Part shown: piece by piece, positions 1 to 64,000 of the stretch
Layout of the letters: each line of letters starts with the position of its first letter
How positions within the stretch are numbered: the stretch's first letter is position 1
Assembly: GCA_018613055.1 (NCBI GenBank)
Contig: JAGGQZ010000013.1
Location: 62,001-126,000, forward strand
From: Chryseobacterium sp. ISL-80
GTDB lineage: Bacteria > Bacillota > Bacilli > Bacillales > Cytobacillaceae
Length of the DNA: 64,000 nt
Direction of reading: 5' to 3'
Notes under the pieces: generated by a model
What the model was told of the DNA's origin: nothing
Databases searched by the model: none
Seen by the model: only the letters and a program-made list of their open reading frames with translations
Translations under genes and position numbers: made by a program

Positions 1-2
1 TG

Positions 3-836
3 GCATCTGCTCCATTCCATATGTGGGCACCTGACGTGTACGAAGGAGCACCAACTCCAGTGACGGCGTTCCTGAGCGTCGTCTCCAAAACAGCTGGCTT
101 TGTCATCATCCTGCGCATCCTGCTATCGATCTTCGGATACGTACCGGTCGCACAGGAAGACGGCCAGCCAATTCCGCTGCTGTTCGCAGTACAGGATTAC
201 ATTGCATTCCTTGCGGGAGCCACGATGATTATTGGTAACGTCATTGCCTTAAGGCAGCGTAACATCAAGCGCATGTTCGCGTATTCAAGTATCGCACATG
301 CCGGTTACATCCTTGTCGCGCTGACAGCCATGTCATTCGTGACCTTCGATGCCATCTGGTTCTATCTGCTGGCATACGTGTTAATGAACCTGGGTGCGTT
401 CGCGGTGATCCAGGTGATCACAGCAAAAACCGGCTCAGAAGATATCAGCCATTTTGCCGGACTTTACCGCCGCTCGCCATTACTGGCAGTCGGAATGGGA
501 ATCTTCATCCTGTCACTCGCAGGAATTCCTGGTACAGCAGGCTTCATTGGTAAACTGAACATCTTCATGGGAGCCTTGATGGTTGACCAGGCACATTACG
601 TTCTCGTTTCAATCATGATCGCAACAACCGTCATCTCCTATTTCTACTACTTCGGAGTCATGACACAAATGTTCTTCCGCCCGGCAGCAAGTGATGAAAA
701 AATCAAGCTGCCAGCAGGAACAATTGTCGTCATCCTGGTAGCAGTAATCGGAACAATCCTGTTCGGAGTCATGCCAAACCTGGCCATCGACTTCATGCAA
801 AATAACTTCAACCAGTTTGGAGACTTTATGAGATAA
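3..836 (+). CDS. nuoN: NADH-quinone oxidoreductase subunit N (partial, 5' end outside window)
   Basis: This is the C-terminal part of the NuoN membrane subunit of respiratory complex I, an antiporter-like subunit of the proton-pumping arm that passes electrons from NADH to quinone. The reading frame is open from base 3 and shows the conserved APFHMWAPDVYEG stretch, then several hydrophobic helices and GIPGTAGFIGK. About 277 residues are present against roughly 500 for the family, so the start lies upstream of the window. It is the usual last gene of the nuo operon and a strong terminator follows. B. subtilis lacks complex I genes, so their presence points to a B. cereus- or Mesobacillus-like lineage. 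Confidence 0.95.
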   Translation, partial: ASAPFHMWAPDVYEGAPTPVTAFLSVVSKTAGFVIILRILLSIFGYVPVAQEDGQPIPLLFAVQDYIAFLAGATMIIGNVIALRQRNIKRMFAYSSIAHAGYILVALTAMSFVTFDAIWFYLLAYVLMNLGAFAVIQVITAKTGSEDISHFAGLYRRSPLLAVGMGIFILSLAGIPGTAGFIGKLNIFMGALMVDQAHYVLVSIMIATTVISYFYYFGVMTQMFFRPAASDEKIKLPAGTIVVILVAVIGTILFGVMPNLAIDFMQNNFNQFGDFMR

Positions 837-889
837 AATGAATCGGTTTTGGGGAAAATCCATTCATGGAAACAAAGGGGTAAATTCAG

Positions 890-920
890 CTGGCCTGCAA
901 TTTTGCGGGCCGGTTTTTTT
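890..920 (+). terminator. Rho-independent terminator after nuoN
   Basis: A 10-bp stem (890-899 with 904-913, two G-U pairs) with a 4-nt loop is followed by seven T residues. It ends the nuo transcript 54 bases after the nuoN stop. Confidence 0.85.
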
Positions 921-1008
921 ATTTGAAACTTTTTCAAAAGTAAAACGTCTATAAAGAAGGGTATTCAACACGTTTATGGTAAAATAGCATGTGAAGGGAG
1001 GAGAGTAT

Positions 1009-1245
1009 ATGCTAACAGGTTTTGGCGGCTTTGCGCTGACCAGTATTCTGACACATCTGGTTTTTATTGCTCTTTCATGGTGGGCTCTTCAGGCACTCCA
1101 GTTTGATAAACTGCTGAGGGCGAATCATGTTCTTCAAGCCCGCGTGTTATATATCCTGCTATCCATCGCACTTGGATCCACAGTCAGTAATTTCTTCCTT
1201 GATTACCTCCAATGGTCGCAGCAGCTTCCGATGATTTTTCAGTAG
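1009..1245 (+). CDS. ywzB: DUF1146 (YwzB-like) small membrane protein
   Basis: A 78-residue integral membrane protein of the DUF1146 family with two hydrophobic helices (about residues 8-28 and 45-65) and a QARVLYILLSIALGS stretch typical of the family. The ATG at 1009 follows a GGGAGGAG ribosome site at good distance; an upstream in-frame GTG at 991 would place the ribosome site inside the coding region. Its position between nuo and ywmB-murA is conserved in Bacillaceae. Function unknown. Confidence 0.85.
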   Translation: MLTGFGGFALTSILTHLVFIALSWWALQALQFDKLLRANHVLQARVLYILLSIALGSTVSNFFLDYLQWSQQLPMIFQ

Positions 1246-1484
1246 CTGTTAAGTCATACCCGAATTGGTAAAAAATTAGGTCTTCATACATGTTTTCAAA
1301 ACGAAGAATATCAAGTATTATACTCTTTGTGTTTGTTTTTTTGCACAAGCATGTTTATTTTTTCACAAACTATGAACACCCGGGCAAGTTGGTACATAGA
1401 ATGATGTCAAAAAGTGACGAGAATTCCCAAGTATGTGATTCGCTCTCCTGGTAAGAATGGTAATAAGGGGAGAGTGAAACAGAT

Positions 1485-2204
1485 ATGAAGAAGATTCCAT
1501 ATATTTTATCAATTTTTGGCATTATTGGTTTTATTGTGTTCCAAGCTGGGAATAAGACGACTGTAGCTGACGCTGATCATGAAATAAAAACTCTGGCCTC
1601 GGTTTTACAGGACGAAGATATTTTAATCACTGGTTGGTCTTTATATGCAAGGGAAACATTGGAACAAGAAAATGTCGAATCGTTGGTGAAGGACCTGAAA
1701 GTCCAGCTTCCAGAGTGGACATGGTCAGGACACAATGGAGAACTAACAGCTGTTATGAATTCTTCTGAGATTCAGGAAAAAATTAAAATTGTTTCTACCG
1801 ACACAAAAGGCCCTATACATACGTATGTGATGTATGAGGTCAGAGGTCAGCACTGGAATAAAAATACAGAAACCTTTTTAAACAAAAATTTACCAGGCAG
1901 AATATTTGACATTTTTCGAGGAAACGCCACAACTTTCTCTTGTGTTGAAGGCGAAATCAATGGTAAGATAAAATCGGCTTTACCTGTTTACAAAAGTAAA
2001 TTGCTTAAGGCTTTCAATGCTCGTGAAGTTGAAGGGTTGGCAGAAGGATCATTCATTTCCTCTTCCGCCGTTTCGCCTTTGTTCGACAAAACACTGAGCA
2101 ATGAACATGAGATGAATATGCAGCTTGGATTACGGAAAACTGAACGATTGGGCGCAAAGACTACCGTCGTAGTTGGCACACCCATCATTACGATTGAATA
2201 TTAA
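1485..2204 (+). CDS. ywmB: YwmB family protein (DUF1779, TATA-box-binding-like fold)
   Basis: A 239-residue protein with an N-terminal hydrophobic segment (residues 5-22), probably a signal peptide or anchor, followed by a soluble domain assignable to the YwmB/DUF1779 family by context, length and conserved features such as the internal GWSLYARE and the QLGLRKTERLGAKT C-terminus. It lies 32 bases upstream of murA, as in B. subtilis, and is likely co-transcribed. The family's biochemical role is not known; the envelope context suggests an extracytoplasmic job. Confidence 0.85.
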   Translation: MKKIPYILSIFGIIGFIVFQAGNKTTVADADHEIKTLASVLQDEDILITGWSLYARETLEQENVESLVKDLKVQLPEWTWSGHNGELTAVMNSSEIQEKIKIVSTDTKGPIHTYVMYEVRGQHWNKNTETFLNKNLPGRIFDIFRGNATTFSCVEGEINGKIKSALPVYKSKLLKAFNAREVEGLAEGSFISSSAVSPLFDKTLSNEHEMNMQLGLRKTERLGAKTTVVVGTPIITIEY

Positions 2205-2236
2205 TATAGAGAAATTGGACGCGGAGGGGAATACAC

Positions 2237-3544
2237 TTGGAAAAAATCATCGTCCGCGGCGGACAAAGGCTAAGCGGTTCTGTAAAGGTTGAAGGAGCTA
2301 AGAATGCCGTCTTGCCTGTTATCGCTGCAACATTATTAGCAAGTGACGGAAAAAGCGTAATTCGTGATGTGCCAACTCTCTCCGATGTATATACCATCAA
2401 CGAAGTATTACGTTCTTTAAACGCCGTAGTGGAGTTTGAAAATAACACGATTACAGTAGATGCATCCAGAGAGTTAAAAATTGAAGCACCTTTTGAGTAT
2501 GTTCGTAAAATGCGTGCTTCTGTATTGGTTATGGGATCCCTGCTTGCCAGGAACGGCCGTGCTCGCGTAGCGCTGCCAGGCGGCTGTGCAATCGGTTCCC
2601 GTCCTATCGACCAGCACCTTAAAGGCTTTGAAGCAATGGGTGCGACAGTCAAGGTAGGCAACGGTTTTATCGAAGCCGAAGCAGTCGATGGTCTGCACGG
2701 AGCTAAAATATACCTCGATTTCCCTAGCGTTGGCGCTACGGAAAACATCATGATGGCTGCTGTCCTTGCAAAGGGTACAACAACCATTGAAAACGTCGCA
2801 AAAGAACCAGAAATCGTCGATCTTGCCAACTTCCTTAACAAAATGGGAGCGAAGGTAAAAGGCGCAGGCACTGGCACGATCAAGATTGAAGGTGTTGAAG
2901 TACTGTTTGGTGCTGACCACAACATTATTCCTGACCGAATCGAAGCAGGAACTTTCATGGTTGCGTCTGCCATCACTGGTGGAAACGTGCTTGTAAAAGG
3001 CGCAGTCCCAGAGCATCTTTCTTCATTAGTAGCGAAGATGGAAGAAATGGGCGTTACCATCATCGAGGAAGAAGATGGTCTTCGTGTCATCGGGCCTGAA
3101 AAATTGAAAGCAGTCGACATCAAGACGATGCCGCATCCTGGATTCCCGACGGATATGCAGTCACAAATGATGGCCTTGCTATTGCGTGCACAGGGAACAA
3201 GCATGATCACCGAAACTGTTTTCGAAAACCGATTCATGCATGTGGAAGAATTCCGCCGCATGAACGCAAACATCAAAATCGATGGCCGCTCTGTCATCAT
3301 GAACGGACCATCTGACCTTCAGGGAGCCGAAGTGGCAGCAACTGACCTGCGTGCCGCGGCATCACTCATCCTGACTGGCCTTGTAGCAGATGGAGTTACA
3401 CGCGTAACGGAACTGTATCACCTGGACCGCGGCTATGTGGACTTCCATCATAAGCTTGCAGCACTGGGCGCAGACATCGAACGCGTCAGCGAAGTAGAAG
3501 AACAGCCAGTAACTGAAAAATTAGTCTCAGACATGAACGCATAA
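2237..3544 (+). CDS. murA: UDP-N-acetylglucosamine 1-carboxyvinyltransferase MurA
   Basis: Cytosolic enzyme for the first committed step of peptidoglycan synthesis: transfer of enolpyruvate from phosphoenolpyruvate to UDP-GlcNAc. At 435 residues it has the normal family length. It shows the N-terminal [15 protein letters not shown] substrate loop and the mobile active-site loop with the catalytic cysteine at residue 117 ([13 protein letters not shown]), which is also the fosfomycin target. The start is a TTG behind GCGGAGGGG; the protein begins MEKIIVRGG like B. subtilis MurAA. Linkage to ywmB and spoIID identifies it as the MurAA paralogue rather than MurAB. Confidence 0.97.
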
Positions 3545-3558
3545 ATAATACTGCTCAT

Positions 3559-3602
3559 AAAACCGGAGAATTATGCTTTAACGTATAGTTCTGCGGTTTT
3601 TT
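3559..3602 (+). terminator. Probable terminator after murA
   Basis: AAAACCG and AGAA pair with TTCT and CGGTTTT (3559-3570 with 3589-3600, one G-G mismatch) around an 18-nt loop, followed by a T-rich tract. Confidence 0.6.
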
Positions 3603-3622
3603 GATTTTTGATTGGGTTTTTT

Positions 3623-3809
3623 AAGGGCTCTTTTCTCTAACCTTGTTGCTATTGACTACAAATAGGATGGAGTTACCTAAGTTTCTCCACAAAAGAAATG
3701 CTTATTAAGAGAAAAGAGCTTGCCAACTTAGTACCGACCTACAAAATGGCTTTATCACGTTAAAATCGGCTTTAGGATTTTAACAATCATCTTTACGAAA
3801 ACAGCCTTT
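3623..3809. repeat. MITE-like element with imperfect terminal inverted repeats
   Basis: The murA-spoIID gap contains a 187-bp block whose ends are imperfect inverted copies of AARGGCTSTTTTC (3623-3635 and the complement of 3797-3809). Inside, the 12-mer GCTCTTTTCTCT near the left end pairs perfectly with AGAGAAAAGAGC at 3709-3720. No coding sequence is present and no clear target-site duplication was seen. The appearance is of a small non-autonomous dispersed element; the copy number elsewhere cannot be seen from here. Confidence 0.5.
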
Positions 3810-3892
3810 CAAAAAATATTTGTCCAATTTCGACCGACTTATTATGAACTTTTTAAAAGAAAATATGCAAATTGCGAGCTTTTTCATTTTCT

Positions 3893-3923
3893 GTCATAAA
3901 AGCTTGTCCGCCTCCATATGAAT
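3893..3923 (+). promoter_or_regulatory. Candidate sigma-E promoter for spoIID
   Basis: GTCATAAA (3893-3900), a 14-base spacer and CATATGAAT (3915-3923) match the sigma-E pattern (ATA-type -35, 14 bases, CATA-type -10). spoIID is a known sigma-E gene. The -10 overlaps an in-frame upstream ATG at 3918, which argues that this ATG is not the translation start. Confidence 0.6.
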
Positions 3924-3971
3924 GGAATGAGACGGTTAACGGCCGTAAAATTTCATAATGGAGGCTTTTCT

Positions 3972-5000
3972 ATGTTAAAATTCAAACCAATCATCGTACT
4001 AGCTGCAATCCTTTTCGCGGTCACACTCTTGATTCCATCCTTGCTCGTCCTCCCTTTTATGGAAGATAAGGCAGGCGGGAAGCTTGGAGAAGAGCTGCAA
4101 AATGAAGCAAAGGAGGCTGCCGCTATGCCAACAGCAGATTCAGCAATCGAGGTGGCTGTCTACCGGACAGCGCTATCCAAAACCGAAAAGCTTCCACTTG
4201 ATGACTACTTAATTGGCGTCGTAGCCGCTGAAATGCCAGCCGAGTTCGAGCTTGAGGCATTGAAGGCACAGGCACTGTCAGCGAGGACCTATTATGTAAA
4301 ACAAATGCTGAGCCCGAATAAAGTTGGCGTTCCTGAGGGTGCACAGCTGAATGATACCGAAATCCATCAGGTTTTTAAAAATAAAGAAGAGCTGAAAAAG
4401 CAGTGGGGTACCGACTATAAATGGAAGATGAAGAAAATTGCCGAGGCAGTAAAAGCCACTGACGGCCAGGTGCTTACCTACGATGGATCACCGATCGACG
4501 CCACCTTTTTTTCAACATCGAACGGTTTCACAGAGAACTCAGAGGAATACTGGTCAAATTCACTGCCATACTTGCGCAGCGTAGAAAGTCCTTGGGATTT
4601 GAAGTCTCCGAAGTTCCGCAGCCAGGAAGTGAAGACAGTGGCCGAGGTTGAGTCTAAATTAGGAGTCAAGCTGCCGAACTCTGCGGAAATTGGCAAAGTC
4701 ATCTCCAGGACCACCGGGAATCGCGTTGCAAAAATTGATATCGGAGGCAAGGTCCTGACCGGAAAAGAGGTTCGTGATAAACTTGGCCTGCGTTCAAGCG
4801 ACTTCAGCTGGGAACTCAAAGGCAACAACGTCATCATCACCACCGAAGGCTTCGGCCACGGCGTCGGCATGAGCCAATACGGAGCCAACGGCATGGCCAC
4901 AGAGGGCAAGAACTATCAGGATATTGTTAAGCACTACTACAAAGGCGTCGAGATTAGTGAAGCGGATAGTATGCTGGCTAAGGTGACGGCGAAGAAATAA
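3972..5000 (+). CDS. spoIID: Stage II sporulation protein D (peptidoglycan lytic transglycosylase)
   Basis: A 342-residue mother-cell membrane protein that works with SpoIIM and SpoIIP (DMP complex) to hydrolyse septal peptidoglycan and drive engulfment. An N-terminal transmembrane segment (about residues 5-27) is followed by the SpoIID amidase-enhancer/lytic domain with GVVAAEMPAEFELEALKAQA, where the glutamates include the family's catalytic position, and by the C-terminal GFGHGVGMSQYGA signature. The ATG at 3972 has a good ATGGAGG ribosome site, and the length equals that of B. subtilis SpoIID; extension to 3918 would overlap the promoter. Confidence 0.95.
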   Translation: MLKFKPIIVLAAILFAVTLLIPSLLVLPFMEDKAGGKLGEELQNEAKEAAAMPTADSAIEVAVYRTALSKTEKLPLDDYLIGVVAAEMPAEFELEALKAQALSARTYYVKQMLSPNKVGVPEGAQLNDTEIHQVFKNKEELKKQWGTDYKWKMKKIAEAVKATDGQVLTYDGSPIDATFFSTSNGFTENSEEYWSNSLPYLRSVESPWDLKSPKFRSQEVKTVAEVESKLGVKLPNSAEIGKVISRTTGNRVAKIDIGGKVLTGKEVRDKLGLRSSDFSWELKGNNVIITTEGFGHGVGMSQYGANGMATEGKNYQDIVKHYYKGVEISEADSMLAKVTAKK

Positions 5001-5044
5001 GAGCAGGTTACCGCTGCCGCAGCGATAAACACAATAATGACCAG

Positions 5045-5073
5045 GCCAGGGCGAAGAGCAACCCTGGCTTTTT
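5045..5073 (+). terminator. Rho-independent terminator after spoIID
   Basis: A perfect 7-bp GC-rich stem, GCCAGGG with CCCTGGC (5045-5051 and 5062-5068), is followed by five T residues. Confidence 0.8.
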
Positions 5074-5154
5074 AGCGCGGGTTGGGGTGGTGGTTTGACT
5101 TATTATTTCTTCGCGAGTTTAGGATGACAATTTTCTATGCCGAGTTCCAGAATG

Positions 5155-6177
5155 TTATTTTTTCGCGGAATCGAAAAAGGTCTCGATATTTGGAGGCATG
5201 TGGTAGGTGCGGCCATGAGTAGTGCCAGTGAAGGGGAGATTTAATGAAATCAAAAGATCACTGGCTGTTTTTGAAGATATACCAATGCAAAATTCTCTAC
5301 ACATCTGATTTTTAATTGTTGGACTAATGAGGAGGAAAAACTCTTTTACAGTTTTATGGTGAGCTGTTTTGGATTTATGTTCACACACAGGACAACGCCA
5401 GACCCACTTTTCGCGCTTCATCCCATATGTTAAACAAGACGGGCATTGAACCCCCTTTTGAAGGTCGTCTGGAGTGAGGGAATATTGTTTCAGAAGGTCA
5501 GGGTGGTGTGGAGAATGATTCTTTACAAGTGACTTGGATAACTTTTTTATTTCTTTGTCAGTAAAATTTGGATTTGTGGTGGTATCGTCGATCTGAAGAA
5601 CGCGATTTAATAATACATCCCCTTTTACTATTAAGTTATTCAGGGATCGGTCACTTACCTTGATAATGGTTGAGGAATTGCTGATTGCAACGAGATGGTA
5701 TAGGGGTGGAACACTGAATTTACGGCTCTTCAGCCATCTCTTCAAATGCCAGGATTGCATTAGAACCTGGTTAATGGGGTTATCGTATGATTTCTCTTGG
5801 TCATTCTTTGTTTGAATCATTTGTTCAGAATGTTTGTCGAAGAAAAGGGTGCCGGAATAGGCTTTGGTTTCAATTAGGAGGATATAACGAAGAGTTAAAA
5901 TGAGGGTATCAATCTGGAAGTGCCACTTTTCATCTTGAAGGCGTAAATCCCTGAATATATGGAAACCTTTTTCAGGCAGAAAACTTAAGCGGTAATCCGT
6001 TTGCAGTTCACCTCTGTATCCAGCACGCCAGGCTTTGTAATCTTGTTCAATGATTGGGATTTTAGGATGATTTGGTATGATTCTTTCCATTAAAGCCTCA
6101 TACATGAGAAGACGGATGGGATATGGTCTTTCTTTTTCAATCAAATTGGTCACTTCCCTATTAGTTTTTATATGCAT
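5155..6177 (-). CDS. NERD-domain (nuclease-related) protein with zinc ribbon
   Basis: A 340-residue cytosolic protein. Residues about 45-170 form a NERD domain, a PD-(D/E)XK-like nuclease fold: GYRGE, then QIDTLILT and IETKAYSG provide the acidic and lysine positions expected of the active site. A CPSC...CPVC zinc ribbon follows at about residues 244-265, and a C-terminal helical domain ends the chain. DNA or RNA cleavage is inferred from the fold, not demonstrated. It is encoded opposite to spoIID and spoIIQ, and a GGAG site lies about 12 bases before the ATG. Related proteins are common in Bacillus genomes with no assigned role. Confidence 0.8.
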   Translation of the reverse strand: MHIKTNREVTNLIEKERPYPIRLLMYEALMERIIPNHPKIPIIEQDYKAWRAGYRGELQTDYRLSFLPEKGFHIFRDLRLQDEKWHFQIDTLILTLRYILLIETKAYSGTLFFDKHSEQMIQTKNDQEKSYDNPINQVLMQSWHLKRWLKSRKFSVPPLYHLVAISNSSTIIKVSDRSLNNLIVKGDVLLNRVLQIDDTTTNPNFTDKEIKKLSKSLVKNHSPHHPDLLKQYSLTPDDLQKGVQCPSCLTYGMKREKWVWRCPVCEHKSKTAHHKTVKEFFLLISPTIKNQMCREFCIGISSKTASDLLISLNLPFTGTTHGRTYHMPPNIETFFDSAKK

Positions 6178-6256
6178 TCTTTATTTTCACTCCGAATACC
6201 TGCGGATATAATGGTTTTATTATGAAAGTTTTATGTCCGAAGTAACTAACCACATT

Positions 6257-6361
6257 ATAATTCTACGGTTGGGAGCGATAATTTAACGGTTGCAGCCAAT
6301 AATCTAACGGTTATAGCAAATAATTTAACGGTTGAGGAAAAAAATTTAACGGTTGGATTAA
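6257..6361. repeat. Intergenic array, five 21-bp units (core TTTAACGGTT)
   Basis: Five consecutive units start at 6257, 6278, 6299, 6320 and 6341, each exactly 21 bases. A 14-base conserved part (ATAATTTAACGGTT, one or two changes per copy) alternates with a 7-base variable part. The array sits between the starts of NERD gene transcription and the VanZ gene end and encodes nothing convincing. Compare the arrays at 35194, 35370 and 49946, which have the same period and different cores. Confidence 0.85.
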
Positions 6362-6463
6362 ATGCCTGTGCGAAGTCACTACTTAAAAACATGAAGCCAG
6401 CCCCAATCCAAAGGCCAGCCCCTTAAAAACCGTAATTAATAACCATCTTAATAATAACCCCAC

Positions 6464-6901
6464 CTAAATTCCCCGAACTCTCGCCTCAATCCCGCGCAAA
6501 ACCCTTCCCAGCTTCACAAACTTGCCGCTGAAGTAGGCATGATGAATGAAGTGTGATGCCGCTAAAACCCCAATTACGTCTTTTATAAAATCAATGACGG
6601 TGGCGGATCGGTATGGGACGAAGCTTTGATGGATTTCGTCTAGCAGGCCGTACAGGATCGCAACTCCCATGAAGGCAAAGCTTAATGCCGGGGTGAAGCG
6701 CCCGGTCGTCAGCACGGCCAGGACGAGCAGCACGTACAGGATGCCAAACTCAACGAGATGGAGTGATTCTTTTAAAAAGCGGTCGACGCCCCGGTCTGGC
6801 AGCTCGATGACCGCGGTATCAGGCAGGCTGGACATAATCCAGATCGCTGCCATATAGGCAAAAGGAAGAATGCGTAAAATCCATACAAATAACTTTTTCA
6901 T
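6464..6901 (-). CDS. VanZ family membrane protein (YwnJ-like)
   Basis: A 145-residue protein with four predicted membrane helices and the VanZ signature LDEIHQSFVPYRSATVIDF with the downstream GVLAAS helix. VanZ-family proteins are small membrane proteins; the founding member gives low-level teicoplanin resistance, but the general role is unknown. It is divergent from spoIIQ, as ywnJ is next to spoIIQ in B. subtilis. A GAGG ribosome site lies 9 bases before the ATG. Confidence 0.85.
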   Translation of the reverse strand: MKKLFVWILRILPFAYMAAIWIMSSLPDTAVIELPDRGVDRFLKESLHLVEFGILYVLLVLAVLTTGRFTPALSFAFMGVAILYGLLDEIHQSFVPYRSATVIDFIKDVIGVLAASHFIHHAYFSGKFVKLGRVLRGIEARVRGI

Positions 6902-7050
6902 GATAAAACCTCACTTTATAGGGTAACCCCAACATAGCGGAAAGCGGAACCCACCCGATATTTAGCCGCTAAAAACCCGCCAAAAAACTTTTTTGCATAA
7001 AATCATCACCTTTGTCGAAAAATAAGCAGTAAAAAATTTTTCAACTCTAT

Positions 7051-7080
7051 GTATATATTTTTTCGCTTCTGTTCAAACTG
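7051..7080 (+). promoter_or_regulatory. Candidate sigma-F promoter for spoIIQ
   Basis: GTATA (7051-7055), 15 bases, then GTTCAAACTG (7071-7080) resembles the sigma-F pattern (GYATA, 15, GGNRANAMTR) with two deviations in the -10. spoIIQ is a known forespore sigma-F gene. Confidence 0.4.
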
Positions 7081-7098
7081 ATTGCTGAGGTGATGAAA

Positions 7099-8028
7099 AT
7101 GAGAGAGGAAGAAAAAAGATCTTCTCAAGACAAAAGCAAGAACAGCTTTTTCAAGAAGCGGTGGGTGTATCCAACAGTTTATATTGCTAGTGCCGCAATC
7201 ATTCTAACTGGTGTCCTTTGGTATCAAAACAGCGCGAGCGATCGACTGGATCAGTCGGAATACAAAGCGACTGACATGCCTGGCAAAAAGATGAATGACC
7301 AGCCTGCAGTTGAAGTAAACCGCGCGATGGAGAACTTCGTAATGCCAGTGGTGAGTGAAGACGATGCTGTCATCCAAATGGGATTCTACGATAATGACAG
7401 CGACTCGGCAGAGCAAGAAGCAGCTCTAGTGTTCTATGATAATACTTACCATCCGAACACTGGACTGGACATTGCAGCAAAAGACGGCAAGGAATTTGAT
7501 GTAATCGCGTCACTTAGCGGTACTGTCAAGAATGTCATGGAAGATGCTGTACTTGGAAATGTCATTGAAATCGAGCATGACAAGGGTATTGTAACACAAT
7601 ATCAGTCAGTAAAAGACTATGAAGTTAAGGTTGGCGACGAGGTTGAGCAAGGACAAGTCATTGCGAAGTCCGGTACAAGCCTGATCAATGAAAAGGCTGG
7701 CAACCACGTACACTTTGAAATCCGCAAGGACAATGTACCTGTCAATCCGCATGAGTACTTCAACAAGCCGATGAGCGCGTTGCAGGATGCCAATGTGACA
7801 GAAGAGAAGGCTTCATCTGATGCAGATGCAGGAAAGTCTGAAGATGCTGTCGAGGGAGATGCTGAAGGAACCACTCCATCTGAAGAAGGTGTAGAGGATA
7901 CAACTCCAGCAGAAGAAAAGCCTGCTGAAGATGGCTCTGATAAAAAAGACGCTGGACAAGATGAAGACAAGGATGCAGGCGAAGACAAAGACTCTTCAAC
8001 TGACTCTGACACTTCAAGCAACTCTTAA
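7099..8028 (+). CDS. spoIIQ: Stage II sporulation protein SpoIIQ (LytM-fold engulfment protein)
   Basis: Forespore membrane protein that pairs with mother-cell SpoIIIAH to form the zipper/channel across the intermembrane space during engulfment. The 309 residues begin MREEEK like B. subtilis SpoIIQ, with one transmembrane helix (about 27-48) and a LytM/M23 domain (about 100-220) ending NHVHFEIRKD (H203, H205). In the first metal-ligand motif N120 sits where catalytic LytM enzymes have His (two before the Gly of NTGLD), and a His lies two residues further upstream (H118), so the domain is probably non-catalytic as in B. subtilis. An 80-residue acidic, low-complexity tail is an oddity. The ATG at 7099 has GAGG at 8 bases; upstream in-frame starts overlap that site. 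Confidence 0.93.
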   Translation: MREEEKRSSQDKSKNSFFKKRWVYPTVYIASAAIILTGVLWYQNSASDRLDQSEYKATDMPGKKMNDQPAVEVNRAMENFVMPVVSEDDAVIQMGFYDNDSDSAEQEAALVFYDNTYHPNTGLDIAAKDGKEFDVIASLSGTVKNVMEDAVLGNVIEIEHDKGIVTQYQSVKDYEVKVGDEVEQGQVIAKSGTSLINEKAGNHVHFEIRKDNVPVNPHEYFNKPMSALQDANVTEEKASSDADAGKSEDAVEGDAEGTTPSEEGVEDTTPAEEKPAEDGSDKKDAGQDEDKDAGEDKDSSTDSDTSSNS

Positions 8029-8046
8029 TAAAATCAAAAATTTTGG

Positions 8047-8077
8047 AACCCGCCTGGTTTTAAAGGCGGGTTTTTTT
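8047..8077 (+). terminator. Rho-independent terminator after spoIIQ
   Basis: AACCCGCCT pairs with AGGCGGGTT (8047-8055 and 8064-8072), followed by a run of seven T residues (8071-8077). Confidence 0.9.
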
Positions 8078-8155
8078 ATTGGAATAATAAGAAATACTCC
8101 AAGCTTATCCAAATGGTAATTCTGTGGTAAAATCAGACAGGAGGAGGGGATACAT

Positions 8156-10150
8156 ATGAAACGGACTTTATTGATTATCATGTCGGTCCTGATCGCCGCT
8201 ATCATTTCAGGCTGCAGCAAGGAACCGACTCCCGAAGAACGGTTTTCACAGTATGTGAAGCTATGGAATGACCAGAAGTTTGATGAGATGTATGGATTTT
8301 TATCAGCGGAAGCGAAGGATTCCATCACAAAAGAGGAATTCGTCTCTCGCTATAATAAAATTTATCAGGATTTGGAGATAGACAAGCTCAAGGTCAGCTA
8401 CAAACAACCTGAGGAAGAAAAGGAACACGAAGAGAACGCGGAGCTTCCTTTTTCGGCAAAAATGGAAAGTGCGGCTGGCCCGATTGAATTCGACCACAAT
8501 GCCACTCTTGTAAAAGAAAAACGTGATGATGATACAAATTGGTATGTGGACTGGAACACGACCTATATTTTTCCTGAGCTTGGAGCAGGAGATAAGATCA
8601 GCTTCAAGAATGTCCAGGCTGAACGCGGCAGTATTCTTGACCGTGATGGAAACGGACTCGCGATCAACGGCACGGCTGTCCAGGTCGGAGTAGTCCCGGG
8701 GGAGCTTGGAGAGCAGAAAGAACAGACAATCACAAAAGTGGCGGAACTGCTCGATATGTCCGAAGAGCAAATCAACAAGGCGATGAGCGCCGGCTGGGTA
8801 AAAGATGACCTGTTTGTTCCATTGAAGAAAATTTCCAAGGAAGACAAAAGTCTGCATGAAAAACTGTTTTCGATGGATGGCGTGAGAAGCCAGGAGGTGG
8901 GGGCTCGTGAATATCCATACGGAGCAGCATTGTCCCACTTGATCGGCTACGTCGGCCCAATCACAGCCGATGACCTTGAAAAGCTGGAGGGCAAGGGGTA
9001 CACCGCAACCGATCTCATTGGCCGCCGCGGACTTGAACAGGTTCTGGAGGAGCAATTAAAAGGAACAAACGGTGTCAGGATTTCAATCGTGAAGGAAGAC
9101 GGCACGGCCAAGACACTTGCCGAAAAACAAGTGGAAAACGGGAAGGACGTCAAGCTGACCATCGATGTAGTCGCACAGCAGCAATTGTATGATCAGCTAA
9201 AAGGAAAAGCCGGTACGGCATCAGCCATCAATCCGGCTACTGGCGAAACCCTGGCCCTTGTCAGCGCACCAGGCTTCGACCCGAATGAAATGACGCTCGG
9301 AATCTCGCAAAGCAAACGGAAAATACTAGAGGAAGACCCGCTCAAGCCATTCCTCAACCGTTTCAAGTTGACCTATGTACCAGGGTCAGTGATGAAGCCG
9401 ATCACCGCGGCAATCGGCCTTGAGAGCGGCAAGCTCAAGACGGATACTGCGTTTGAAATCACGGAGAAACAATGGCAAAAAGACGCTTCTTGGGGCGGGT
9501 ACAAAGTGACCAGGTATTCAAATGTGGTAGGGAATATCAACCTTGAAAAAGCGCTGGTCTATTCAGATAATATTTACTTCGCGCGTGCTGCGCTTGGAAT
9601 GGGACAGGATACTTTTACAGAAGGACTGAAGAAGTTCGGCTTTGAAGATCAGCCGGAATATTTATACCCTATGGAGCCGTCACAAATCGGCAAAATCGAC
9701 AGCGAGATGAGGTTAGCTGACTCTGCCTATGGCCAGGGACAGATTGAAATGAATATCCTCCATCTAGCAACCACATATTCGCCATTCGTGAACAAGGGCA
9801 ATCTGATCAAGCCGATTTTGAATATGGAGGATGAGCAGGGACAGGTGTGGCAGGAAGGCATAGTCAGCGCGGAAAATGCTGCCACGATAAACAGCATGCT
9901 GACAAAGGTCATCACCGATCCAAAAGGAACCGCACACAACGGACTGATTGCCAATTATCCGCTCGCGGGTAAAACGGGCACCGCAGAAATCAAAGAGAAG
10001 CAGGGTGAAAAGGGCAAAGAACTTGGATGGTTCGTCGCCTACAATCCGAATGCAGCCGATATGATCGTCGCAATGATGATCGAGGACTCTGGATCCAAAG
10101 ATGTTGTTTCGAGAGTGAAGGCGTTTTATGAGCTAAAAATGGGACAATAG
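8156..10150 (+). CDS. pbpC: Class B penicillin-binding protein, PBP3/PbpC type (MecA-like lipoprotein)
   Basis: A peptidoglycan transpeptidase tethered as a lipoprotein (lipobox ISGC, Cys at about residue 20). Domains in order: NTF2-like MecA-N domain (about 25-135), PBP dimerisation domain with ERGSILDRDG (about 155-320), and transpeptidase domain (about 340-655). Active-site motifs are visible: S411-V-M-K414, S470-D-N472 and K606-T-G. The 664-residue length matches B. subtilis PbpC (668). This domain order is shared with staphylococcal PBP2a, so low beta-lactam affinity is possible but cannot be judged from sequence alone. It has its own terminator. Confidence 0.92.
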   Translation: MKRTLLIIMSVLIAAIISGCSKEPTPEERFSQYVKLWNDQKFDEMYGFLSAEAKDSITKEEFVSRYNKIYQDLEIDKLKVSYKQPEEEKEHEENAELPFSAKMESAAGPIEFDHNATLVKEKRDDDTNWYVDWNTTYIFPELGAGDKISFKNVQAERGSILDRDGNGLAINGTAVQVGVVPGELGEQKEQTITKVAELLDMSEEQINKAMSAGWVKDDLFVPLKKISKEDKSLHEKLFSMDGVRSQEVGAREYPYGAALSHLIGYVGPITADDLEKLEGKGYTATDLIGRRGLEQVLEEQLKGTNGVRISIVKEDGTAKTLAEKQVENGKDVKLTIDVVAQQQLYDQLKGKAGTASAINPATGETLALVSAPGFDPNEMTLGISQSKRKILEEDPLKPFLNRFKLTYVPGSVMKPITAAIGLESGKLKTDTAFEITEKQWQKDASWGGYKVTRYSNVVGNINLEKALVYSDNIYFARAALGMGQDTFTEGLKKFGFEDQPEYLYPMEPSQIGKIDSEMRLADSAYGQGQIEMNILHLATTYSPFVNKGNLIKPILNMEDEQGQVWQEGIVSAENAATINSMLTKVITDPKGTAHNGLIANYPLAGKTGTAEIKEKQGEKGKELGWFVAYNPNAADMIVAMMIEDSGSKDVVSRVKAFYELKMGQ

Positions 10151-10153
10151 GAA

Positions 10154-10181
10154 GTCCGGCCGAAATTGGCCGGGCTTTTTT
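10154..10181 (+). terminator. Rho-independent terminator after pbpC
   Basis: GTCCGGCC pairs with GGCCGGGC (10154-10161 and 10168-10175, one G-U pair), followed by a T run. Confidence 0.85.
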
Positions 10182-10244
10182 ATGAAACCAAATAGGTGAT
10201 AAATACCTAGTAAAATCATCTTAAAAGAATAAGGACTGAATTAA

Positions 10245-10811
10245 TTGAAGCAAAAAAATGATGATTTAATAGGTCAAATTTTCTCCAGATTATTTTTAGC
10301 CTTCCTATTCAACTTAATTGGCAGCGTAATGCCGCAGTGGTCGCCTTTCATATTTAAAGTGAACATGGCACTCATTTTATTAGGAACAATCGTCTCTATT
10401 GTTATCTATCATAAAGTCTCCGATGCAAGAACCATGTGGAACCGGGTTGGTTTTGTATTATTCATGCTAATGGGATTCTTTATGGTTACTCCTTTTTTAA
10501 GGATTGCTGTAGAGACTTCAATCTTTTGGATTTTGCTAGCAGCGTACCTACTTTACATAGTGAACTTTATTTTAAGATATTTAGATGTTTTTCATGGTGT
10601 ATCGGTGCCTGGATTATCAAGGAATAGGCATAAGATGATTTGGATAACCTTCGTTTTATTCATAGGTTCATTCTTTTTGGTAAATGAAAATGGAAATATT
10701 GTATTGCAAATTTTTAATACTGATGCCCCTCCTCTTTTATTTCTGATTTTCTTTTATCTTGGTGGATTGGTAATGACATTAGCAGCATTTACTCTACTCA
10801 TTGATAATTAA
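10245..10811 (+). CDS. Hypothetical polytopic membrane protein
   Basis: A 188-residue protein with about six hydrophobic helices across its whole length and no recognised family motif. The predicted start is TTG with an AAGGA site about 9 bases upstream; an ATG at 10258 lies in another frame. It is more AT-rich than the flanking pbpC and gamma-glutamyltransferase genes, which suggests acquisition or relaxed selection. Function not recognised. Confidence 0.6.
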   Translation: MKQKNDDLIGQIFSRLFLAFLFNLIGSVMPQWSPFIFKVNMALILLGTIVSIVIYHKVSDARTMWNRVGFVLFMLMGFFMVTPFLRIAVETSIFWILLAAYLLYIVNFILRYLDVFHGVSVPGLSRNRHKMIWITFVLFIGSFFLVNENGNIVLQIFNTDAPPLLFLIFFYLGGLVMTLAAFTLLIDN

Positions 10812-10839
10812 CTTTTTGATTTCGAATTTTCAATTATTT

Positions 10840-10848
10840 TGGTATAAT
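10840..10848 (+). promoter_or_regulatory. Extended -10 sigma-A promoter for the gamma-glutamyltransferase gene
   Basis: TGGTATAAT is a perfect extended -10 element. The -35 region (around TTCGAA at 10821) is weak. It would give a leader of about 30 bases. Confidence 0.5.
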
Positions 10849-10884
10849 ATTTCGCAAGACGAAAAAAATATTGGGGGAATCAGA

Positions 10885-12489
10885 ATGTCTTTGCATACAT
10901 ATCCATATCCGTCCCAGCGAATGGCGGCGGTGGCGCGCAATGGGATGGTCGCTACATCACAGCCGCTTGCTGCGCAGGCTGGGCTTGATATTTTAAAAAA
11001 GGGCGGCAACGCGATTGATGCGGCGATTGCGACAGCGGCATGCCTGACGGTCGTTGAACCGACTTCGAACGGGATTGGCGGCGACGCATTCGCACTTGTT
11101 TGGGTGAAAGACAAGCTATATGGCCTGAATGCGAGCGGTCCTGCGCCGCAATCGATTTCGATTGAAAAGCTGAAAGAGCTTGGCCATGAAAAAATGCCTT
11201 CACATGGCTGGATTCCGGTCACGGTTCCGGGGGCGCCATCTGCCTGGGCAGAACTATCGAAAAAGTTCGGCCGTCTGCAGCTTACGGAAGTTTTGCAGCC
11301 GGCAATTGATTATGCCCGTAATGGCTATCCGCTGACTCCGATTCTCGCAAAATATTGGAAGGGTGCTTACAATGCTTACAAGAGTCGTTTCCAGGGCGAG
11401 GAATACGATGAATGGTTCCGTGTTTTCGCTCCTGAAGACAGGGCTCCTGAAGCGGGCGAAATGTGGAAATCGGAGGACCATGCGAATACCCTCCAGGAAA
11501 TCGCTGAAACGAATGGAGAAAGCTTTTACAGGGGTGCACTTGCTGATAGAATCGCAGAAGCCTCCGCAAAAGCGGGCGCATTCTTAAGTAAGTCTGATCT
11601 TGAAAACTATCATCCGGAATGGGTTGAGCCCATCTCAGTATCCTACCGAGGGCACGAGGTCTGGGAGATTCCGCCGAACGGCCAAGGGATCGTAGCGTTG
11701 ATGGCATTGAATATTTTAAAAGGGTACGAGTTTACACATCGTGATGATGTCCAGGGTGTCCACCGTCAGCTCGAAGCGATGAAGCAGGCGTTCACGGATG
11801 GCAAGGAATATGTCACCGACCCTAGGACGATGCAGGCAAAGGTAGCGAACCTGTTATCAGAGCAGTATGGTGAGGAAGCGAGAGCTAAAATCTCCGATGA
11901 AGCAAGAATGCCTGAACCAGGTACTCTTCCTAAAGGCGGAACTGTTTATCTATCTGCTGCGGATGATGAAGGCAACATGGTATCGTTCATCCAGAGCAAC
12001 TATATGGGCTTCGGCTCTGGTGTGGTCGTTCCGGGAACAGGCATCGGCCTGCAAAACCGCGGACATGATTTCTCGCTTGACCCAAATCATGCGAACGCGC
12101 TTGCTCCTGGCAAGAAGACATACCATACGATCATTCCTGGTTTCATCACGAAGGACGGCGAGGCAGTTGGTCCTTTCGGCGTAATGGGCGGCTATATGCA
12201 GCCGCAGGGACATGTCCAGGTTGCGATGAACATGATCGATTTCGGTATGAATCCACAGGCTGCGCTTGATGCGCCTCGCTGGCAGTGGATCAGCGGAAAG
12301 CAGATTGAAGTTGAACATCATTTTCCGAACCATATCGTTAAGGAACTCGCCGCACGCGGGCATCAAATGAAGGTGGCGTACGATGGCGGTGGTTTCGGCC
12401 GCGGACAGGTCATTATCCGTGATCCGAAGACCGGAGTCCTGACTGGCGGAACCGAAATGAGAACCGACGGCGCCATTGCCTGCTGGTAA
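10885..12489 (+). CDS. Gamma-glutamyltransferase family protein (YwrD-like)
   Basis: A 534-residue Ntn-hydrolase of the gamma-glutamyltransferase family, which cleaves gamma-glutamyl bonds after self-processing into large and small subunits. The small-subunit start is visible as GG-T353-VYLSAADDEGN, where T353 would be the autocatalytic nucleophile, followed by NYMGFGSGVVVPGTGIGLQN. There is no signal peptide, unlike secreted Ggt, so it resembles cytosolic YwrD-type enzymes. The ATG at 10885 follows TTGGGGGAAT; the longer in-frame reading from 10801 runs through the promoter. Likely role: glutathione or gamma-glutamyl peptide turnover (inferred). Confidence 0.88.
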   Translation: MSLHTYPYPSQRMAAVARNGMVATSQPLAAQAGLDILKKGGNAIDAAIATAACLTVVEPTSNGIGGDAFALVWVKDKLYGLNASGPAPQSISIEKLKELGHEKMPSHGWIPVTVPGAPSAWAELSKKFGRLQLTEVLQPAIDYARNGYPLTPILAKYWKGAYNAYKSRFQGEEYDEWFRVFAPEDRAPEAGEMWKSEDHANTLQEIAETNGESFYRGALADRIAEASAKAGAFLSKSDLENYHPEWVEPISVSYRGHEVWEIPPNGQGIVALMALNILKGYEFTHRDDVQGVHRQLEAMKQAFTDGKEYVTDPRTMQAKVANLLSEQYGEEARAKISDEARMPEPGTLPKGGTVYLSAADDEGNMVSFIQSNYMGFGSGVVVPGTGIGLQNRGHDFSLDPNHANALAPGKKTYHTIIPGFITKDGEAVGPFGVMGGYMQPQGHVQVAMNMIDFGMNPQAALDAPRWQWISGKQIEVEHHFPNHIVKELAARGHQMKVAYDGGGFGRGQVIIRDPKTGVLTGGTEMRTDGAIACW

Positions 12490-12506
12490 CATTATATTCT
12501 ATTGAA

Positions 12507-12535
12507 GGAATACTCCATCGCGAGTGTTCCTTTTT
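12507..12535 (+). terminator. Terminator after gamma-glutamyltransferase gene
   Basis: GGAATACTC pairs with GAGTGTTCC (12507-12515 and 12522-12530, one G-U), followed by five T residues. The rest of the 310-base gap to 12800 holds the cre-like site and promoter listed separately. Confidence 0.8.
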
Positions 12536-12678
12536 GCTATTCTGTAAAATCATTACAAACAGCCCATTTCTCTGGAAGCAATGAGAAAAAATTTTTTTCG
12601 ACAATCTCCTTAACCTGCAATCCCTATAAACCCTTACTGTTACTGACGAATTTACCACGGTATGTAAAATATCGACAT

Positions 12679-12692
12679 AGTAAGCGATTACA
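12679..12692. promoter_or_regulatory. Candidate cre site (CcpA operator)
   Basis: AGTAAGCGATTACA matches the catabolite-responsive element pattern TGNAARCGNWWWCA at 13 of 14 positions. It lies about 20 bases upstream of the -35 of the promoter at 12711, a placement usual for CcpA activation rather than repression (inference). Confidence 0.4.
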
Positions 12693-12710
12693 TTTTTTAA
12701 ACATAATGTA

Positions 12711-12739
12711 TTGACCAGCCTGGACATTATATGGATAAT
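12711..12739 (+). promoter_or_regulatory. Sigma-A promoter upstream of small membrane protein gene
   Basis: TTGACC (12711-12716), a 17-base spacer and GATAAT (12734-12739) are close to consensus. It lies 61 bases before the gene at 12800 and may read on into the symporter operon. Confidence 0.65.
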
Positions 12740-12799
12740 TAAATTAAATTTTCCAAAGATTTTGTTAAATGACAAAATTTTAGTATTGGAGGAATCAAC

Positions 12800-12982
12800 T
12801 TGATTATTTTAATCGGACTGCTGGTGATTACTGGCATCAGCTTGTTCCTGGGCTTAAGGAAAAACAAGGTAATTTTTCTGGCAGTCCCGTTCCTGAGCAT
12901 CTTTCTCTACTTCCTCATCCAGATCATCATGGTCCCGGCCCCATTTTTCGAAACATTAAAATTCATCTTCAGTCTAAGCTAA
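12800..12982 (+). CDS. Hypothetical small membrane protein (60 aa)
   Basis: Two hydrophobic helices make up nearly the whole 60-residue chain, with a charged LRKNK turn between them. The TTG start follows GGAGG at 8 bases and a good sigma-A promoter precedes it, so it is probably a real gene. It lies upstream of the symporter operon; no family recognised. Confidence 0.65.
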   Translation: MIILIGLLVITGISLFLGLRKNKVIFLAVPFLSIFLYFLIQIIMVPAPFFETLKFIFSLS

Positions 12983-13002
12983 ATTTTTTCCCGGAATTAA
13001 AT

Positions 13003-13018
13003 TGGTATCAACCTTGCC
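13003..13018 (+). promoter_or_regulatory. Candidate sigma-54 (SigL) promoter for the symporter operon
   Basis: TGGTAT, five bases, TTGCC: GG at 13004-13005 and GC at 13016-13017 are separated by exactly 10 bases, as the -24/-12 consensus TGGCAC-N5-TTGCW requires. It would give a leader of about 115 bases before the GTG at 13144. No enhancer-binding activator gene is in the window. Confidence 0.35.
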
Positions 13019-13143
13019 TGGCGCAGGGTTCATATAATTAAAATTTTAAAAAAGGAGTGGGGAAGCTTTTAGAATGTTAGGCTGTGTCCGTCAATCATAA
13101 AGGATTATACAAAGGGGATTAGCAAAACCAAAGGGGTGTAAAT

Positions 13144-13446
13144 GTGAAGAAAATTGATAAGTCAGTTGCTGACGCGTATTTCCGTGAAAAAACCCGTAAC
13201 ATGATCGTTTATTTCGCTATCTGGTTTCTCGTTTCGTTCGGCGCAGTATTGATTGCCGAGCCTCTGAGCGAGATTTCAATTGGCGGCTTCCCGTTCCACT
13301 ACTTCATGGGAGCGCAGGGTGCGGTTGTGACGTTCATCATTCTGCTGTTTGTCAACGCGAAGCTTAGCGACAGCATCGACAAGAAGTATGGAATCGACGA
13401 AGAGAAGAACGTCAAGCTGAGCGAAGGAAAGAGCCTGGATCATTAA
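13144..13446 (+). CDS. DUF4212 protein, sodium/solute symporter small subunit
   Basis: A 100-residue protein with two transmembrane helices (about 21-43 and 55-75) and a charged C-terminus, typical of the small subunit that accompanies VC_2705-type sodium:solute symporters. The GTG start follows AAAGGGGTG; an overlapping ATG at 13142 terminates at once. It lies 45 bases before the large subunit, with which it is assumed to form the transporter. Confidence 0.85.
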   Translation: MKKIDKSVADAYFREKTRNMIVYFAIWFLVSFGAVLIAEPLSEISIGGFPFHYFMGAQGAVVTFIILLFVNAKLSDSIDKKYGIDEEKNVKLSEGKSLDH

Positions 13447-13491
13447 GCCTTAGGAAAAGACAAAAAGACCGTTTGAATAAGGGGGAGAACT

Positions 13492-15162
13492 TTGGATACA
13501 CAATTCTTGGTCTCATTATCTATTATTTTAGCTACATTCGGTTTGTATATCGGGATTGCGATTTACAATACTGCTAAACAAACGTCTGACTTCTATGTTG
13601 CCAGCCGCGGCGTCCCGCCAATCTTCAACGGCATGGCAATCGGAGCTGACTGGATGAGTGCTGCTTCCTTCATCGGGATGGCCGGTACGATCATGCTGCT
13701 CGGCTATGACGGCCTGGCGTATATCATGGGCTGGACGGGCGGATATTTGCTTCTGACCTTCCTGCTGGCGCCACAGCTCAGGAAGTATGGGCGCTACACG
13801 GTTCCTGAATTCATCGGTGACCGCTACAATAGCCATACAGCACGCGTTATCGCCGCAATCTCCACAATCATCATCAGTTTTACCTATTCGATCGGCCAGC
13901 TTTCCGGTTCCGGAGTGGTTATCGGGCGGCTGTTCGAAATCGATGCGAAGCTCGGCACGATGATCGGGGTTGTCCTGATTGCATTCTACGCTGCTTTCGG
14001 AGGTATGAAAGGAATTACCTGGACACAGGTTGCCCAGTATATCATTTTGATCATTGCCTACCTGATTCCGGTTATCTTCATGTCCCTGCAAATCACAAGC
14101 AGCCCGCTTCCATGGCTTTCTTATGGCGAGCTGGTCGGGAAAATGGGTGAGCTCGACCGTGAGCTTGGAATTTCCGAATACTTTGCGCCATTCACGAACG
14201 GCACGAAATGGCAGTTCCTTGCCCTTATGTTTACCTTGATGGCTGGTACGGCGGGCCTTCCGCACGTAATCGTACGTTTCTATACTGTATCAACGATGAA
14301 AGCGGCTCGCTGGTCAGGCGCATGGGCACTTCTTTTCATCGGCTTGCTTTACCTGTCTGCACCTGCGTATGCAGCATTCTCACGTTTCATCCTGATGACA
14401 AAGGTAGCTGGCAGCAAAATCAGCGAGCTTCCTGCCTGGACAAAAACGTGGGTCGATACTGGCAAGCTTCAAGTGGCCGACGGAAACGGTGATGGAATCC
14501 TTGAGTGGGGTGAATTGATCATCTCCAACGATATCGTCGTTATGGCAACACCTGAAATCGCCAATCTTGGCGTGTTCGTCATCGGCCTCGTAGCGGCAGG
14601 CGCTATGGCCGCGGCCCTTTCTACAGCTGGCGGCTTGATGATCGCGATTTCATCAGCATTTGCGCACGATATCTACTACCGTGTCATGAAACCAAGCGCT
14701 ACAGAGAAAACTCGTCTGAACGTAGCGCGTATCTCGATCGTTGTAGCGACTTTATTTGCTGGCTTGATTGCCCTTAATCCTCCTGGAGCAATTACGCAAA
14801 TCGTTGCCTGGGCCTTTGCGCTTGCCAGTGGTACATTCTTCCCGGCACTGATCCTGGGTGTCTGGTGGAAGCGTTCAAATGCACAGGGTGTCATCGCCGG
14901 AATGGTTATCGGTCTGGCTGTGACATTGGGATATATTTTCGCGGCCAAGTACGGCGGCTACACGATTCTTGGCATCATCGACACCGGTGCTGGTGTATTC
15001 GGCGCTTCAGCAGCGATTTTAGCAAACGTCATCGTATCGCTTGCGACTCCGGCTCCATCGCAAAAAATTCAGGAAGAAGTCCTCGACCTTCGTTATCCTG
15101 AACAGATGACTTACAAGAACGGCGAAGTCTGGATGAATGATGATGGAAACAAAGCGCTATAA
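13492..15162 (+). CDS. VC_2705-type sodium:solute symporter, large subunit
   Basis: A 556-residue member of the solute:sodium symporter family with about 13 membrane helices. It shows the family features DFYVASRGVPP, NGMAIGADWMSAASFIGMAG and GLPHVIVRFYTV. Relatives carry acetate or other monocarboxylates; the exact substrate is not predictable from sequence. A TTG start lies behind AAGGGGGAG. The gene overlaps the next by 26 bases, indicating tight coupling with the cNMP/CBS/DUF294 protein that commonly accompanies this subfamily. Confidence 0.9.
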   Translation: MDTQFLVSLSIILATFGLYIGIAIYNTAKQTSDFYVASRGVPPIFNGMAIGADWMSAASFIGMAGTIMLLGYDGLAYIMGWTGGYLLLTFLLAPQLRKYGRYTVPEFIGDRYNSHTARVIAAISTIIISFTYSIGQLSGSGVVIGRLFEIDAKLGTMIGVVLIAFYAAFGGMKGITWTQVAQYIILIIAYLIPVIFMSLQITSSPLPWLSYGELVGKMGELDRELGISEYFAPFTNGTKWQFLALMFTLMAGTAGLPHVIVRFYTVSTMKAARWSGAWALLFIGLLYLSAPAYAAFSRFILMTKVAGSKISELPAWTKTWVDTGKLQVADGNGDGILEWGELIISNDIVVMATPEIANLGVFVIGLVAAGAMAAALSTAGGLMIAISSAFAHDIYYRVMKPSATEKTRLNVARISIVVATLFAGLIALNPPGAITQIVAWAFALASGTFFPALILGVWWKRSNAQGVIAGMVIGLAVTLGYIFAAKYGGYTILGIIDTGAGVFGASAAILANVIVSLATPAPSQKIQEEVLDLRYPEQMTYKNGEVWMNDDGNKAL

Positions 15163-17017
15163 AGAAATCTGGAAGGCCGTGCAGTTCCACCCCCTGTTTC
15201 AGGGGTTGGATGAACGCACGGCCCTTTCCCTTGTCGAGGAGTGCGAAGCATTTTCCTATGGGAAGAAGGAAATGATGCTCCAGGCGGATACACCACGCCA
15301 GGGGCTTTTGTTGATTTTACAAGGAATTGCCGAGGTATTCGTGACAAATGCCGCCGGGCAGGAGGAAGTATTGGAGGTCATCCAAAAAGGGGAGATCGTC
15401 GGTTTTTCAAGCCTCGCAGAATTCCTTGGTTTCGTAAAGTCCGATAAAACACAATCCAATGTTGAAGTCAGGGCAGTTGATGATGTCTGGGCCCTGCTCA
15501 TTCCTTTTTCCGTTCTGGCAAAAAGATGGGATGACCAGGATGTCCATGACTATCTGCTGACACAGGTGTCCATCCGGCTAAAAGATGTGTATGGGTCGCT
15601 TGCCGAACAGGTAAAAAGGGCCAGGGGAATCGGCGAGGGCAAGGCGATTTTAGCGAGGGTACAGGAAATGATGTCGGAAAGCATCGTCTCGGTTTCCCCG
15701 GAAACAAGCATAAAGGACACAGCCCGGAAAATGTCCGAGCTTAAAACGAGCTCTGTGCTTGTCCTGGAACAGCAAGAGCTGAAGGGAATCATCACCGAGC
15801 GGGACATCGTCGGCCGGGTGGTGGCGAAGGGATTGTCATTTAATGAACCATCAAGGCTCGTGATGACTGAGGACCTGGTGACGATTTCCAGGTTCGCTTA
15901 TTATTATGATGCTTTCTCAGAAATGCTTTTGAACGGTATCAAGCATTTGCCAGTCGTTGACCATGGCCAGGTAACTGGTATCGTGACATTGACGGACCTG
16001 CTCCGGAAAAAGAATGACAGTGTGATGAGGACAATTAAGAAAATCGAGGAAGCAAATGAAGCGAGCATGCCTGAAGTCAAAGCGGCAATCTATGAAATTA
16101 CCGATACACTGCTTAGGGACTCTGTCCCTGCATTGGTGCTGCTTGATATCGTAACGAAGCTTTATGACAGATTGATAGGCAGGGCAGTCGAGCTATCCGT
16201 TGCAGCACTGGGGGAGCCGCCTGTGCCTTTTGTGTTCTACTTGATGGGGTCGGCCGGCCGCGGTGAGCAGTTCATGCTGACAGATCAGGATCATTTTCTT
16301 GTGTATGGCGAAACGAAGGAGCATGTGTACTTTGAAAAATTAGGCGCGGAAATTACCGCAAAGCTCGAAGCCGCCGGTTATGCCCGCTGCAAAGGCCTGA
16401 TGATGTCGAGTGAAGAGCAGTGGAGGGGAAGTGTGCTGCAATGGCAGGACCGTGTCCGGAAGTGGATGCTGCAATCGACGAATGAAAACATCCTGCTGGC
16501 CCAGAATTTTTTCTCCTACCGTTTTGCGGCGGGAAGCGAACAACTGAACAAAGAATTCGAAGCAAAAATCACCGAGCTGCTCGACCGCTCTAAAATCTTC
16601 CTGTATCGCATGGTCCAGGCAGAAAAAGAGCAGGAAATACCGACGCTCGATGAACCGATCCGTGCACTGTTCAGGCTTGGCCGTAAAAGCATCGACATGA
16701 AAAAAGAGGTTCTGTTCCCATTCCATCATAGCCTGCAGATCCTCTCTCTCTATCACGGCGGAATCCCAGGAATGCCCATCGAGAAAATTGAAGCATTAAA
16801 GCAGAAAGGCATTTTTACCGAAGGATTCACACAAGACCTAAAAGAAGCCATCAGCCATGTACTCGACCTCTATATCAGGCAAAGATGGACAAATAACGAA
16901 GGCAGCACCATTCTATCATTCGCAACCATGTCCACCAGACAAAAAGATGAACTCATCCTGAGCCTGCGCACACTCCGCGAACTGCAGGGAATGGTATATG
17001 CTAGATTCTCAGGTTGA
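15137..17017 (+). CDS. Cyclic-nucleotide-binding, CBS and DUF294 nucleotidyltransferase-like protein
   Basis: A 626-residue cytosolic regulatory protein. Domains in order: cNMP-binding fold (about 15-135), CBS pair (about 170-290, with TERDIVGRVV and PVVDHGQVTGIVTLTDLL), nucleotidyltransferase-like DUF294 (about 330-470, with GSAGRGEQ and TDQDH) and a C-terminal DUF294_C helical domain. This architecture is recurrently encoded beside sodium:solute symporters and is thought to control them through nucleotide sensing or modification; that is family knowledge by association. Three adjacent ATG codons (15137, 15140, 15143) could start it; the frame overlaps the symporter end. Confidence 0.88.
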   Translation: MMMETKRYKEIWKAVQFHPLFQGLDERTALSLVEECEAFSYGKKEMMLQADTPRQGLLLILQGIAEVFVTNAAGQEEVLEVIQKGEIVGFSSLAEFLGFVKSDKTQSNVEVRAVDDVWALLIPFSVLAKRWDDQDVHDYLLTQVSIRLKDVYGSLAEQVKRARGIGEGKAILARVQEMMSESIVSVSPETSIKDTARKMSELKTSSVLVLEQQELKGIITERDIVGRVVAKGLSFNEPSRLVMTEDLVTISRFAYYYDAFSEMLLNGIKHLPVVDHGQVTGIVTLTDLLRKKNDSVMRTIKKIEEANEASMPEVKAAIYEITDTLLRDSVPALVLLDIVTKLYDRLIGRAVELSVAALGEPPVPFVFYLMGSAGRGEQFMLTDQDHFLVYGETKEHVYFEKLGAEITAKLEAAGYARCKGLMMSSEEQWRGSVLQWQDRVRKWMLQSTNENILLAQNFFSYRFAAGSEQLNKEFEAKITELLDRSKIFLYRMVQAEKEQEIPTLDEPIRALFRLGRKSIDMKKEVLFPFHHSLQILSLYHGGIPGMPIEKIEALKQKGIFTEGFTQDLKEAISHVLDLYIRQRWTNNEGSTILSFATMSTRQKDELILSLRTLRELQGMVYARFSG

Positions 17018-17068
17018 GAACGATAAATTTCGGGTGATGACAGGCACCGAAGTGGAAAGGAGGCTGGC

Positions 17069-17734
17069 ATGTTTTTTCAAAAAAGGAGTATTTCCTGCCC
17101 GCTTTTGTACGAGAAAATTCCTTTATCGACTGAAATCGATGATCTTGCTTTTATTGTTTTCGACACGGAGACAACTGGTTTTCAGGTGGCGACTACTGAT
17201 CGGCTCATTGAAATTGGCGCGGTTCCAGTAAAGGGCCTGAAGGTGATGGAAAATGACCGTTTTCAGACATATGTGAACCCTGAGCGACAAATTTCTCGGG
17301 AAATAATTGAGTTGACGTCGATTACCAATGAAAAGGTGGCCTGCGCTCCAAAGGCGTCTGAAGCGATCTCTGACTTTTTTGATTACGTCGAATCCCATGA
17401 AACAGTTTGCCTTGTCGGCCACTATGTCGGTTTTGACCATCTCGTGCTGAAAAGTGAACTGAAACGGGAAAAGCTGGCGCTGAAAAAGCTGTTCACCATC
17501 GATACACTCGACCTGATCGGTTTCATTGCCCCGTCCTATGATATGCGCGATCTGGAACGATACGCTATGGCATTCGGGACAAGGATTTATGACCGTCACA
17601 GCGCCATCGGCGACGCATTGACGACAGCATACCTGTTCACCGAGCTGCTGCAGCAGTTCAAGGACAGGGGACACTCCACCTGGGGTGAGCTGATCAAAGC
17701 CACTGACAGCCAGATGCGGTCGATGCAGTTTTGA
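17069..17734 (+). CDS. DEDDh-type 3'-5' exonuclease (PolC/DnaQ epsilon-like)
   Basis: A 221-residue exonuclease-fold protein. ExoI motif FDTETTGF, ExoII region GHYVGFDHLVLK and ExoIII HSAIGDALTTAYLF supply the D-E-D-H-D metal-binding set, so activity is likely. No polymerase domain is attached. An AAAGGAGG ribosome site precedes the ATG. It ends the symporter-DUF294 operon, an association seen in related Bacillaceae; the reason for that linkage is not known. Confidence 0.88.
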   Translation: MFFQKRSISCPLLYEKIPLSTEIDDLAFIVFDTETTGFQVATTDRLIEIGAVPVKGLKVMENDRFQTYVNPERQISREIIELTSITNEKVACAPKASEAISDFFDYVESHETVCLVGHYVGFDHLVLKSELKREKLALKKLFTIDTLDLIGFIAPSYDMRDLERYAMAFGTRIYDRHSAIGDALTTAYLFTELLQQFKDRGHSTWGELIKATDSQMRSMQF

Positions 17735-17741
17735 GTATAGA

Positions 17742-17770
17742 AAAAAGTGCAGTGGAATACTGCACTTTTT
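17742..17770. terminator. Bidirectional terminator between convergent operons
   Basis: A perfect 12-bp stem AAAAAGTGCAGT/ACTGCACTTTTT (17742-17753 and 17759-17770) with T runs on both strands serves the exonuclease gene and the minus-strand signal peptidase gene. Confidence 0.9.
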
Positions 17771-18353
17771 AAAGATCCAAAGGACCTGCTATTTTGTAAA
17801 AAGGGAATAATGATAGAATTGGATATCCTTTTACACTTGTATTAGGAATTGGTCCTACTGTGGGGTCCCGGCTATCAAGACTCTCACCAGGTGTCCTATT
17901 GTCCCCCATAACAAATATATGATCTTCTGGTACAATGATGGGATCCATGTCATTGGGTATGCCCATGGCGTATAATTCTGGGATTGCTAAGTTATTTACG
18001 TAAACCTTACCGCCGCTTATAGAGATGGTATCACCAGGTACGCCTATAACCCTTTTAACAATGTAAAATTGTTGATGATTTTCTTTCACTACAACTACAT
18101 CACCGTATGATGCTTTTGTTATGTGAGAAGCCAATTTATTAGTTAATAAATAACTTCCATCCTTTAACGAAGGTTCCATTGAATATCCACTGACCTGAAC
18201 GATTCCGATGCCAAAAGAAAAGATAATATAAAAGACAATGAGAAAAATAACATATTGAACTAATCCCAAAAATTTCTTTTTAATTTTAGTTTTATTTGTA
18301 GAATTCTCCGCTATAGAAGGCATCGTATCACCTTCCCCCATAATTATTCTCAT
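17769..18353 (-). CDS. Type I signal peptidase (dedicated to the adjacent secreted proteins)
   Basis: A 194-residue membrane serine peptidase that removes Sec signal peptides. It has one N-terminal membrane helix (about 30-52), catalytic Ser in GYSMEPS (S58), catalytic Lys in YIVKRVIGVPGD (K100) and the C-terminal MGDNRTPGESLDSRDPTVG box. It is of the bacterial (P-type) Ser-Lys class, not the SipW Ser-His type. The ATG overlaps the stop of the upstream secreted-protein gene as ATGA, implying coupling; an internal ATG 30 bases further on has GGGGGAAGGTGAT as an alternative start. Last gene of the coiled-coil secretion module. Confidence 0.92.
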   Translation of the reverse strand: MRIIMGEGDTMPSIAENSTNKTKIKKKFLGLVQYVIFLIVFYIIFSFGIGIVQVSGYSMEPSLKDGSYLLTNKLASHITKASYGDVVVVKENHQQFYIVKRVIGVPGDTISISGGKVYVNNLAIPELYAMGIPNDMDPIIVPEDHIFVMGDNRTPGESLDSRDPTVGPIPNTSVKGYPILSLFPFYKIAGPLDL

Positions 18354-18988
18354 TCTGGTTTGCCTTCCTTCTTGACGTCGGTTTCAGAAACGGTTTGATT
18401 GCTAGGTTGGATCATTGTGCTTGTTTCTTCCGTTGGCTCTTCGTTTGTTACAGTTGCTTGTTTTTCTTCTGTCTTAGTTTCATTATTTGGAAGCTCATCT
18501 GTCTCTTGCTGATTATTTTCAGTTGCTGTTTTCTCTTTATAGGTTCCAGGACTATTAACAACATTAAGCATTTCCTGCTCAGCGTTTTTTTGAATCTCAG
18601 AAAGCTGTTTTAGTAAATTGTTTTTTTCTTCTTCATTTGAAAACTGTATTTTGTTCATTAATTGTTCGCTATAATTTCTAACTGCTTCAATATGGGTTTG
18701 CTTCTGCTTTTCAGCAAACTCATCCATATCCTTAGAGGATTCTTTCATTTTTAATTGGACTTCTTCCCTCAAGCGTTCTTTTTGAACTTCGACTTCGGTT
18801 CTTACAGACAGGTCAATATTCTTTAATGCAGCCTGGGTCTTTGTTTCATACCAGTTTTGAAGCTTAGCTTGAATATCTTCATCTGCGAACGAAACATTCA
18901 TGGTTAAAATCGCCATCGTACTTAAGGAGACAAGTCCAACTAGAAATTTCTTATTCTTTTTTCTATGTGTCTTCTTTCTTGGCATCAT
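18350..18988 (-). CDS. Secreted coiled-coil protein with acidic Thr/Glu-rich tail (module protein 3)
   Basis: A 212-residue exported protein. Basic N-region, hydrophobic segment and cleavage site near VSFA-DE, then the LQNWY motif shared with the two preceding proteins, a long charged amphipathic helix (about 45-140) and a low-complexity Thr/Glu/Gln/Asn-rich tail (about 150-212). It overlaps the signal peptidase gene by 4 bases. It is likely a shorter paralogue of the other two: the N-terminal motif is shared but the C-terminal end motif is replaced by the tail. Function not known. Confidence 0.75.
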   Translation of the reverse strand: MMPRKKTHRKKNKKFLVGLVSLSTMAILTMNVSFADEDIQAKLQNWYETKTQAALKNIDLSVRTEVEVQKERLREEVQLKMKESSKDMDEFAEKQKQTHIEAVRNYSEQLMNKIQFSNEEEKNNLLKQLSEIQKNAEQEMLNVVNSPGTYKEKTATENNQQETDELPNNETKTEEKQATVTNEEPTEETSTMIQPSNQTVSETDVKKEGKPE

Positions 18989-19004
18989 CTCAATCTCTCC
19001 TCAT

Positions 19005-19043
19005 TAAAAAAGGTTGTGTCTGAGGCCAAGGATGGCCCCAGAC
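19005..19043 (-). terminator. Intercistronic terminator/attenuator in the secreted-protein operon
   Basis: On the minus strand GTCTGGGGCC pairs with GGCCTCAGAC (plus 19034-19043 and 19018-19027, one mismatch), followed by a T run (plus 19006-19011). It lies between secreted proteins 2 and 3 and could lower expression of protein 3 and the signal peptidase relative to the first two. Confidence 0.7.
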
Positions 19044-19052
19044 AGCATTTAA

Positions 19053-19829
19053 TTAATTATTAATTCCGTTTACTAGAGCATCAAGGTCAGCTTTTGCAGC
19101 TGCTTCGATTTCTGCACCTTTTTCAATAATCAACTTTGTATTAGCTTCTTCCAAAGCTTCAATTAATGTTGTGATTTCACCGCGAACTTTTACGATTTGT
19201 GCATCGAAGTTAGCTTTAAGTTCCGAAGTAGCAGCGGCTTTTTCTTCACCAACTAATCGTTCTAATTCTGCTTTCGCGGCTGTGATTTCAGCTTCGAGTG
19301 CAGCAACAGCATCAGTTTTAGTTTCTGTTACTTCTGTATTAACGTAGCCGACTGACTCTGCACCTTGAGCATTTACAGCAGTAGTGATTTCATTTTTAGC
19401 ACTATTAGCTTCCTGTCCCACATAATAATTAACCGTTCTGTTAAGGCTGGAGACGGCTTGGTCAAATTGTCCTGGCATAGCAGCTGTGATTGCTGCTTCT
19501 TTAGTATTGATTGCCTCTACATGACCTGCTAATGCTGAATTAATTTCTCCGTTTGCACGATCAACTTCATTTTTTCCTGCTGTAGCAACGTTTGTTACAG
19601 CTGCATTCTTTAGATTGTCTTTTTCTTGCATTAAACTATTCTTCTGGCCCCTTGCATAGTTGTAAACTTCGATTGCTGATTGTTGTTTTGCAGTATTGAA
19701 TTGCTTACTGTACCAATTCTGCAACTGTGTTCCAGCATCCGTGTTAGCAAATGCTGTTCCCATTCCACTTAATAATCCAACTGTTACTACTCCTGCAACG
19801 ACTTTACCTTTAACTGTTTTTAATACCAT
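19053..19829 (-). CDS. Secreted Ala/Glu-rich coiled-coil protein (module protein 2)
   Basis: A 258-residue protein with a Sec signal peptide ending GTAFA-NT, the LQNWY motif at the mature N-terminus, then near-continuous predicted helix rich in Ala, Glu, Lys and Thr with coiled-coil periodicity. Its C-terminal half aligns with the upstream neighbour: both have E-x-A-A-x-x-x-x-K-A-N at about 35% before the end, and both finish with IE-x-x-AK-x-x-L...N. No Cys or cell-wall anchor signal is seen. Presumed extracellular and possibly self-assembling (inference). A GGGGAAAA ribosome site precedes the ATG. Confidence 0.8.
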   Translation of the reverse strand: MVLKTVKGKVVAGVVTVGLLSGMGTAFANTDAGTQLQNWYSKQFNTAKQQSAIEVYNYARGQKNSLMQEKDNLKNAAVTNVATAGKNEVDRANGEINSALAGHVEAINTKEAAITAAMPGQFDQAVSSLNRTVNYYVGQEANSAKNEITTAVNAQGAESVGYVNTEVTETKTDAVAALEAEITAAKAELERLVGEEKAAATSELKANFDAQIVKVRGEITTLIEALEEANTKLIIEKGAEIEAAAKADLDALVNGINN

Positions 19830-19863
19830 TTTGTTTTTCCCCTTTCAATTTTAAAAAGTTATA

Positions 19864-20643
19864 TTAGTTTAATGAGCTTATTACCGAATTCAATTCATTT
19901 TTGGCATCCTGTTCAATTGTTGTTCCAGCATCAGTGATCTGAGTTTTTAACAACAATTCCAATTCTTCAGTTTCCTTCGAGATTTCAGCTTTTTTTGTAG
20001 AAATCTGTTGGTCCAGGTTAGCCTTCATAGCATCACTTGCTGCTTCTTTTTCAGCTGCTATCAACAATTCAAGGTCTTCTTTAGAACTTATGATTTTGGT
20101 ATCCAGTTCCTGGATAGCATCTGATTTGGTGCTTTCCATAGAAGATGATGAATCGCTAACGACACCATCTAGTTCATTTGTGACCTCTTCGATGAATATT
20201 TCTGCTTGATCATTTATGTAGTTGTTAACTTCTGTGTTTTTGCTGCTGACAAATGTATCGAAGTCTTTACTAATTTGCGATCCGTTCGATGCATACTCTC
20301 CTTCGCCGGTGAGAAAATCCGTCTTGTTCCATAACTGCTCTAAGTAATTACTGCTATGAACAGTAATTTGTGAGAATTTCTTGAGGAAGGTTCTGTTTGC
20401 AAACTTCTCTATATCCTCATTTGTCTCCTGAGTCAACCTTTCCTGTTCTGCTTCAAGAGAAGGAAGAATGGAAACAGCGTAGTCTTTTATGGAAGTTTGA
20501 ACCTGCTTGGTAGTTTTTTGATAGAATTCATCATACCAGCTGCTTAATTTTTCTCCTGTATTCGTATTGGCGAATGCTGTACCAATTGAGATCGTTGAAA
20601 TTGCAGTCATTGTAACAGCGAAAGTTTTAAAGGATTTTTTCAT
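19864..20643 (-). CDS. Secreted coiled-coil protein (module protein 1)
   Basis: A 259-residue protein with signal peptide (cleavage near GTAFA-NT), an LSSWY motif equivalent to LQNWY in its two paralogues, and a helical, Glu/Lys/Ser-rich body ending IEQDAKNELNSVISSLN. It is clearly homologous to module protein 2 over signal peptide, N-terminal motif and C-terminal 90 residues. The ATG at 20643 follows AAAGGAGGTTGAAG at ideal spacing; it is the first gene of the secreted set, 34 bases before protein 2. No known family recognised. Confidence 0.8.
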   Translation of the reverse strand: MKKSFKTFAVTMTAISTISIGTAFANTNTGEKLSSWYDEFYQKTTKQVQTSIKDYAVSILPSLEAEQERLTQETNEDIEKFANRTFLKKFSQITVHSSNYLEQLWNKTDFLTGEGEYASNGSQISKDFDTFVSSKNTEVNNYINDQAEIFIEEVTNELDGVVSDSSSSMESTKSDAIQELDTKIISSKEDLELLIAAEKEAASDAMKANLDQQISTKKAEISKETEELELLLKTQITDAGTTIEQDAKNELNSVISSLN

Positions 20644-20800
20644 CTTCAACCTCCTTTCATTGTCCTCGTTGCTGTTAATCTAATAGTAGTCTCTTTCAGA
20701 AATTGTTTGTATCCTGCATGGGGTTGAATCTCGTTGCTGTCGGTATGATTTGAAAAGTCATACTGAAGGATGAGAGGGGGTACGACTTTTGGAGAAAAGA

Positions 20801-20830
20801 AAAAAGAACACAGGATTATGTGTTCTTTTT
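20801..20830 (-). terminator. Terminator after zinc-ribbon gene
   Basis: A perfect 12-bp stem AAAAAGAACACA/TGTGTTCTTTTT (20801-20812 and 20819-20830) with a 6-nt loop; the run of U on the minus strand ends transcription of the gene at 20829-20996. Confidence 0.85.
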
Positions 20831-20996
20831 ACTTAGAAACCAGTCTTAAGTGGTGAACCGGAAGTTTTTGGTTAATATGATGGATTCGTTTTCGCCTGGT
20901 GCTTAAATCCGCTTTGCAATAGGGGCATTGCCATTTCCCTCGCTGGATACTGCTGTATGAATACCCATTGCATTTAGGACATTTCTTCTGATACAA
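20829..20996 (-). CDS. Small zinc-ribbon protein (55 aa)
   Basis: CPKC (residues 6-9) and CPYC (24-27) form a treble-clef or zinc-ribbon pair, followed by a basic, His-rich tail (TRRKRIHH). The start is taken as the TTG at 20996, seven bases after GGAGG; an upstream in-frame ATG has no ribosome site. The pair spacing resembles the zinc ribbon of the NERD protein at 5155 but the rest differs. It lies between the regulatory genes and the secreted proteins; function unknown. Confidence 0.6.
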   Translation of the reverse strand: MYQKKCPKCNGYSYSSIQRGKWQCPYCKADLSTRRKRIHHINQKLPVHHLRLVSK

Positions 20997-21100
20997 GTCT
21001 ACTCCTCCACTTTTTTTCTTCATCATATCAACGGGTGATAGGATTTTCTATCATCTGGAGTATGAATTCAGCTCATACCGAAGTAGGATGGAGTGAAGAG

Positions 21101-22255
21101 CTAACCTACCAATTTATCTGCGTGTAAATCAGAAGTCTCGATTTCGAGTGCATCCGCTAATACATTTACAATATCTTCACGATAAGCTTGCCCTTTAAGT
21201 TTGTAAATCTCTTGATAAGCTTCTTGCTTTGATAGTGCCTGTCGATAGGATCTCGATGTTGTCATTGCCACGTAACTTTCAGTAACGGCTATTAATTGCG
21301 AGAAGAAGGAAATTTGGCTGCCGGAAAGCTGTTCAGGATATCCTGTCCCATCTAGTCTTTCGTGATGATGCATGAAAGCGGTTTTAATATGTTCCAAATC
21401 TGAAAAGCCATTAATCAATTCTGCACCCATAAAGCAGTGCTCTTGAATAATTTCATATTCAAACCGAGTAAGTGTGTCTTTCTTTTCAAACATATAATCC
21501 GGCCAATTGATTCTGCTGACATAATGAAGGAGAGAAACTAAATCAATTTCCCAATCTGTTATTTTTTCTTGTGGAAAGTACTTGGCCAGGCTCTTCATAA
21601 GACAACGAAATTCCTCAATCTCATTTCGTGTTGTATGCGATTTTCTTTCCACTATTGGTGTCAACGTATGTAAAACCTGAAATATATATCGTTTGTTCTT
21701 TTCATTGACCATCGCTTCGTTATTGTTATTCATGTTATGCAGATAGGTTAAAATGATTAAACCTGCAGCGCAGCTGAAAAATGAAAAGAAACTTCTGCCT
21801 AGAATCATTAAAAAGGATGCTTGTGTCTCCTCATTCATAATACTGGGATCGATAAAATAATAAAGATGGAAGAGAACCAGGTAAATGCTTACCCAAACTT
21901 TAAACACCTCTTCACTAGCCAGAATCCCTAATATGAGAGGGTAGTATAGTAAAACAATCCATATGTCGGAAAAAAGGAGCGGGTTATAAAATGCTATAAA
22001 AAAAAACAATAAACATGAGAAAAAAGCAATTAAGTGATCAGATTGTCTTTTGGGTAACAGTGATTTTTTATATAGAAAGTAAAAGCTCCAATGAAAAACC
22101 ATACTTGCGGAAAATCCTAGAAAAAGTGAGAGTGTGAATTCGTTTTTTAAAAATCCCCAACATATCCCACCGATTAGTGATCCGCTGGTCATCAGCAGGG
22201 AGGTTATGAACAAGATTTGGCCTCCTACACTTTTTTGGTCAGCTAAATACTTCAT
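21101..22255 (-). CDS. Membrane protein with degenerate HD-GYP domain
   Basis: A 384-residue protein: five to six membrane helices (about 12-175), then an HD-GYP-like domain (about 195-370). The GYP part is intact (HHERLDGTGYPEQLSG), but the HD doublet is LHY rather than LHD, and the later metal-binding D-x-x-D-A region reads TESYVA. HD-GYP proteins hydrolyse cyclic di-GMP with a bi- or trinuclear metal site; loss of two ligands suggests a catalytically dead sensor or scaffold (inference). The gene lies 16 bases after the response regulator gene with GGAGGG before the ATG, so it is probably the third gene of that operon. Confidence 0.8.
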   Translation of the reverse strand: MKYLADQKSVGGQILFITSLLMTSGSLIGGICWGFLKNEFTLSLFLGFSASMVFHWSFYFLYKKSLLPKRQSDHLIAFFSCLLFFFIAFYNPLLFSDIWIVLLYYPLILGILASEEVFKVWVSIYLVLFHLYYFIDPSIMNEETQASFLMILGRSFFSFFSCAAGLIILTYLHNMNNNNEAMVNEKNKRYIFQVLHTLTPIVERKSHTTRNEIEEFRCLMKSLAKYFPQEKITDWEIDLVSLLHYVSRINWPDYMFEKKDTLTRFEYEIIQEHCFMGAELINGFSDLEHIKTAFMHHHERLDGTGYPEQLSGSQISFFSQLIAVTESYVAMTTSRSYRQALSKQEAYQEIYKLKGQAYREDIVNVLADALEIETSDLHADKLVG

Positions 22256-22271
22256 TTAGGTCCCTCCATTT

Positions 22272-22904
22272 CTATATGGTTACTAGTCCTTCTTTTAACG
22301 CATACAGAACAGCTTGTGACCGATTAGACTGTCCGGTTTTCCTTAATATACTGCTTACATGTGTTTTTACTGTAGCTTCGGATATAAATAATGCATTCGC
22401 AATTTCTTGATTACTTAAATTCTCGACAATAAGCTGGAAAATCTCCTTTTCTCGCTCAGTAAAGGAAAGAACTGATTCAATTTCTTTCTTTTCTTCTTTT
22501 GCAGTTCTAATTCGTTCGACTTTCGGTTGAAAGCAGGAGTATCCCATTAAGACCATATTAATGGTATTAATAATTTGTTCGGGTAATGTATCTTTCATAA
22601 TATAACCATCTATTCCCCGGTCAAGTGCAAGGTAGATGTCTTCGCTATCATCAAAAGCTGTAAGGACGATGATTTTTGTATCAGGTGTTACACTTTTAAT
22701 TTTCATACAACTATCAATAATTGAGACACCTGGCATTTTTAAATCAGATATGATTAAATCTGGCTTGTTAAGGCAGGCAGCCTCCAGTAAGTCATCACCA
22801 TTTGCGACATCCCCAATAATGTTAAATTGAGAAGTGCTTTTTAAGATTAGTTTCAGTCCATCTTTTACAATTTGGTGATCATCTGCAAGGATCACGTTAT
22901 GCAT
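22272..22904 (-). CDS. NarL/LuxR-family response regulator
   Basis: A 210-residue response regulator. The receiver domain has ADDH acidic pocket, phospho-acceptor Asp in LIISDLKMPG, the T/K switch positions (LTAFDD, GYIMKDT), and a C-terminal LuxR-type helix-turn-helix (SFTEREKEIFQLI...SEATVKTHVSSILRKTG). The ATG at 22904 follows AAAGGGG and overlaps the kinase gene by 8 bases, so the two form a co-translated pair. The target is likely the adjacent secreted-protein operon (inference from position). Confidence 0.92.
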   Translation of the reverse strand: MHNVILADDHQIVKDGLKLILKSTSQFNIIGDVANGDDLLEAACLNKPDLIISDLKMPGVSIIDSCMKIKSVTPDTKIIVLTAFDDSEDIYLALDRGIDGYIMKDTLPEQIINTINMVLMGYSCFQPKVERIRTAKEEKKEIESVLSFTEREKEIFQLIVENLSNQEIANALFISEATVKTHVSSILRKTGQSNRSQAVLYALKEGLVTI

Positions 22905-24447
22905 ATGCTTGGCCCCTTTCACTAGGTATGACTGCAATGATTTCTGTACCTTTGAATGGTTCAGTTTTCAAGTAAAGATTTCCGCCAAATTGTTCCACGC
23001 GTTCTCGGATTCCCCTTAATCCATAAGAACCTTTCTTATTGCTATCCTGATTAAAGCCAACTCCATTATCTTCTATTTTTATAGTCCATTGCACAGAAGT
23101 AACGTTAAGGGAAATGTATAGTTTAGAAGCATTGGCGTGTTTCTTGACATTGTTTATTGCTTCTTCCATAACTCGGTAGATAGATTTTTCAAAGTCTATC
23201 GATTCTGCTGTTAAATTACCAGTATTTTCATAATAAACCTGGATAGATGTTTCATTTATGGTACGATTGATCAACTGTTGAATGGCTTCTGCCAGATTGC
23301 TTGACTGGTTATGCTCATCTCGTAAATCCCTGATGAAGTTACGGACCTCAAGGTGGGATGATTTCAATTGGTCTTCCATATTAGTAATTACACTTTTTAA
23401 CTCTGGATTGATATTTTCGGGCATGTTGTTCTTTAAGTGAAAGATTTGCGCGGATAAAAAGAATAGCTGCTGAGCCAATCCATCATGCATATCTTGAGCC
23501 ATTTTCTTTCTTACGGTTTCTCTTAAAGAAGCAGATACCTCATTTCTAAGATCCGCTTTAGATAAATAGAGTGATAGAAAGACAGTAAGAATATAGAGAT
23601 ATGTATATTGATATCTTTTTATCCGTCCCTTATTTGGAAGTGCTAAAAGGATTCCACCATTAATTTGCTTTTCATTATGTATTGGAAAGTAAAAGAAATC
23701 AGTGGTTTTTCCGGTGAATGATTGTAGTTCTATGTATTCGGGTTTCTTTAATAAAAAAAGTTGTTTTTCCATATATAGTCTATTTATGTAATGTCTTTCC
23801 CAGTCTTTATGAGTACCTTTTTGATTTGTCCAGCAAATGAATGCATCATCTGCTTTAAATACATTGACCATTAATTTCTCTGCTTTCACTTGTACAGTAG
23901 AGAAACTTTGCTCATAAGTTAAGCTCCGTATAAATTGAAAAATTGAATATAATATCCGATGGTTTTCTTTGATTAACCAAGAAGAATAATTCATAAAGAG
24001 GATAAACCACATGAAGAAAAAGAAATAAATGGTGAATTCAACTTGATTGCTCCAAAAACTATACCCGTCCTGCTGGGTAAGGAAAAAAGTAAAACTAACA
24101 GCCAGAAAGTATCCAATCATGGTAAGTATTGAATACTTATTGTCTGTGATGGTTTTTAACCAAATAAGTGTAGTGAGTGAATATAGAATCACTGGATTCA
24201 TACCTTGTTCTGTAACAAACAAAAAAATCAGGCTATATATAAGATCGAAAGTGATTAAGAATACGATTATTTTTTTGCTATTGTTAAAGAAAATACTTAA
24301 TGTGTAGATAAAATTTGCTGCAATGAGTACAATGATCCACCCATATTCATTGGATTCAAATGTGGAATATGTTAAAAAGCCAATTATCAACAAAATCCAC
24401 CGGAAAATAAACAAATAGGTGTTCATTTCTCTTGAGAAATTAGTCAT
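22897..24447 (-). CDS. NarL-type membrane sensor histidine kinase (HisKA_3)
   Basis: A 516-residue kinase with about six N-terminal membrane helices (10-165), a GAF-like middle region (about 175-290), a HisKA_3 dimerisation box with the phospho-accepting His in AQDMHDGLAQQL, and an HATPase_c domain (EEAINNVKKHANA, DNGVGF, GSYGLRGIRERV). It autophosphorylates and passes phosphate to the overlapping response regulator. The stimulus is unknown; the many membrane helices without a large extracellular loop suggest an envelope or membrane signal. Strongly AT-rich, like the rest of this module. Confidence 0.92.
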   Translation of the reverse strand: MTNFSREMNTYLFIFRWILLIIGFLTYSTFESNEYGWIIVLIAANFIYTLSIFFNNSKKIIVFLITFDLIYSLIFLFVTEQGMNPVILYSLTTLIWLKTITDNKYSILTMIGYFLAVSFTFFLTQQDGYSFWSNQVEFTIYFFFFMWFILFMNYSSWLIKENHRILYSIFQFIRSLTYEQSFSTVQVKAEKLMVNVFKADDAFICWTNQKGTHKDWERHYINRLYMEKQLFLLKKPEYIELQSFTGKTTDFFYFPIHNEKQINGGILLALPNKGRIKRYQYTYLYILTVFLSLYLSKADLRNEVSASLRETVRKKMAQDMHDGLAQQLFFLSAQIFHLKNNMPENINPELKSVITNMEDQLKSSHLEVRNFIRDLRDEHNQSSNLAEAIQQLINRTINETSIQVYYENTGNLTAESIDFEKSIYRVMEEAINNVKKHANASKLYISLNVTSVQWTIKIEDNGVGFNQDSNKKGSYGLRGIRERVEQFGGNLYLKTEPFKGTEIIAVIPSERGQAYA

Positions 24448-24583
24448 ATTTACTCAAAATACCTCCAATATTATCCATAAACTAATGGTACAGTACTATA
24501 TGGGGTAAAACAAGAGTGTATTTTGTCGAAAAATGAATATTTGCGAAATTTTCAAAATAAGAGCGTTAAACGGATTTTTTAAA

Positions 24584-24610
24584 TAAAAAAAGGAGCAAAA
24601 TATGCTCCTT
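24584..24610 (-). terminator. Terminator after LysM gene
   Basis: AAGGAGCA pairs with TGCTCCTT (24590-24597 and 24603-24610); on the minus strand the stem is followed by a T run. Confidence 0.8.
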
Positions 24611-24614
24611 AACA

Positions 24615-25406
24615 TTAATGAATATTGACCAAAGCACCATTTCTATAAGCAACGAAAACCCGCCGGCCTGCGATTTCTTCATATTCTCTCGCTGCCCCAT
24701 AAGATACCTTTAATGGAATCGCTTTCCCATCGGTCTCAAACTCAACTGTAAAATTATCCGCTGCACCGGAAACGGTGGCTTCCATGAATTCGATTTCGCC
24801 CGGAATGGTCAGCTGCTGTCCAATCAACACCATGTCCTGCTTCATCCCGTTTGCTGCCTTCAATTCTTTTATCGACACACCAAAACGCTGAGAGATATTG
24901 AATAATGTGTCACCAGCGCTGACCACATACATTCCTTCATTTGAATCATAAACATGGGTGGGTACGGATAAAGCCTGTCCAACATAGATGGAGTCTGTGG
25001 CCAATTTGTTTTCCTTTTTGAAAACTTTCACGGTGACTCCATAATTTTTCGCAAGCGAGAACAATGTGTCTCCTTTTTTGACAATATAAACTCCTGCTCC
25101 AGCCTCTGCTACAGGTACCTCAAGCTTCTGGCCGGCTCTAATGAAATCGGAAGATAATGAGTTAACTTCCTTCAGCATATGAACTGAAGTATCATATTGC
25201 TTCGCCAGGCTGTAGAGGGTATCACCTTTTTTTACGGTATAAAAGGCCCCGATTGCATCTGTTTTCTTTTGTGCAAAGCCAAGCAGCAATCCTGCCGCAA
25301 CCGAAGCGGCTACTGCTGCACCAATCAATTTCCTGTTCCTTTTTAAGGTTGTTCTGCGTTTTTCTTCTCTGATTCTCTGTTTTCTAGTCTGTCTGTAGGT
25401 AATCAA
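24615..25406 (-). CDS. LysM-repeat membrane-anchored protein
   Basis: A 263-residue protein with a basic cytoplasmic N-terminus, one membrane helix (about 28-48) and three LysM peptidoglycan-binding repeats, each starting YxVKKGDTL or YVVSAGDTL, followed by a C-terminal beta-rich domain of about 55 residues. There is no catalytic domain. The TTG at 25406 sits behind GGGGGAG at 8 bases; the longer in-frame reading has no ribosome site. It is divergent from spoIIID. It may bind cell wall at the membrane surface during growth or sporulation. Confidence 0.8.
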   Translation of the reverse strand: MITYRQTRKQRIREEKRRTTLKRNRKLIGAAVAASVAAGLLLGFAQKKTDAIGAFYTVKKGDTLYSLAKQYDTSVHMLKEVNSLSSDFIRAGQKLEVPVAEAGAGVYIVKKGDTLFSLAKNYGVTVKVFKKENKLATDSIYVGQALSVPTHVYDSNEGMYVVSAGDTLFNISQRFGVSIKELKAANGMKQDMVLIGQQLTIPGEIEFMEATVSGAADNFTVEFETDGKAIPLKVSYGAAREYEEIAGRRVFVAYRNGALVNIH

Positions 25407-25566
25407 GTCTACTTCTCCCCCAATGAAAAATAACTCCTTTACAAAAATTCGGGAAGGAACAGGTTTTTGTGTACATAAAAATGGGTAAGTAGGAAAGTTT
25501 TTCTGCATCAAATAGTTGAATTTTTCAAAAAACTTCACTAAACCTTGTCCCTATTGCTTTTTTCGT

Positions 25567-25595
25567 GCATATATCCTCAACCAAGCTAATAAAAT
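25567..25595 (+). promoter_or_regulatory. Candidate sigma-E promoter for spoIIID
   Basis: GCATATAT, a 14-base spacer and ATAAAAT resemble sigma-E -35/-10 elements upstream of the known sigma-E gene spoIIID. Confidence 0.4.
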
Positions 25596-25666
25596 GTTAC
25601 AAACCTGACAAAGAGAGTGTTTGAGGTGAGGAGTCGTTTGAACAATATGAGGATTCAGCCGGGGAC

Positions 25667-25801
25667 ATGATTAATCATAGTAATATCCAGAAGGAGCATC
25701 CTTCTGCCGCGATGGGAAATCATTTGCGGAATACAATATTGGCCGATAAAAGCGAGTCTCATTTCACACTTTTCACATCCAATTTAGGGAGGGCGAGTGG
25801 T
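25667..25801 (+). other. Upstream in-frame reading frame (usd-like leader) fused to spoIIID
   Basis: From an ATG at 25667 (GGGGAC just upstream) 45 codons run without a stop straight into spoIIID. In B. subtilis a separate short frame, usd, precedes spoIIID and its translation is needed for spoIIID expression. Here the leader frame is continuous with spoIIID, so it could be a leader or give an N-terminally extended form. Confidence 0.4.
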
Positions 25802-26074
25802 GTGCACGATTACATCAAAGAGAGAACAATCAAGATTGGAAAGTATATCGTGGAGACGAGAAAAACAGTTCGCGTCATAGCGAAGGAGTTTGGCGTATCC
25901 AAAAGTACAGTCCATAAAGACCTGACAGAAAGATTGCCTGAGATCAACCCTGACCTTGCCAACGAAGTAAAAGAGATCCTTGATTATCATAAATCCATCC
26001 GTCATCTTAGAGGCGGGGAAGCCACCAAAATGAAATACCGCAAAGAGGAAAGGGAAGAAGAACCTGTGAAGTGA
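25802..26074 (+). CDS. spoIIID: Sporulation transcription factor SpoIIID
   Basis: A 90-residue mother-cell DNA-binding regulator that activates or represses many sigma-E and sigma-K genes. The sequence from MHDYIKERTIKIGKYI through the helix-turn-helix (VRVIAKEFGVSKSTVHKDL) is nearly identical to the B. subtilis protein; the C-terminal basic helix is also present. The GTG at 25802 follows GGGAGGG at suitable spacing. In B. subtilis mbl follows directly; here the type VII secretion island intervenes. Confidence 0.97.
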   Translation: MHDYIKERTIKIGKYIVETRKTVRVIAKEFGVSKSTVHKDLTERLPEINPDLANEVKEILDYHKSIRHLRGGEATKMKYRKEEREEEPVK

Positions 26075-26143
26075 AAAAAATCAGAATGAAGCAGATGGGA
26101 GGGACCGTAATTCAGCTTTATAATCACTGCCGACATATCAAAG

Positions 26144-26179
26144 AAAAATGCCCAGCTTAGATCCAGAAAAGCCGGGCAT
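26144..26179 (-). terminator. Terminator for the minus-strand gene at 26295
   Basis: On the minus strand ATGCCCGGCTT pairs with AAGCTGGGCAT (one G-U pair), followed by a T run; the opposite strand would have an A-C mismatch instead, so it is oriented to the minus strand, about 115 bases after that gene. Confidence 0.65.
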
Positions 26180-26294
26180 CGCCACAAAAGGCGTGTATGA
26201 TTCTGCTTTGATACATAGCGGAGGCTGCCGCCTTTTTATTATGGGGAAAAAGGGACAGGCAGCGGAATCCATCCATCCCTGCCCTTTGTTCGTC

Positions 26295-26633
26295 TTACCG
26301 CAAGCCGGTATTCTTCAGCTTTGCTTCCCGTTCGGCAGCTGCGCGTTCAGCTGTTGCCTTTTCCGCTGCTTCCCGAGCCTCTTCTTCCCTTCTGATTTCA
26401 TTCGCTGCTGCGACGATATCCGGGCCGATGGAGAACAGCAATGTCTGCAATTCGGAAATTTCCCTGCTTATGCTGTTGATCGCGTTATTGATATACACCA
26501 TTTCCTGGGCCTGCCAGCCGCTGTTAATATTCCCCTTGAAGTCCTGCAGCCTGCTTTTGATCTCATTCAATTCCTGTGCGTAATCACTGATTCTATTTGC
26601 CTGTGCATACGCCTGACCGACATTGATTTTCAT
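26295..26633 (-). CDS. WXG100-like/helical type VII secretion accessory protein
   Basis: A 112-residue all-helical protein. The first 70 residues have WXG100-like size and pattern with a central SGWQAQEM (W-x-A rather than W-x-G) between two helices, followed by a charged Glu/Ala/Arg coiled-coil tail. The ATG at 26633 follows CAGGTGAT. It is divergent from essC at the edge of the secretion island, and likely is a substrate partner or chaperone of the system; no closer family recognised. Confidence 0.6.
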   Translation of the reverse strand: MKINVGQAYAQANRISDYAQELNEIKSRLQDFKGNINSGWQAQEMVYINNAINSISREISELQTLLFSIGPDIVAAANEIRREEEAREAAEKATAERAAAEREAKLKNTGLR

Positions 26634-27043
26634 CTGGATCACCTGCTCATATTTTTAGATTCTTTGATTATAGTATGTTTTTGAAAAAAATCCCAATGAT
26701 TTATAAAAATAAAAATGGATTAATTTAGTTGAATTAGGGTTTAAGTTACATCTAATTGGGGTAAAAAGGACTAGTTTTATGATTGTATAGAGCAGGTTGG
26801 CACCTTTAACACACCTAGATACTTACATATAGTAAGCAAAATTAGGACCAATATCCCTATTTTTCCAATTGAGGGGGCAATTAGTTGAATATAATTCCTA
26901 ATATTGTAAGATATTTATATATTTAGAGATGCACCTTAGGTTTGATGTAAAATTACACTTTTTGAGCTAAAATGGTAAAAAATATGAAATTACCACTATA
27001 CATACTGTAGGAATATAAATATTTAGGCTGGGGAGGTTTTGAG
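26634..27043. other. AT-rich divergent intergenic region before essC
   Basis: 410 bases without coding potential between the divergent WXG100-like gene and essC. AT-rich with several weak -10-like hexamers; no promoter stands out clearly and no repeats or hairpins were noted. It presumably holds the island's promoters. Confidence 0.5.
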
Positions 27044-30000
27044 GTGATTTTAACACTTTTTGACCGGAATCGGGTATTCGATCTCGTTTTGCCTGAACGA
27101 GTCACCGGGAGATACATACTTAACACAGAAGATCAGGAACAGAATCCGGTCGATATGCTGGCAGTGGAAGCGGAAGATGGCCAGTGGTACCTGAAGTCCA
27201 ATAAACATGCATTCATAAAGAATACCGCCAACGAAATACAATCAAAGGTCCTCATCGAACCATTCAAAACATATAGTATTCATCGCAACGATGATCAATC
27301 CGCGCTAGTCTATGTCGAGCCGCAAACAGCGGACCGCAATGAATTCACAAAACATATCGCAACAAGCAATGTCATAAAAATAGGGCGTTCCCAGGACAGC
27401 CAGATTTGCTTTTCGAACAAACTCGTATCGGGTTCACACTGTGTCATCGAATACAGCAGTAAGGGCGATGCTGTGATCAAGGACTTCAACAGTTCAAATG
27501 GTACATATGTCAATGGCGAAAGAATAAAGGAAAAGCCACTGACTGTTGGTGATGTCATTTTCATCATGGGCCTAAAAATCATCTTCAACGGCCGCCTGTT
27601 GTCGCTGAATAATCCACATAAATCAGTGTTCCTTGACCGGAACGCGTTCAATTCCTTCATTGCTGAAAAGCCTGTAGTAGAGAAAGAAATCAACCTCGAT
27701 GAAATACATATTGAAGAAGAAAATGATCAGTTGTTTTACCGTTCGCCACGCTTCAAGCGGGATATTGAAAATACAACGATAAAAATCGATCCGCCGCCAC
27801 CGCAGCCGAATGTGGATGAAACTCCGCTGATGCTGCTGCTGGGACCGTCAATCACGATGGGGATGGCATCCTTGTTCACAGGACTCCTGATGTTACAAAA
27901 CGTAATGAACAGGGGCGACAATATCATGTCGGCGATGCCAATGCTTGTTATGTCGTTCAGCATGTTGATCGGTACCGTACTCTGGCCGATTTTAACAAAA
28001 AGATACGAGAAAAAGCGCCGCATCAAGCTTGAAGGCATTCGCCAGGAGAAGTATCTGAAATATCTTGGGGAAATGAAGCAGGTAATCGCGGATGAGTGCA
28101 AGCACCAGAGTGAAATTCTTTTAGAAAACCATGTCACGCTGGAAAACTGCCTGACAAGGATCAAGCGCCGCCAGCGGAATCTATGGGAGCGCGGGATCGG
28201 GCAGAATGACTTTTTAAAAGTGCGTCTTGGGATCGGCGATTTGCCTCTGAATGCGGAGATCAAATATCCAGAAAAGCGCTTTATGCTTGAGGATGATAAT
28301 CTTCAGGATGAACTGTATCAAATCGTAGAACAGCCGCAGATTTTAAAGAATGTTCCGGTCACGGTAGACCTGACGGATGAAAGGATCAGCGGGATCATCG
28401 GCAGAAGGGAAGAAGTGAAGAGCTTCGTTCAGGGGCTGATTTTCCAGCTGACAGCATTGCATAGTTATGACGAGCTGAAATTGGTGTTCATTTACGATGA
28501 ACATGAACATGATACATGGAATTTTGTGAAGTGGCTGCCGCATGTCTGGGATGACGGCAAGACAATCCGCTTCGTCGCCACAGACGCCAATGAAATCAAG
28601 GAGCTTTCGGCTTACTTTGAAAAAGAAATCACCGCACGCCAGGCGCTTGATGAAGAAGACCTTGCGGAAATCGAACAGCATTATATCGTGTTCTCAATGA
28701 GCAAGAGCCTCGCTTCAAAGGCTGAGATGATTAATCTTATTTTAAAAGAAAAGAAGAATATCAGATTCAGCCTGGTCACACTTTATGACGAGCTGAAAAA
28801 CCTGCCGAAGGAATGCAGCAATGTCATCGAGCTCGACAAGAGTTTTTCGAAAATCTATGACAAGGACGATATTTCCGGGAAATATGTAGGCTTCAACGCT
28901 GACAGCTATCTGGAGGAGAATGCTGAAGAACTGGCAGTGAAATTGGCCAATATCCAGCTGAATACCTCACAGAAGGCATATACCCTGCCTGATATGCTGA
29001 CATTCCTGGAAATGTTTGGCGTCGGTAAAATCGAGCATCTCAATGCGCTGACAAAATGGAAGGAGAATAATCCGGTCCATACGATTCAAACGCAAATCGG
29101 TGTCGATACGCAGGGCGACCCGTTCATGATCGACCTGCATGAAAAGTATCACGGACCGCACGGCCTGATTGCCGGGATGACCGGTTCCGGTAAAAGTGAA
29201 TTCATCATGACGTTCATTTTATCGCTTGCGGTCAATTACCATCCAGATGAAGTTGCGTTCATCCTGATCGACTATAAGGGTGGCGGCATGGCGAATGCGT
29301 TCGAGGATCTGCCTCACCTGGCAGGGACAATCACGAACCTTGACGGAGCTGCCGTCAACCGGTCACTCATTTCTATCCAGAGTGAACTGAAGCGCCGACA
29401 GGCCATTTTTAGCGAAACGAGCCGGGTTGTTGACCAGAGCAATATCGATATCTATAAATATCAGAAACTTTACCGTGAAGGCATGGTAACAGAGCCTCTG
29501 CAGCATTTGTTCATCATTTCCGATGAGTTTGCCGAACTGAAGGCCCAGCAGCCTGAATTCATGGAGCAGCTTGTCAGTGCGGCGCGTATCGGCCGAAGCC
29601 TTGGCGTCCACCTGATCCTGGCGACACAAAAGCCATCAGGTGTTGTTGATGACCAGATCTGGAGTAACAGTAAATTCCGCATCAGCTTGAAGGTGCAGGA
29701 AAAAGCGGACAGTATGGAAGTCATCAAGCGTCCTGACGCCGCGGAGCTGAAGCAGACCGGACGTTTCTACCTTCAGGTCGGCTTCAACGAATTGTTCGAG
29801 CTGGGGCAGTCCGCATGGGCGGGTGCACCTTACTACCCGTCCGACAGAGTTGAAAAGCATAAGGATGACAGCGTCGTCGTCATCGATGACCTTGGCCGCG
29901 TCATTAAGAATGCCCGTATTGATAAGCGCAAGTCGGCAGTGAAGAATCCGCCGAAGCAAATCGATGAGATTACCGAATACCTGGCGAAAATGGCGCTGCA

Positions 30001-31663
30001 GGAGAACATCAAGGTCCGCCAGCTGTGGCTTGAGCCGATTCCTGAACTGATTTACGTAGATAAGCTGAAGAAGAAGTACGGCGTTGACCAGCAAGGTTTC
30101 CATCTGAATCCGATCATCGGCGAATACGATGATCCAGCGAACCAGAGGCAGATGGTCATGAGGATGCCGATCACACAGGACGGAAATGCCGTCATTTACG
30201 GAATCGCCGGCAGCGGCAAGACGACCTTCCTGACGACGATGCTCTACTCATTGATGGAAGAGCACACGCCGAACGAAGTGAACTTTTACCTGCTTGACTT
30301 CGGTTCCGAGACAATGGTCTGGTTCCGCGAAGCACCGCACGTCGGCGATGTCATGCTGTCGCATGAAAGCGAGAAGATCCACAACCTGTTCAAAATGCTG
30401 TCAGGCGAGATTGAACGGAGGAAGAAGCTGCTTTCGAATTACGGCGGCGATTTTATTACCTACAACGAGATGTCGGGCGAGAGCCTGCCATCGATCATTG
30501 TGGCGATCCACAACTATGCCGCGTTCTCAGAGATGTTCGAGGAGCTTGAGGAAGGGATATCATTCCTGACGCGCGAGGGCCTGAAGTATGGCATTTACTT
30601 CATCGTCACCGCGATCAATACGGGAGCGATACGCTACAGGCTGCTGCAGAACTTCAAGCAGATGTATGTGCTCCAGCTGAATGATCAATCCGAATACTCC
30701 GGCGTACTGGGCAATACAGATGGAGTTTATCCATCCAAATCGAAGGGCCGCGGCATATTCAAGAGTGATACCACATATGAATTCCAGACGGCCCATATCA
30801 CAAGCGATATAGACAATATGTATACCTTCATCACCGACTATTGCAAGGACCTGCGCGAAACCTGGACGCAGCCGGCCGCAATGCGCGTCCCGATCCTTCC
30901 GGAAAAAGTGGATCTGAACTATCTGCGTGATGAAGCAAAAAATATGACCAGTAACAAAGTACCAGTCGGCATCGAGAAAAACTCGCTGAAGACAGCTTAT
31001 TTCGATTTCCTTGGCAATTATATAAATGTCGTGACCGCTTCGCAAAACGACCAGTGCTCAAGCTTCATGCAGGGCGTCGCTGAAATTTTCAACGCTTCTG
31101 AAGGCAGGGAGCTGATCGTCATCGACCCTACTGAGCACTTCGCGGCGGGCCGCACACAGGATTACAAGTACATTGCTGATTCTGCTGAACTCGAAGACAC
31201 GATCATCTACCTGTTCAATACGCTCGTCCACCGCAACAATACGACGAAGGACGCGATCGAAGCGGGCGAACAGCCGCCAGTATTCAGCAACATCACCTGC
31301 ATCATCGATTCCTTTACCGACCTGATGATGTATCTGTCGCCGGACGGCCAGGATAAACTCAAAGTCTTCCTTGAAAAAGGCAACGGCCTGAATGTGAACC
31401 TGATCATCTCCGACAGCGCCGATAAACTGAGCTCCGTTTCATTCGAAGCCTGGTTCAAGCAGCACGTATCGCTAAGCGATTTCCTCTGGGCAGGCAACGG
31501 CATCACCGATCAGTACATCATGAAGATCGGCAAGGTGACAAACGATATGTACCAGGAAATCCCGCCAGGCTTCGGTTACGTCGTGACAAAAGGAAAAGCA
31601 ACACTCGTAAAGCTGTTAACCTCAGTCGAGAGCATGCAAGAGGAGGTAGCGTACCATGGATAA
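27044..31663 (+). CDS. essC: Type VII secretion FtsK/SpoIIIE ATPase EssC with N-terminal FHA domain
   Basis: A 1539-residue membrane ATPase that recognises WXG100 and effector proteins and powers T7SSb secretion. Order: YukA-type N-domain (1-95), FHA domain (about 108-180; IGRSQDS R115, SGSH 129-132, SSNGTYVNG), two membrane helices (about 260-315), then tandem FtsK/SpoIIIE domains: D1 with GMTGSGKS (K717) and LIDYKGGG, D2 with GIAGSGKT (K1059) and LLDFGSE, and a degenerate D3 (VVTASQNDQ). The FHA domain retains the R/S/H/N set needed for phosphothreonine binding. The GTG at 27044 follows GGGGAGG. It overlaps esaB by 8 bases. Confidence 0.93.
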   Translation: MILTLFDRNRVFDLVLPERVTGRYILNTEDQEQNPVDMLAVEAEDGQWYLKSNKHAFIKNTANEIQSKVLIEPFKTYSIHRNDDQSALVYVEPQTADRNEFTKHIATSNVIKIGRSQDSQICFSNKLVSGSHCVIEYSSKGDAVIKDFNSSNGTYVNGERIKEKPLTVGDVIFIMGLKIIFNGRLLSLNNPHKSVFLDRNAFNSFIAEKPVVEKEINLDEIHIEEENDQLFYRSPRFKRDIENTTIKIDPPPPQPNVDETPLMLLLGPSITMGMASLFTGLLMLQNVMNRGDNIMSAMPMLVMSFSMLIGTVLWPILTKRYEKKRRIKLEGIRQEKYLKYLGEMKQVIADECKHQSEILLENHVTLENCLTRIKRRQRNLWERGIGQNDFLKVRLGIGDLPLNAEIKYPEKRFMLEDDNLQDELYQIVEQPQILKNVPVTVDLTDERISGIIGRREEVKSFVQGLIFQLTALHSYDELKLVFIYDEHEHDTWNFVKWLPHVWDDGKTIRFVATDANEIKELSAYFEKEITARQALDEEDLAEIEQHYIVFSMSKSLASKAEMINLILKEKKNIRFSLVTLYDELKNLPKECSNVIELDKSFSKIYDKDDISGKYVGFNADSYLEENAEELAVKLANIQLNTSQKAYTLPDMLTFLEMFGVGKIEHLNALTKWKENNPVHTIQTQIGVDTQGDPFMIDLHEKYHGPHGLIAGMTGSGKSEFIMTFILSLAVNYHPDEVAFILIDYKGGGMANAFEDLPHLAGTITNLDGAAVNRSLISIQSELKRRQAIFSETSRVVDQSNIDIYKYQKLYREGMVTEPLQHLFIISDEFAELKAQQPEFMEQLVSAARIGRSLGVHLILATQKPSGVVDDQIWSNSKFRISLKVQEKADSMEVIKRPDAAELKQTGRFYLQVGFNELFELGQSAWAGAPYYPSDRVEKHKDDSVVVIDDLGRVIKNARIDKRKSAVKNPPKQIDEITEYLAKMALQENIKVRQLWLEPIPELIYVDKLKKKYGVDQQGFHLNPIIGEYDDPANQRQMVMRMPITQDGNAVIYGIAGSGKTTFLTTMLYSLMEEHTPNEVNFYLLDFGSETMVWFREAPHVGDVMLSHESEKIHNLFKMLSGEIERRKKLLSNYGGDFITYNEMSGESLPSIIVAIHNYAAFSEMFEELEEGISFLTREGLKYGIYFIVTAINTGAIRYRLLQNFKQMYVLQLNDQSEYSGVLGNTDGVYPSKSKGRGIFKSDTTYEFQTAHITSDIDNMYTFITDYCKDLRETWTQPAAMRVPILPEKVDLNYLRDEAKNMTSNKVPVGIEKNSLKTAYFDFLGNYINVVTASQNDQCSSFMQGVAEIFNASEGRELIVIDPTEHFAAGRTQDYKYIADSAELEDTIIYLFNTLVHRNNTTKDAIEAGEQPPVFSNITCIIDSFTDLMMYLSPDGQDKLKVFLEKGNGLNVNLIISDSADKLSSVSFEAWFKQHVSLSDFLWAGNGITDQYIMKIGKVTNDMYQEIPPGFGYVVTKGKATLVKLLTSVESMQEEVAYHG

Positions 31664-31907
31664 GGTGCTCGTAGAGGTCTTCATCCCCGCCTCGGAAAAA
31701 TCATACGACGTCTTCCTGCCGCCCGAAAGCAAACTGCACGAAGTCGTCTACCTGCTCGCAGGAACCATGACCGAACTGTCACAAGGATACTTCTCAGCAA
31801 CAGCCGACACCATCCTCTGTGACCGCAAAACCGGCACCATCCTGAACATCAACCAGACCGTCGAAGAACATGGGTTGATGAACGGGGCTAAGTTGATGCT
31901 GATTTAG
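31656..31907 (+). CDS. esaB: EsaB/YukD ubiquitin-like type VII secretion protein
   Basis: An 83-residue ubiquitin-fold protein of the YukD/EsaB family: beta-grasp pattern with LVEVFIPASEKSYDVFLPP at the start and MNGAKLMLI at the end. Such proteins are cytosolic regulators or components of T7SSb. Its start lies inside the end of essC (8-base overlap), behind AGAGGAGG, so the two are co-translated. No diglycine tail, as usual for this family. Confidence 0.9.
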   Translation: MDKVLVEVFIPASEKSYDVFLPPESKLHEVVYLLAGTMTELSQGYFSATADTILCDRKTGTILNINQTVEEHGLMNGAKLMLI

Positions 31908-31912
31908 AAGAT

Positions 31913-31985
31913 GGGGGACATGGGGACGGTTCTCTTGTCCCGCGACAGCGACACGACATAGTGACGGTTCTTGTGTCTCGTAATG
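31913..31985. repeat. Two tandem GACGGTTCT-core hairpin repeats
   Basis: Unit 1: GGGACA...TGTCCC (31915-31920, 31936-31941) around GGGGACGGTTCT. Unit 2: GACAC...GTGTC around TGACGGTTCT. Loop core is conserved while arms differ but remain complementary, as in REP-like elements. It lies between esaB and the lipoprotein gene; similar units are at 37678 and 56049. Confidence 0.65.
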
Positions 31986-32093
31986 TGCGACGCAGGTACG
32001 ATGCACGTCTCACAGAATATGAACATATGACCTTGGGGGCGGTTATCATAAACCGGACCGCTCCTGTTTTTAAATACGGAAGGTGTGGAGAAC

Positions 32094-32834
32094 TTGAAGA
32101 AGTGGATCAAGCTGACTGCAGTGATTTTATTCGTAGTAATGGGAGGTGCGGGGTGTATGAGTTCGGAGAGTAAGGTTATGGAGCATTTGGAAGAGAAATA
32201 TGGTGAGAAGTTTGAAATTGAAAGTATAAAAGAAGGCAGTGTCATTTTTCCGGAAATGTACGGGAAAGACAAGGTTATTGCATTTCCAGATGGGAAATCA
32301 GAATTAGTTTTTCTTGCCGGCGAAAGCAGGAGTAAAGACGATGTGTACTACGATACTTATCCTCTCTCCAAGTGGTCGGCTGAGCTTGATAAAAAGTATA
32401 AAGACAAAATTTTGGAGCAGTTTGGAAAAGAAATCGAGTACAAGACAATTGTCTCGGCTGAAAGAGATACGTACGATTCAATCAAGGGAAATATTTCATT
32501 CGATGAGTTTATGCAAAAGGGAATTGAAAATGTTGATGTCACAATTGATATTGCTGTCAAAACAGCAGGTGAACCAAATGTTGAAGAATATTATGAACCC
32601 GTATACAACCTATTAAACATGTTAAAAGAAGAAAACACAGAGTACTACGGTATTGCGGTGGGATTTGTAGATGAGTCTGAAGACATTTCTGATTATATCA
32701 GGACGGCCAATGTAAACAACCTTCCATGGTCAAATCTTGATGCTAAAGTATATGGAGCAATTCTGGTAGATAATCTGCGTGAAATAAATTCGCCTCAAGA
32801 CATAGCTGATTATTACGAAAAGTTTGAGGAGTGA
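32094..32834 (+). CDS. Lipoprotein, candidate immunity protein for the adjacent lipase (TilA-like context)
   Basis: A 246-residue predicted lipoprotein (basic start, hydrophobic segment, lipobox GGAGC) followed by a charged domain whose beginning (EHLEEKYGEKFEIESI) is reminiscent of small cystatin-like lipoproteins. The preferred start is the TTG at 32094 behind GGTGTGGAG; an in-frame GTG at 32085 overlaps that site. It ends 6 bases before the lipase gene. In S. aureus the T7SS lipase TslA is encoded with protective lipoproteins (TilA); a similar role here is inferred from context only. Confidence 0.7.
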   Translation: MKKWIKLTAVILFVVMGGAGCMSSESKVMEHLEEKYGEKFEIESIKEGSVIFPEMYGKDKVIAFPDGKSELVFLAGESRSKDDVYYDTYPLSKWSAELDKKYKDKILEQFGKEIEYKTIVSAERDTYDSIKGNISFDEFMQKGIENVDVTIDIAVKTAGEPNVEEYYEPVYNLLNMLKEENTEYYGIAVGFVDESEDISDYIRTANVNNLPWSNLDAKVYGAILVDNLREINSPQDIADYYEKFEE

Positions 32835-32840
32835 TCAGGA

Positions 32841-34247
32841 TTGTCTATCGACAAATTAACCGAAGAAGAAAAAAACATATTGTTGATGCTATCTTATTAT
32901 GATTTGCCGCCAAAAAAACTTCCCGATAATTTGACTATTAAGCAAGTATGGGACTTTGCTAAAAGAAATGCGGATCCAGATGAAGCAAGTTTTATAGAAA
33001 TCGATGCTTTTATAAATGGAAACAAATTAGACACGTCAAACCTAAATAATATTACCTTGAAGGGTTATCAAAACTTTAATCCTAATGAAGGGAATAATGT
33101 AAAAGGGGAATCAAATTCCGGTTTTGTAGGATATGCTTTTGAAGATAATGAAGGCAATGCCACAGCAGTCTTCAGGGGAAGTGAGCCGATGGGGGATATG
33201 GGCCACTTAAGGACTGATTGGACCTCCAACTTTGAAGCTTCAATGGGTGTGGAAATCAAGCAACAGAAAGAAGCTGATGAGTTTTATCAAAAATATCTTG
33301 GAGATGCATCGGGGGAAAGGCTGCTGCTTGGCCATTCCAAGGGTGGCAACCTGGCGGATTACGTCTTTATCAACAACCTTGATGATAACACCAAGGCATA
33401 TGTAATAAATGCTGCCCCATTATATTGGTGGTCTCTATCCAAGAAGGAACAAGAGGCGCTGATGGGAGACCGGCATGATTTCATCGTCTATGCATATGAT
33501 CCTGTCTCGCAGCTTGGCAAGGTACCGTATGTTGATAAAACGATTGGTATTAAGGAAGATTATGATATTAGAAAACCATTCTATCCTCATTCATTGACGA
33601 GCAGTGCTGGATTTGATGAAAATGGTAACTTCAAAGTCTATGAGAATGGTCAATCTTTTGGCAGGTCGGTTCTAAACAATATGATCTTTGAAGACATCTT
33701 CCGTGAACTTTCTAACTCCACTCCGATCAGGGCTTATAAGGCAGCTTACGTAGTCGCTAATGCCGCGGTGAATGTCATGCATTATACAGCCAAGGCGATG
33801 ACAGCAGCTGCCCATTTAATACGAGAACAAACGGTGAAGCTTGTCGTGGGACTGGCAAAAGCCAAAAAAGAGTTCGAGGAAAAGGTGAATTCATTCTTTG
33901 CCGAGCTTATATCTAAGGCTGCAGTTAAAATCGGCAATTTTTTAGACGGCCTGAATGGCAACAACTTCCCTATCGAACCCTATATAAAAGTCGACATCCC
34001 AAGGCTGTTCTATTACGCCAACCGGCTCCGCTCGGTTCAAAGGCGGATTGCCCAGCTTAATGACATGATTGATGATCTGTACTGGGAAGCGGGAGTGTTT
34101 GGTCTGGATAATGTCCTGGCTGCCGATATCAGCACGTCGTTTGACTTCCGGATTCCGGAAAGCATCAATTACCTGAACACCACGGCAGAACTTTTACAGA
34201 GGAATGAAAGGTATCTCGCCGGAAAAGCCGGTTCGATCAGGGGGTAA
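32841..34247 (+). CDS. Reverse-arranged T7SS lipase effector (DUF2974/Mbeg1-like alpha/beta hydrolase)
   Basis: A 468-residue protein without signal peptide. The N-terminal part (about 10-270) is an alpha/beta-hydrolase of the Mbeg1-like/DUF2974 kind: FRGSE oxyanion region, nucleophile elbow GHS166KGGN, Asp in YDPVS (D220) and His in YPHSL (H250). The C-terminal 180 residues are helical, with a WXG/LXG-like pattern (LFYYANRLRSVQRRIAQLND, LYWEAG). Catalytic domain first and helical targeting domain last is the arrangement described for S. aureus TslA. TTG start behind GAGGAGTG. Substrate presumed membrane lipid (inference). Confidence 0.8.
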   Translation: MSIDKLTEEEKNILLMLSYYDLPPKKLPDNLTIKQVWDFAKRNADPDEASFIEIDAFINGNKLDTSNLNNITLKGYQNFNPNEGNNVKGESNSGFVGYAFEDNEGNATAVFRGSEPMGDMGHLRTDWTSNFEASMGVEIKQQKEADEFYQKYLGDASGERLLLGHSKGGNLADYVFINNLDDNTKAYVINAAPLYWWSLSKKEQEALMGDRHDFIVYAYDPVSQLGKVPYVDKTIGIKEDYDIRKPFYPHSLTSSAGFDENGNFKVYENGQSFGRSVLNNMIFEDIFRELSNSTPIRAYKAAYVVANAAVNVMHYTAKAMTAAAHLIREQTVKLVVGLAKAKKEFEEKVNSFFAELISKAAVKIGNFLDGLNGNNFPIEPYIKVDIPRLFYYANRLRSVQRRIAQLNDMIDDLYWEAGVFGLDNVLAADISTSFDFRIPESINYLNTTAELLQRNERYLAGKAGSIRG

Positions 34248-34250
34248 ACA

Positions 34251-34442
34251 ATGGATGCGAAAGTGAGAAGCAAGATTAACAGGATTGCCAACGAAGCGAA
34301 TGCAATCGCCAGGGAGCTGGAGGATATTTCGAATGGTATCAGTCACGAATTCAAAGGAATTGGTTCGGTAAAAGCGGCCTCGGGATTGCGGCGTTCAGCA
34401 GAAAAATATCGCTACGTAAGCTACAAGTTAAGAAGAATATGA
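34251..34442 (+). CDS. Small helical protein, candidate lipase-targeting partner
   Basis: A 63-residue basic helical protein starting 4 bases after the lipase stop, behind AGGGGGTAAAC. It is smaller than WXG100 proteins and lacks W-x-G. In TslA-type loci small helical TlaA proteins bind the C-terminal targeting domain of the lipase; the same is inferred here from size, helicity and position. Confidence 0.65.
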   Translation: MDAKVRSKINRIANEANAIARELEDISNGISHEFKGIGSVKAASGLRRSAEKYRYVSYKLRRI

Positions 34443-34470
34443 CTCTATCAGACTTGAAAGGAGGTGAAAA

Positions 34471-34776
34471 ATGATGGCAAGATCAATCACTGTTGAACCA
34501 GCAAAGCTTGAAACGACTGCTAACAAGATTGAACAACAGGCAGCTGACTACGAAAGAAACTACAAAGCTCTTTTCAACGAAGTCGAAGGTATGGCTGCAG
34601 CATGGCAGGGTGCCGACAACCAGGCATACACTGCACAGATCAAAGGCTTCATGGACGACTTCCAGAAGATGACTCAGTTGATGAGACAATACTCTGAGTT
34701 CCTGAAGATGAGCGCGAAGACATACCGCGACACTCAATCTGAAGTCATTAACCAGGCTAAGAGATTGAGCAACTAA
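34471..34776 (+). CDS. WXG100 family type VII secretion protein (copy 1)
   Basis: A 101-residue helical-hairpin protein of the WXG100/EsxA family with the diagnostic turn AAWQGADN (W45-Q-G47). A strong AAAGGAGGTG site suggests high expression. No clear C-terminal Y-x-x-x-D/E motif is present, unlike copy 2. WXG100 proteins are both substrates and essential components of T7SSb. Confidence 0.92.
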   Translation: MMARSITVEPAKLETTANKIEQQAADYERNYKALFNEVEGMAAAWQGADNQAYTAQIKGFMDDFQKMTQLMRQYSEFLKMSAKTYRDTQSEVINQAKRLSN

Positions 34777-34806
34777 TCCATAACATAACGCAGGAGGTGA
34801 AATACA

Positions 34807-35109
34807 TTGGCAGGAGATGGAATCAAAATTTCGCTCGGCGAGGTTAGCAAAACGGCGGGCCAGATCCGCACGCTGAACCAGCAACTATCCACTAGATTGG
34901 AAGAAATCAAGAAGGACATGAACGCTCTAGCGTCATCATGGAACTCTGATGCATCCAACACAATCCGCGGCAACTTCAACTCATTGGCACCACGATTTGA
35001 AGAATATCGCCAGGTCGTCGACAGCTACGCCAAATTCTTGGATAACACTGTCACAAACTACAACACCGCAGAAACAGCAATCAACAACAACGCCAGCTCT
35101 TTTAAGTAA
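34807..35109 (+). CDS. WXG100 family type VII secretion protein (copy 2)
   Basis: A 100-residue helical hairpin with W-x-S at the turn (SSWNSDAS, W45) in place of W-x-G and a C-terminal YNTAE (Y85-x-x-x-E89), matching the Y-x-x-x-D/E secretion signal. TTG start behind GGAGGTG. Copies 1 and 2 each have one of the two hallmarks, which would fit a heterodimer sharing turn and signal (inference). Confidence 0.9.
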   Translation: MAGDGIKISLGEVSKTAGQIRTLNQQLSTRLEEIKKDMNALASSWNSDASNTIRGNFNSLAPRFEEYRQVVDSYAKFLDNTVTNYNTAETAINNNASSFK

Positions 35110-35115
35110 TCACTT

Positions 35116-35165
35116 TTTACAGAGGGTAGGGGGCAAGCGGCATTGGCAGTTTGCCCTTCTGTAAA
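35116..35165 (+). other. Hairpin after WXG100 genes
   Basis: TTTACAGA pairs with TCTGTAAA and GGGCAA with TTGCCC around a 14-nt loop. No T run follows on the plus strand, so it may act in RNA processing or protection of the WXG100 messages rather than simple termination. Confidence 0.5.
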
Positions 35166-35193
35166 ATTTACTCCTGGTTAAGGGCAATTACCC

Positions 35194-35298
35194 AAAAAGG
35201 GAATATATGAGGGTCAACCGGGAACAAAAGTGCTCCAACCGGTAATATCTGTCGACCAACCGGGAATAAATGCACTCCAACCGGGAATATCCATGATT
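35194..35298. repeat. Intergenic array, five 21-bp units (core CAACCGGGAATA)
   Basis: Units start at 35194 (degenerate), 35215, 35236, 35257 and 35278, each exactly 21 bases: about 12 conserved bases (CAACCGGGAATA) and 9 variable. It fills part of the 444-base gap between WXG100 copy 2 and the FHA protein gene, together with the second array at 35370. Confidence 0.85.
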
Positions 35299-35369
35299 TA
35301 GCGGGTTGGAAAGCTTTTGTTTTGCCTCTGCAATGCGACGGACTGGGGTTTACTGTAAAAAAACTGCCC

Positions 35370-35474
35370 CAACTGGAGATAAAATGATCTAAACCGGAGA
35401 TAAAAGCTCTTCAACTGGAGATAAAATGGGCCTAACTGGAGATAAAATCGTCCCAACTGGAGATAAACGTCCTT
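35370..35474. repeat. Intergenic array, five 21-bp units (core CAACTGGAGATAAAA)
   Basis: Units start at 35370, 35391, 35412, 35433 and 35454, each 21 bases, with a 14-15-base conserved part (CAACTGGAGATAAAA) and a 6-7-base variable part. It is related to but distinct from the array 70 bases upstream (CAACCGGGAATA), with which it shares a CAAC-(C/T)GG-like start. Confidence 0.88.
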
Positions 35475-35553
35475 CAAAGGATGGTCTCAACCTTAAATAA
35501 CGAGGTAGGCCGGCTAAAATCATACATAAATTCAAAATTGGAGTCGAAGTGCG

Positions 35554-36864
35554 ATGATCAAACATGTGGAATTCAAATTGGAAAGCTACGGGATATCAAA
35601 ATTCCTTTATTTTCATGCAAAAAGCAAGGCGGATATCGATGGCGGCCAGGTGGAGCTGCTTAGAGCGAGCCGGGTTCCGGGCATTCTGCCGTGCCATGCG
35701 ATTTTAGAGGGAGAGAACTGCTTTCTTCGCTATGACATGATTTCCGATAACACGCTTGAAATGCTGAATTCCGCACCAGCGACGAAGGAGCGGCTGTACA
35801 ACAGCTTCCTCAACATTGCGGAAACATTGGTGGATGCTCAAGCCAGCGGCCTGGATATCGCGAACTTCGTGCTCAGCCAGCGTGACATCTTTATTGATAA
35901 TTTTTCAAACAGATTAGTTTTTATCTACCTCCCAGTAAAAAATAATATTTTTGAAAAGGTATCACTTAAAGAGTTCCTGCAGGAATTGCTGCTGTCGGCT
36001 CCTTACGACGAAAATGATGATGCCGTATTTTTCATCAAACTCCATAACTATCTGGTCGAGACAGATGACATCACGCCAGAACATCTTTTGGAAAAAATGA
36101 ATGAGCTGGGCGGGGATGAAACGCTCGTCCGCCAGCCTTACAAAATGCCGGAAAAACCGAAACAGGAAGCGGCACCACAAGCAATACCGGTCGAAGAACC
36201 ACTGCTGGAATCATCAGAGCTTGAAACGCCGGCCATCAACCCGAATTTCTACAGCCCGGGCAGTGAAGTTCACACCATGAAAACGAGCGTCGACAATGGC
36301 GTGCTGACTTCCGAGTATACAAGCCAGAAGAAGGATGTAAAAACAGGGCGCAAGCTCGAAATCGAGGAAGAGGTCAATTACAAGCGCATCACCAGGGCAG
36401 AGCTTGGTGACAACAATGCCTTGCTAAAAGAGGCTTCGGCACTCGGCGGAGGGACGTCAATCAACATCCAGCCGGCCATTGCCAGCAGTGAACACGAGGA
36501 TGAAGGCACGACAGTACTTGGTGTCATGGCCGATGAGGATGAGGGGACAACAACCCTCGGCCATTCGGTTCGCAGGCCATTTTTACTGGCAGTATCAAAG
36601 AATGAAAAAATCACGATTGCCAAGGACCTTTTCAAAATCGGCCGTGATCCGATGAGGGCGGACTTTGCATCGGAAAACAAAGTGATCGGCCGGGTGCATG
36701 CCCATGTGATTGTATCGAACGGCGAATATTTCCTCGAAGACAATCACTCGACCAACGGCAGTTTTGTGAATGGCGTGAAGGTCTCGCCTAAGGAAAAAGT
36801 CAAAATCAAGCATGAAGACAAAATCAAGCTCGCGAACGAGGAGTTCATCTTCAGGCTTTATTGA
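35554..36864 (+). CDS. DUF6382 and FHA-domain protein (candidate EssB-like component)
   Basis: A 436-residue soluble protein. The N-terminal region (1-185) is of DUF6382 type, which resembles the pseudokinase-like cytosolic part of EssB/YukC in size and context (inference). A disordered linker (190-340) carries two T-T-x-L sites, EGTTVLG (T319) and EGTTTLG (T332), and the C-terminus is an FHA domain (345-436; IGRDPMR R364, GRVHAH, STNGSFVNG). The linker motifs resemble those in the protein at 39760 and could be kinase targets bound by an FHA domain in cis or trans. No membrane helix. Confidence 0.8.
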   Translation: MIKHVEFKLESYGISKFLYFHAKSKADIDGGQVELLRASRVPGILPCHAILEGENCFLRYDMISDNTLEMLNSAPATKERLYNSFLNIAETLVDAQASGLDIANFVLSQRDIFIDNFSNRLVFIYLPVKNNIFEKVSLKEFLQELLLSAPYDENDDAVFFIKLHNYLVETDDITPEHLLEKMNELGGDETLVRQPYKMPEKPKQEAAPQAIPVEEPLLESSELETPAINPNFYSPGSEVHTMKTSVDNGVLTSEYTSQKKDVKTGRKLEIEEEVNYKRITRAELGDNNALLKEASALGGGTSINIQPAIASSEHEDEGTTVLGVMADEDEGTTTLGHSVRRPFLLAVSKNEKITIAKDLFKIGRDPMRADFASENKVIGRVHAHVIVSNGEYFLEDNHSTNGSFVNGVKVSPKEKVKIKHEDKIKLANEEFIFRLY

Positions 36865-36882
36865 TGGATAGGAGGAACCAGG

Positions 36883-37653
36883 ATGGCATTTCAAGTGGCC
36901 TATCATACCGACATAGGAATCAAGAAGAAAACGAACCAGGATGGGTTGTTGCTAAAAACGGCGAAGACACCTGACGGGGAGATTGGCCTGTTCATCATCT
37001 GCGATGGCATGGGCGGCCTTTCCCACGGGGAGCTTGCAAGCGCGACGGTAATCAGGGGCGTGTCCGACTGGTTTGACAACGATCTGCCGGAGCTACTGGA
37101 GGCCGGCATCGCTGAAAACGATATTCCCGGCAAGCTTGAGGAACGTGTCCGCGAGCTGAATACTAAAATTCTTGAATATGGCGAGGCTTCGAACATCAAG
37201 CTCGGGACAACGATCACGGCCTTGCTCATCCTCCAAAAGCAGTATTACATTTTACAGATTGGTGATAGCAGGGCATACAGCATTAATGATCATCTGGTAA
37301 AACTGACCGAGGACCAGACGCTCGTCGAACGCGAGCTGCAGCGCGGCAACATCACCGCGGAACAGGCAAGGATTGACCCGCGAAGGAATGTGCTGCTCCA
37401 GTGCGTTGGCGCAACAAAGGAAATCAACGTCGTCACCACTTCAGGCCAACTCGAAAGCGGAAGCATGTTTATGCTCTGCACCGACGGATTTTACCATGAA
37501 ATCACAGATGATGAAATGCTCACTAACCTGAACCCGCAACATTTTACCAGTGAAAAAACCATGAAAGAAAAGCTCGTTCAACTCGTCGAGCTCGCAAAAG
37601 AACGCCAGGAAACGGACAATATCTCGATTCTTTTGGCAAAAAAGGAAGCATAG
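36883..37653 (+). CDS. PP2C-family protein serine/threonine phosphatase
   Basis: A 256-residue PPM/PP2C phosphatase with the metal-binding motifs TNQDG, IICDGMGG, GTTITAL, IGDSRAY, CTDGFYHEIT and DNIS, all intact, so it should be active. It removes phosphate from Ser/Thr residues and is the counterpart of the kinase 100 bases downstream. TAGGAGG before the ATG; 18 bases after the FHA protein gene. Confidence 0.92.
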   Translation: MAFQVAYHTDIGIKKKTNQDGLLLKTAKTPDGEIGLFIICDGMGGLSHGELASATVIRGVSDWFDNDLPELLEAGIAENDIPGKLEERVRELNTKILEYGEASNIKLGTTITALLILQKQYYILQIGDSRAYSINDHLVKLTEDQTLVERELQRGNITAEQARIDPRRNVLLQCVGATKEINVVTTSGQLESGSMFMLCTDGFYHEITDDEMLTNLNPQHFTSEKTMKEKLVQLVELAKERQETDNISILLAKKEA

Positions 37654-37677
37654 GGAATCTAGATTCTGCTGGCAAAA

Positions 37678-37706
37678 CGAGACATGGGTACGGTTCTCGC
37701 GCCTCG
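37678..37706. repeat. GACGGTTCT-type hairpin repeat, degenerate copy
   Basis: CGAG...CTCG arms (37678-37681 and 37702-37705 region) flank GGGTACGGTTCT. It matches the loop core of the units at 31913 and 56049 with different arms, and lies between the phosphatase and kinase genes. Confidence 0.5.
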
Positions 37707-37754
37707 ATAATGAGGATTGCTAGAACAATCCCCGCGTTTCTGGGAGGAATGACT

Positions 37755-39698
37755 TTGATACAAATTGGCACGATTATCGATGACAGATATGAAATATTGA
37801 AGGAAATCGGGCGCGGCGGGATGAGTGTCGTCTACCTGGCGATGGACAACCGGCTCAACAAGTCGCTCGTCGTCAAGGATATCCGTAAACGCAGCAATAG
37901 CAATAACGAGCTGCTGATCAACAGCCTGGTCGTCGAGGCGAACATGCTGAAAAAGCTGGACCACGGTTCGCTGCCGAAAATCTATGACATCATCGAGTCC
38001 GAAGGCGACATTTATGTGGTGATGGACTATATCGAGGGTGAGTCGCTGAAGGAAAGGCTGAAGCGCGACGGCAAGATCCCCGCAAAAGAAGTGATCGAGT
38101 GGGCGAGGCAGCTGAGCGATGTCCTCGGCTATCTGCACACCCGCAAGCCGTACCCGATCATTTACCGCGATATGAAGCCGGACAATGTCATGCTGACGCC
38201 CGAGGGGAAAATCAAGCTGATTGACTTCGGGATTGCGCGGGAATTCAAAACCGAGAATCTCTCTGACACTACGAATCTCGGAACGAAGGGGTATGCGGCA
38301 CCAGAGCAGATTTCCGGGAGGCAGACCGACGCGAAAACGGATATTTACAGTTTGGGAATCACGCTCTACCATCTCGTCACCGGGAAAAGCCTGAGCGAGC
38401 CGCCGTTTGAGATCAGGCCGATCCGCGAATGGGACCCGTCACTTCCGGAAGGTCTCGAGCATATCATCAAAAAATGTACCCAGGCCGAGCCGGAGAAACG
38501 CTACCAAAACTGCGAGGAGCTTAGCTATGACCTTGAACACATCAACAGGCTGACGAAGGGCTATAAGAACATGCTGATCAAGAAGCTGGCGATGTTCCTC
38601 GTTCCGGCTGTACTGTTCCTCGGGTTCTCAACAACTTCTGCCTTAGGCTATAAAGGTATGAAAAATGAACAATTCCAGGATTATATGAATCTTGTCAACC
38701 AGGCGAGCATCGCGTTGATGGATGGGGAGCAAACGGAAGCAATCAAGCTGCTCGAAAGCGCGACCCGTGTCGACAAGGAGCGCCCCGAGGCTTATATTAA
38801 TCTGCTTGATTTATATATTAATAGAAACCAGACAGACGAAGGACTCGCCAAGCTGGAATCATACATACAGGATGAATACGGAGGAGTCCACAAAAATAAC
38901 GAGGTCCTTTTCAAAATGGGGATGACCTATTTTGATGTAAACAGGGACTATAACAATGCGCTGAAATACTTCCAGCAGATCGATGAAAAAGAACTGCCGG
39001 ATGCGAAGTATTACAAGTCGCTGGCAACGACTATGAGCAGTCTAAATGTCGACTATACGAAGTTCGCCGCGGACCTTCAGGAGTTCCATGAGTACAATGA
39101 TGGCCTGGCTAACGACAGCAAGAAAATCGATAACTACAACTCTCTTGCAAATATCTACATTTCTTATAAAAGCCAAATTCCAGATGCGAACACCCAGGCA
39201 ATCGAGATTGTCCAGAAAGCGAAAGAAGTGCTGGCAAAGCTTGAAAACGAACAGCTCCAATTCAAGTACGAAATGGAATTTGAACAAAAGCTGGCCCAGG
39301 CGTACTACAGCCGCGGCGTCAATTCCGAAGACAAAGCGAGTGCCCGCGGCGATTTTGAACAGGCAATCGAGCATTATAACAATCTGCTCGATTTGAATGT
39401 AGCTGACCAGGAAGAGGTTTACGTCAAAATTGGCGTCATTTATCAGGAGATGGGTGAATTCTCACGGGCAGTCGAACATTTCAGGAACAGTGCGTTGAAA
39501 AAATTCCCTGAAAGCATCGACGCTCATGTAAAATTCGGGAACCTGCTCCTCGACATCGAACAAAACAAAGAAGAAGGCAAGCGAAACTACACCGAGGCGA
39601 AAAAAGTCTATGAAAAAGCAGGCAGCCTGCCTGGTGCCAAAGACGATGAAGGATACAAAAAACTCAGCAGACGCATGGAAAACTTGAATATTCTCTAG
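37755..39698 (+). CDS. Membrane Ser/Thr protein kinase with C-terminal TPR domain
   Basis: A 647-residue Hanks-type kinase. Kinase domain 10-262: GRGGMSVVY loop, K41 (VVKD), E62, catalytic Y137-R-D139-MKPDN (Tyr instead of His in HRD), DFG 157-159, activation loop with D-T172-T173-N-L, AAPEQ. A membrane helix follows at about 279-298, then a presumably extracellular TPR region (about 310-640) in place of PASTA repeats. The TTG at 37755 is 7 bases after GGGAGG; the ATG 6 bases earlier is too close to it. The activation-loop TTNL resembles the T-T-x-L sites in neighbouring proteins, suggesting shared specificity (inference). Confidence 0.9.
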   Translation: MIQIGTIIDDRYEILKEIGRGGMSVVYLAMDNRLNKSLVVKDIRKRSNSNNELLINSLVVEANMLKKLDHGSLPKIYDIIESEGDIYVVMDYIEGESLKERLKRDGKIPAKEVIEWARQLSDVLGYLHTRKPYPIIYRDMKPDNVMLTPEGKIKLIDFGIAREFKTENLSDTTNLGTKGYAAPEQISGRQTDAKTDIYSLGITLYHLVTGKSLSEPPFEIRPIREWDPSLPEGLEHIIKKCTQAEPEKRYQNCEELSYDLEHINRLTKGYKNMLIKKLAMFLVPAVLFLGFSTTSALGYKGMKNEQFQDYMNLVNQASIALMDGEQTEAIKLLESATRVDKERPEAYINLLDLYINRNQTDEGLAKLESYIQDEYGGVHKNNEVLFKMGMTYFDVNRDYNNALKYFQQIDEKELPDAKYYKSLATTMSSLNVDYTKFAADLQEFHEYNDGLANDSKKIDNYNSLANIYISYKSQIPDANTQAIEIVQKAKEVLAKLENEQLQFKYEMEFEQKLAQAYYSRGVNSEDKASARGDFEQAIEHYNNLLDLNVADQEEVYVKIGVIYQEMGEFSRAVEHFRNSALKKFPESIDAHVKFGNLLLDIEQNKEEGKRNYTEAKKVYEKAGSLPGAKDDEGYKKLSRRMENLNIL

Positions 39699-39759
39699 GG
39701 GGCAAAGGGATGATCCCCAATAGTAAAGGGGCTCTTCCCAAGAAAGGCAGTTGAAGAGA

Positions 39760-40455
39760 ATGGCATACCAGATTATGTTCTACGGCGGTATGGCAGGGGC
39801 AGCGATTACGCTGGTGATTGCCATCACTGTCTATATAAAACTCAATATTGCCCAGGTGATTACGGACCTTACAGGATGGAATTGGCCTGGTGCGGGGAGA
39901 AAAGCCAGAAAAACGGCCAGCAAGAACATCGACACAAGCACGAAGCCGACAACAAAGGAAATCCATGTCCGCAAAAATGTCGAGAAGGAAGTGGCGGCAG
40001 GTGAATATGTGGAGCCGACGGAGAAGATGGCAAGCGGGCAGATGGATCCGACCGCGCTTTTGAGCCAGGAGAGCTTCAAAAAGACAGCCTTGCTTAAAAA
40101 GGAGGGACTTGACCCGACCGCGTTGCTCACACCGGATGGGCTCGAGCCGACAGCATTGCTCACGCCAGATGGACATGAAGCAACAGGTCTTCTGGCCGCA
40201 ACCCCAAAACGGGAACCAGTAGTAGCCGCAGTCTCAGCCAGCAGAAACCATCCATCTGAATCACCAACCGAAACGACTATCCTGTCAGACTGGAATGAAA
40301 CAACCGTCCTGACAGCAGATCCGGATGAAACAACATTATTGGGTGAAACAACCTTATTGGACGACAACGATGAAACCACCCTACTGACAGAAGAGGAACC
40401 ACGCTTTCAGAAACAAGTGGATATCATGATTGTCCACTCAGAAACTATCATTTAA
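39760..40455 (+). CDS. Membrane protein with ten T-x-x-L phosphoacceptor-like motifs
   Basis: A 231-residue protein with one N-terminal membrane helix (about 7-28) and a long, probably cytosolic tail. The tail carries five T-A/G-L-L motifs (T98, T109, T120, T131, T142, mostly in DPTALL-type repeats) and five E-T-T-I/V/L-L motifs (T172, T181, T191, T197, T206). All ten have Leu at +3, the position many FHA domains read after phosphothreonine, and the ETTxL form recalls the phosphorylated ETTS site of mycobacterial GarA. It is a plausible multivalent kinase substrate that recruits FHA-EssC or the FHA protein. A possible TTG start lies 9 bases earlier. Confidence 0.75.
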   Translation: MAYQIMFYGGMAGAAITLVIAITVYIKLNIAQVITDLTGWNWPGAGRKARKTASKNIDTSTKPTTKEIHVRKNVEKEVAAGEYVEPTEKMASGQMDPTALLSQESFKKTALLKKEGLDPTALLTPDGLEPTALLTPDGHEATGLLAATPKREPVVAAVSASRNHPSESPTETTILSDWNETTVLTADPDETTLLGETTLLDDNDETTLLTEEEPRFQKQVDIMIVHSETII

Positions 40456-40470
40456 AAAGGAGAATTAAAA

Positions 40471-43400
40471 ATGCTCGAACCTAGGAAAAAGAAAAAGAAG
40501 CTTCGTAAAAAGTGGGCAATCGCTCTTCCAATTGTGCTAGTGCTAATATCCTCGGTTTTAGTTTTAAATGGAAAAGTTCTATCTGAGCAGACAGAACCTA
40601 AAAGGTATATTTCTTATAATGACCAGCAATGGGAGATGGAATCACAACCATCTGAGGAAATATGGACTAACAAAGATAACATTTCCTTTGTTGTTAATTT
40701 GGAAGACGATTATGGAAGAATTGAGAATAAAGCTGAAATAAATCCAGAAGTTGATAAGCCTATTTCGGTTTCAGCTAAACAAGGAGAAAATACAATTGAT
40801 AATGTAGCTATTACTCCTCAAGTGATAGGTGAGGTATTTACTGGATTATATAACGTCACTGTACCTGTAACAGCTGATGGAGCCGTAATGATAAATGTTG
40901 AGATTGCACAGCATGAAAAGTGGAATAATCCTGCTTCAGAAGGGTCTTTTAACATTCTTCGTGACAAGACTGATCCAACGGCAGATTTAATTGGAAAAAG
41001 TGGAACAGTAAATGGTGATTATTACACAGAAGATGTCACTTTAACAGCAGTGGTAAATGAAACAAACCTTTCACCAAATTCAATAAAGATTTACAGGAAA
41101 AAGAATGATGAAGCGGAAGAATATTTGACGGTAGATGCCGCTGAAGGTGGAGAGTATACAAAGGACCTTTCCTTCAAAGAAAATGGCGATTATATAGTTA
41201 ATATCAAAGCGACAGATAAAGCAGGGAATAAAGTAGATAATACCTACGAATTTACGATTTCAAAAGAAGGAAATCAACCGGATGTAACTATCCTCAATTT
41301 GACAGACGGTGGAAGTATTATCAAGAATTTTGCCCATTCTAATAATATTAAAATAAATGTAAACAGCCAGGTTTCCATGAGTGAAGCAAATTTTGTCCTT
41401 ATAAAAGATAACATTGAAGTCTTAAATAGGGTGATCGAGGTAAAAGGAAGAACAACAAGTTTAGAATATGATCTAAGTCAAAATGGTTTGGAAAATCCAG
41501 ATGGGAATTACCAAATTAAAGTCACAGTTAAGGATAAACGTGGTAACATTCTAGAACCTGCGACATATTCCTTTGTTATTGATAATACACCTCCTGAGTT
41601 TACTTATAATGTGGACAATGATGAAGTTGTTAAACAAAAAAAGGATGTTGCAATCGAGTTAGAGGAAAAAAACATACAATCATCCACTATAGCTGTTACA
41701 ATGCAGAAGGTCGATGGGACAGTAGTGCCAATTGTTGAAAGCAAGAATGGAGATGCAACTTTCACGGCATCTGAAGAAGGCGAATACACAATTAAATTAG
41801 AAGCAAGCGATAAAGCAGGAAATATTTTAATAGATACTGACCCTATTAAGTTCAAAGTTGAAAATGAATCAGCACCTGATATTACAATTAAGGCAAAAAC
41901 TCTGAGCGGAGAAACATACGCAAATGAAGAGATTAATGGACAATATTTCAATAATGATACTGAAATTGATTTCAAAGCTATAGATATTACTCTGACGGAA
42001 GCGATATTAAGTTTAACGAAGGGAGATTCAGAGCCCGAAAATATACCGTTAAACAAAGGGTTATTCTGGGCTAATACCAATCAGACTTTTACTGAAAATG
42101 GCCAGTATACTGTTGAAATGAATGCAAAAGATTTATTCAATAATCCCAGCTCAAAAGGACCGTATACTTTTACAATTGATAAAAATCCTCCTAAACTAGA
42201 AATTTTTAATTTTGAGGAAAGTGGAGAGTACGGTGGAAAACAGGAATTTACAATCAAGGTGAAAGATGAGAACTTTGATTTCGAAAATACAAAGATAACA
42301 GTTTTGCGTGATGGGATGGAACCGGGAGAAAAGGAAAAGCCAGAAATCTTAAAAATCAAAGAAGAAGGTCTTGATGGTGCCTTATTTAAATTTAGTTATG
42401 ATATAGACGGGAACTATGAAATTAATTTTGACATCCAGGACAAAGCAACGAACAGGCCTGTAAACGATTCAGCAATCAAATTTACTATTGACAAAGAAAG
42501 TCCTAATTTGATTTTGGATAAAAGGCTTGAAGATAACAGTCATTATCCTGGTTTAAAGGATGTCGCTTTTACTATCGAGGATTTAACCCTGGATTGGGAA
42601 GAGTCAGTTGTAACAGTGACCAAAGAGGATGGAACTATTACGGAATATAAGGATTGGAAAAAGGGAAACAAAGGCAGATTGAAGACTGCTTATCAAACTA
42701 TTGATTTTGAAGAAGAAGGAGACTATAAGGTAGAGTTCAAAGGCTTTGACAAAAAAGAAAATGACTATTCAATCAAGACAATTCATTTCACGATTGATAC
42801 AACAAGTCCTGAAATTAAATTTAGTGGCATTAATGAAGGTGATTTTGTAACAAGTGATGAAATAATTGATGTTCTGATCAAAGAGCATAATCACGAATCC
42901 ATGAATGTGGAAGTCTATTACACAGTGAATGGAGGAAAAGAAAAGAAACTTGAATGGATGGACAACGGTGAAAGTTCCGAAAATCCTTACTCATTCAATG
43001 GCGATGGTCAGTATGTATTTACTGTGGTAGCTACAGACAAAGCAGAAAACCGTTCAACTTTATCAAGAACTTTCACTATAGATGATACTCCACCGAAAAT
43101 TGAAATTACAGATACTTCTCGGGAGTACTACAGTAACAAAGGCCGAGAGATCAAAATCAAAGTTGATGAACTTAACTTTGTGAAAAATAAAGTGGACATC
43201 GATTTAAAAGTGAATGGGAAACCAGTTTTATTCAAAGGTGATTGGAACAGAGAGGGAATTAGAAGTTTTATTGTAGATGAATTTGATGCTGATGGCGATT
43301 ATGAAATCAAAGTTACAGCAGAAGACAAAGCAGGCAACCCAGCGAAAACAGAGAAACATCAGTTCACAATTGACATGACAAAACCTCAAGTGGAGCTAGA

Positions 43401-45387
43401 GACAGAAATAGAAAATGGTCTCAACTACAAGAGAAACATGCTGGTCAAAATGAAAGTTGAAGACCGGAATATTAATCTATCAAACACAGATTTAGAGGTT
43501 AAGAAAGATGGTAAAACTTATAATGTAGGTAAATTGAAATTACTCGGAGATTCAAAAACAAAGGCTTATAACAGCTACACATTCTTTGAAGAAGGCGAAT
43601 ATGAAATCAATCTTAAGTCTACAGATAAAGCTGGCAACACAAAGAAACATGAGCAACTTGCTTTCATCATCGACAAAACAAACCCAGTAGTCAAAATTGA
43701 TGGAGTCGATAACAACTCATTCAATCCTGAAAACAAAAATGTCACCATCTCGATTGATGAACTGAATTTTGAAACGAACAATGTCAGCGTCAGCGCGACG
43801 AAAGATGGAGCTGCATTCTCGATCGGAACTTGGAAAAACAGAGAAAAACTTTCGAAGCTGGGCTACAATTTTACCAGGGACGGCCTATACACCATCCTCG
43901 CGACTGCAGAGGACAAGGCCGGTAATGGTCCAATCACTGAAAAAAGGACCTTTACCATCGACAAGACCAAACCAGAAATCGAGATTACAGGTGTCGAAAA
44001 TAACGCCTATTACAATGTTGATAAACCTGTTAACGCTACAATCAAAGATGTAAACCTGGATATCAACAGAATCACTGTTACAAGAAACGGTGCAAGATAT
44101 AACGCCGGCGGCTTCTCTGTAAATGGAGATCTTGCTTCCTTCCGCCACAACTTCAGCGGAGAAGGGGAGTACAACATCCTGGTTGAAGCAACTGACAAAG
44201 CGGGCAACAGCTTCAGTAAAACGATGACGTTCACCATTGACAAAACGAAGCCTGTCATCATGCCGAAGTTCAAAGGACAGAATCGTGTCATTAAAGATGG
44301 CGAGTATATCAATGAAGTGTTCACACCTGAGTTTGCCCTGGATGAAGCGGAGGATATGATCGTTTCTGCGACATTGAACAATGGTGCGAATCTTGGTAAA
44401 AACATTCCGGTTGCCGCAAGGGAAATGAAGTATATTTACAAAGTTCTCGCTCGCGACAAAGCAGGCAATGAATCAACACTGGAAATCAGCTTCACGCTGG
44501 ATACAACGAAACCAGCGCTGAATATTTCCGGCGTACTTGATGGCTTTTTCAATAAAGACATCACGCCGAAAGTGACGTATTCAGACATCCACCTGGATAG
44601 CAGCAAGACATCCGTTACTTTGAACGGTAAGCCATTCGAAAACGGAACAAAGCTTGAATACGAACAGGATTATATTTTAAAAGTAGTTATCACAGACCTG
44701 GCGAAAAATGTTTCATCAAGAACAATCGTCTTCACAATTGATAAAACAAAGCCAGTCATCAAGTTCAAAGAGCCAATTTCAAATAAGTATTTCAACACCG
44801 ATCTCCTCCCGCAGTTGCTGATTGATGACATGAGTTCTTACGATATCATCGCCATGATGCTTGACGGAAAACCATATGAAAAAGGCGATCCAATCAAGGA
44901 AGAAGGAAAGCACGTCATGTTCTTCGAGGTGAAGGATAAGGCAGGCAACATCCAGCAGCTGAGCGTCGAATTCATCATCGACAAAACCGCTCCAAAGGTA
45001 GTGTATGAAGGTGTAAAAAATAAAGGGAAATACCATGATCCAATTGACATCGCGATTCGCCTTGATAACCCAAATGACAAAATAAAATCGGTCATGATCA
45101 ACGGTGAAATGTTCGATGGCGATGTAATTGAAGAAAATGGCTTCAAGGTCATCAAGACCAAATTGGCTGAAATTAAGTCATATGAAATCAAAGTAACTGC
45201 GTCTGATGAGGCAGGCAATGAAAAAACAACTGTCATCTCATTCGAAATCGTTGAAAAAGGAGCTTTAGTGAAGTTTTATGAAAATAAACCTTTGCTGGGC
45301 GGGACGGTTGCGGGCTTGGTAGGATTAATCGGAGCTGCAGCAACTATGATGGTTAGAAGACGCAAGTTGAAAGTGGAAGAAGAATAA
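40471..45387 (+). CDS. Giant Ig-like repeat membrane protein of the T7SS island
   Basis: A 1638-residue protein: Lys/Arg-rich cytosolic start, membrane helix (about 16-36), about 15 Ig-like repeats each marked by a D-K-A-G-N-type turn and a T-I-D-K-T-K-P linker, then a second membrane helix (about 1605-1626) and a basic tail. No LPXTG signal is seen. Both ends should be cytosolic with a ~1560-residue extracellular stalk, the topology of YueB/EsaA, so it may replace that missing component (inference). Base composition shifts near 43,740: earlier repeats are AT-rich, later ones GC-richer. AAAAGGAGA precedes the ATG; a long terminator follows. Confidence 0.8.
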   Translation: MLEPRKKKKKLRKKWAIALPIVLVLISSVLVLNGKVLSEQTEPKRYISYNDQQWEMESQPSEEIWTNKDNISFVVNLEDDYGRIENKAEINPEVDKPISVSAKQGENTIDNVAITPQVIGEVFTGLYNVTVPVTADGAVMINVEIAQHEKWNNPASEGSFNILRDKTDPTADLIGKSGTVNGDYYTEDVTLTAVVNETNLSPNSIKIYRKKNDEAEEYLTVDAAEGGEYTKDLSFKENGDYIVNIKATDKAGNKVDNTYEFTISKEGNQPDVTILNLTDGGSIIKNFAHSNNIKINVNSQVSMSEANFVLIKDNIEVLNRVIEVKGRTTSLEYDLSQNGLENPDGNYQIKVTVKDKRGNILEPATYSFVIDNTPPEFTYNVDNDEVVKQKKDVAIELEEKNIQSSTIAVTMQKVDGTVVPIVESKNGDATFTASEEGEYTIKLEASDKAGNILIDTDPIKFKVENESAPDITIKAKTLSGETYANEEINGQYFNNDTEIDFKAIDITLTEAILSLTKGDSEPENIPLNKGLFWANTNQTFTENGQYTVEMNAKDLFNNPSSKGPYTFTIDKNPPKLEIFNFEESGEYGGKQEFTIKVKDENFDFENTKITVLRDGMEPGEKEKPEILKIKEEGLDGALFKFSYDIDGNYEINFDIQDKATNRPVNDSAIKFTIDKESPNLILDKRLEDNSHYPGLKDVAFTIEDLTLDWEESVVTVTKEDGTITEYKDWKKGNKGRLKTAYQTIDFEEEGDYKVEFKGFDKKENDYSIKTIHFTIDTTSPEIKFSGINEGDFVTSDEIIDVLIKEHNHESMNVEVYYTVNGGKEKKLEWMDNGESSENPYSFNGDGQYVFTVVATDKAENRSTLSRTFTIDDTPPKIEITDTSREYYSNKGREIKIKVDELNFVKNKVDIDLKVNGKPVLFKGDWNREGIRSFIVDEFDADGDYEIKVTAEDKAGNPAKTEKHQFTIDMTKPQVELETEIENGLNYKRNMLVKMKVEDRNINLSNTDLEVKKDGKTYNVGKLKLLGDSKTKAYNSYTFFEEGEYEINLKSTDKAGNTKKHEQLAFIIDKTNPVVKIDGVDNNSFNPENKNVTISIDELNFETNNVSVSATKDGAAFSIGTWKNREKLSKLGYNFTRDGLYTILATAEDKAGNGPITEKRTFTIDKTKPEIEITGVENNAYYNVDKPVNATIKDVNLDINRITVTRNGARYNAGGFSVNGDLASFRHNFSGEGEYNILVEATDKAGNSFSKTMTFTIDKTKPVIMPKFKGQNRVIKDGEYINEVFTPEFALDEAEDMIVSATLNNGANLGKNIPVAAREMKYIYKVLARDKAGNESTLEISFTLDTTKPALNISGVLDGFFNKDITPKVTYSDIHLDSSKTSVTLNGKPFENGTKLEYEQDYILKVVITDLAKNVSSRTIVFTIDKTKPVIKFKEPISNKYFNTDLLPQLLIDDMSSYDIIAMMLDGKPYEKGDPIKEEGKHVMFFEVKDKAGNIQQLSVEFIIDKTAPKVVYEGVKNKGKYHDPIDIAIRLDNPNDKIKSVMINGEMFDGDVIEENGFKVIKTKLAEIKSYEIKVTASDEAGNEKTTVISFEIVEKGALVKFYENKPLLGGTVAGLVGLIGAAATMMVRRRKLKVEEE

Positions 45388-45394
45388 AGCAGGT

Positions 45395-45440
45395 AGAGAA
45401 TCCAAAGAGCATATTAAAATGCTCTTTGGATTCTCTTTTT
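45395..45440 (+). terminator. Strong terminator ending the T7SS operon
   Basis: A perfect 18-bp stem (45395-45412 with 45419-45436) with a 6-nt loop and a T run. It also faces the end of the minus-strand gene at 45471. Confidence 0.92.
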
Positions 45441-45470
45441 AAAATTTTAAGGATGTGATTGATCTGGGAC

Positions 45471-45677
45471 TCAATCACCGCTATCTCCTCCATCACCATC
45501 CCCATCCCCATCCCCATCATCATCCGAATCATGCCCTTCTCCACCGATGCTGTCGGGTGCTGAAGATGGATTGCTGATATCGGGGGCCTCGCCTCGCTGC
45601 GCGGATTGACGCAAATTTTTAATGACTGTATAGGAAAGAAATAAGATAACGACGACTGCTGCAGTTATTAAGCCCAT
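45471..45677 (-). CDS. Small membrane protein with Asp/Gly repeat tail (68 aa)
   Basis: One membrane helix (about 3-20) followed by a short linker and an Asp-Gly dipeptide-repeat acidic tail. A GGAGG site 6 bases before the ATG supports it as a real gene. It lies at the mbl-proximal edge of the T7SS island, convergent to it. No family recognised; the DG tail may bind cations. Confidence 0.65.
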   Translation of the reverse strand: MGLITAAVVVILFLSYTVIKNLRQSAQRGEAPDISNPSSAPDSIGGEGHDSDDDGDGDGDGDGGDSGD

Positions 45678-45804
45678 GTTATACCTCCGTTCTGCATTTA
45701 CTCTATTTTACCATTTTACAAAAAGACCGTGTATTTTTGCTAATATGACAAATTTCCACAAAACACACCAAATTTATTAACAGTTAGTTACTTCTTTATT
45801 ACAA

Positions 45805-45834
45805 TTGTGATAAAATAAACAATTAGGGTAGAAT
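45805..45834 (+). promoter_or_regulatory. Candidate sigma-A promoter for mbl
   Basis: TTGTGA (45805-45810), 18 bases, TAGAAT (45829-45834), about 135 bases upstream of mbl. Confidence 0.45.
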
Positions 45835-45974
45835 ATGGTTCGCAGATTGCGGCAACGTCTGAATAATCTTGGACATCGTGGTCTATTTTTACATAGATGA
45901 GGGTTTCGACAGCTGAGATATACGAGGCTAAAGTCCGCCGCAGCCAGCGCATTTGTCAAGGAGGAAAAAGAAGA

Positions 45975-46979
45975 ATGTTTGCTAGGGATATTGGGATTGA
46001 CCTTGGTACTGCCAATGTGTTGATTCATGTTAAAGGCCGTGGAATTGTCTTGAATGAACCGTCTGTTGTGGCGATTGATAAGAATACGAATAAGGTTTTG
46101 GCTGTCGGGGAAGAGGCGCGCAAAATGGTTGGGCGTACACCTGGCAATATCGTAGCGATCCGTCCATTGAAGGATGGGGTGATCGCGGATTTCGATGTTA
46201 CGGAATCCATGCTTAAACATTTCATCAATAAATTGAATGTAAAAGGATTTTTGTCAAAACCGCGCATCCTGATTTGCTGTCCGACGAACATCACAAGCGT
46301 CGAGCAAAAGGCGATCAAGGAAGCGGCTGAAAAGAGCGGCGGCAAGAAGATTTATCTTGAAGAAGAGCCAAAGGTTGCGGCCATCGGCGCAGGCATGGAT
46401 ATCTTCCAGCCAAGCGGGAATATGGTTGTTGACATCGGTGGCGGGACAACGGATGTTGCCGTTCTTTCAATGGGAGACATCGTTACATCCCAGTCAATAA
46501 AAATGGCCGGAGACAAATTCGACGCCGAAATTTTAAATTACATCAAACGTGAATATAAGCTGTTAATCGGTGAGCGTACAGCTGAAAATATCAAGATTCA
46601 AATTGGGACTGTCTTCCCGGGCGGCCGCAGTGAGGAAATGGAAATCCGCGGACGTGATATGGTATCCGGACTTCCACGCACGATTACGGTCCGTTCAGAA
46701 GAAATCGAAAAGGCATTGAGGGAATCCGTTGCGGTTATCGTCCAAGCGGCAAAAACCGTTCTGGAAAAAACTCCTCCTGAATTGTCCGCTGACATTATTG
46801 ACCGTGGCGTGATCCTGACTGGCGGCGGTGCATTGCTTCACGGTATCGACCAGTTGATGCAGGAAGAGTTGAAAGTGCCTGTACTCGTAGCTGATAATCC
46901 AATGGACTGTGTTGCGATAGGCACTGGCATCATGCTTGATAATATTGATAAAATTGCGGGTCGCCGCAGAATTGTATAA
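45975..46979 (+). CDS. mbl: MreB-like cell-shape actin homologue Mbl
   Basis: A 334-residue bacterial actin that forms membrane-associated filaments guiding lateral cell-wall synthesis. N-terminal MFARDIGIDLGTANVLIHVKG contains the phosphate-1 loop; VVDIGGGTTD and the adenosine motif GGGALLHG follow. Near-identity to B. subtilis Mbl in the parts recognised, and the mbl-flhO-flhP order, separate it from MreB and MreBH. The ATG at 45975 follows AAGGAGG; the longer in-frame reading lacks family similarity. Confidence 0.96.
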   Translation: MFARDIGIDLGTANVLIHVKGRGIVLNEPSVVAIDKNTNKVLAVGEEARKMVGRTPGNIVAIRPLKDGVIADFDVTESMLKHFINKLNVKGFLSKPRILICCPTNITSVEQKAIKEAAEKSGGKKIYLEEEPKVAAIGAGMDIFQPSGNMVVDIGGGTTDVAVLSMGDIVTSQSIKMAGDKFDAEILNYIKREYKLLIGERTAENIKIQIGTVFPGGRSEEMEIRGRDMVSGLPRTITVRSEEIEKALRESVAVIVQAAKTVLEKTPPELSADIIDRGVILTGGGALLHGIDQLMQEELKVPVLVADNPMDCVAIGTGIMLDNIDKIAGRRRIV

Positions 46980-46985
46980 AACAAA

Positions 46986-47032
46986 AAATCTGGAATCCCC
47001 CGGTTAAAGACCGCTTGATTCCAGATTTTTTT
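46986..47032 (+). terminator. Terminator after mbl
   Basis: AAATCTGGAATC pairs with GATTCCAGATTT (46986-46997 and 47017-47028), with a nested CGGT/ACCG stem and a T run. Confidence 0.88.
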
Positions 47033-47083
47033 ATGTTTTACCCAATTTTTCTGGAATAAAACCCAAAATCCTACATTTTCCTG

Positions 47084-47110
47084 CAAATTTTTAATGTTTC
47101 TTGCCGATAT
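47084..47110 (+). promoter_or_regulatory. Sigma-D promoter for flhO-flhP
   Basis: GCCGATAT (47103-47110) is an exact sigma-D -10; CAAA (47084-47087) is one change from the TAAA -35, with the canonical 15-base spacer. It lies about 190 bases upstream of flhO, so the predicted leader contains the whole structured repeat at 47170-47288. Confidence 0.75.
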
Positions 47111-47169
47111 ATTTCTTATAATAGAGAGTAGTGAAAAAATTTCCTTATTTGATTGTAAATTAGATAACT

Positions 47170-47288
47170 GTCTAGCTCCAGCGCCTAGCCCCTCGAGTCG
47201 CTTCGGTCCGCCCAATGAAGTCAAAGAACGACTTCACTGGTCGGCCCTCCAGCGCTTGTCGGGGCTGACCAAGTCGCTTGCGCTTTTC
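47170..47288. repeat. Large structured dispersed repeat in the flhOP leader
   Basis: A GC-rich block of about 119 bases unlike its flanks. It folds into nested arms: TGAAGTC/GACTTCA hairpin (47216-47222, 47230-47236), AGCCCC/GGGGCT (47187-47192, 47261-47266) and outer AGCGC/GCGCT. From memory, closely similar blocks recur in intergenic regions of many Bacillaceae genomes. It ends just before the flhO ribosome site. Confidence 0.75.
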
Positions 47289-47303
47289 GTATGAGGTGGA
47301 AAT

Positions 47304-48122
47304 ATGTTTAAAGGCTTTTACACAGTCGCTTCCGGGATGCTTGCGCAACAGCGCCGGACGGAAATGCTGACGAATAATATGTCGAATGCCAATACGCCAG
47401 GCTATAAGGCGGACCAGGCGGGGATGAGGGCTTTCCCGGAAATGCTGCTCCAGCGTTTCGATAAGCAGCAAATCCCTACAGAAAACGGCCTGAATCTGCC
47501 GTTTAACAAGGAGATTGGCACAATCAATACAGGTGTGTACATGCAGGAAGCAATCCCGAAGTTCATCCAGGGTGACCTGCGTGAAACTGGAAGGAAGACG
47601 GATGTCGCGCTGCTGGATACAAATATGCCCGACAATGGCTCGGTATTTTTTACGGTGCGCAATCCTGATGGATCTGTCCGCTATACAAGGAACGGAAATT
47701 TCACGGTCGATGCGCAGGGAAATTTGACGACGGGGAGCGGCCATTATGTCCTCGATTCTGCCGGACAGCAAATCCAGTTATCCAGCGACCGATTTACGAT
47801 TAGTGAGGGAGGCGTACTGTCAGGTGAAAATGGCGAGACTGCTACACTTGGAGTGGCCTACGCAAACAATCCTCAGAGGCTGATCAAAGAAGGCGACGGC
47901 CTATTCCGTACAGAAGATGGCGGTCAGCTGCCGAATGCTTTTGGTGCTGAGGTCGTCCAATTCAGGACGCAGCAGGGCTTCCTCGAACAGTCCAATGTCG
48001 ACATCAGCAAGACAATGACCGACATGATGACTGCCTATCGCGCATTTGAAGCAAACCAGAAGATTCTTCAGGCCTATGATAAAAGCATGGAGAAGGCTGC
48101 GACTGAAATTGGAAGGCTGTAA
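47304..48122 (+). CDS. flhO: Flagellar basal-body rod protein FlhO (FlgF/FlgG-like)
   Basis: A 272-residue flagellar rod component of the FlgF/FlgG family. N-terminal ASGMLAQQRRTEMLTNNMSNANTPGYK and C-terminal LEQSNVDISKTMTDMMTAYRAFEANQKILQAYD are the paired helices by which axial rod and hook proteins assemble. It lies 76 bases upstream of flhP, as in B. subtilis, behind the sigma-D promoter. GAGGTGG precedes the ATG. The mobile-looking repeat abuts the ribosome site. Confidence 0.95.
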   Translation: MFKGFYTVASGMLAQQRRTEMLTNNMSNANTPGYKADQAGMRAFPEMLLQRFDKQQIPTENGLNLPFNKEIGTINTGVYMQEAIPKFIQGDLRETGRKTDVALLDTNMPDNGSVFFTVRNPDGSVRYTRNGNFTVDAQGNLTTGSGHYVLDSAGQQIQLSSDRFTISEGGVLSGENGETATLGVAYANNPQRLIKEGDGLFRTEDGGQLPNAFGAEVVQFRTQQGFLEQSNVDISKTMTDMMTAYRAFEANQKILQAYDKSMEKAATEIGRL

Positions 48123-48198
48123 CTTGTATTTAGGACCTGATAAGAATTAAGGTGCAAACTATTCCGTGCCTGACATGGCACGCATTGAGGTATAAAAT

Positions 48199-49047
48199 AT
48201 GAACAGAACCATGATCACCGCGACAAATACATTATCCCAGCTTCAGAAGCAGATGGATTTGATCAGCCATAATTTGGCGAATGTTGATACTGCTGGTTAT
48301 AAGCGCCGGGATGCGTCTTTTACTGATTTGCTTGTCCAGGAATACCGCAACCAGCCAAATAATGCGCTGGAGCCGCAGAACCGAATGACACCTTTTAACA
48401 TCCGCCAGGGAACGGGTGCGAGGCTTGGCCAGGTTCAATTGACATTGTCCCAGGGGAGCCTGGAATCAACTGACCGTTCACTTGATACAGCCTTCACATC
48501 GGAAGGCCAATTTTACCGGGTAATGGTCCGGAATGAGGATGGCAGCTCGGCTATGCGCTTGACTCGCAACGGTGCACTTTATCTTACACCGCTATCTGAT
48601 AATGAATCCATGCTGGTCAATAGCGACGGTCATGCTATTCTGGATGAAAACAGCCAGCCCATCACGATTTCCGGCAATGTGAAAAATTTCCGAATCAATG
48701 AAACAGGCGCTTTTTCAGCAGAAATGTACGATGGGACGAGCCAGAATTTCAATCTTGGTGTAGTATTGGTAGAGAAGCCGCAGTTTTTGGAGCAAAAAGG
48801 CGACAATCTGCTTGGCTTGCCTGACAATTTAGCTGAACTTGGAGTGGATGAGACAGATGTCCTGACCGCTCTCAATGGTCAGCAACGGAACATGGTCTCA
48901 ATCCAACAAGGTACGCTCGAACAATCAAATGTTGACATGAGTAAAGAAATGACGGATTTAATCAATGTACAGAGGAGCTACCAGTTCCACTCGAAGTCGA
49001 TAACGCTGGCCGATCAAATGCTCGGGCTTGTGAATGGAATCCGTTAA
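48199..49047 (+). CDS. flhP: Flagellar hook-basal body protein FlhP (FlgF/FlgG-like)
   Basis: A 282-residue partner of FlhO in the distal flagellar rod. It has the same N-terminal (LISHNLANVDTAGYKRR) and C-terminal (LEQSNVDMSKEMTDLINVQRSYQFHSKSI) axial-protein motifs with a variable middle. Second gene of the flhOP operon; 18 bases before the EpuA-like gene. Confidence 0.95.
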   Translation: MNRTMITATNTLSQLQKQMDLISHNLANVDTAGYKRRDASFTDLLVQEYRNQPNNALEPQNRMTPFNIRQGTGARLGQVQLTLSQGSLESTDRSLDTAFTSEGQFYRVMVRNEDGSSAMRLTRNGALYLTPLSDNESMLVNSDGHAILDENSQPITISGNVKNFRINETGAFSAEMYDGTSQNFNLGVVLVEKPQFLEQKGDNLLGLPDNLAELGVDETDVLTALNGQQRNMVSIQQGTLEQSNVDMSKEMTDLINVQRSYQFHSKSITLADQMLGLVNGIR

Positions 49048-49065
49048 GAGGGGAAGAACTAATCA

Positions 49066-49326
49066 ATGGCTTTAAACAAGAATAATCAAGAAGCATTAAC
49101 GCGTGAAGAAGTGAAACAAGAAAAGAAATCACGTGAAAAAAAGAAAAGAATCCGGGTTCGCCTTATTCCGATCTGGCTTCGGATTATTATTGTAATCATT
49201 CTTTTTGCTGCCAGCATTTTGCTTGGCGCCATGTTCGGTTATGCAATCATGGGCAACGGCAAAGTGAAGGATGTTTTTGAGAAGTCTACCTGGACTCATA
49301 TAGTGGATTTGGTTAATAAAGAATAA
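49066..49326 (+). CDS. EpuA-family small membrane protein (often labelled RNA polymerase subunit beta)
   Basis: An 86-residue protein with a very basic cytosolic N-terminus, one membrane helix (about 41-63) and a short GKVKDVFEKSTWTHIVDLVNKE tail characteristic of the EpuA family (PF11772). The common database name referring to RNA polymerase beta is a misnomer inherited from the family. It follows flhP by 18 bases with AGGGGAAG before the ATG. Function unknown. Confidence 0.85.
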   Translation: MALNKNNQEALTREEVKQEKKSREKKKRIRVRLIPIWLRIIIVIILFAASILLGAMFGYAIMGNGKVKDVFEKSTWTHIVDLVNKE

Positions 49327-49334
49327 ATTTTCGG

Positions 49335-49362
49335 AAGGAAGGGAGATTTCCCTTCCTTTTTA
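49335..49362 (+). terminator. Terminator after EpuA-like gene
   Basis: AAGGAAGGGA pairs with TCCCTTCCTT (49335-49344 and 49349-49358), with T run. Confidence 0.9.
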
Positions 49363-49415
49363 ATTGAGTTTTTTAGTACAATGGTTAGTAAGTATTAGTA
49401 GGAGGTACTAAAAAT

Positions 49416-49838
49416 ATGCTTGATATTACCCAAATCAAAGAAATCATCCCGCACCGCTATCCATTTTTACTAGTCGATAAAATCCTTGAAATTGAAGAAG
49501 GCAAAAGGGCGGTCGGCATCAAAAACGTGACGGCGAATGAAGAATTCTTCAACGGGCATTTTCCGGATTACCCAGTCATGCCAGGCGTGCTGATCGTTGA
49601 AGCACTGGCGCAGGTTGGAGCAGTTGCAGTATTGAAGCTTGAAGAAAACCGCGGCAAGATTGGCTTTTTTGCAGGAATCGATAATTGCCGTTTTAAAAGA
49701 CAGGTAAAACCAGGCGATCAATTGAGACTTGAAGTTGAAATGGTGAAGCTGCGCGGACCGATCGGCAAAGGGAAAGCAGTTGCGACGGTTGATGGCGAAC
49801 TGGCTTGTGAAGCTGAGATTACATTTGCGATAAAATAA
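49416..49838 (+). CDS. fabZ: 3-hydroxyacyl-ACP dehydratase FabZ
   Basis: A 140-residue hot-dog-fold enzyme dehydrating 3-hydroxyacyl-ACP in type II fatty acid elongation. The catalytic pair is His48 ([15 protein letters not shown]) and Glu62 (IVEALAQ). Full family length. AGGAGG at 9 bases before the ATG. Same position as ywpB in B. subtilis, downstream of flhP. Confidence 0.96.
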
Positions 49839-49848
49839 TCATTTAGAG

Positions 49849-49876
49849 GGCCCAATTGAGATTGGGTTCTTTTTTT
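49849..49876 (+). terminator. Terminator after fabZ
   Basis: GGCCCAAT pairs with ATTGGGTT (49849-49856 and 49861-49868, two G-U pairs), followed by T residues. Confidence 0.75.
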
Positions 49877-49945
49877 ACATATTAGCGTTTTGTCAGAGGA
49901 CCGGATTATGTATTATCGGGTTCTTTTTTTACATAATTAGTAAAA

Positions 49946-50092
49946 AGTAGTGATTATAGTTTGTTTTGGAGTGATTAAAGAAGAAAGTGTAGTGATTAAC
50001 TTCGATTTCGTAGTAATTAATAAAGAAAATGTAGTGATTGACACCGATTTTGGAGTGATTAATGAGGAAGACGGGAGATTATCGCCTTTTTG
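49946..50092. repeat. Intergenic array, seven 21-bp units (core GTAGTGATTAA)
   Basis: Units begin at 49946, 49967, 49988, 50009, 50030, 50051 and 50072 (last degenerate), all 21 bases. Conserved part TGTAGTGATTAA; variable part alternates between GATTT/GTTT-ending and GAAAA/GAAAG-ending forms. It occupies the 476-base gap between fabZ and the lipoprotein gene; the rest of the gap is AT-rich and shows no gene. Confidence 0.85.
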
Positions 50093-50314
50093 GATGAGGT
50101 AGACCATAAGGTAAGAGTATGACAAACTTTATGGATTCTTTTTTAACTGTTTCAGCATTTATTTTGTATATAAAGTATCGCCTTTTAACAAAATCAAAAA
50201 TGTATCATTGTTTTTTTACAAATTAATGCAAGTTTTTTTCATAGGTGGGCAATCTAACAGCAGACCCGTGCAACAGGTCTCAAAAATACCTATTTATGAA
50301 AGGGGCTTTTACCT

Positions 50315-50635
50315 ATGAAGAAAAAGCTGTTAATGTTAATCGGTGGATCTTTGCTGTCAGCTATGTTCCTTGCTGGCTGCGCGAATGATGACGATCAAAA
50401 TCCTCCGCCGGATGATAACATCGAGAATCCAGCAGACAACAACGGTGACATGAACGATAATAACGGAAATGTCGATGACGATGGCGTAATCGATAATAAC
50501 GATGAGAATGTTCCTGACACTCCGGATGTCAACACTGATGACGATGGCGATATGATGCAGGACAACAACGAGCCTGGTGAGGATGCTGTTGAGGACAACA
50601 TCGATATGAATGATAAGGATAAAGAGGACCAATAA
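50315..50635 (+). CDS. Small acidic Asn/Asp-rich lipoprotein
   Basis: A 106-residue lipoprotein: KKK start, hydrophobic core, lipobox LAGC (Cys 22), then about 85 residues of Asp, Asn, Glu and Pro with no fold pattern. GAAAGGGG precedes the ATG. Extremely acidic; cation binding or a spacer role is possible. No family recognised. Confidence 0.75.
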   Translation: MKKKLLMLIGGSLLSAMFLAGCANDDDQNPPPDDNIENPADNNGDMNDNNGNVDDDGVIDNNDENVPDTPDVNTDDDGDMMQDNNEPGEDAVEDNIDMNDKDKEDQ

Positions 50636-50641
50636 CAAAAA

Positions 50642-50664
50642 GGGCAGGGATTGAATTCCTGCCC
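50642..50664 (+). terminator. Hairpin after acidic lipoprotein gene
   Basis: GGGCAGG pairs with CCTGCCC; only a weak T-rich tail follows. Convergent with ywpF. Confidence 0.6.
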
Positions 50665-50702
50665 ATTTATATTGCATTGAAGACTCCAGCATTCCGTTAA
50701 TT

Positions 50703-50731
50703 AAAAAAACTCCAGCAAGTCAGCGGGAGTT
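50703..50731 (-). terminator. Terminator after ywpF
   Basis: AACTCC pairs with GGAGTT around a 12-nt loop; seven T residues follow on the minus strand (plus 50703-50709). Confidence 0.75.
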
Positions 50732-50734
50732 CGA

Positions 50735-51169
50735 TTACACTTTTTTCGGCTGCAAAATCTTCGGCCGTGTAATAATTTTGTCCTTAAATTCGGTTAGCAG
50801 TTCCTCGCCTTTGTATCCTTTATCAAGCAGGTACTCGAGCAGCTTTTCCGGATAATCGCTCTTCGGCTTAGTCAGCTTTCCTGTTAAAAGGATGCTGGCA
50901 TGGTTCTTCAGCTTCTTTACGCAGCAAACCTTCGTAATGAATGCTGCCGGGTCGTTCTCGCGTTTGGTGATGACGACTTGGACGATGATTTCTTTGTCAT
51001 TGTCGCATGCGTCCTGAAAATACGGTATATACTTATGGTCAGTAAAAGCCTCGACAAGCCAGGTGCCTTTGTCATCCTCTTTGTTGATAATCAGGCCGTC
51101 TTCCATTTCGATATCTACTAAAGAATCCTCATCAGCCAGCTGCATTGAAATCAACTTGAACGTCTTCAT
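50735..51169 (-). CDS. ywpF: YwpF family protein
   Basis: A 144-residue soluble protein beginning MKTFKLISMQLADEDS, as in the YwpF family of Bacillus, a beta-rich protein of unknown biochemical role. The ATG at 51169 follows GGGAGGTGGTTGAC; the much longer in-frame reading upstream has no similarity and crosses the divergent region towards ssbB. Neighbour of ssbB (ywpH) as in B. subtilis. Confidence 0.85.
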   Translation of the reverse strand: MKTFKLISMQLADEDSLVDIEMEDGLIINKEDDKGTWLVEAFTDHKYIPYFQDACDNDKEIIVQVVITKRENDPAAFITKVCCVKKLKNHASILLTGKLTKPKSDYPEKLLEYLLDKGYKGEELLTEFKDKIITRPKILQPKKV

Positions 51170-51427
51170 GTCAACCACCTCCCGTATACTTGTCCAAATT
51201 ATAACACAGAGGAACTCGAAAACGAAAAAAACACCGTTTGTCGAAAGAAAAATTTCTGAATAGGCAAAATTCACTTTTGACTGGTTCAGTATAGCTGAAA
51301 ACTGATTTATGGGGGCAAGTTTTATGCAGTCAGCATTATTTTTCCAGAAAAAAAGCCATTTTCGACATTTTACACCCACCTTAAAAAGGAATATCATCAG
51401 GCTATAACGGAGAAAGGAGATGAAAAG

Positions 51428-51838
51428 GTGATTAATCAAGTAACGCTAGTAGGCAGGCTGACGCGAGATCCGGACCTCAGGTATACGCCTGAAGGCAAGG
51501 CGGTGTCGAATATCACGCTCGCGGTTAACCGCCATTATAAAAATGCCAGCGGCGAAATCGAGGCTGACTTCGTTCATTGCATCCTCTGGGGCAAGACGGC
51601 CGAGAATACGACCAACTACTGTAAAAAAGGTGCTGTTCTTGGAGTGACTGGCCGCATCCAGACACGGCACTATGACAATCAGGAAGGGAAGCGTGTCTAT
51701 GTGACCGAGGTCGTTGCCGATGGAGTCAGGTTTCTAAGTTCAAAACCGGCAGCGCCGCAGCAATCCCAGCAACCGTCCCAGGCGCCGCCACAACCCGTCC
51801 CATCTGTGCCTCAAAGAGAGGAGCTTCCATTTGTATAG
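51428..51838 (+). CDS. ssbB: Single-stranded DNA-binding protein (SsbB/YwpH-type)
   Basis: A 136-residue OB-fold SSB with [26 protein letters not shown], the [12 protein letters not shown] core and a Gln/Pro-rich tail ending EELPFV, an acidic-hydrophobic tip that recruits partner proteins. Its position next to ywpF marks it as the second SSB, which protects incoming DNA in competence in B. subtilis. It is longer than B. subtilis SsbB (113), which lacks this tip. GTG start behind AAAGGAGATG. Confidence 0.9.
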
Positions 51839-52037
51839 CGAATCCGACTCAATCGAAAAGCTGCTAGTCAGCCTGATTAAAATGGTTGGAAAAAACAATG
51901 AGAAGATCGATGAACTCACAAAGCGAGTCCGCCAGCTAGAAATTGCCTCCAAAGAACAGCAGGTCAATCGCGTCTACTCCTTCATAGCCGAGCCTCCACG
52001 ACCAAATTCCAGCCGGAAAGAATATGCCAGAACATAA
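51831..52037 (+). CDS. Hypothetical coiled-coil protein overlapping ssbB (68 aa)
   Basis: A 68-residue protein with a predicted coiled coil (about 5-45: [20 protein letters not shown] and following) and a basic tail. The TTG start overlaps the ssbB end by 8 bases and is 6 bases after GAGGAG, indicating translational coupling. Family not recognised; a partner of SsbB in competence is a guess from position. Confidence 0.6.
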
Positions 52038-52141
52038 CGAAGAAAAATAAATACACATAAGAATTTCCTCGGTACACCTCACTAAGGACCTTCAAGAGAG
52101 AAATTCAATAACCGTATCTCCAATATACCCTCAATTTTGAT

Positions 52142-52166
52142 GCCGGCTGATTAGCCGGCTTTTTTA
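52142..52166 (+). terminator. Terminator after the ssbB operon
   Basis: GCCGGCT pairs with AGCCGGC (52142-52148 and 52153-52159), followed by seven T residues. Confidence 0.9.
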
Positions 52167-52319
52167 TGATTAAATTCATATTTGTATTTTATCAATATTA
52201 GATTTATGAAAAGTTAGTATAATATTTTTAAAAGGCGATGTACGATAAAATCAAGCCATGACTACCTATGATGGGGAGCTTTTGTATTTGGATAAGGCGT
52301 AAAGGAGATGAGACTCCAA

Positions 52320-53165
52320 ATGAAGAGAAATAAGCTTTGGGGAGCTATGCTATTAACTGCATTACTGATTGGTATTGGACTTTGGTGGACAATAACAGAG
52401 ATGAAAGACCGAAGAGACCCGCTGAATCAAGCTGACGCATTTGTGTACACGGATAACGGCATGCTTTATTGGTTTGAACTGACAAGTCGAAAAGGGAAAG
52501 TGGAAGGAAGTCTTCACCAGCAGAAGCTGATGGATGGGTATAGTGAATCGCCTTATATCGAAGAAAAAACCTTTCCGCTGACTGGAGAATCGACTGAGAA
52601 GGGGTATGAATTCATTGTAAATGCAGATGGAAAAAGAATAGCATATCATGCTTTCTTTTCCGGGCCACACCTTTCCGTACAAAAGCTTCAGGAAAAAGAC
52701 AGTCATTTATACAATCCTGTTAGTGAAGAAGAACTTGCTGAATATGTTGATGCTTTGCTAAACTATCACGCAGAAGAAAAAGAAAATGAACGATTAAGAA
52801 AGTTCTTCTCGGACCTGCGTCAGGTATTCGGATACCTTCACACCTCAGAGGACGGCTCATACCAGTTGTTCATCAAAATCGATGAAGCCTTGCTTGAAGG
52901 TGAACTGACAGGCTCTCTTTTTATGGTGGAGGCCACCGATGATAAAAATCAGCCGTATGAAGAGAGCAAGTATGTTCTGAATGGAGTAACAGACGGACAG
53001 ATGGTGGAATTATACACCACCGTGGACAATAAAAAGATCAAAATGACAGGGGATTTTCATGACGATGCTCAAAGTTTCGACCTGTCGTTCTGGAAAGCCA
53101 ATAAACAGCTGACCTTTAATGCTATAAACAAAGAGGAGTATCAAAAAATTCCATTCTTTCGCTAA
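52320..53165 (+). CDS. Hypothetical membrane-anchored protein
   Basis: A 281-residue protein with one N-terminal membrane helix (about 6-26) and a soluble, mixed alpha/beta extracellular part with a charged helix around residues 125-165. The ATG at 52320 is preferred; an in-frame ATG at 52308 abuts the AAAGGAG site. No lipobox and no recognised domain. It has its own terminator. Confidence 0.65.
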   Translation: MKRNKLWGAMLLTALLIGIGLWWTITEMKDRRDPLNQADAFVYTDNGMLYWFELTSRKGKVEGSLHQQKLMDGYSESPYIEEKTFPLTGESTEKGYEFIVNADGKRIAYHAFFSGPHLSVQKLQEKDSHLYNPVSEEELAEYVDALLNYHAEEKENERLRKFFSDLRQVFGYLHTSEDGSYQLFIKIDEALLEGELTGSLFMVEATDDKNQPYEESKYVLNGVTDGQMVELYTTVDNKKIKMTGDFHDDAQSFDLSFWKANKQLTFNAINKEEYQKIPFFR

Positions 53166-53169
53166 ACGA

Positions 53170-53204
53170 ACGGAGCACAGGGTAACATCCCTGTGCTCCG
53201 TTTT
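53170..53204 (+). terminator. Terminator between convergent genes
   Basis: A perfect 13-bp stem ACGGAGCACAGGG/CCCTGTGCTCCGT (53170-53182 and 53189-53201) with TTTT after it. Confidence 0.85.
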
Positions 53205-53206
53205 AC

Positions 53207-56032
53207 TTATGATAAAAACACCAAATCATGCAATTCATCCGTAGAAAGCTCAGTGATCCAGCTGTCACTCTGAATAATCTGGTCGTTCAATGACTGTTTT
53301 TTCTCGAGCATAGCATCAATTTTCTCTTCAAGCGTGCCGGTGCTGATCAGCTTGTGCACGTGCACGAACCGGCTCTGTCCGATGCGGTAGGCGCGGTCGG
53401 TTGCCTGGTTTTCGACGGCTGGATTCCACCAACGGTCGTAATGGACAACATGGTTCGCCGCGGTAAGGTTGAGCCCGGTTCCTCCGGCCTTGAGTGACAG
53501 CAGGAACACAGGGAACTCACGATTCTGGAATTTCGTAATCAGCTCATCACGCTTCGTCTTTGGCAGGCTGCCGTTCAGAAACGGTACATCGATGCCGAAT
53601 TTCTTTTTCAGTGCAGCCTGTATCATCTCGCCCATTCCAATATACTGGGTAAAAATGATGCAGCTTTCTTCCTGTTCGAGGACTGCGCTCACGAGATCGA
53701 TCATCTTCTCCATCTTCGCAGACCGGTCAATCAAATGCTTCGGATTTTCTTCCTTTAAATAAAGTGCTGGATGATTGCACAGCTGCTTCAGCCTGCTCAA
53801 CAGCTGCAGAATCAGGCCTTTGCGCTCGAAGCTGGACAATGTTTCGATTTGTGCGAACGTGTCCTTGACGAGCTGCTCGTATAAGGAAGCCTGCTCGGCA
53901 GACAGCGGGCAGTATTCCTTCTGTTCGACCTTGTCCGGCAGGTTCAGTGCGACTTCTTCATCCTTCTTCGTCCGTCTCAGCAGGAACGGCTTGATCAATG
54001 ACTGCAGCTTGGTGATTTTTTCTTTTTTATCTTCCTTCTCAATCGGCAAAATAAATTCTTTCTGGAATTGTCCTGCACTGCCAAGGTAGCCTCGATTCGT
54101 GAAGTCGAAGATCGACCACAACTCAGACAACCGGTTTTCCATCGGCGTCCCGGTCAGGGCGATATGGTGCTTGCCCTTCAGCTTCCTTACTGCGCGCGAC
54201 TGCTTTGTATCGGCGTTCTTAATATTTTGCGCCTCATCAATCGCAATGCTGCTCCATTCAACGCTCTCAAGATCATCAAAATCAAGGTGCGTCAATCCGT
54301 AGGAAGTCAGCACTATATCCGATGCCATCGCTTCTTCGTTAAAAAGAGTACCCTTCAGGCGGTTCGGTCCGTAATGCAGATGGACGCGCAGGTCCGGGGC
54401 GAAGCGCTCGACTTCTTTTTGCCAGTTGCCAAGCACGGACGTAGGGCAGATGATCAACGACGGATGCCCGTCACCTTCCTGCTCTTTTACCGACAGGATA
54501 TAAGAAATCAGCTGGATCGTCTTCCCGAGGCCCATATCATCGGCAAGCAAGGCGCCGAACCCATACTTCCGCAGGAACAGCAGCCAATTCATGCCGAGCT
54601 TCTGGTACGGGCGCAGCTCACCGTGCAAGCCCGCAGGCACCGGTGAATCCGGGATTTCCTTCGTTTCCGACAGCTGCTTCATCATCTGCTTCCAGTGGCG
54701 ATTCAGCTCGATCTGGATTTTCGCGAACGCGCGCGGATCATCAAGTGCTTCGCCATCTTCTTCCTCATCGGAAAGCTCCTGCTGCAGAAGGTCACGGATG
54801 TGCAAGCCTTCTTTATCTGCTTTTTTCATCATTTCCTGGATCTGGCGGATAAAGCCATGGTCAAGCTTGATCCATCGGCCCTTCAGATAAACGAGCCGGC
54901 GCTTTTCATTCACAAGGCGCTGAAAGTCATCCTCGCTCAAGTCCACTCCGTTCATCGAGAAACGCCAGTCATAGTCGAGCATCGCGTTCAGGCCGACGAA
55001 CGAACGGCGGTAGCCAGTCTGGCCCTTCAATCTTGCCTTCACCTTCAAGTTTGCGTTCTTGATCGCTTCCCACCAGGAAGGGAGGAGGATTTCAATGCCG
55101 AGCGCAATCAGCGTCTCGCTCGCCTCGGTTAAAAACATCCAGGCTTCATCCTCGGTGAGGGTCGACTTCAAACGGCCATCTTCCTCAATCCATGGAAAAA
55201 TTGACGCCAGCCGCTTTTCTTCGTCTTCAACCTTATCACTGAAGTCATCCCAGCCGGCAGGGTAGCTCCCATAATCACGGGCTTCAATCATCATTGGCTC
55301 TTCTTTTCCGCGTAAAAATAAGCCCAGTTTCCAATCACCGAAATCATCCATCGGCTCCTCGAGGCGCATCCCGATCGAAAATGGCGCCGGATTTTCCTTG
55401 AGGCCAATCCACTCCAGCCAGCGATCCTCATCAAAATAAGCTGCCAACTGCGTGGCCGAAAGCTGCTTATTCCGCAGCACATCCAGCTTATCGCCAAGCA
55501 GGTATTTCATCGTCTCATTTTCATGGAAGTATGACTCCAAACTGTGATGGAACAACTCCGCTACGAACTCCCGCACCAGCAGCTTTTTGTCACCAATCAC
55601 AAGTTCTTCCTCCCAGAACGGCTCATGGAATTCATCAAGCACGCTCTCTGGAAGCTTCCATCGGAAATCCTCGCCATCAAGCTGGGTAAAATCAGGATGC
55701 CACTCCTTCGCAAGGATCGCATCAAAAATCGCATGGGCCGTGGATAGACAGATATCGCCAACATCGTCCCATTCCCACTCAACAAGCCGGTTGAAGCTTT
55801 CCTCGCCGAACAGCGTCACGAGCTGCCACGCGCTAAGGGTCACTCCCTCAGAAACGCCCCACTTGTCAGACTCCACCATCGTTCCGTAATAACTCTCCTT
55901 ATGACGGAAAAACAGCAGCTTCTTCCATTCAGCGGTCTTAAGCTCGAAGCCATCAAAATCCTCGGCTCTCAAAAAATAACGACCGCCCACAACCGGTACC
56001 ACATCTATATGAATCTGCTTGATCTCAAGCAT
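53207..56032 (-). CDS. ywqA: SNF2-family DNA translocase/helicase YwqA
   Basis: A 941-residue Swi2/Snf2 superfamily 2 ATPase. The N-terminal half is a bacterial SNF2-associated region; the motor (about 470-940) shows LADDMGLGKTIQLI (Walker A), DEAQNIKN (Walker B/DEAQ), LTGTPMENR, LKAGGTGLNLTAANHVVHYDRWWNPAVENQATDRAYRIGQ (motifs V and VI). It should translocate on duplex DNA; its cellular role is not fixed. AAGGAGG lies 8 bases before the ATG at 56032. It is paired with the SWIM protein upstream, as in B. subtilis ywqA-ywqB. Confidence 0.93.
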   Translation of the reverse strand: MLEIKQIHIDVVPVVGGRYFLRAEDFDGFELKTAEWKKLLFFRHKESYYGTMVESDKWGVSEGVTLSAWQLVTLFGEESFNRLVEWEWDDVGDICLSTAHAIFDAILAKEWHPDFTQLDGEDFRWKLPESVLDEFHEPFWEEELVIGDKKLLVREFVAELFHHSLESYFHENETMKYLLGDKLDVLRNKQLSATQLAAYFDEDRWLEWIGLKENPAPFSIGMRLEEPMDDFGDWKLGLFLRGKEEPMMIEARDYGSYPAGWDDFSDKVEDEEKRLASIFPWIEEDGRLKSTLTEDEAWMFLTEASETLIALGIEILLPSWWEAIKNANLKVKARLKGQTGYRRSFVGLNAMLDYDWRFSMNGVDLSEDDFQRLVNEKRRLVYLKGRWIKLDHGFIRQIQEMMKKADKEGLHIRDLLQQELSDEEEDGEALDDPRAFAKIQIELNRHWKQMMKQLSETKEIPDSPVPAGLHGELRPYQKLGMNWLLFLRKYGFGALLADDMGLGKTIQLISYILSVKEQEGDGHPSLIICPTSVLGNWQKEVERFAPDLRVHLHYGPNRLKGTLFNEEAMASDIVLTSYGLTHLDFDDLESVEWSSIAIDEAQNIKNADTKQSRAVRKLKGKHHIALTGTPMENRLSELWSIFDFTNRGYLGSAGQFQKEFILPIEKEDKKEKITKLQSLIKPFLLRRTKKDEEVALNLPDKVEQKEYCPLSAEQASLYEQLVKDTFAQIETLSSFERKGLILQLLSRLKQLCNHPALYLKEENPKHLIDRSAKMEKMIDLVSAVLEQEESCIIFTQYIGMGEMIQAALKKKFGIDVPFLNGSLPKTKRDELITKFQNREFPVFLLSLKAGGTGLNLTAANHVVHYDRWWNPAVENQATDRAYRIGQSRFVHVHKLISTGTLEEKIDAMLEKKQSLNDQIIQSDSWITELSTDELHDLVFLS

Positions 56033-56048
56033 CAAAAAACACCTCCTT

Positions 56049-56096
56049 GGGACATGGGGACGGTTCAGTTGACCTTGCGCTTAAGAACAGTCCCCG
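56049..56096. repeat. GACGGTTC-core hairpin repeat between ywqB and ywqA
   Basis: GGGGAC-G-GTTC pairs with GAAC-A-GTCCCC (56056-56066 and 56085-56095, one mismatch) around an 18-nt loop. Same GGGGACGGTTC core as the copies in the T7SS island. It lies within the 71-base ywqB-ywqA gap, just upstream of the ywqA ribosome site. Confidence 0.65.
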
Positions 56097-56103
56097 ATTT
56101 CCA

Positions 56104-57732
56104 TCACTCTACCTCAATCAGCTTGCTCCGTGTCAGCTCTTCATGAAACGCCCTCAGTCTCTTCGTTTTCACGAGCAGCTTCGCGAAAAACTCTTCCCAC
56201 TCGGGCACACGCTTCAGTTTTTTATAAACTGTCCGCAGTTTTTTCAGCAATCGTGCGGCCTGCTTGTAGCTGCTGCGGTTTTTCATGTCGATCAGGTCCC
56301 CGACCATTTGGTGGTACAAGGGGATTAAAACCTCAGGCGCCGCCTTTTGTAATTCTTTAAGGCGGTCGTTCGAAATCGAATTATATTCAAAGCCAAAGTA
56401 CGATTGGAGCTCGCCCCATTGTTCGTACTGGCCTTTTTCAAACAAAGAATCTTCATATTCGTAAAAGCTGTACGGCATCGCCTGTGCCAGCGCTCGGTCA
56501 TACAGTTCGCCGCGGCCAATCTCTCGGGTGTAAGCACCGACAAGCTTCAACGCATAGCGTGTGAATTTCTTGCAAGTGTAATACTCACCCAGGTGCTTCA
56601 GATAATTCCGCAGCTGCTGGACGAGGTAATCGATGAACGGTGCCATCCGGTTCCACTCGCGCTGTACACGGAAACCGTCCAGCCAGTAAAACATAAAAGG
56701 AAGGGAGCTAACAGGTAGAGCAGTGAATCGTTTCAGTGCCTCCCCGTCCTGCTTTGCTAAAACAAGCTGGTGAATCAAGGCGACTTCCTCAACCCGATCC
56801 CGTTTGCCATCGCCAAACGCTTCAAGCCTTGCTAACTCAGCCTCGCGCCACCCAGTGTTTTTAAAAAGCTTTTCCCACAGCAAGCGGTATAAATCAATCC
56901 GGTCATAGCCCCCAGTAGCGTCAGGCTCTGTCAATCTGACGGCATCATCCTTCAAGCGCTCCAGGAATGTATCAAACGAAAATGGCATCGTTCCGTAAGC
57001 GAGCCGCTCGATGTATTCCTCGGCGTCATGGAACAAATCCTCAAACAGCGGCCGGTAATACCGGTCCATCGTCGCCTCCTCGTCGTGGCCGGAATCAATA
57101 GCCAGATCGGTGAGCAAATTGAATGAATGGACCGACGCCGCAATCAGATAGAGGTTTTTCCATACAGATTCAAGCGGTGCGGAGACCTCCACGCGGCGAA
57201 TATACGAGCGAAATAACCCGGGCACAACATAAGCACGCGGTTCGCCCTGGCCAAGGACGATTTCCTCGAAGTTTTCCCGGAAAGAGGCGGCCCAGCTGTC
57301 ATAATCATGATCCGTCCGGTTGTTCTTTTTCACCAGATCCTTCGCGCGCTGCAGTCCCCATTTTTCGGCGTTCAGCTGTTCCTTTGCAGGCTTGCGCCAG
57401 GCTTCGACCCAGTAGGATACACTCGCGACATCGCTGTATGCCTGGAAAAACGCAGCCAGCCGATGCCGGCAAAATGAGTCGGCAGGGCAGGTGCAGCTGC
57501 TCTCCTCAGGATCGGAAACATTTATGTACACACGGACCGGTGTCACGTCCTGGACTGTTGCCCAGATCGATTTCACCATGTATTTCAGGTGGTGGACTGT
57601 CCCCTGGCGATAGAGCATCAGCCCTTTCTGTACAAGGCGGGCGTCCTCCTCGACCTCGGATTTAAGGATCGTATTCAGTTTTGCGGCAGCTTCTTTAAAA
57701 ATCGGTGCCTGGTTATCAGGTATGACAGCCAC
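56104..57732 (-). CDS. ywqB: SWIM zinc-finger protein YwqB
   Basis: A 542-residue protein with a SWIM zinc finger near the N-terminus (CTCPADSFCRH, C-x-C...C-x-H at about residues 80-92), followed by a long helical region. SWIM domains bind DNA or protein, and SWIM proteins are regularly encoded beside SNF2 ATPases. The start is taken as the GTG at 57732 behind GGGGGAATC; longer in-frame readings have no ribosome site. Transcribed before ywqA. Confidence 0.85.
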   Translation of the reverse strand: MAVIPDNQAPIFKEAAAKLNTILKSEVEEDARLVQKGLMLYRQGTVHHLKYMVKSIWATVQDVTPVRVYINVSDPEESSCTCPADSFCRHRLAAFFQAYSDVASVSYWVEAWRKPAKEQLNAEKWGLQRAKDLVKKNNRTDHDYDSWAASFRENFEEIVLGQGEPRAYVVPGLFRSYIRRVEVSAPLESVWKNLYLIAASVHSFNLLTDLAIDSGHDEEATMDRYYRPLFEDLFHDAEEYIERLAYGTMPFSFDTFLERLKDDAVRLTEPDATGGYDRIDLYRLLWEKLFKNTGWREAELARLEAFGDGKRDRVEEVALIHQLVLAKQDGEALKRFTALPVSSLPFMFYWLDGFRVQREWNRMAPFIDYLVQQLRNYLKHLGEYYTCKKFTRYALKLVGAYTREIGRGELYDRALAQAMPYSFYEYEDSLFEKGQYEQWGELQSYFGFEYNSISNDRLKELQKAAPEVLIPLYHQMVGDLIDMKNRSSYKQAARLLKKLRTVYKKLKRVPEWEEFFAKLLVKTKRLRAFHEELTRSKLIEVE

Positions 57733-58014
57733 AGCGATTCCCCCGTTCACGCAGCATCGTTCGTTCTTTTTCAAAATATATGGCATAATTCGACAAGTAC
57801 ATCGGACAAGCTTTGTTAAAATCAAAATAAGAAAAAAACATATTCTTCTATTATACCCAAAAAAGAGCCATTCGAGGAGTGGGGAAGTAAGATGAAACAA
57901 AATCATGGGACTAATCGTCCAACTTTCATAGAGGTATTGGTTAATATTTCAATAATGGAAATCATTCATATAAAATAGAAGGTAGACAAGCAACTACAAT
58001 CTGGGGGCCTAGAA

Positions 58015-58677
58015 ATGGAGAACAGAATAGAAGTAATCCGCGGACTTTTTAACTATAACTACTATACATATAAGCTAAGAGATACAGAACGGTTTCCGGG
58101 GATCTGGAAAAAAACGATCCTGTTCATCCTGCTGAGCGGATTGATTTTCGGGTTCAGCGCCTATTTTGGAGTGGATTCCGAATACTTATCAAAAAAACTG
58201 ACCTCGATCCCAAGGGCAGAATATGAAATGAATAAAGCCCTGTTTCTTGCAGGGCAGATCATCCAGGGACTATTTTTCGGCGCTATCATGCTCTTCCTGC
58301 CGGCATTGTTTTTCTGGACGTTGACAGACCTGGAGTTCAAGAGATTGCTCACCATCCAACTGTTCGTTATGCCGATCTTGCTTCTGGAAAAATTATTGAT
58401 TGTGCCGATGGCAATATATCTTGGGCTGACAAAAATATCTTCACCGTTTTCATTAGGTGTAATCGCTCAATACATAACAGGAAATGATTTCATCATCCAG
58501 TTCCTTGCCTACATATCAATCTTTAAAATCTGGGCTATTTTCATAGAATACAAGTATTTAAAAGCAATGACAGACAAAAATCCGAAGATCATCCTGCTGC
58601 TCGTGATCGTCATTCATCTTGTCATATGGCTTTTTGCGGCTCTCATTTCATTTGTTCGAATGGAAAATATCCTTTAA
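58015..58677 (+). CDS. Yip1-like/YknW-type membrane protein
   Basis: A 220-residue protein with five membrane helices and a cytosolic N-terminus beginning with a short charged segment, arranged as in the Yip1/YknW family. It is 15 bases upstream of a HlyD-like adaptor, the yknW-yknX order of B. subtilis, where they work with an ABC transporter (YknYZ). AT-content and ATG at 58015 with GGGGG site support the gene. Confidence 0.75.
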   Translation: MENRIEVIRGLFNYNYYTYKLRDTERFPGIWKKTILFILLSGLIFGFSAYFGVDSEYLSKKLTSIPRAEYEMNKALFLAGQIIQGLFFGAIMLFLPALFFWTLTDLEFKRLLTIQLFVMPILLLEKLLIVPMAIYLGLTKISSPFSLGVIAQYITGNDFIIQFLAYISIFKIWAIFIEYKYLKAMTDKNPKIILLLVIVIHLVIWLFAALISFVRMENIL

Positions 58678-58692
58678 GGGAGGGGAATAACC

Positions 58693-59922
58693 ATGAAAAA
58701 GAAGACGGTCATCCTGTTGTCCGCAGGAATTCTATTCGTATCAGGCAATCTCTATCTGGCACTCAAGGATGACGGCAAGGCGGTTCGCTCCTCCTATATC
58801 AATAACTGGGCGAAAATCGGGAAGGAGACGCTGACAGAAACCCTTCATGCAGAAGGTGTCGTCACTCCTGAGGAGGAGCATCATGTTTACTATGATCCCA
58901 ATTCCAGCGAGTTTAAAAGCTTTCTTGTAAAAGAAGGCGACGAGGTGGATACCGGAACTCCGCTTTTTGAATATTCCTCTGATAACATCGACAAGGAGCT
59001 GGCAAGGCTCGAGGCAGAGAAAGACCAGCTGGAAACAGAGGCGACATTGCTTGATGAACAAATAAAGCAGCTTTCCTACCTGCAGACTGTTTCCGCCTCC
59101 ACAACTGACAATAGTCTGCCTGTTGCCGGCAACGGAACAGCAGCCGATTCGTCAAACGATCTGATGGCAGTATCAATCGAGAAAGAAATCTATGACAAGG
59201 AACTGGAAAAAAGCCGTGTGGAAGCAGAAATCGACAAGTACGATGACCTGATCGATTCATACGACGGCAGCGACCAGCTTGAAATCAGCAGCGAAGTCGC
59301 TGGATCGGTGAAGAAAATCGATTACGAACTGAATAATCCAATCGTGACGATCATTTCAGACACGCCAAAGGTTGAAGGGACCTTTTCAGAAAGAGACCTG
59401 AAAAATGTCCAGGAAGGCATGGAAGTGTACGTAAAATCGGATATGCTCAAAGGTGCAATCGGCGGTACGCTCACTAAAATTGCGAAACATCCAGATTCTG
59501 ATCCTTCGGTAAAAAAAGAAAGCCAATTTCCGTTTGAGATTCAACTTGAACTAGAAGAGGAAGAGATTGTACACGGCACACATGTCGATGTTTCAGTCGT
59601 CACCAACCAGGTGGTCAATGCGGCAGTCGTTCCACAACGTTCATTAGATAAAGGCAAGAAAAACAGTTATGTCTATATCCTGAATGAAGTAGGAAAAGTA
59701 GAAAAACGCAAAATCAAAAAGGGTCTAGAAGTCGGCGGAAAGACCGAGGTGAAAAAGGGAGCCAAACCAGGCGAACTCTTTGTCCGCGAACCGGAAAACG
59801 TCCAAAAAGCCGACAGCCCTTTCTTCAGTAAACTGAAACCAGGCTCACTGGCTAAAAAGACGTTCAAGGAAGAAGGAAAACGTAATCTGTTCAAACAAGT
59901 GATGGTTGGATTTTTTAAATAA
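58693..59922 (+). CDS. HlyD/RND-type membrane fusion (adaptor) protein, YknX-like
   Basis: A 409-residue adaptor: N-terminal membrane anchor (about 5-24), lipoyl-like half-motif (SSEFKSFLVKEGDEVDTGTPLFEY), coiled-coil hairpin (about 95-200, interrupted by a Ser/Thr/Asn-rich loop), second lipoyl half (SSEVAGSVKKIDYELNNPI), beta-barrel and a C-terminal membrane-proximal domain. Such proteins link a membrane pump to the outside in export of toxic peptides or lipids. No ABC or RND pump gene is present downstream here. GGAGGGG precedes the ATG. Confidence 0.85.
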   Translation: MKKKTVILLSAGILFVSGNLYLALKDDGKAVRSSYINNWAKIGKETLTETLHAEGVVTPEEEHHVYYDPNSSEFKSFLVKEGDEVDTGTPLFEYSSDNIDKELARLEAEKDQLETEATLLDEQIKQLSYLQTVSASTTDNSLPVAGNGTAADSSNDLMAVSIEKEIYDKELEKSRVEAEIDKYDDLIDSYDGSDQLEISSEVAGSVKKIDYELNNPIVTIISDTPKVEGTFSERDLKNVQEGMEVYVKSDMLKGAIGGTLTKIAKHPDSDPSVKKESQFPFEIQLELEEEEIVHGTHVDVSVVTNQVVNAAVVPQRSLDKGKKNSYVYILNEVGKVEKRKIKKGLEVGGKTEVKKGAKPGELFVREPENVQKADSPFFSKLKPGSLAKKTFKEEGKRNLFKQVMVGFFK

Positions 59923-59985
59923 GATAGAGGGAGTACTTAATTTTTTAAAAGCTAAGGCTCCCATCCCTGATTTAAGGAGAGTAAA

Positions 59986-60741
59986 ATGTCAGTCAAAGAA
60001 GAGGATCTTTTCAAAATCAAAATGGCTGGTTATGGCCGCTTGAGACCGGACAGTGTTCCTGGCTTCTTTTGGGGTGCGATTGTATTTGGAGGAGTGGCTT
60101 GGATTGTCTCATTATTTGGAGTAATCAACGGTACCTATTTGGCGAGCTCTTTACTTCAAACCTCAGTGAAAGTCGCGACAGTGATTTTTGGAGCCCAGTT
60201 ACTATTATCGATTTTATTTTCAATCACTCCTATTTCCTATGCGCTTCAAAAATTGCAGCTGATTTTTGCTACACTCGTAGCGTTCAAATTTTCGATTGAT
60301 TATTACTTGTTCTTTTTTACGGTCGCTGATTTGGAGGATGCACCACAGTATATATTTAATACTGGTTTTCTCTTAATGGCAGGCGGGATTCTCTTATTAA
60401 TCTTGATGACAGTCAGGGCCTTCAAAAGGGCTAAGCAAGGGGAACTAAGAAAAGAAGGCGAAGGCCTTTATAATTTTAAAGAAACGAAAAATTACCTGAC
60501 AGGTGCAGGTGTGTTCGGGATTGTCATGATTGCAGGCTCTCTAGCCCGCTCCATATCCAACATGGAGGGAAGCATCGGAATGTTCTTCATTCTGTTCCTT
60601 TGCATCACAATACAATATTCCGTGGCCATTGCTTTGCCAGAATTCATTTTGCTGATATACGGCAAGTTTAAATTTAAACCCTTTATTGTTCCCCCTAGAA
60701 ACCGCCAACGCAACAAAAAGAGGAAGGCAGCCCGTTTTTAA
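59986..60741 (+). CDS. Hypothetical polytopic membrane protein
   Basis: A 251-residue protein with six or so membrane helices (two in the first third, the rest spread to residue 230) and a very basic C-terminus (RNRQRNKKRKAARF). A charged loop lies at about 150-175. AAGGAGAG precedes the ATG. Third gene of the Yip1-HlyD operon; no family recognised. Confidence 0.7.
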   Translation: MSVKEEDLFKIKMAGYGRLRPDSVPGFFWGAIVFGGVAWIVSLFGVINGTYLASSLLQTSVKVATVIFGAQLLLSILFSITPISYALQKLQLIFATLVAFKFSIDYYLFFFTVADLEDAPQYIFNTGFLLMAGGILLLILMTVRAFKRAKQGELRKEGEGLYNFKETKNYLTGAGVFGIVMIAGSLARSISNMEGSIGMFFILFLCITIQYSVAIALPEFILLIYGKFKFKPFIVPPRNRQRNKKRKAARF

Positions 60742-60767
60742 TATAGCTTTTGTTAGGAGGAGAAATT

Positions 60768-61079
60768 CTGTTCAAGGTGATCAAAGAAGCCCTAAGTGAA
60801 ATCAAAGAACTACATCATCAAGCAAAACAGACCAAGAATGCCGCAAGTAAAGGGAAATACATGTCCCTGGTGTACTTGAATGTTTTATTCCTGATTGTCT
60901 ATGTCATCCCTATTTTGTTCTCCTTCGTCATTATAGCCGGCGTCTTCTTCTACGGTCCGATTGTCTTATTAGGACTGCTCTTTTCTATTCCATTTACCTT
61001 ATTTGTCCTCTGGATAAGAACCAGAGTTTATCCCGTGATGAAAAGCAACCTTCTTAATGGAGAAAGTCTGTCTAAATAA
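60768..61079 (+). CDS. Hypothetical membrane protein, probable CTG start
   Basis: A 103-residue protein with an N-terminal amphipathic basic helix and two membrane helices (about 42-64 and 67-88). The only ribosome site, AGGAGG at 60755-60760, is 7 bases before an in-frame CTG at 60768; the in-frame TTG at 60750 precedes the site and the GTG at 60777 is 16 bases away. CTG is therefore the best-placed start. Fourth gene of the operon; function unknown. Confidence 0.6.
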   Translation: MFKVIKEALSEIKELHHQAKQTKNAASKGKYMSLVYLNVLFLIVYVIPILFSFVIIAGVFFYGPIVLLGLLFSIPFTLFVLWIRTRVYPVMKSNLLNGESLSK

Positions 61080-61179
61080 TGATGGATTGTGTTTTTTGTC
61101 GAACAAAAAACTGAAACGAGACAAGCTTCCATAACGACTAAGAGTGTGAATACTTTTGAGTTAGTGTGGGGGAATCAAG

Positions 61180-61317
61180 ATGACAGGTGTTTCAAAGAGG
61201 TTTTTCATTGGCATGGCTATTTTTGCGGTCGCGGCCTTTGTATATGCAGGTACCGTACTGTTAACGTCTCAGGAAAAAATGGAGTTAAGAGCTGAAAGAA
61301 ATGAAGCAGTAAAATAA
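61180..61317 (+). CDS. Small single-pass membrane protein (45 aa)
   Basis: A 45-residue reading frame starting ATG at 61180, 7 bases after GTGGGGG, with one membrane helix (about 8-28) and a charged C-terminal helix. It ends just before a perfect terminator hairpin, so it is likely the last gene of the operon. Confidence 0.6.
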   Translation: MTGVSKRFFIGMAIFAVAAFVYAGTVLLTSQEKMELRAERNEAVK

Positions 61318-61325
61318 ATAGGCGA

Positions 61326-61361
61326 AAAACATGGAGCAGGAAATTTCCTGCTCCATGTTTT
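61326..61361. terminator. Bidirectional terminator
   Basis: A perfect 18-bp inverted repeat with no unpaired bases between the arms (61326-61343 and 61344-61361), AAAA/TTTT at the ends. Serves the operon above and the convergent NlpC/P60 gene. Confidence 0.9.
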
Positions 61362-61398
61362 ATTGCTTTATGACTGTGGTAAATACAAAGACATTGAT

Positions 61399-62481
61399 TT
61401 AGTAGAATCTCTTAAACCCTTCAAAATGTTTAGCATAGTAGGTCTCACTCAAGCTGGAAATCATGACGCCGCCTGAAGTGCCAGCATGGATGAATTCGTT
61501 GTTCCCAAGATAGATTCCCATATGGGAGATGCCCTTCTTATAGGTGTTTTCAAAGAATACAAGATCTCCGGGCTGCGGCTCGTTCACATAGAAAGAGCGG
61601 TTGTAATATCCTTCTGATGAATAACGTCCCATCTGCTTTCCAGCTTTGTTGTAGGCGTAATAGATGAATCCACTGCAGTCAAATCCATCAGGTGTGCTTC
61701 CTGCCCAGAGATAAGGGACGCCCATGTATTCTTTGGCAATGGATATCACATTTGACTCAGCAGCTGAGGTTGGCTGTTGAACAGTTTGCTCGGTTGATAC
61801 TTTGGCTTTAGATTCAGTCTGTTTGTTGACTTTCAGTTTCTGGCCAACAAAGATAAGATCGGAAGAAAGATTGTTAAGCTCCTTCAACTGCTTGACAGTC
61901 ATATCATACCGGAAGGCAATTTTGCTTAATGTATCACCGGACTTAATAATGTAATCTGATTGTTCGGTCTTTGCCGGAGTATGTACAGGTGAAGCCGGTT
62001 TCACCGGTTCCTTCTTTGCTGTAACGGTCTGTACTGCTCCTTTCACAGCTGTTCCGTTGGAAACTTTCAGTTTTTGTCCAGGATAGATGAGGTGTCCCTT
62101 GATGTCATTCAAGCTCATCAGGTCAGCCAGCTTGATTTTGTGGCTGGCAGCAATCTTGCTAAGAGTGTCGCCGCTCTTTACGGTATACACTTCAGCCTTA
62201 TTAACTGCAGCTTTTTGAGCGGCAGTTGGTTTAACCACTGTCGGAGCAGAGATTGTTGTTTTCTGGGCGAATGGAGGAACCGCCAGCTTCTGATTTGCAT
62301 AAATTAAATCTGAAGACAGTTTATTTGTCTTTTTTAATTCTGAAACACTAGTTTTATATGTAGAAGCAATTCGGGATAAGGTATCCCCTTTTTTAACAGT
62401 ATATGTATCGGCAGAGGCAATTCCGGCAAACGTCGTAGACAGAAGGGCAGCAGTCATAAGAGTAGCGGCTTGTTTCTTCAT
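61399..62481 (-). CDS. Secreted LysM-NlpC/P60 DL-endopeptidase (LytE-like)
   Basis: A 360-residue secreted cell-wall hydrolase. Signal peptide (cleavage near ASA-DT), three LysM repeats (each with YTVKKGDTLSRI or a variant) separated by Thr/Pro/Lys linkers, and a C-terminal NlpC/P60 domain with catalytic Cys in DGFDCSGF and His in ISHMGIY, then IHAG. This class cleaves the D-gamma-Glu-meso-DAP bond of stem peptides during growth or separation. The architecture is that of B. subtilis LytE (334 residues); LytF and CwlS have more repeats. Confidence 0.92.
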   Translation of the reverse strand: MKKQAATLMTAALLSTTFAGIASADTYTVKKGDTLSRIASTYKTSVSELKKTNKLSSDLIYANQKLAVPPFAQKTTISAPTVVKPTAAQKAAVNKAEVYTVKSGDTLSKIAASHKIKLADLMSLNDIKGHLIYPGQKLKVSNGTAVKGAVQTVTAKKEPVKPASPVHTPAKTEQSDYIIKSGDTLSKIAFRYDMTVKQLKELNNLSSDLIFVGQKLKVNKQTESKAKVSTEQTVQQPTSAAESNVISIAKEYMGVPYLWAGSTPDGFDCSGFIYYAYNKAGKQMGRYSSEGYYNRSFYVNEPQPGDLVFFENTYKKGISHMGIYLGNNEFIHAGTSGGVMISSLSETYYAKHFEGFKRFY

Positions 62482-62611
62482 TTTTTCGACAGCACTCCAA
62501 TTCTTGTAATATTTACTAGTATTTTATCATAGAAAAAGGTACAAATGGTACGAATTTCTGACAATTAATAGCAGGATGTTCCATAATTAACATTTTATTT
62601 TTGGAAATCTA

Positions 62612-62640
62612 TTTACAATTTATATTAAGTTTAATAGAAT
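62612..62640 (+). promoter_or_regulatory. Sigma-A promoter for small gene at 62674
   Basis: TTTACA (62612-62617), 17 bases, TAGAAT (62635-62640); leader of about 27 bases to the ATG. Confidence 0.6.
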
Positions 62641-62673
62641 GATGTCATTGTAGATCAATCGGGAGGCTTTAAA

Positions 62674-62826
62674 ATGGACACTCAGGAGAAACCGACAGAA
62701 TGGAATCAGGAGCTCTTTTTCGATGTAATGAAAAGGACTTTCGAAAAAGGAACGAATAGTGAGGAAATGACAATTCAAAAGCTGATGGACGATTTGATTA
62801 TTGATCTAAAAACAATCACCGGATGA
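62674..62826 (+). CDS. Small hypothetical acidic protein (50 aa)
   Basis: A 50-residue acidic soluble protein, helical in appearance, with Trp and Phe in the first third (TEWNQELFFDVM). It has a good sigma-A promoter, CGGGAGG at 8 bases before the ATG, and a terminator-like hairpin right after it, so it is very likely expressed. No family recognised. Confidence 0.65.
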   Translation: MDTQEKPTEWNQELFFDVMKRTFEKGTNSEEMTIQKLMDDLIIDLKTITG

Positions 62827-62827
62827 A

Positions 62828-62863
62828 AACTGGCTGCCTATGAGTTTGGCGCCAGTATTTTTT
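62828..62863 (+). terminator. Terminator after small gene
   Basis: ACTGGC pairs with GCCAGT, with partial inner pairing, followed by T residues. The 250 bases after it to 63109 show no gene. Confidence 0.65.
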
Positions 62864-63109
62864 TGCACTTTTGCCCCATGTGCCACGGCTTTCTTATTCA
62901 GTATGAATTTGAGGGGGATAACTGATCATTGGGGAAAGGCAGGCAAATGAATCGACAGTCGTAGGGACCTAGTGAAACCAGAGAAGAAAATGTAGAAATA
63001 TATATTAACAGAAATAGTTTGTGAATATTTAGAATAATATTGACTAGTCCTTAAGTCCTAAATTAATATAATAGGTAGATATATAATAATCAGGTGGACG
63101 GGATGAACT

Positions 63110-63481
63110 GTGAAAATTGAGAGTGTTGTATATAGCTTGAATAATTTTATGGAAAAACAGCAATATAGTTCTGCGAGGAGTATGATTCTTAAGGAATGGA
63201 ATCGTATAACGGAGCCTTTAAACTTTAAGTTGCTAGGTGCTGAAGCCAAAGAGTTGGTAAAAGTTATTGCTAAAGAAAAGGAAGATGCTGATTTTATTCA
63301 ATTGAGTGAAAAGGAAAAGCGTTTACTGAATTTGCTAAATGAAGCGGTCAGGGAAGTCAAACTCCCATATGCTAAGAAGCTTTTTTTTGAGCACAAAGAG
63401 TTGTATGAGCTCTCCTATGCACAAAGGTGGCTTACTTCTGATGCTCGGTTTATGTGTTATGCTTGGAGTAGGGGAATTTAA
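63110..63481 (+). CDS. Hypothetical protein (123 aa)
   Basis: A 123-residue charged, helical cytosolic protein with no recognised family. Start is uncertain: GTG at 63110 has GGTGG at about 12 bases, and an ATG at 63104 in another frame stops after five codons. It is followed by a clear hairpin. Confidence 0.55.
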   Translation: MKIESVVYSLNNFMEKQQYSSARSMILKEWNRITEPLNFKLLGAEAKELVKVIAKEKEDADFIQLSEKEKRLLNLLNEAVREVKLPYAKKLFFEHKELYELSYAQRWLTSDARFMCYAWSRGI

Positions 63482-63516
63482 TAGCATGAATAGGTTAAAG
63501 ATGAAAAATGAAATGT

Positions 63517-63555
63517 GAAGGATGAAGCATATCGATGTTGCTTCATCCTTCTTTT
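63517..63555. terminator. Bidirectional terminator
   Basis: GAAGGATGAAGCA pairs with TGCTTCATCCTTC (63517-63529 and 63539-63551), T run on the plus strand. Confidence 0.85.
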
Positions 63556-63558
63556 CAC

Positions 63559-63890
63559 TTATAATACCTGTCCTAGGAATGCCTTAGTAAGTTCATGTTT
63601 TGGATTGCCAAATAATTCGCTAGGTACATCCTACTCAACAGTATACCCGCCATCCATAAAGATGATGTGATCGCCGAATTTACGGGTAAATCTCATTTCA
63701 TGAGTTACGACCACCATCGTCATGACTTCTTAGGCGAGATCTTTCATAACCTTGAGGACTTCTCTGGCATCTCGGGTTCGATGGCGGAGGTAGGTTCATC
63801 GAACAGCATGACCTTTGGTTCTATGGCAAGTGTCCTGGCAATGGCAACACGCTGCTTTTGTCCGCCAGATAATTCTCAGGGATAGTCTTC
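63559..63890 (-). pseudogene. Decayed amino-acid ABC transporter ATP-binding protein (GlnQ-like remnant)
   Basis: On the minus strand [22 protein letters not shown] and LFDEPTSA, then VVVTHEM and ELFGNPKHELTKAFL, are those of polar amino-acid ABC ATPases from signature to C-terminus (about 105 of 240 residues). The frame has a TGA just before the signature, a frameshift after [11 protein letters not shown], a TAA after KDLA and a TAG after GGYTVE. The Walker A half is missing. It is a non-functional relic; no permease or binding-protein partner is seen. Confidence 0.85.
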
Positions 63891-64000
63891 TAGAATTATA
63901 AGAATATCAGATAACCAGACACGAAAGACAGGAGCTAATGGAAAAAGCAATATTAAAAAGACACCAAGCATATCCAACAAGCATGAAAATCCCGTGATAA

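Follow-up and report, generated by a model that had tools for sequence, protein, structure and literature searches.

A kinase, a phosphatase, two FHA-domain proteins and a small membrane protein, K, whose tail repeats the motif T-x-x-L lie together at a type VII secretion (T7SS) locus in the window, the 64,000-nucleotide stretch of DNA analysed here, and the question that this locus raises is what K does there. An earlier note had proposed that the K tail is a scaffold which, when phosphorylated, recruits EssC or the FHA protein J and thereby gives graded control over secretion. The reading that we favour, with a probability of about 0.68, is that K is a multivalent array of phosphothreonine docking sites tethered to the membrane: the kinase D would phosphorylate K, FHA domains would dock and the phosphatase F would reset it. 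Phosphorylation, docking and the secretion effect with its direction are what we infer from the genes.

The locus matches published T7SSe and T7SSj architecture

T7SSe and T7SSj have been defined from gene neighbourhoods (Garrett, Higginson and Palmer 2024, PMC11217815), and the locus in the window (Table 1) matches their published architecture by component list. Like them, it holds TsxA, a candidate TsxB, a TsxC with a phosphothreonine-competent FHA domain, D, F, a J with DUF6382 and FHA domains, a K with a single transmembrane (TM) segment and an Ig-like I. As in T7SSj, the TM segment of D is followed by a C-terminal TPR domain, F, J and I are all present, and K has one TM segment and, we assume, an unstructured cytoplasmic stretch. 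T7SSj lacks H, and no such gene was noticed among the 12 open reading frames (ORFs) of the locus scanned with Pfam (26295-45387), H having no searchable model. The additional WXG100 protein (TseA2) and the weak YukD match in the place of TseB are likenesses to T7SSe. The host is a Bacillales genus, whereas the report of T7SSj concerned a subset of Clostridium (PMC11217815). The T7SSb components EssB/YukC, EssA and EsaA were not found among the same 12 ORFs.

The earlier note knew of no described T7SS with a tandem scaffold of this kind. A T7SS type with kinase, phosphatase, two FHA proteins and K is in fact published, and its authors have already raised threonine-phosphorylation control of T7SSe/T7SSj (PMC11217815). 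What may be new is the array, which is not described in the accessible text of that paper, where TseK is called a short unstructured stretch and K is assigned no function. Likewise, a K-type phosphothreonine array was not found in open-licence PMC main texts.

The remaining parts were located as the earlier note had described them. Pfam places the EssC FHA domain, previously set at about residues 108-180, at 111-172 and that of J at 361-426, and R115 of EssC and R364 of J are arginines, as the earlier note had it. F contains all five PP2C motifs looked for, and D is a Hanks-type kinase with YRDMKPDN and DFGIA motifs. One likeness did not hold: the D-T-T-N-L of D, compared earlier with the tail motif, belongs to a generic activation loop (SDTTNLGTKGYAAPE), which is no evidence of an array, and it was therefore left out of the count.

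Table 1. Features of the locus, in window coordinates
Feature	Position	Strand	Evidence
EssC/TsxC, FtsK-type secretion ATPase	27044..31663	+	TIGR03928 (NCBIfam T7_EssCb_Firm) 1129 bits, cut-off 778; FtsK_SpoIIIE 2.2e-59
EssC FHA, residues 111-172, candidate reader of K array	27374..27559	+	Pfam 1.5e-17
EsaB/YukD-like ubiquitin-fold protein (TsxB)	31656..31907	+	YukD 6e-5, 24.2 bits, below cut-off 27
WXG100 protein (TsxA)	34471..34776	+	PF06013 2e-13
Second WXG100 protein (TsxA2)	34807..35109	+	PF06013 1.5e-12; NF035934 ESAT6_2 155 bits
J (TseJ/TsjJ-like)	35554..36864	+	DUF6382 residues 1-188, disordered linker 189-339, FHA 340-436
J linker candidate acceptor site 1, T319-T-V-L322	36508..36519	+	
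J linker candidate acceptor site 2, T332-T-T-L335	36547..36558	+	
F, PP2C/PPM phosphatase (TsxF), proposed eraser	36883..37653	+	PP2C_2 2.3e-10; motifs intact
D, Hanks-type Ser/Thr kinase (TsjD-like), proposed writer	37710..39698	+	Pkinase 1.1e-52; TM 288-306, TPRs after TM
K (TsxK): N-terminal TM helix, acidic tail (disorder assumed), conserved C-terminal peptide	39751..40455	+	
K array, first half: five [DEK]-[PKA]-T-[AG]-L-L sites, 11-residue spacing	40051..40194	+	
K array, second half: five E-T-T-[ILV]-L sites	40273..40386	+	
I (TsxI), large Ig-like envelope protein, hydrophobic segments near both ends	40471..45387	+	Big_13 3e-65; hydropathy

The K tail carries a dense array of T-x-h-L sites

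K begins at a TTG codon (39751) or, likelier, at an ATG codon (39760), and its hydropathy profile has a single strong hydrophobic segment near residue 19 and none elsewhere. All ten T-x-x-L sites claimed for its tail were located (T101, 112, 123, 134, 145, 175, 184, 194, 200 and 209; five are ETT(I/V/L)L), and all ten have the narrower form T-x-h-L, in which h is I, L, V, M or F. This count is beyond chance, shuffles of the same tail giving 0.63 sites (p=0.0005). At the DNA level, a pattern encoding E-T-T-h-[L/F] occurs 40 times in the genome and the reversed-pattern control 62 times, and a genome-wide enrichment was therefore rejected. The unusual feature is clustering: five occurrences fall within 116 bp of K, and the next-closest pair elsewhere in the genome lies about 2 kb apart.

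The array is conserved in Bacilli and Clostridia

The array is wider in occurrence than the earlier note saw. In 36 tails of K proteins drawn from Bacilli and Clostridia, T-x-h-L is observed 266 times against 15.3 expected and S-x-h-L 0 times against 9.3 expected, and replacement of Thr by Ser at a motif was never seen; the ratio of the two motifs in 771 other ORFs is 621:697. When 797 ORFs were ranked by T-x-h-L density, the top 25 were exactly the 25 K proteins of those stretches (one ORF, L089 13095-13490, ranks between these K proteins and the other 771 ORFs, and neither count includes it). Poor conservation in homologous loci had been named in advance as a finding that would speak against the scaffold. 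Every one of the 36 tails keeps at least one site (range 1 to 17), and the array exceeds chance in 34 of 36 (p<=0.009); K proteins with a single motif are two cases from Clostridia, with p of about 0.1. Within [DEGNPA]-T-x-h contexts of the tails, Leu occupies the +3 position in 225 of 250, whereas none of the 20 equivalent Ser contexts has it. Among 14 K genes of the same genus, pair differences at motif Thr codons are 1.6% non-synonymous and 53% synonymous, versus 41% and 22%, respectively, at spacer codons. Conservation across the 36 tails, the Thr-only rule and the codon constraint support the tail as a putative multi-site acceptor array.

These results bear on three other explanations of the repeats. 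A functionless low-complexity linker, copied by recent DNA duplications, might be expected to vary in copy number, as K does from 1 to 17, and to leave some regular arrays, such as the 9-residue spacing of L090. The copies in the window array, however, encode the same motif with differing codons, the codon constraint is strong and Bacilli and Clostridia alike retain the motif, and we consider such an origin barely credible. It is also improbable that the repeats are hydrophobic peptides that dock another protein independently of phosphorylation. The FHA domain of T7SSb EssC does bind the EssB pseudokinase apparently without phosphorylation (PMC9600267), but docking of that type leaves unexplained both the absence of Ser for Thr (266:0) and the linkage to the kinase: K lies on the kinase strand, -58 to 420 bases after the kinase, in 35 of 36 loci, and in the remaining locus the kinase frame is split.

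The third explanation is that the tail is a multi-site substrate with no reader, its motif being only the recognition sequence of the kinase and its phosphorylation shifting bulk charge or buffering the kinase. The Thr-only rule and the +3 Leu could stem from kinase preference alone. The Thr rule needs no FHA domain, because the DFG+1 residue of D is Ile, one of a class tied to the Thr preference of kinases; in addition, acidic residues already outnumber basic ones in the tail (25 to 8 in 130 residues). Set against this are the two FHA proteins of the locus, which hold the only two FHA domains that Pfam finds in the whole genome at E<=0.001, and the motif itself: FHA domains strictly require phosphothreonine, pTxx[I/L/V] is one of two motifs listed for them (PMC8786283), and the K tail, with multiple Thr-specific sites, fits this class. 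We regard a reader-less substrate as unlikely, and a docking array as the better account of the tail.

EssC and J as candidate readers

The phosphothreonine pocket of EssC (R115, S129, H132, N152) is intact here, as in each of the 11 EssC copies that were aligned, whereas the J of the window has Gly379 where the serine of S-x-x-H belongs. Since the J FHA domain lacks this conserved Ser while the EssC pocket is intact, EssC is, judged from pocket residues, the better candidate reader in this locus. Of the two proteins whose recruitment was suggested earlier, EssC is thus the more probable, and the two are not equal candidates. The Ser to Gly change is found across the window clade; a sister clade that includes G049 has Arg to Lys and Asn-Gly to Asn-Lys, and Lys also replaces Arg in Clostridia J proteins encoded beside K (L146, L147, L237, L238, L240).

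A different assignment is possible, though doubtful: J could be the general reader, its FHA domain binding phospho-K and its kinase-fold domain relaying the signal to whichever machine is present, with the EssC FHA domain as a secondary client. J accompanies K in genomes that yielded no EssC, and orthologs of the two occur in the identical 16 of 121 relatives (16/16) at the search threshold, a search in which diverged K proteins recovered afterwards were missed. Moreover, J holds the sole Pfam FHA domain of genomes G049, G284 and G382, with a canonical pocket in G284 and G382. The altered J pockets of the window clade and of the sister clade, G049 included, argue against a general role, as do the 11 intact EssC copies.

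EssC cannot be the reader everywhere, because K arrays are also present where EssC lacks a canonical FHA motif or was not found; the idea that EssC is always the reader was rejected on these grounds. By a pattern test, EssC N-termini of six K-bearing genomes lack the motif (G527, G682, G850, G814, G038 and G069; the second EssC of G814 was left out). Missing from the listing of pocket patterns are L025 and L031, whose N-terminus is outside the stretch or in a broken frame, L034, whose stretch has no EssC, and L094, L097 and L098, again with the N-terminus outside; G058, G039 and G070 are covered in the EssC alignment. The listed rows for L037 and L068 are mis-hits of the pattern. A tie between array size and the EssC pocket (medians of 13 in 7 entries, with the genus entered once, and 4 in 16 entries; Mann-Whitney p=0.005) was set aside as exploratory, the statistic ignoring phylogeny.

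The J linker sites T319 and T332, which the earlier note had pointed out, are present. In 16 diverse J proteins L322 is invariant and T319, T332 and L335 are nearly so, and the sites are retained at 19-72% overall identity. Their dependence on K was considered and rejected: many DUF6382-FHA proteins at K-less loci carry one or two T-x-h-[LIV] motifs before the FHA domain, in a survey whose pattern mis-called the FHA start in several rows (e.g., L071, L073, L076 and L102). DUF6382 itself (Pfam match, residues 30-167) has a predicted kinase fold and no catalytic motifs. Because FHA matches filled the fold search with full-length J, the N-terminal domain was folded on its own; residues 1-190 of the window J contain no HRD/YRD, DFG, VAIK or glycine-loop string, and EssB/YukC was not among the matches listed in the fold search with this domain.

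The J-F-D-K-I cassette also occurs where no EssC was found

EssC was not found in nine K-bearing genomes (G049, G284, G382, G892, G500, G501, G588, G708 and G520), which gave FtsK/SpoIIIE-like matches only; completeness was shown for G049, G284 and G382, and G049 has 12% contamination. In G723, EssC matches are split and below the cut-off. The J-F-D-K-I genes of G284 adjoin a Tad pilus locus. L105 (G108) has EssC, J, F and D, with no K called. No K was obtained from L088, where the contig ends, or from L097, which has a broken frame nearby; L096 is the contig on which the EssC of G068 lies. A J scan of genome contigs kept 80 loci, most resembling unrelated FHA proteins, and 20 of these were screened for the cassette, with K in three (L146, L221 and L147, the last recognised only by reading the sequence after its kinase). 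Within the class of a Lachnospiraceae MAG, a K profile matched at least 9 of 391 genomes, counting that of the query, a lower bound since the profile was built from two sequences.

Because the cassette is present both where no EssC was found and where EssC lacks a canonical FHA motif, it is not specific to T7SS. The T7SS setting given to this relay earlier is therefore right for the window, which matches T7SSe/T7SSj, but a T7SS-specific role is not, and these occurrences also set the cassette apart from T7SSe/T7SSj as published. Tentatively, J-F-D-K-I might be a self-standing, portable phosphothreonine docking cassette for envelope machines, serving T7SS through the EssC FHA domain and Tad-type pili without EssC; K copy number would act as a valency dial for the FHA-bearing parts gathered, and these parts might form a membrane condensate, switched by the kinase, from which the machine nucleates. 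Shared regulation of neighbouring T7SS and Tad systems was left open by Garrett et al. (PMC11217815).

Proposed mechanism and related systems

EssC-type ATPases are thought to be hexameric. In the proposed docking array, D, a TM kinase encoded next to K, would phosphorylate the T-x-h-L threonines of the cytoplasmic K tail and probably the two J linker threonines as well. FHA domains would then dock on phospho-K, most likely that of EssC here and possibly also the altered one of J. With several sites on each tail, K would draw several copies of EssC, together with J, to the membrane next to the Ig protein I, which spans the envelope. This would favour assembly or activity of the secretion machine, and F would reverse K phosphorylation.

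According to the available accounts, the EssC FHA domain of T7SSb lacks a phosphothreonine site (PMC11217815, PMC9600267), whereas the site in the window EssC is intact. The T7SSb contact between EssB/YukC and EssC is similar in placing a kinase-fold domain, here the predicted one of J, and an EssC FHA domain in one machine; the window-clade J differs from EssB/YukC in having no TM segment in its model and an FHA domain of its own. T6SS PpkA-Fha pathways likewise pair a membrane kinase with an FHA protein, with secretion or assembly activated through phosphorylation of a membrane or scaffold protein: Fha binds TssL pThr14 in A. tumefaciens (PMC3953482), and PpkA-Fha condensates gather machine parts in A. 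citrulli (PMC12607579). The A. tumefaciens system, as reported there, has one phosphosite on a core component, whereas the window has a dedicated single-TM protein with many candidate sites and an FHA domain fused to the secretion ATPase. In mycobacteria, the FHA domains and disordered linker of Rv1747 form condensates that are promoted by kinase and reversed by PstP (PMC9312465), and the PknB-phosphorylated pseudokinase tail of MviN recruits the FHA domain of FhaA (PMC12599244). Neither is a protein-secretion machine, and Rv1747, an ABC transporter, differs further in carrying its FHA domains and disordered linker on one protein.

A Thr-only, +3-Leu array conserved from Bacilli to Clostridia gives K a concrete candidate job, and it predicts a use for the intact EssC FHA pockets of T7SSe/T7SSj. 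DUF6382, as a predicted kinase-fold domain, would link J to the EssB-EssC contact of the classic T7SS, and T7SS and Tad pili, although unrelated as machines, may both be served by a single phospho-cassette.

Locus composition and the T-x-h-L array of K

An EssC-type secretion locus is flanked by spoIIID and an MreB/Mbl-like gene, and a Pfam scan of it covered twelve ORFs, from 26295 to 45387. EssC is followed by a YukD-like gene, a lipoprotein-like ORF, a lipase-like protein, two WXG100 genes and the cassette J-F-D-K-I. Pfam detects only two FHA domains in this genome, both inside the secretion locus.

Features of the secretion locus and of two loci from other genomes
Feature	Position	Description
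spoIIID	25667	Pfam
WXG100-like ORF	26295-26642 (-)	Divergent orientation; 25.4 bits vs Pfam cut-off 27.3
EssC (TsxC)		FHA domain at residues 111-172; NCBIfam EssC model, 1129 bits vs cut-off 778
YukD-like protein		Directly after EssC; weak match
Lipoprotein-like and lipase-like pair	32085-34247	Lipoprotein-like ORF (32085); Mbeg1-like/SA1320-type lipase-like protein (32841)
J		DUF6382 domain and FHA domain
F		PP2C
D		Ser/Thr kinase with a single TM segment and TPRs
K (TsxK)	39751-40455	Single clear hydrophobic segment, around residue 19; acidic tail
I (TsxI)	40471-45387	Ig-like
MreB/Mbl-like gene	45897	Named by inspection
L237, Clostridia genome	12906-16891	Two adjacent DUF6382-FHA proteins upstream of F, D and K
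L090, other Bacillales	14283-15371	Largest array, 17 tail sites

The sequence features that the earlier note described for this locus were all borne out on checking. The ten T-x-x-L sites it counted in the K tail are present as T-x-h-L (h = I, L, V, M or F), compared with 0.63 expected from shuffling, and the tail carries 25 acidic and 8 basic residues in 130. The DNA pattern for E-T-T-h-[L/F] has 40 matches in this genome, 5 of which are located within 116 bp of K, and no other two matches come closer to each other than about 2 kb; across the genome there is no enrichment (40 matches vs 62 for the reversed control).

Other parts of the locus vary to differing degrees. The divergent WXG100-like ORF is about 75-94% identical where present in genus loci. 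The lipoprotein-like and lipase-like proteins are 39-94% identical to their counterparts, and their EssC and WXG neighbours mostly exceed 90% identity inside the genus; the pair resembles a diversifying T7 substrate and its immunity lipoprotein. I shows about 23-71% identity in matched parts among relatives and is far more variable than EssC or the kinase, as expected for an envelope-exposed part.

The component list of T7SSe and T7SSj, as it stands in the abstract, early Results, T7SSj section and searched passages of Garrett, Higginson and Palmer (2024, PMC11217815), matches that of the window locus, whose YukD-like member scores weakly. There, TseK has a single TM helix and a short unstructured cytoplasmic stretch, and regulation through threonine phosphorylation is proposed; those portions of the text hold no mention of a K-type array. 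The locus type is already known, and the array and its breadth, of which we found no description in the open-licence literature searched, appear to be undescribed there.

Conservation of the array

K orthologs were found in 16 of 121 relatives, and these 16 are also exactly the genomes with full or near-full J orthologs. Partial J matches alone were obtained in 17 further genomes, some of which harbour more diverged K genes that this first ortholog search missed. Synteny is kept in 15 fetched loci, as far as each stretch extends. The number of sites differs among the orthologs and the unit stays [DE]-x-T-x-[ILV]-L-like; an N-terminal YQIMFYGG segment and a C-terminal F(K/Q/R)K(Q/E)(V/I)(D/E)I..VHS peptide are constant.

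We compared codons among 14 same-genus K genes at columns with at least 8 of the 14 sequences. Non-synonymous differences affect 1.6% of sequence pairs (11/695) at the motif Thr columns and 41% at spacer columns (synonymous, 53% and 22%, respectively), with 12% at the +3 Leu and 9% at the +2 hydrophobic position. Within the window array, differing codons spell one and the same motif. This codon pattern points to purifying selection on T-x-h-L; fresh duplication as the origin of the copies is disfavoured by the constraint on the Thr codons and the varied codons.

Other Bacillales lineages (L087, L089, L090, L092, L094, L095, L098, L068 and L069) also have a K-type gene after the kinase gene, located by looking around partial J and DUF6382 matches, and K occurs in a Lachnospiraceae MAG (L146), a Clostridiales MAG (L147) and Natronobacillus azotifigens (L221). 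A two-sequence profile recovered K-like genes, with 1-8 sites each, in 9 of 391 genomes of the Lachnospiraceae MAG's class, that MAG counted. Motif conservation in homologous loci, named beforehand as a test, held: 34 of 36 K tails, which are non-independent in that 14 come from one genus, have p<=0.009, and the two above this value have one site each. Together the tails contain 266 T-x-h-L sites (15.3 expected) and no S-x-h-L site (9.3 expected), the ratio being 115:0 in the genus and 151:0 in the other 22. As a control, 797 ORFs from 55 stretches were ranked by site density: the top 25 are exactly the 25 K proteins, and the 771 ORFs at no more than 1.5 sites per 100 residues hold 621 T and 697 S sites.

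In 35 of the 36 loci, K lies downstream of the kinase gene and on its strand, and the stop-to-stop frames of the two are separated by -58 to 420 bases (three of the K positions are estimates); in the remaining locus, L089, the gap is 1042 bases and the kinase frame is split. Frames are likewise split in J and EssC of L031 and in F of L097, and all these splits, that of L089 among them, reflect either assembly errors or decaying loci. The mostly regular 9-residue spacing in L090 suggests recent tandem expansion of the array unit.

Candidate writer and readers of the array

D would place phosphothreonines on K, and on J; the FHA domains of EssC and/or J would bind the array with avidity; and F would remove the phosphate. 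A similar logic is known from type VI secretion, in which Fha binds TssL phosphorylated at Thr14 in a PpkA-dependent manner (PMC3953482) and the machine is recruited by PpkA-Fha condensates (PMC12607579), and from Rv1747 condensates (PMC9312465). In the window locus, a dedicated multi-site membrane protein would act as the acceptor.

FHA domains strictly require pThr, with pTxx[I/L/V] one of two motifs listed in a passage of PMC8786283, and a beta-branched residue after DFG is associated in a passage of PMC3898841 with kinase preference for Thr; D has DFGIA in 27 of 27 copies listed. Therefore, the Thr-only rule fits both writer and reader, and alone cannot separate them.

Of the two readers proposed in the earlier note, EssC stands as a candidate in the window locus and J fares less well. 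All 11 aligned EssC FHA domains keep R, S, H and N in the pocket; they come from the window and from ten relatives that share its genus, family or order, and no K was called in three of the ten. The J FHA has Gly for Ser in the window clade, and Lys for Arg plus Asn-Lys for Asn-Gly in a sister clade. Because the EssC pocket is kept and that of J deviates, EssC is the better candidate here.

Beside K in Clostridia (L146, L147, L237, L238 and L240), J has Lys for Arg; it is canonical in G284, G382 and L221. The canonical FHA motif is absent from EssC in the K-bearing genomes G527, G682, G850, G814, G038 and G069, and EssC was not found in nine K-bearing genomes, with genome completeness shown for three of them (G049, G284 and G382). 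In these three, the FHA domain of J is the only one that Pfam detects, so any FHA reader of K there would be J's.

The cassette outside type VII secretion loci

In G284 (L068), the cassette adjoins a Tad/Flp pilus locus with T2SSE, two T2SSF, TadE and prepilin peptidase genes (Pfam), and ORF inspection gives the same arrangement in G382 (L069). A T2SSF gene is present in the L221 stretch, and prepilin peptidase genes in those of L238 and L243. L068, L069 and L221 carry J-F-D-K-I in genomes where EssC was not found, and each has a tandem pair of PP2C-like genes; Pfam identifies one gene of the L068 pair, and blastp or inspection the remaining ones.

Because K occurs without detected EssC and beside a Tad pilus locus, the cassette is not T7SS-only. 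The array observation is real, conserved and more general than first noted.
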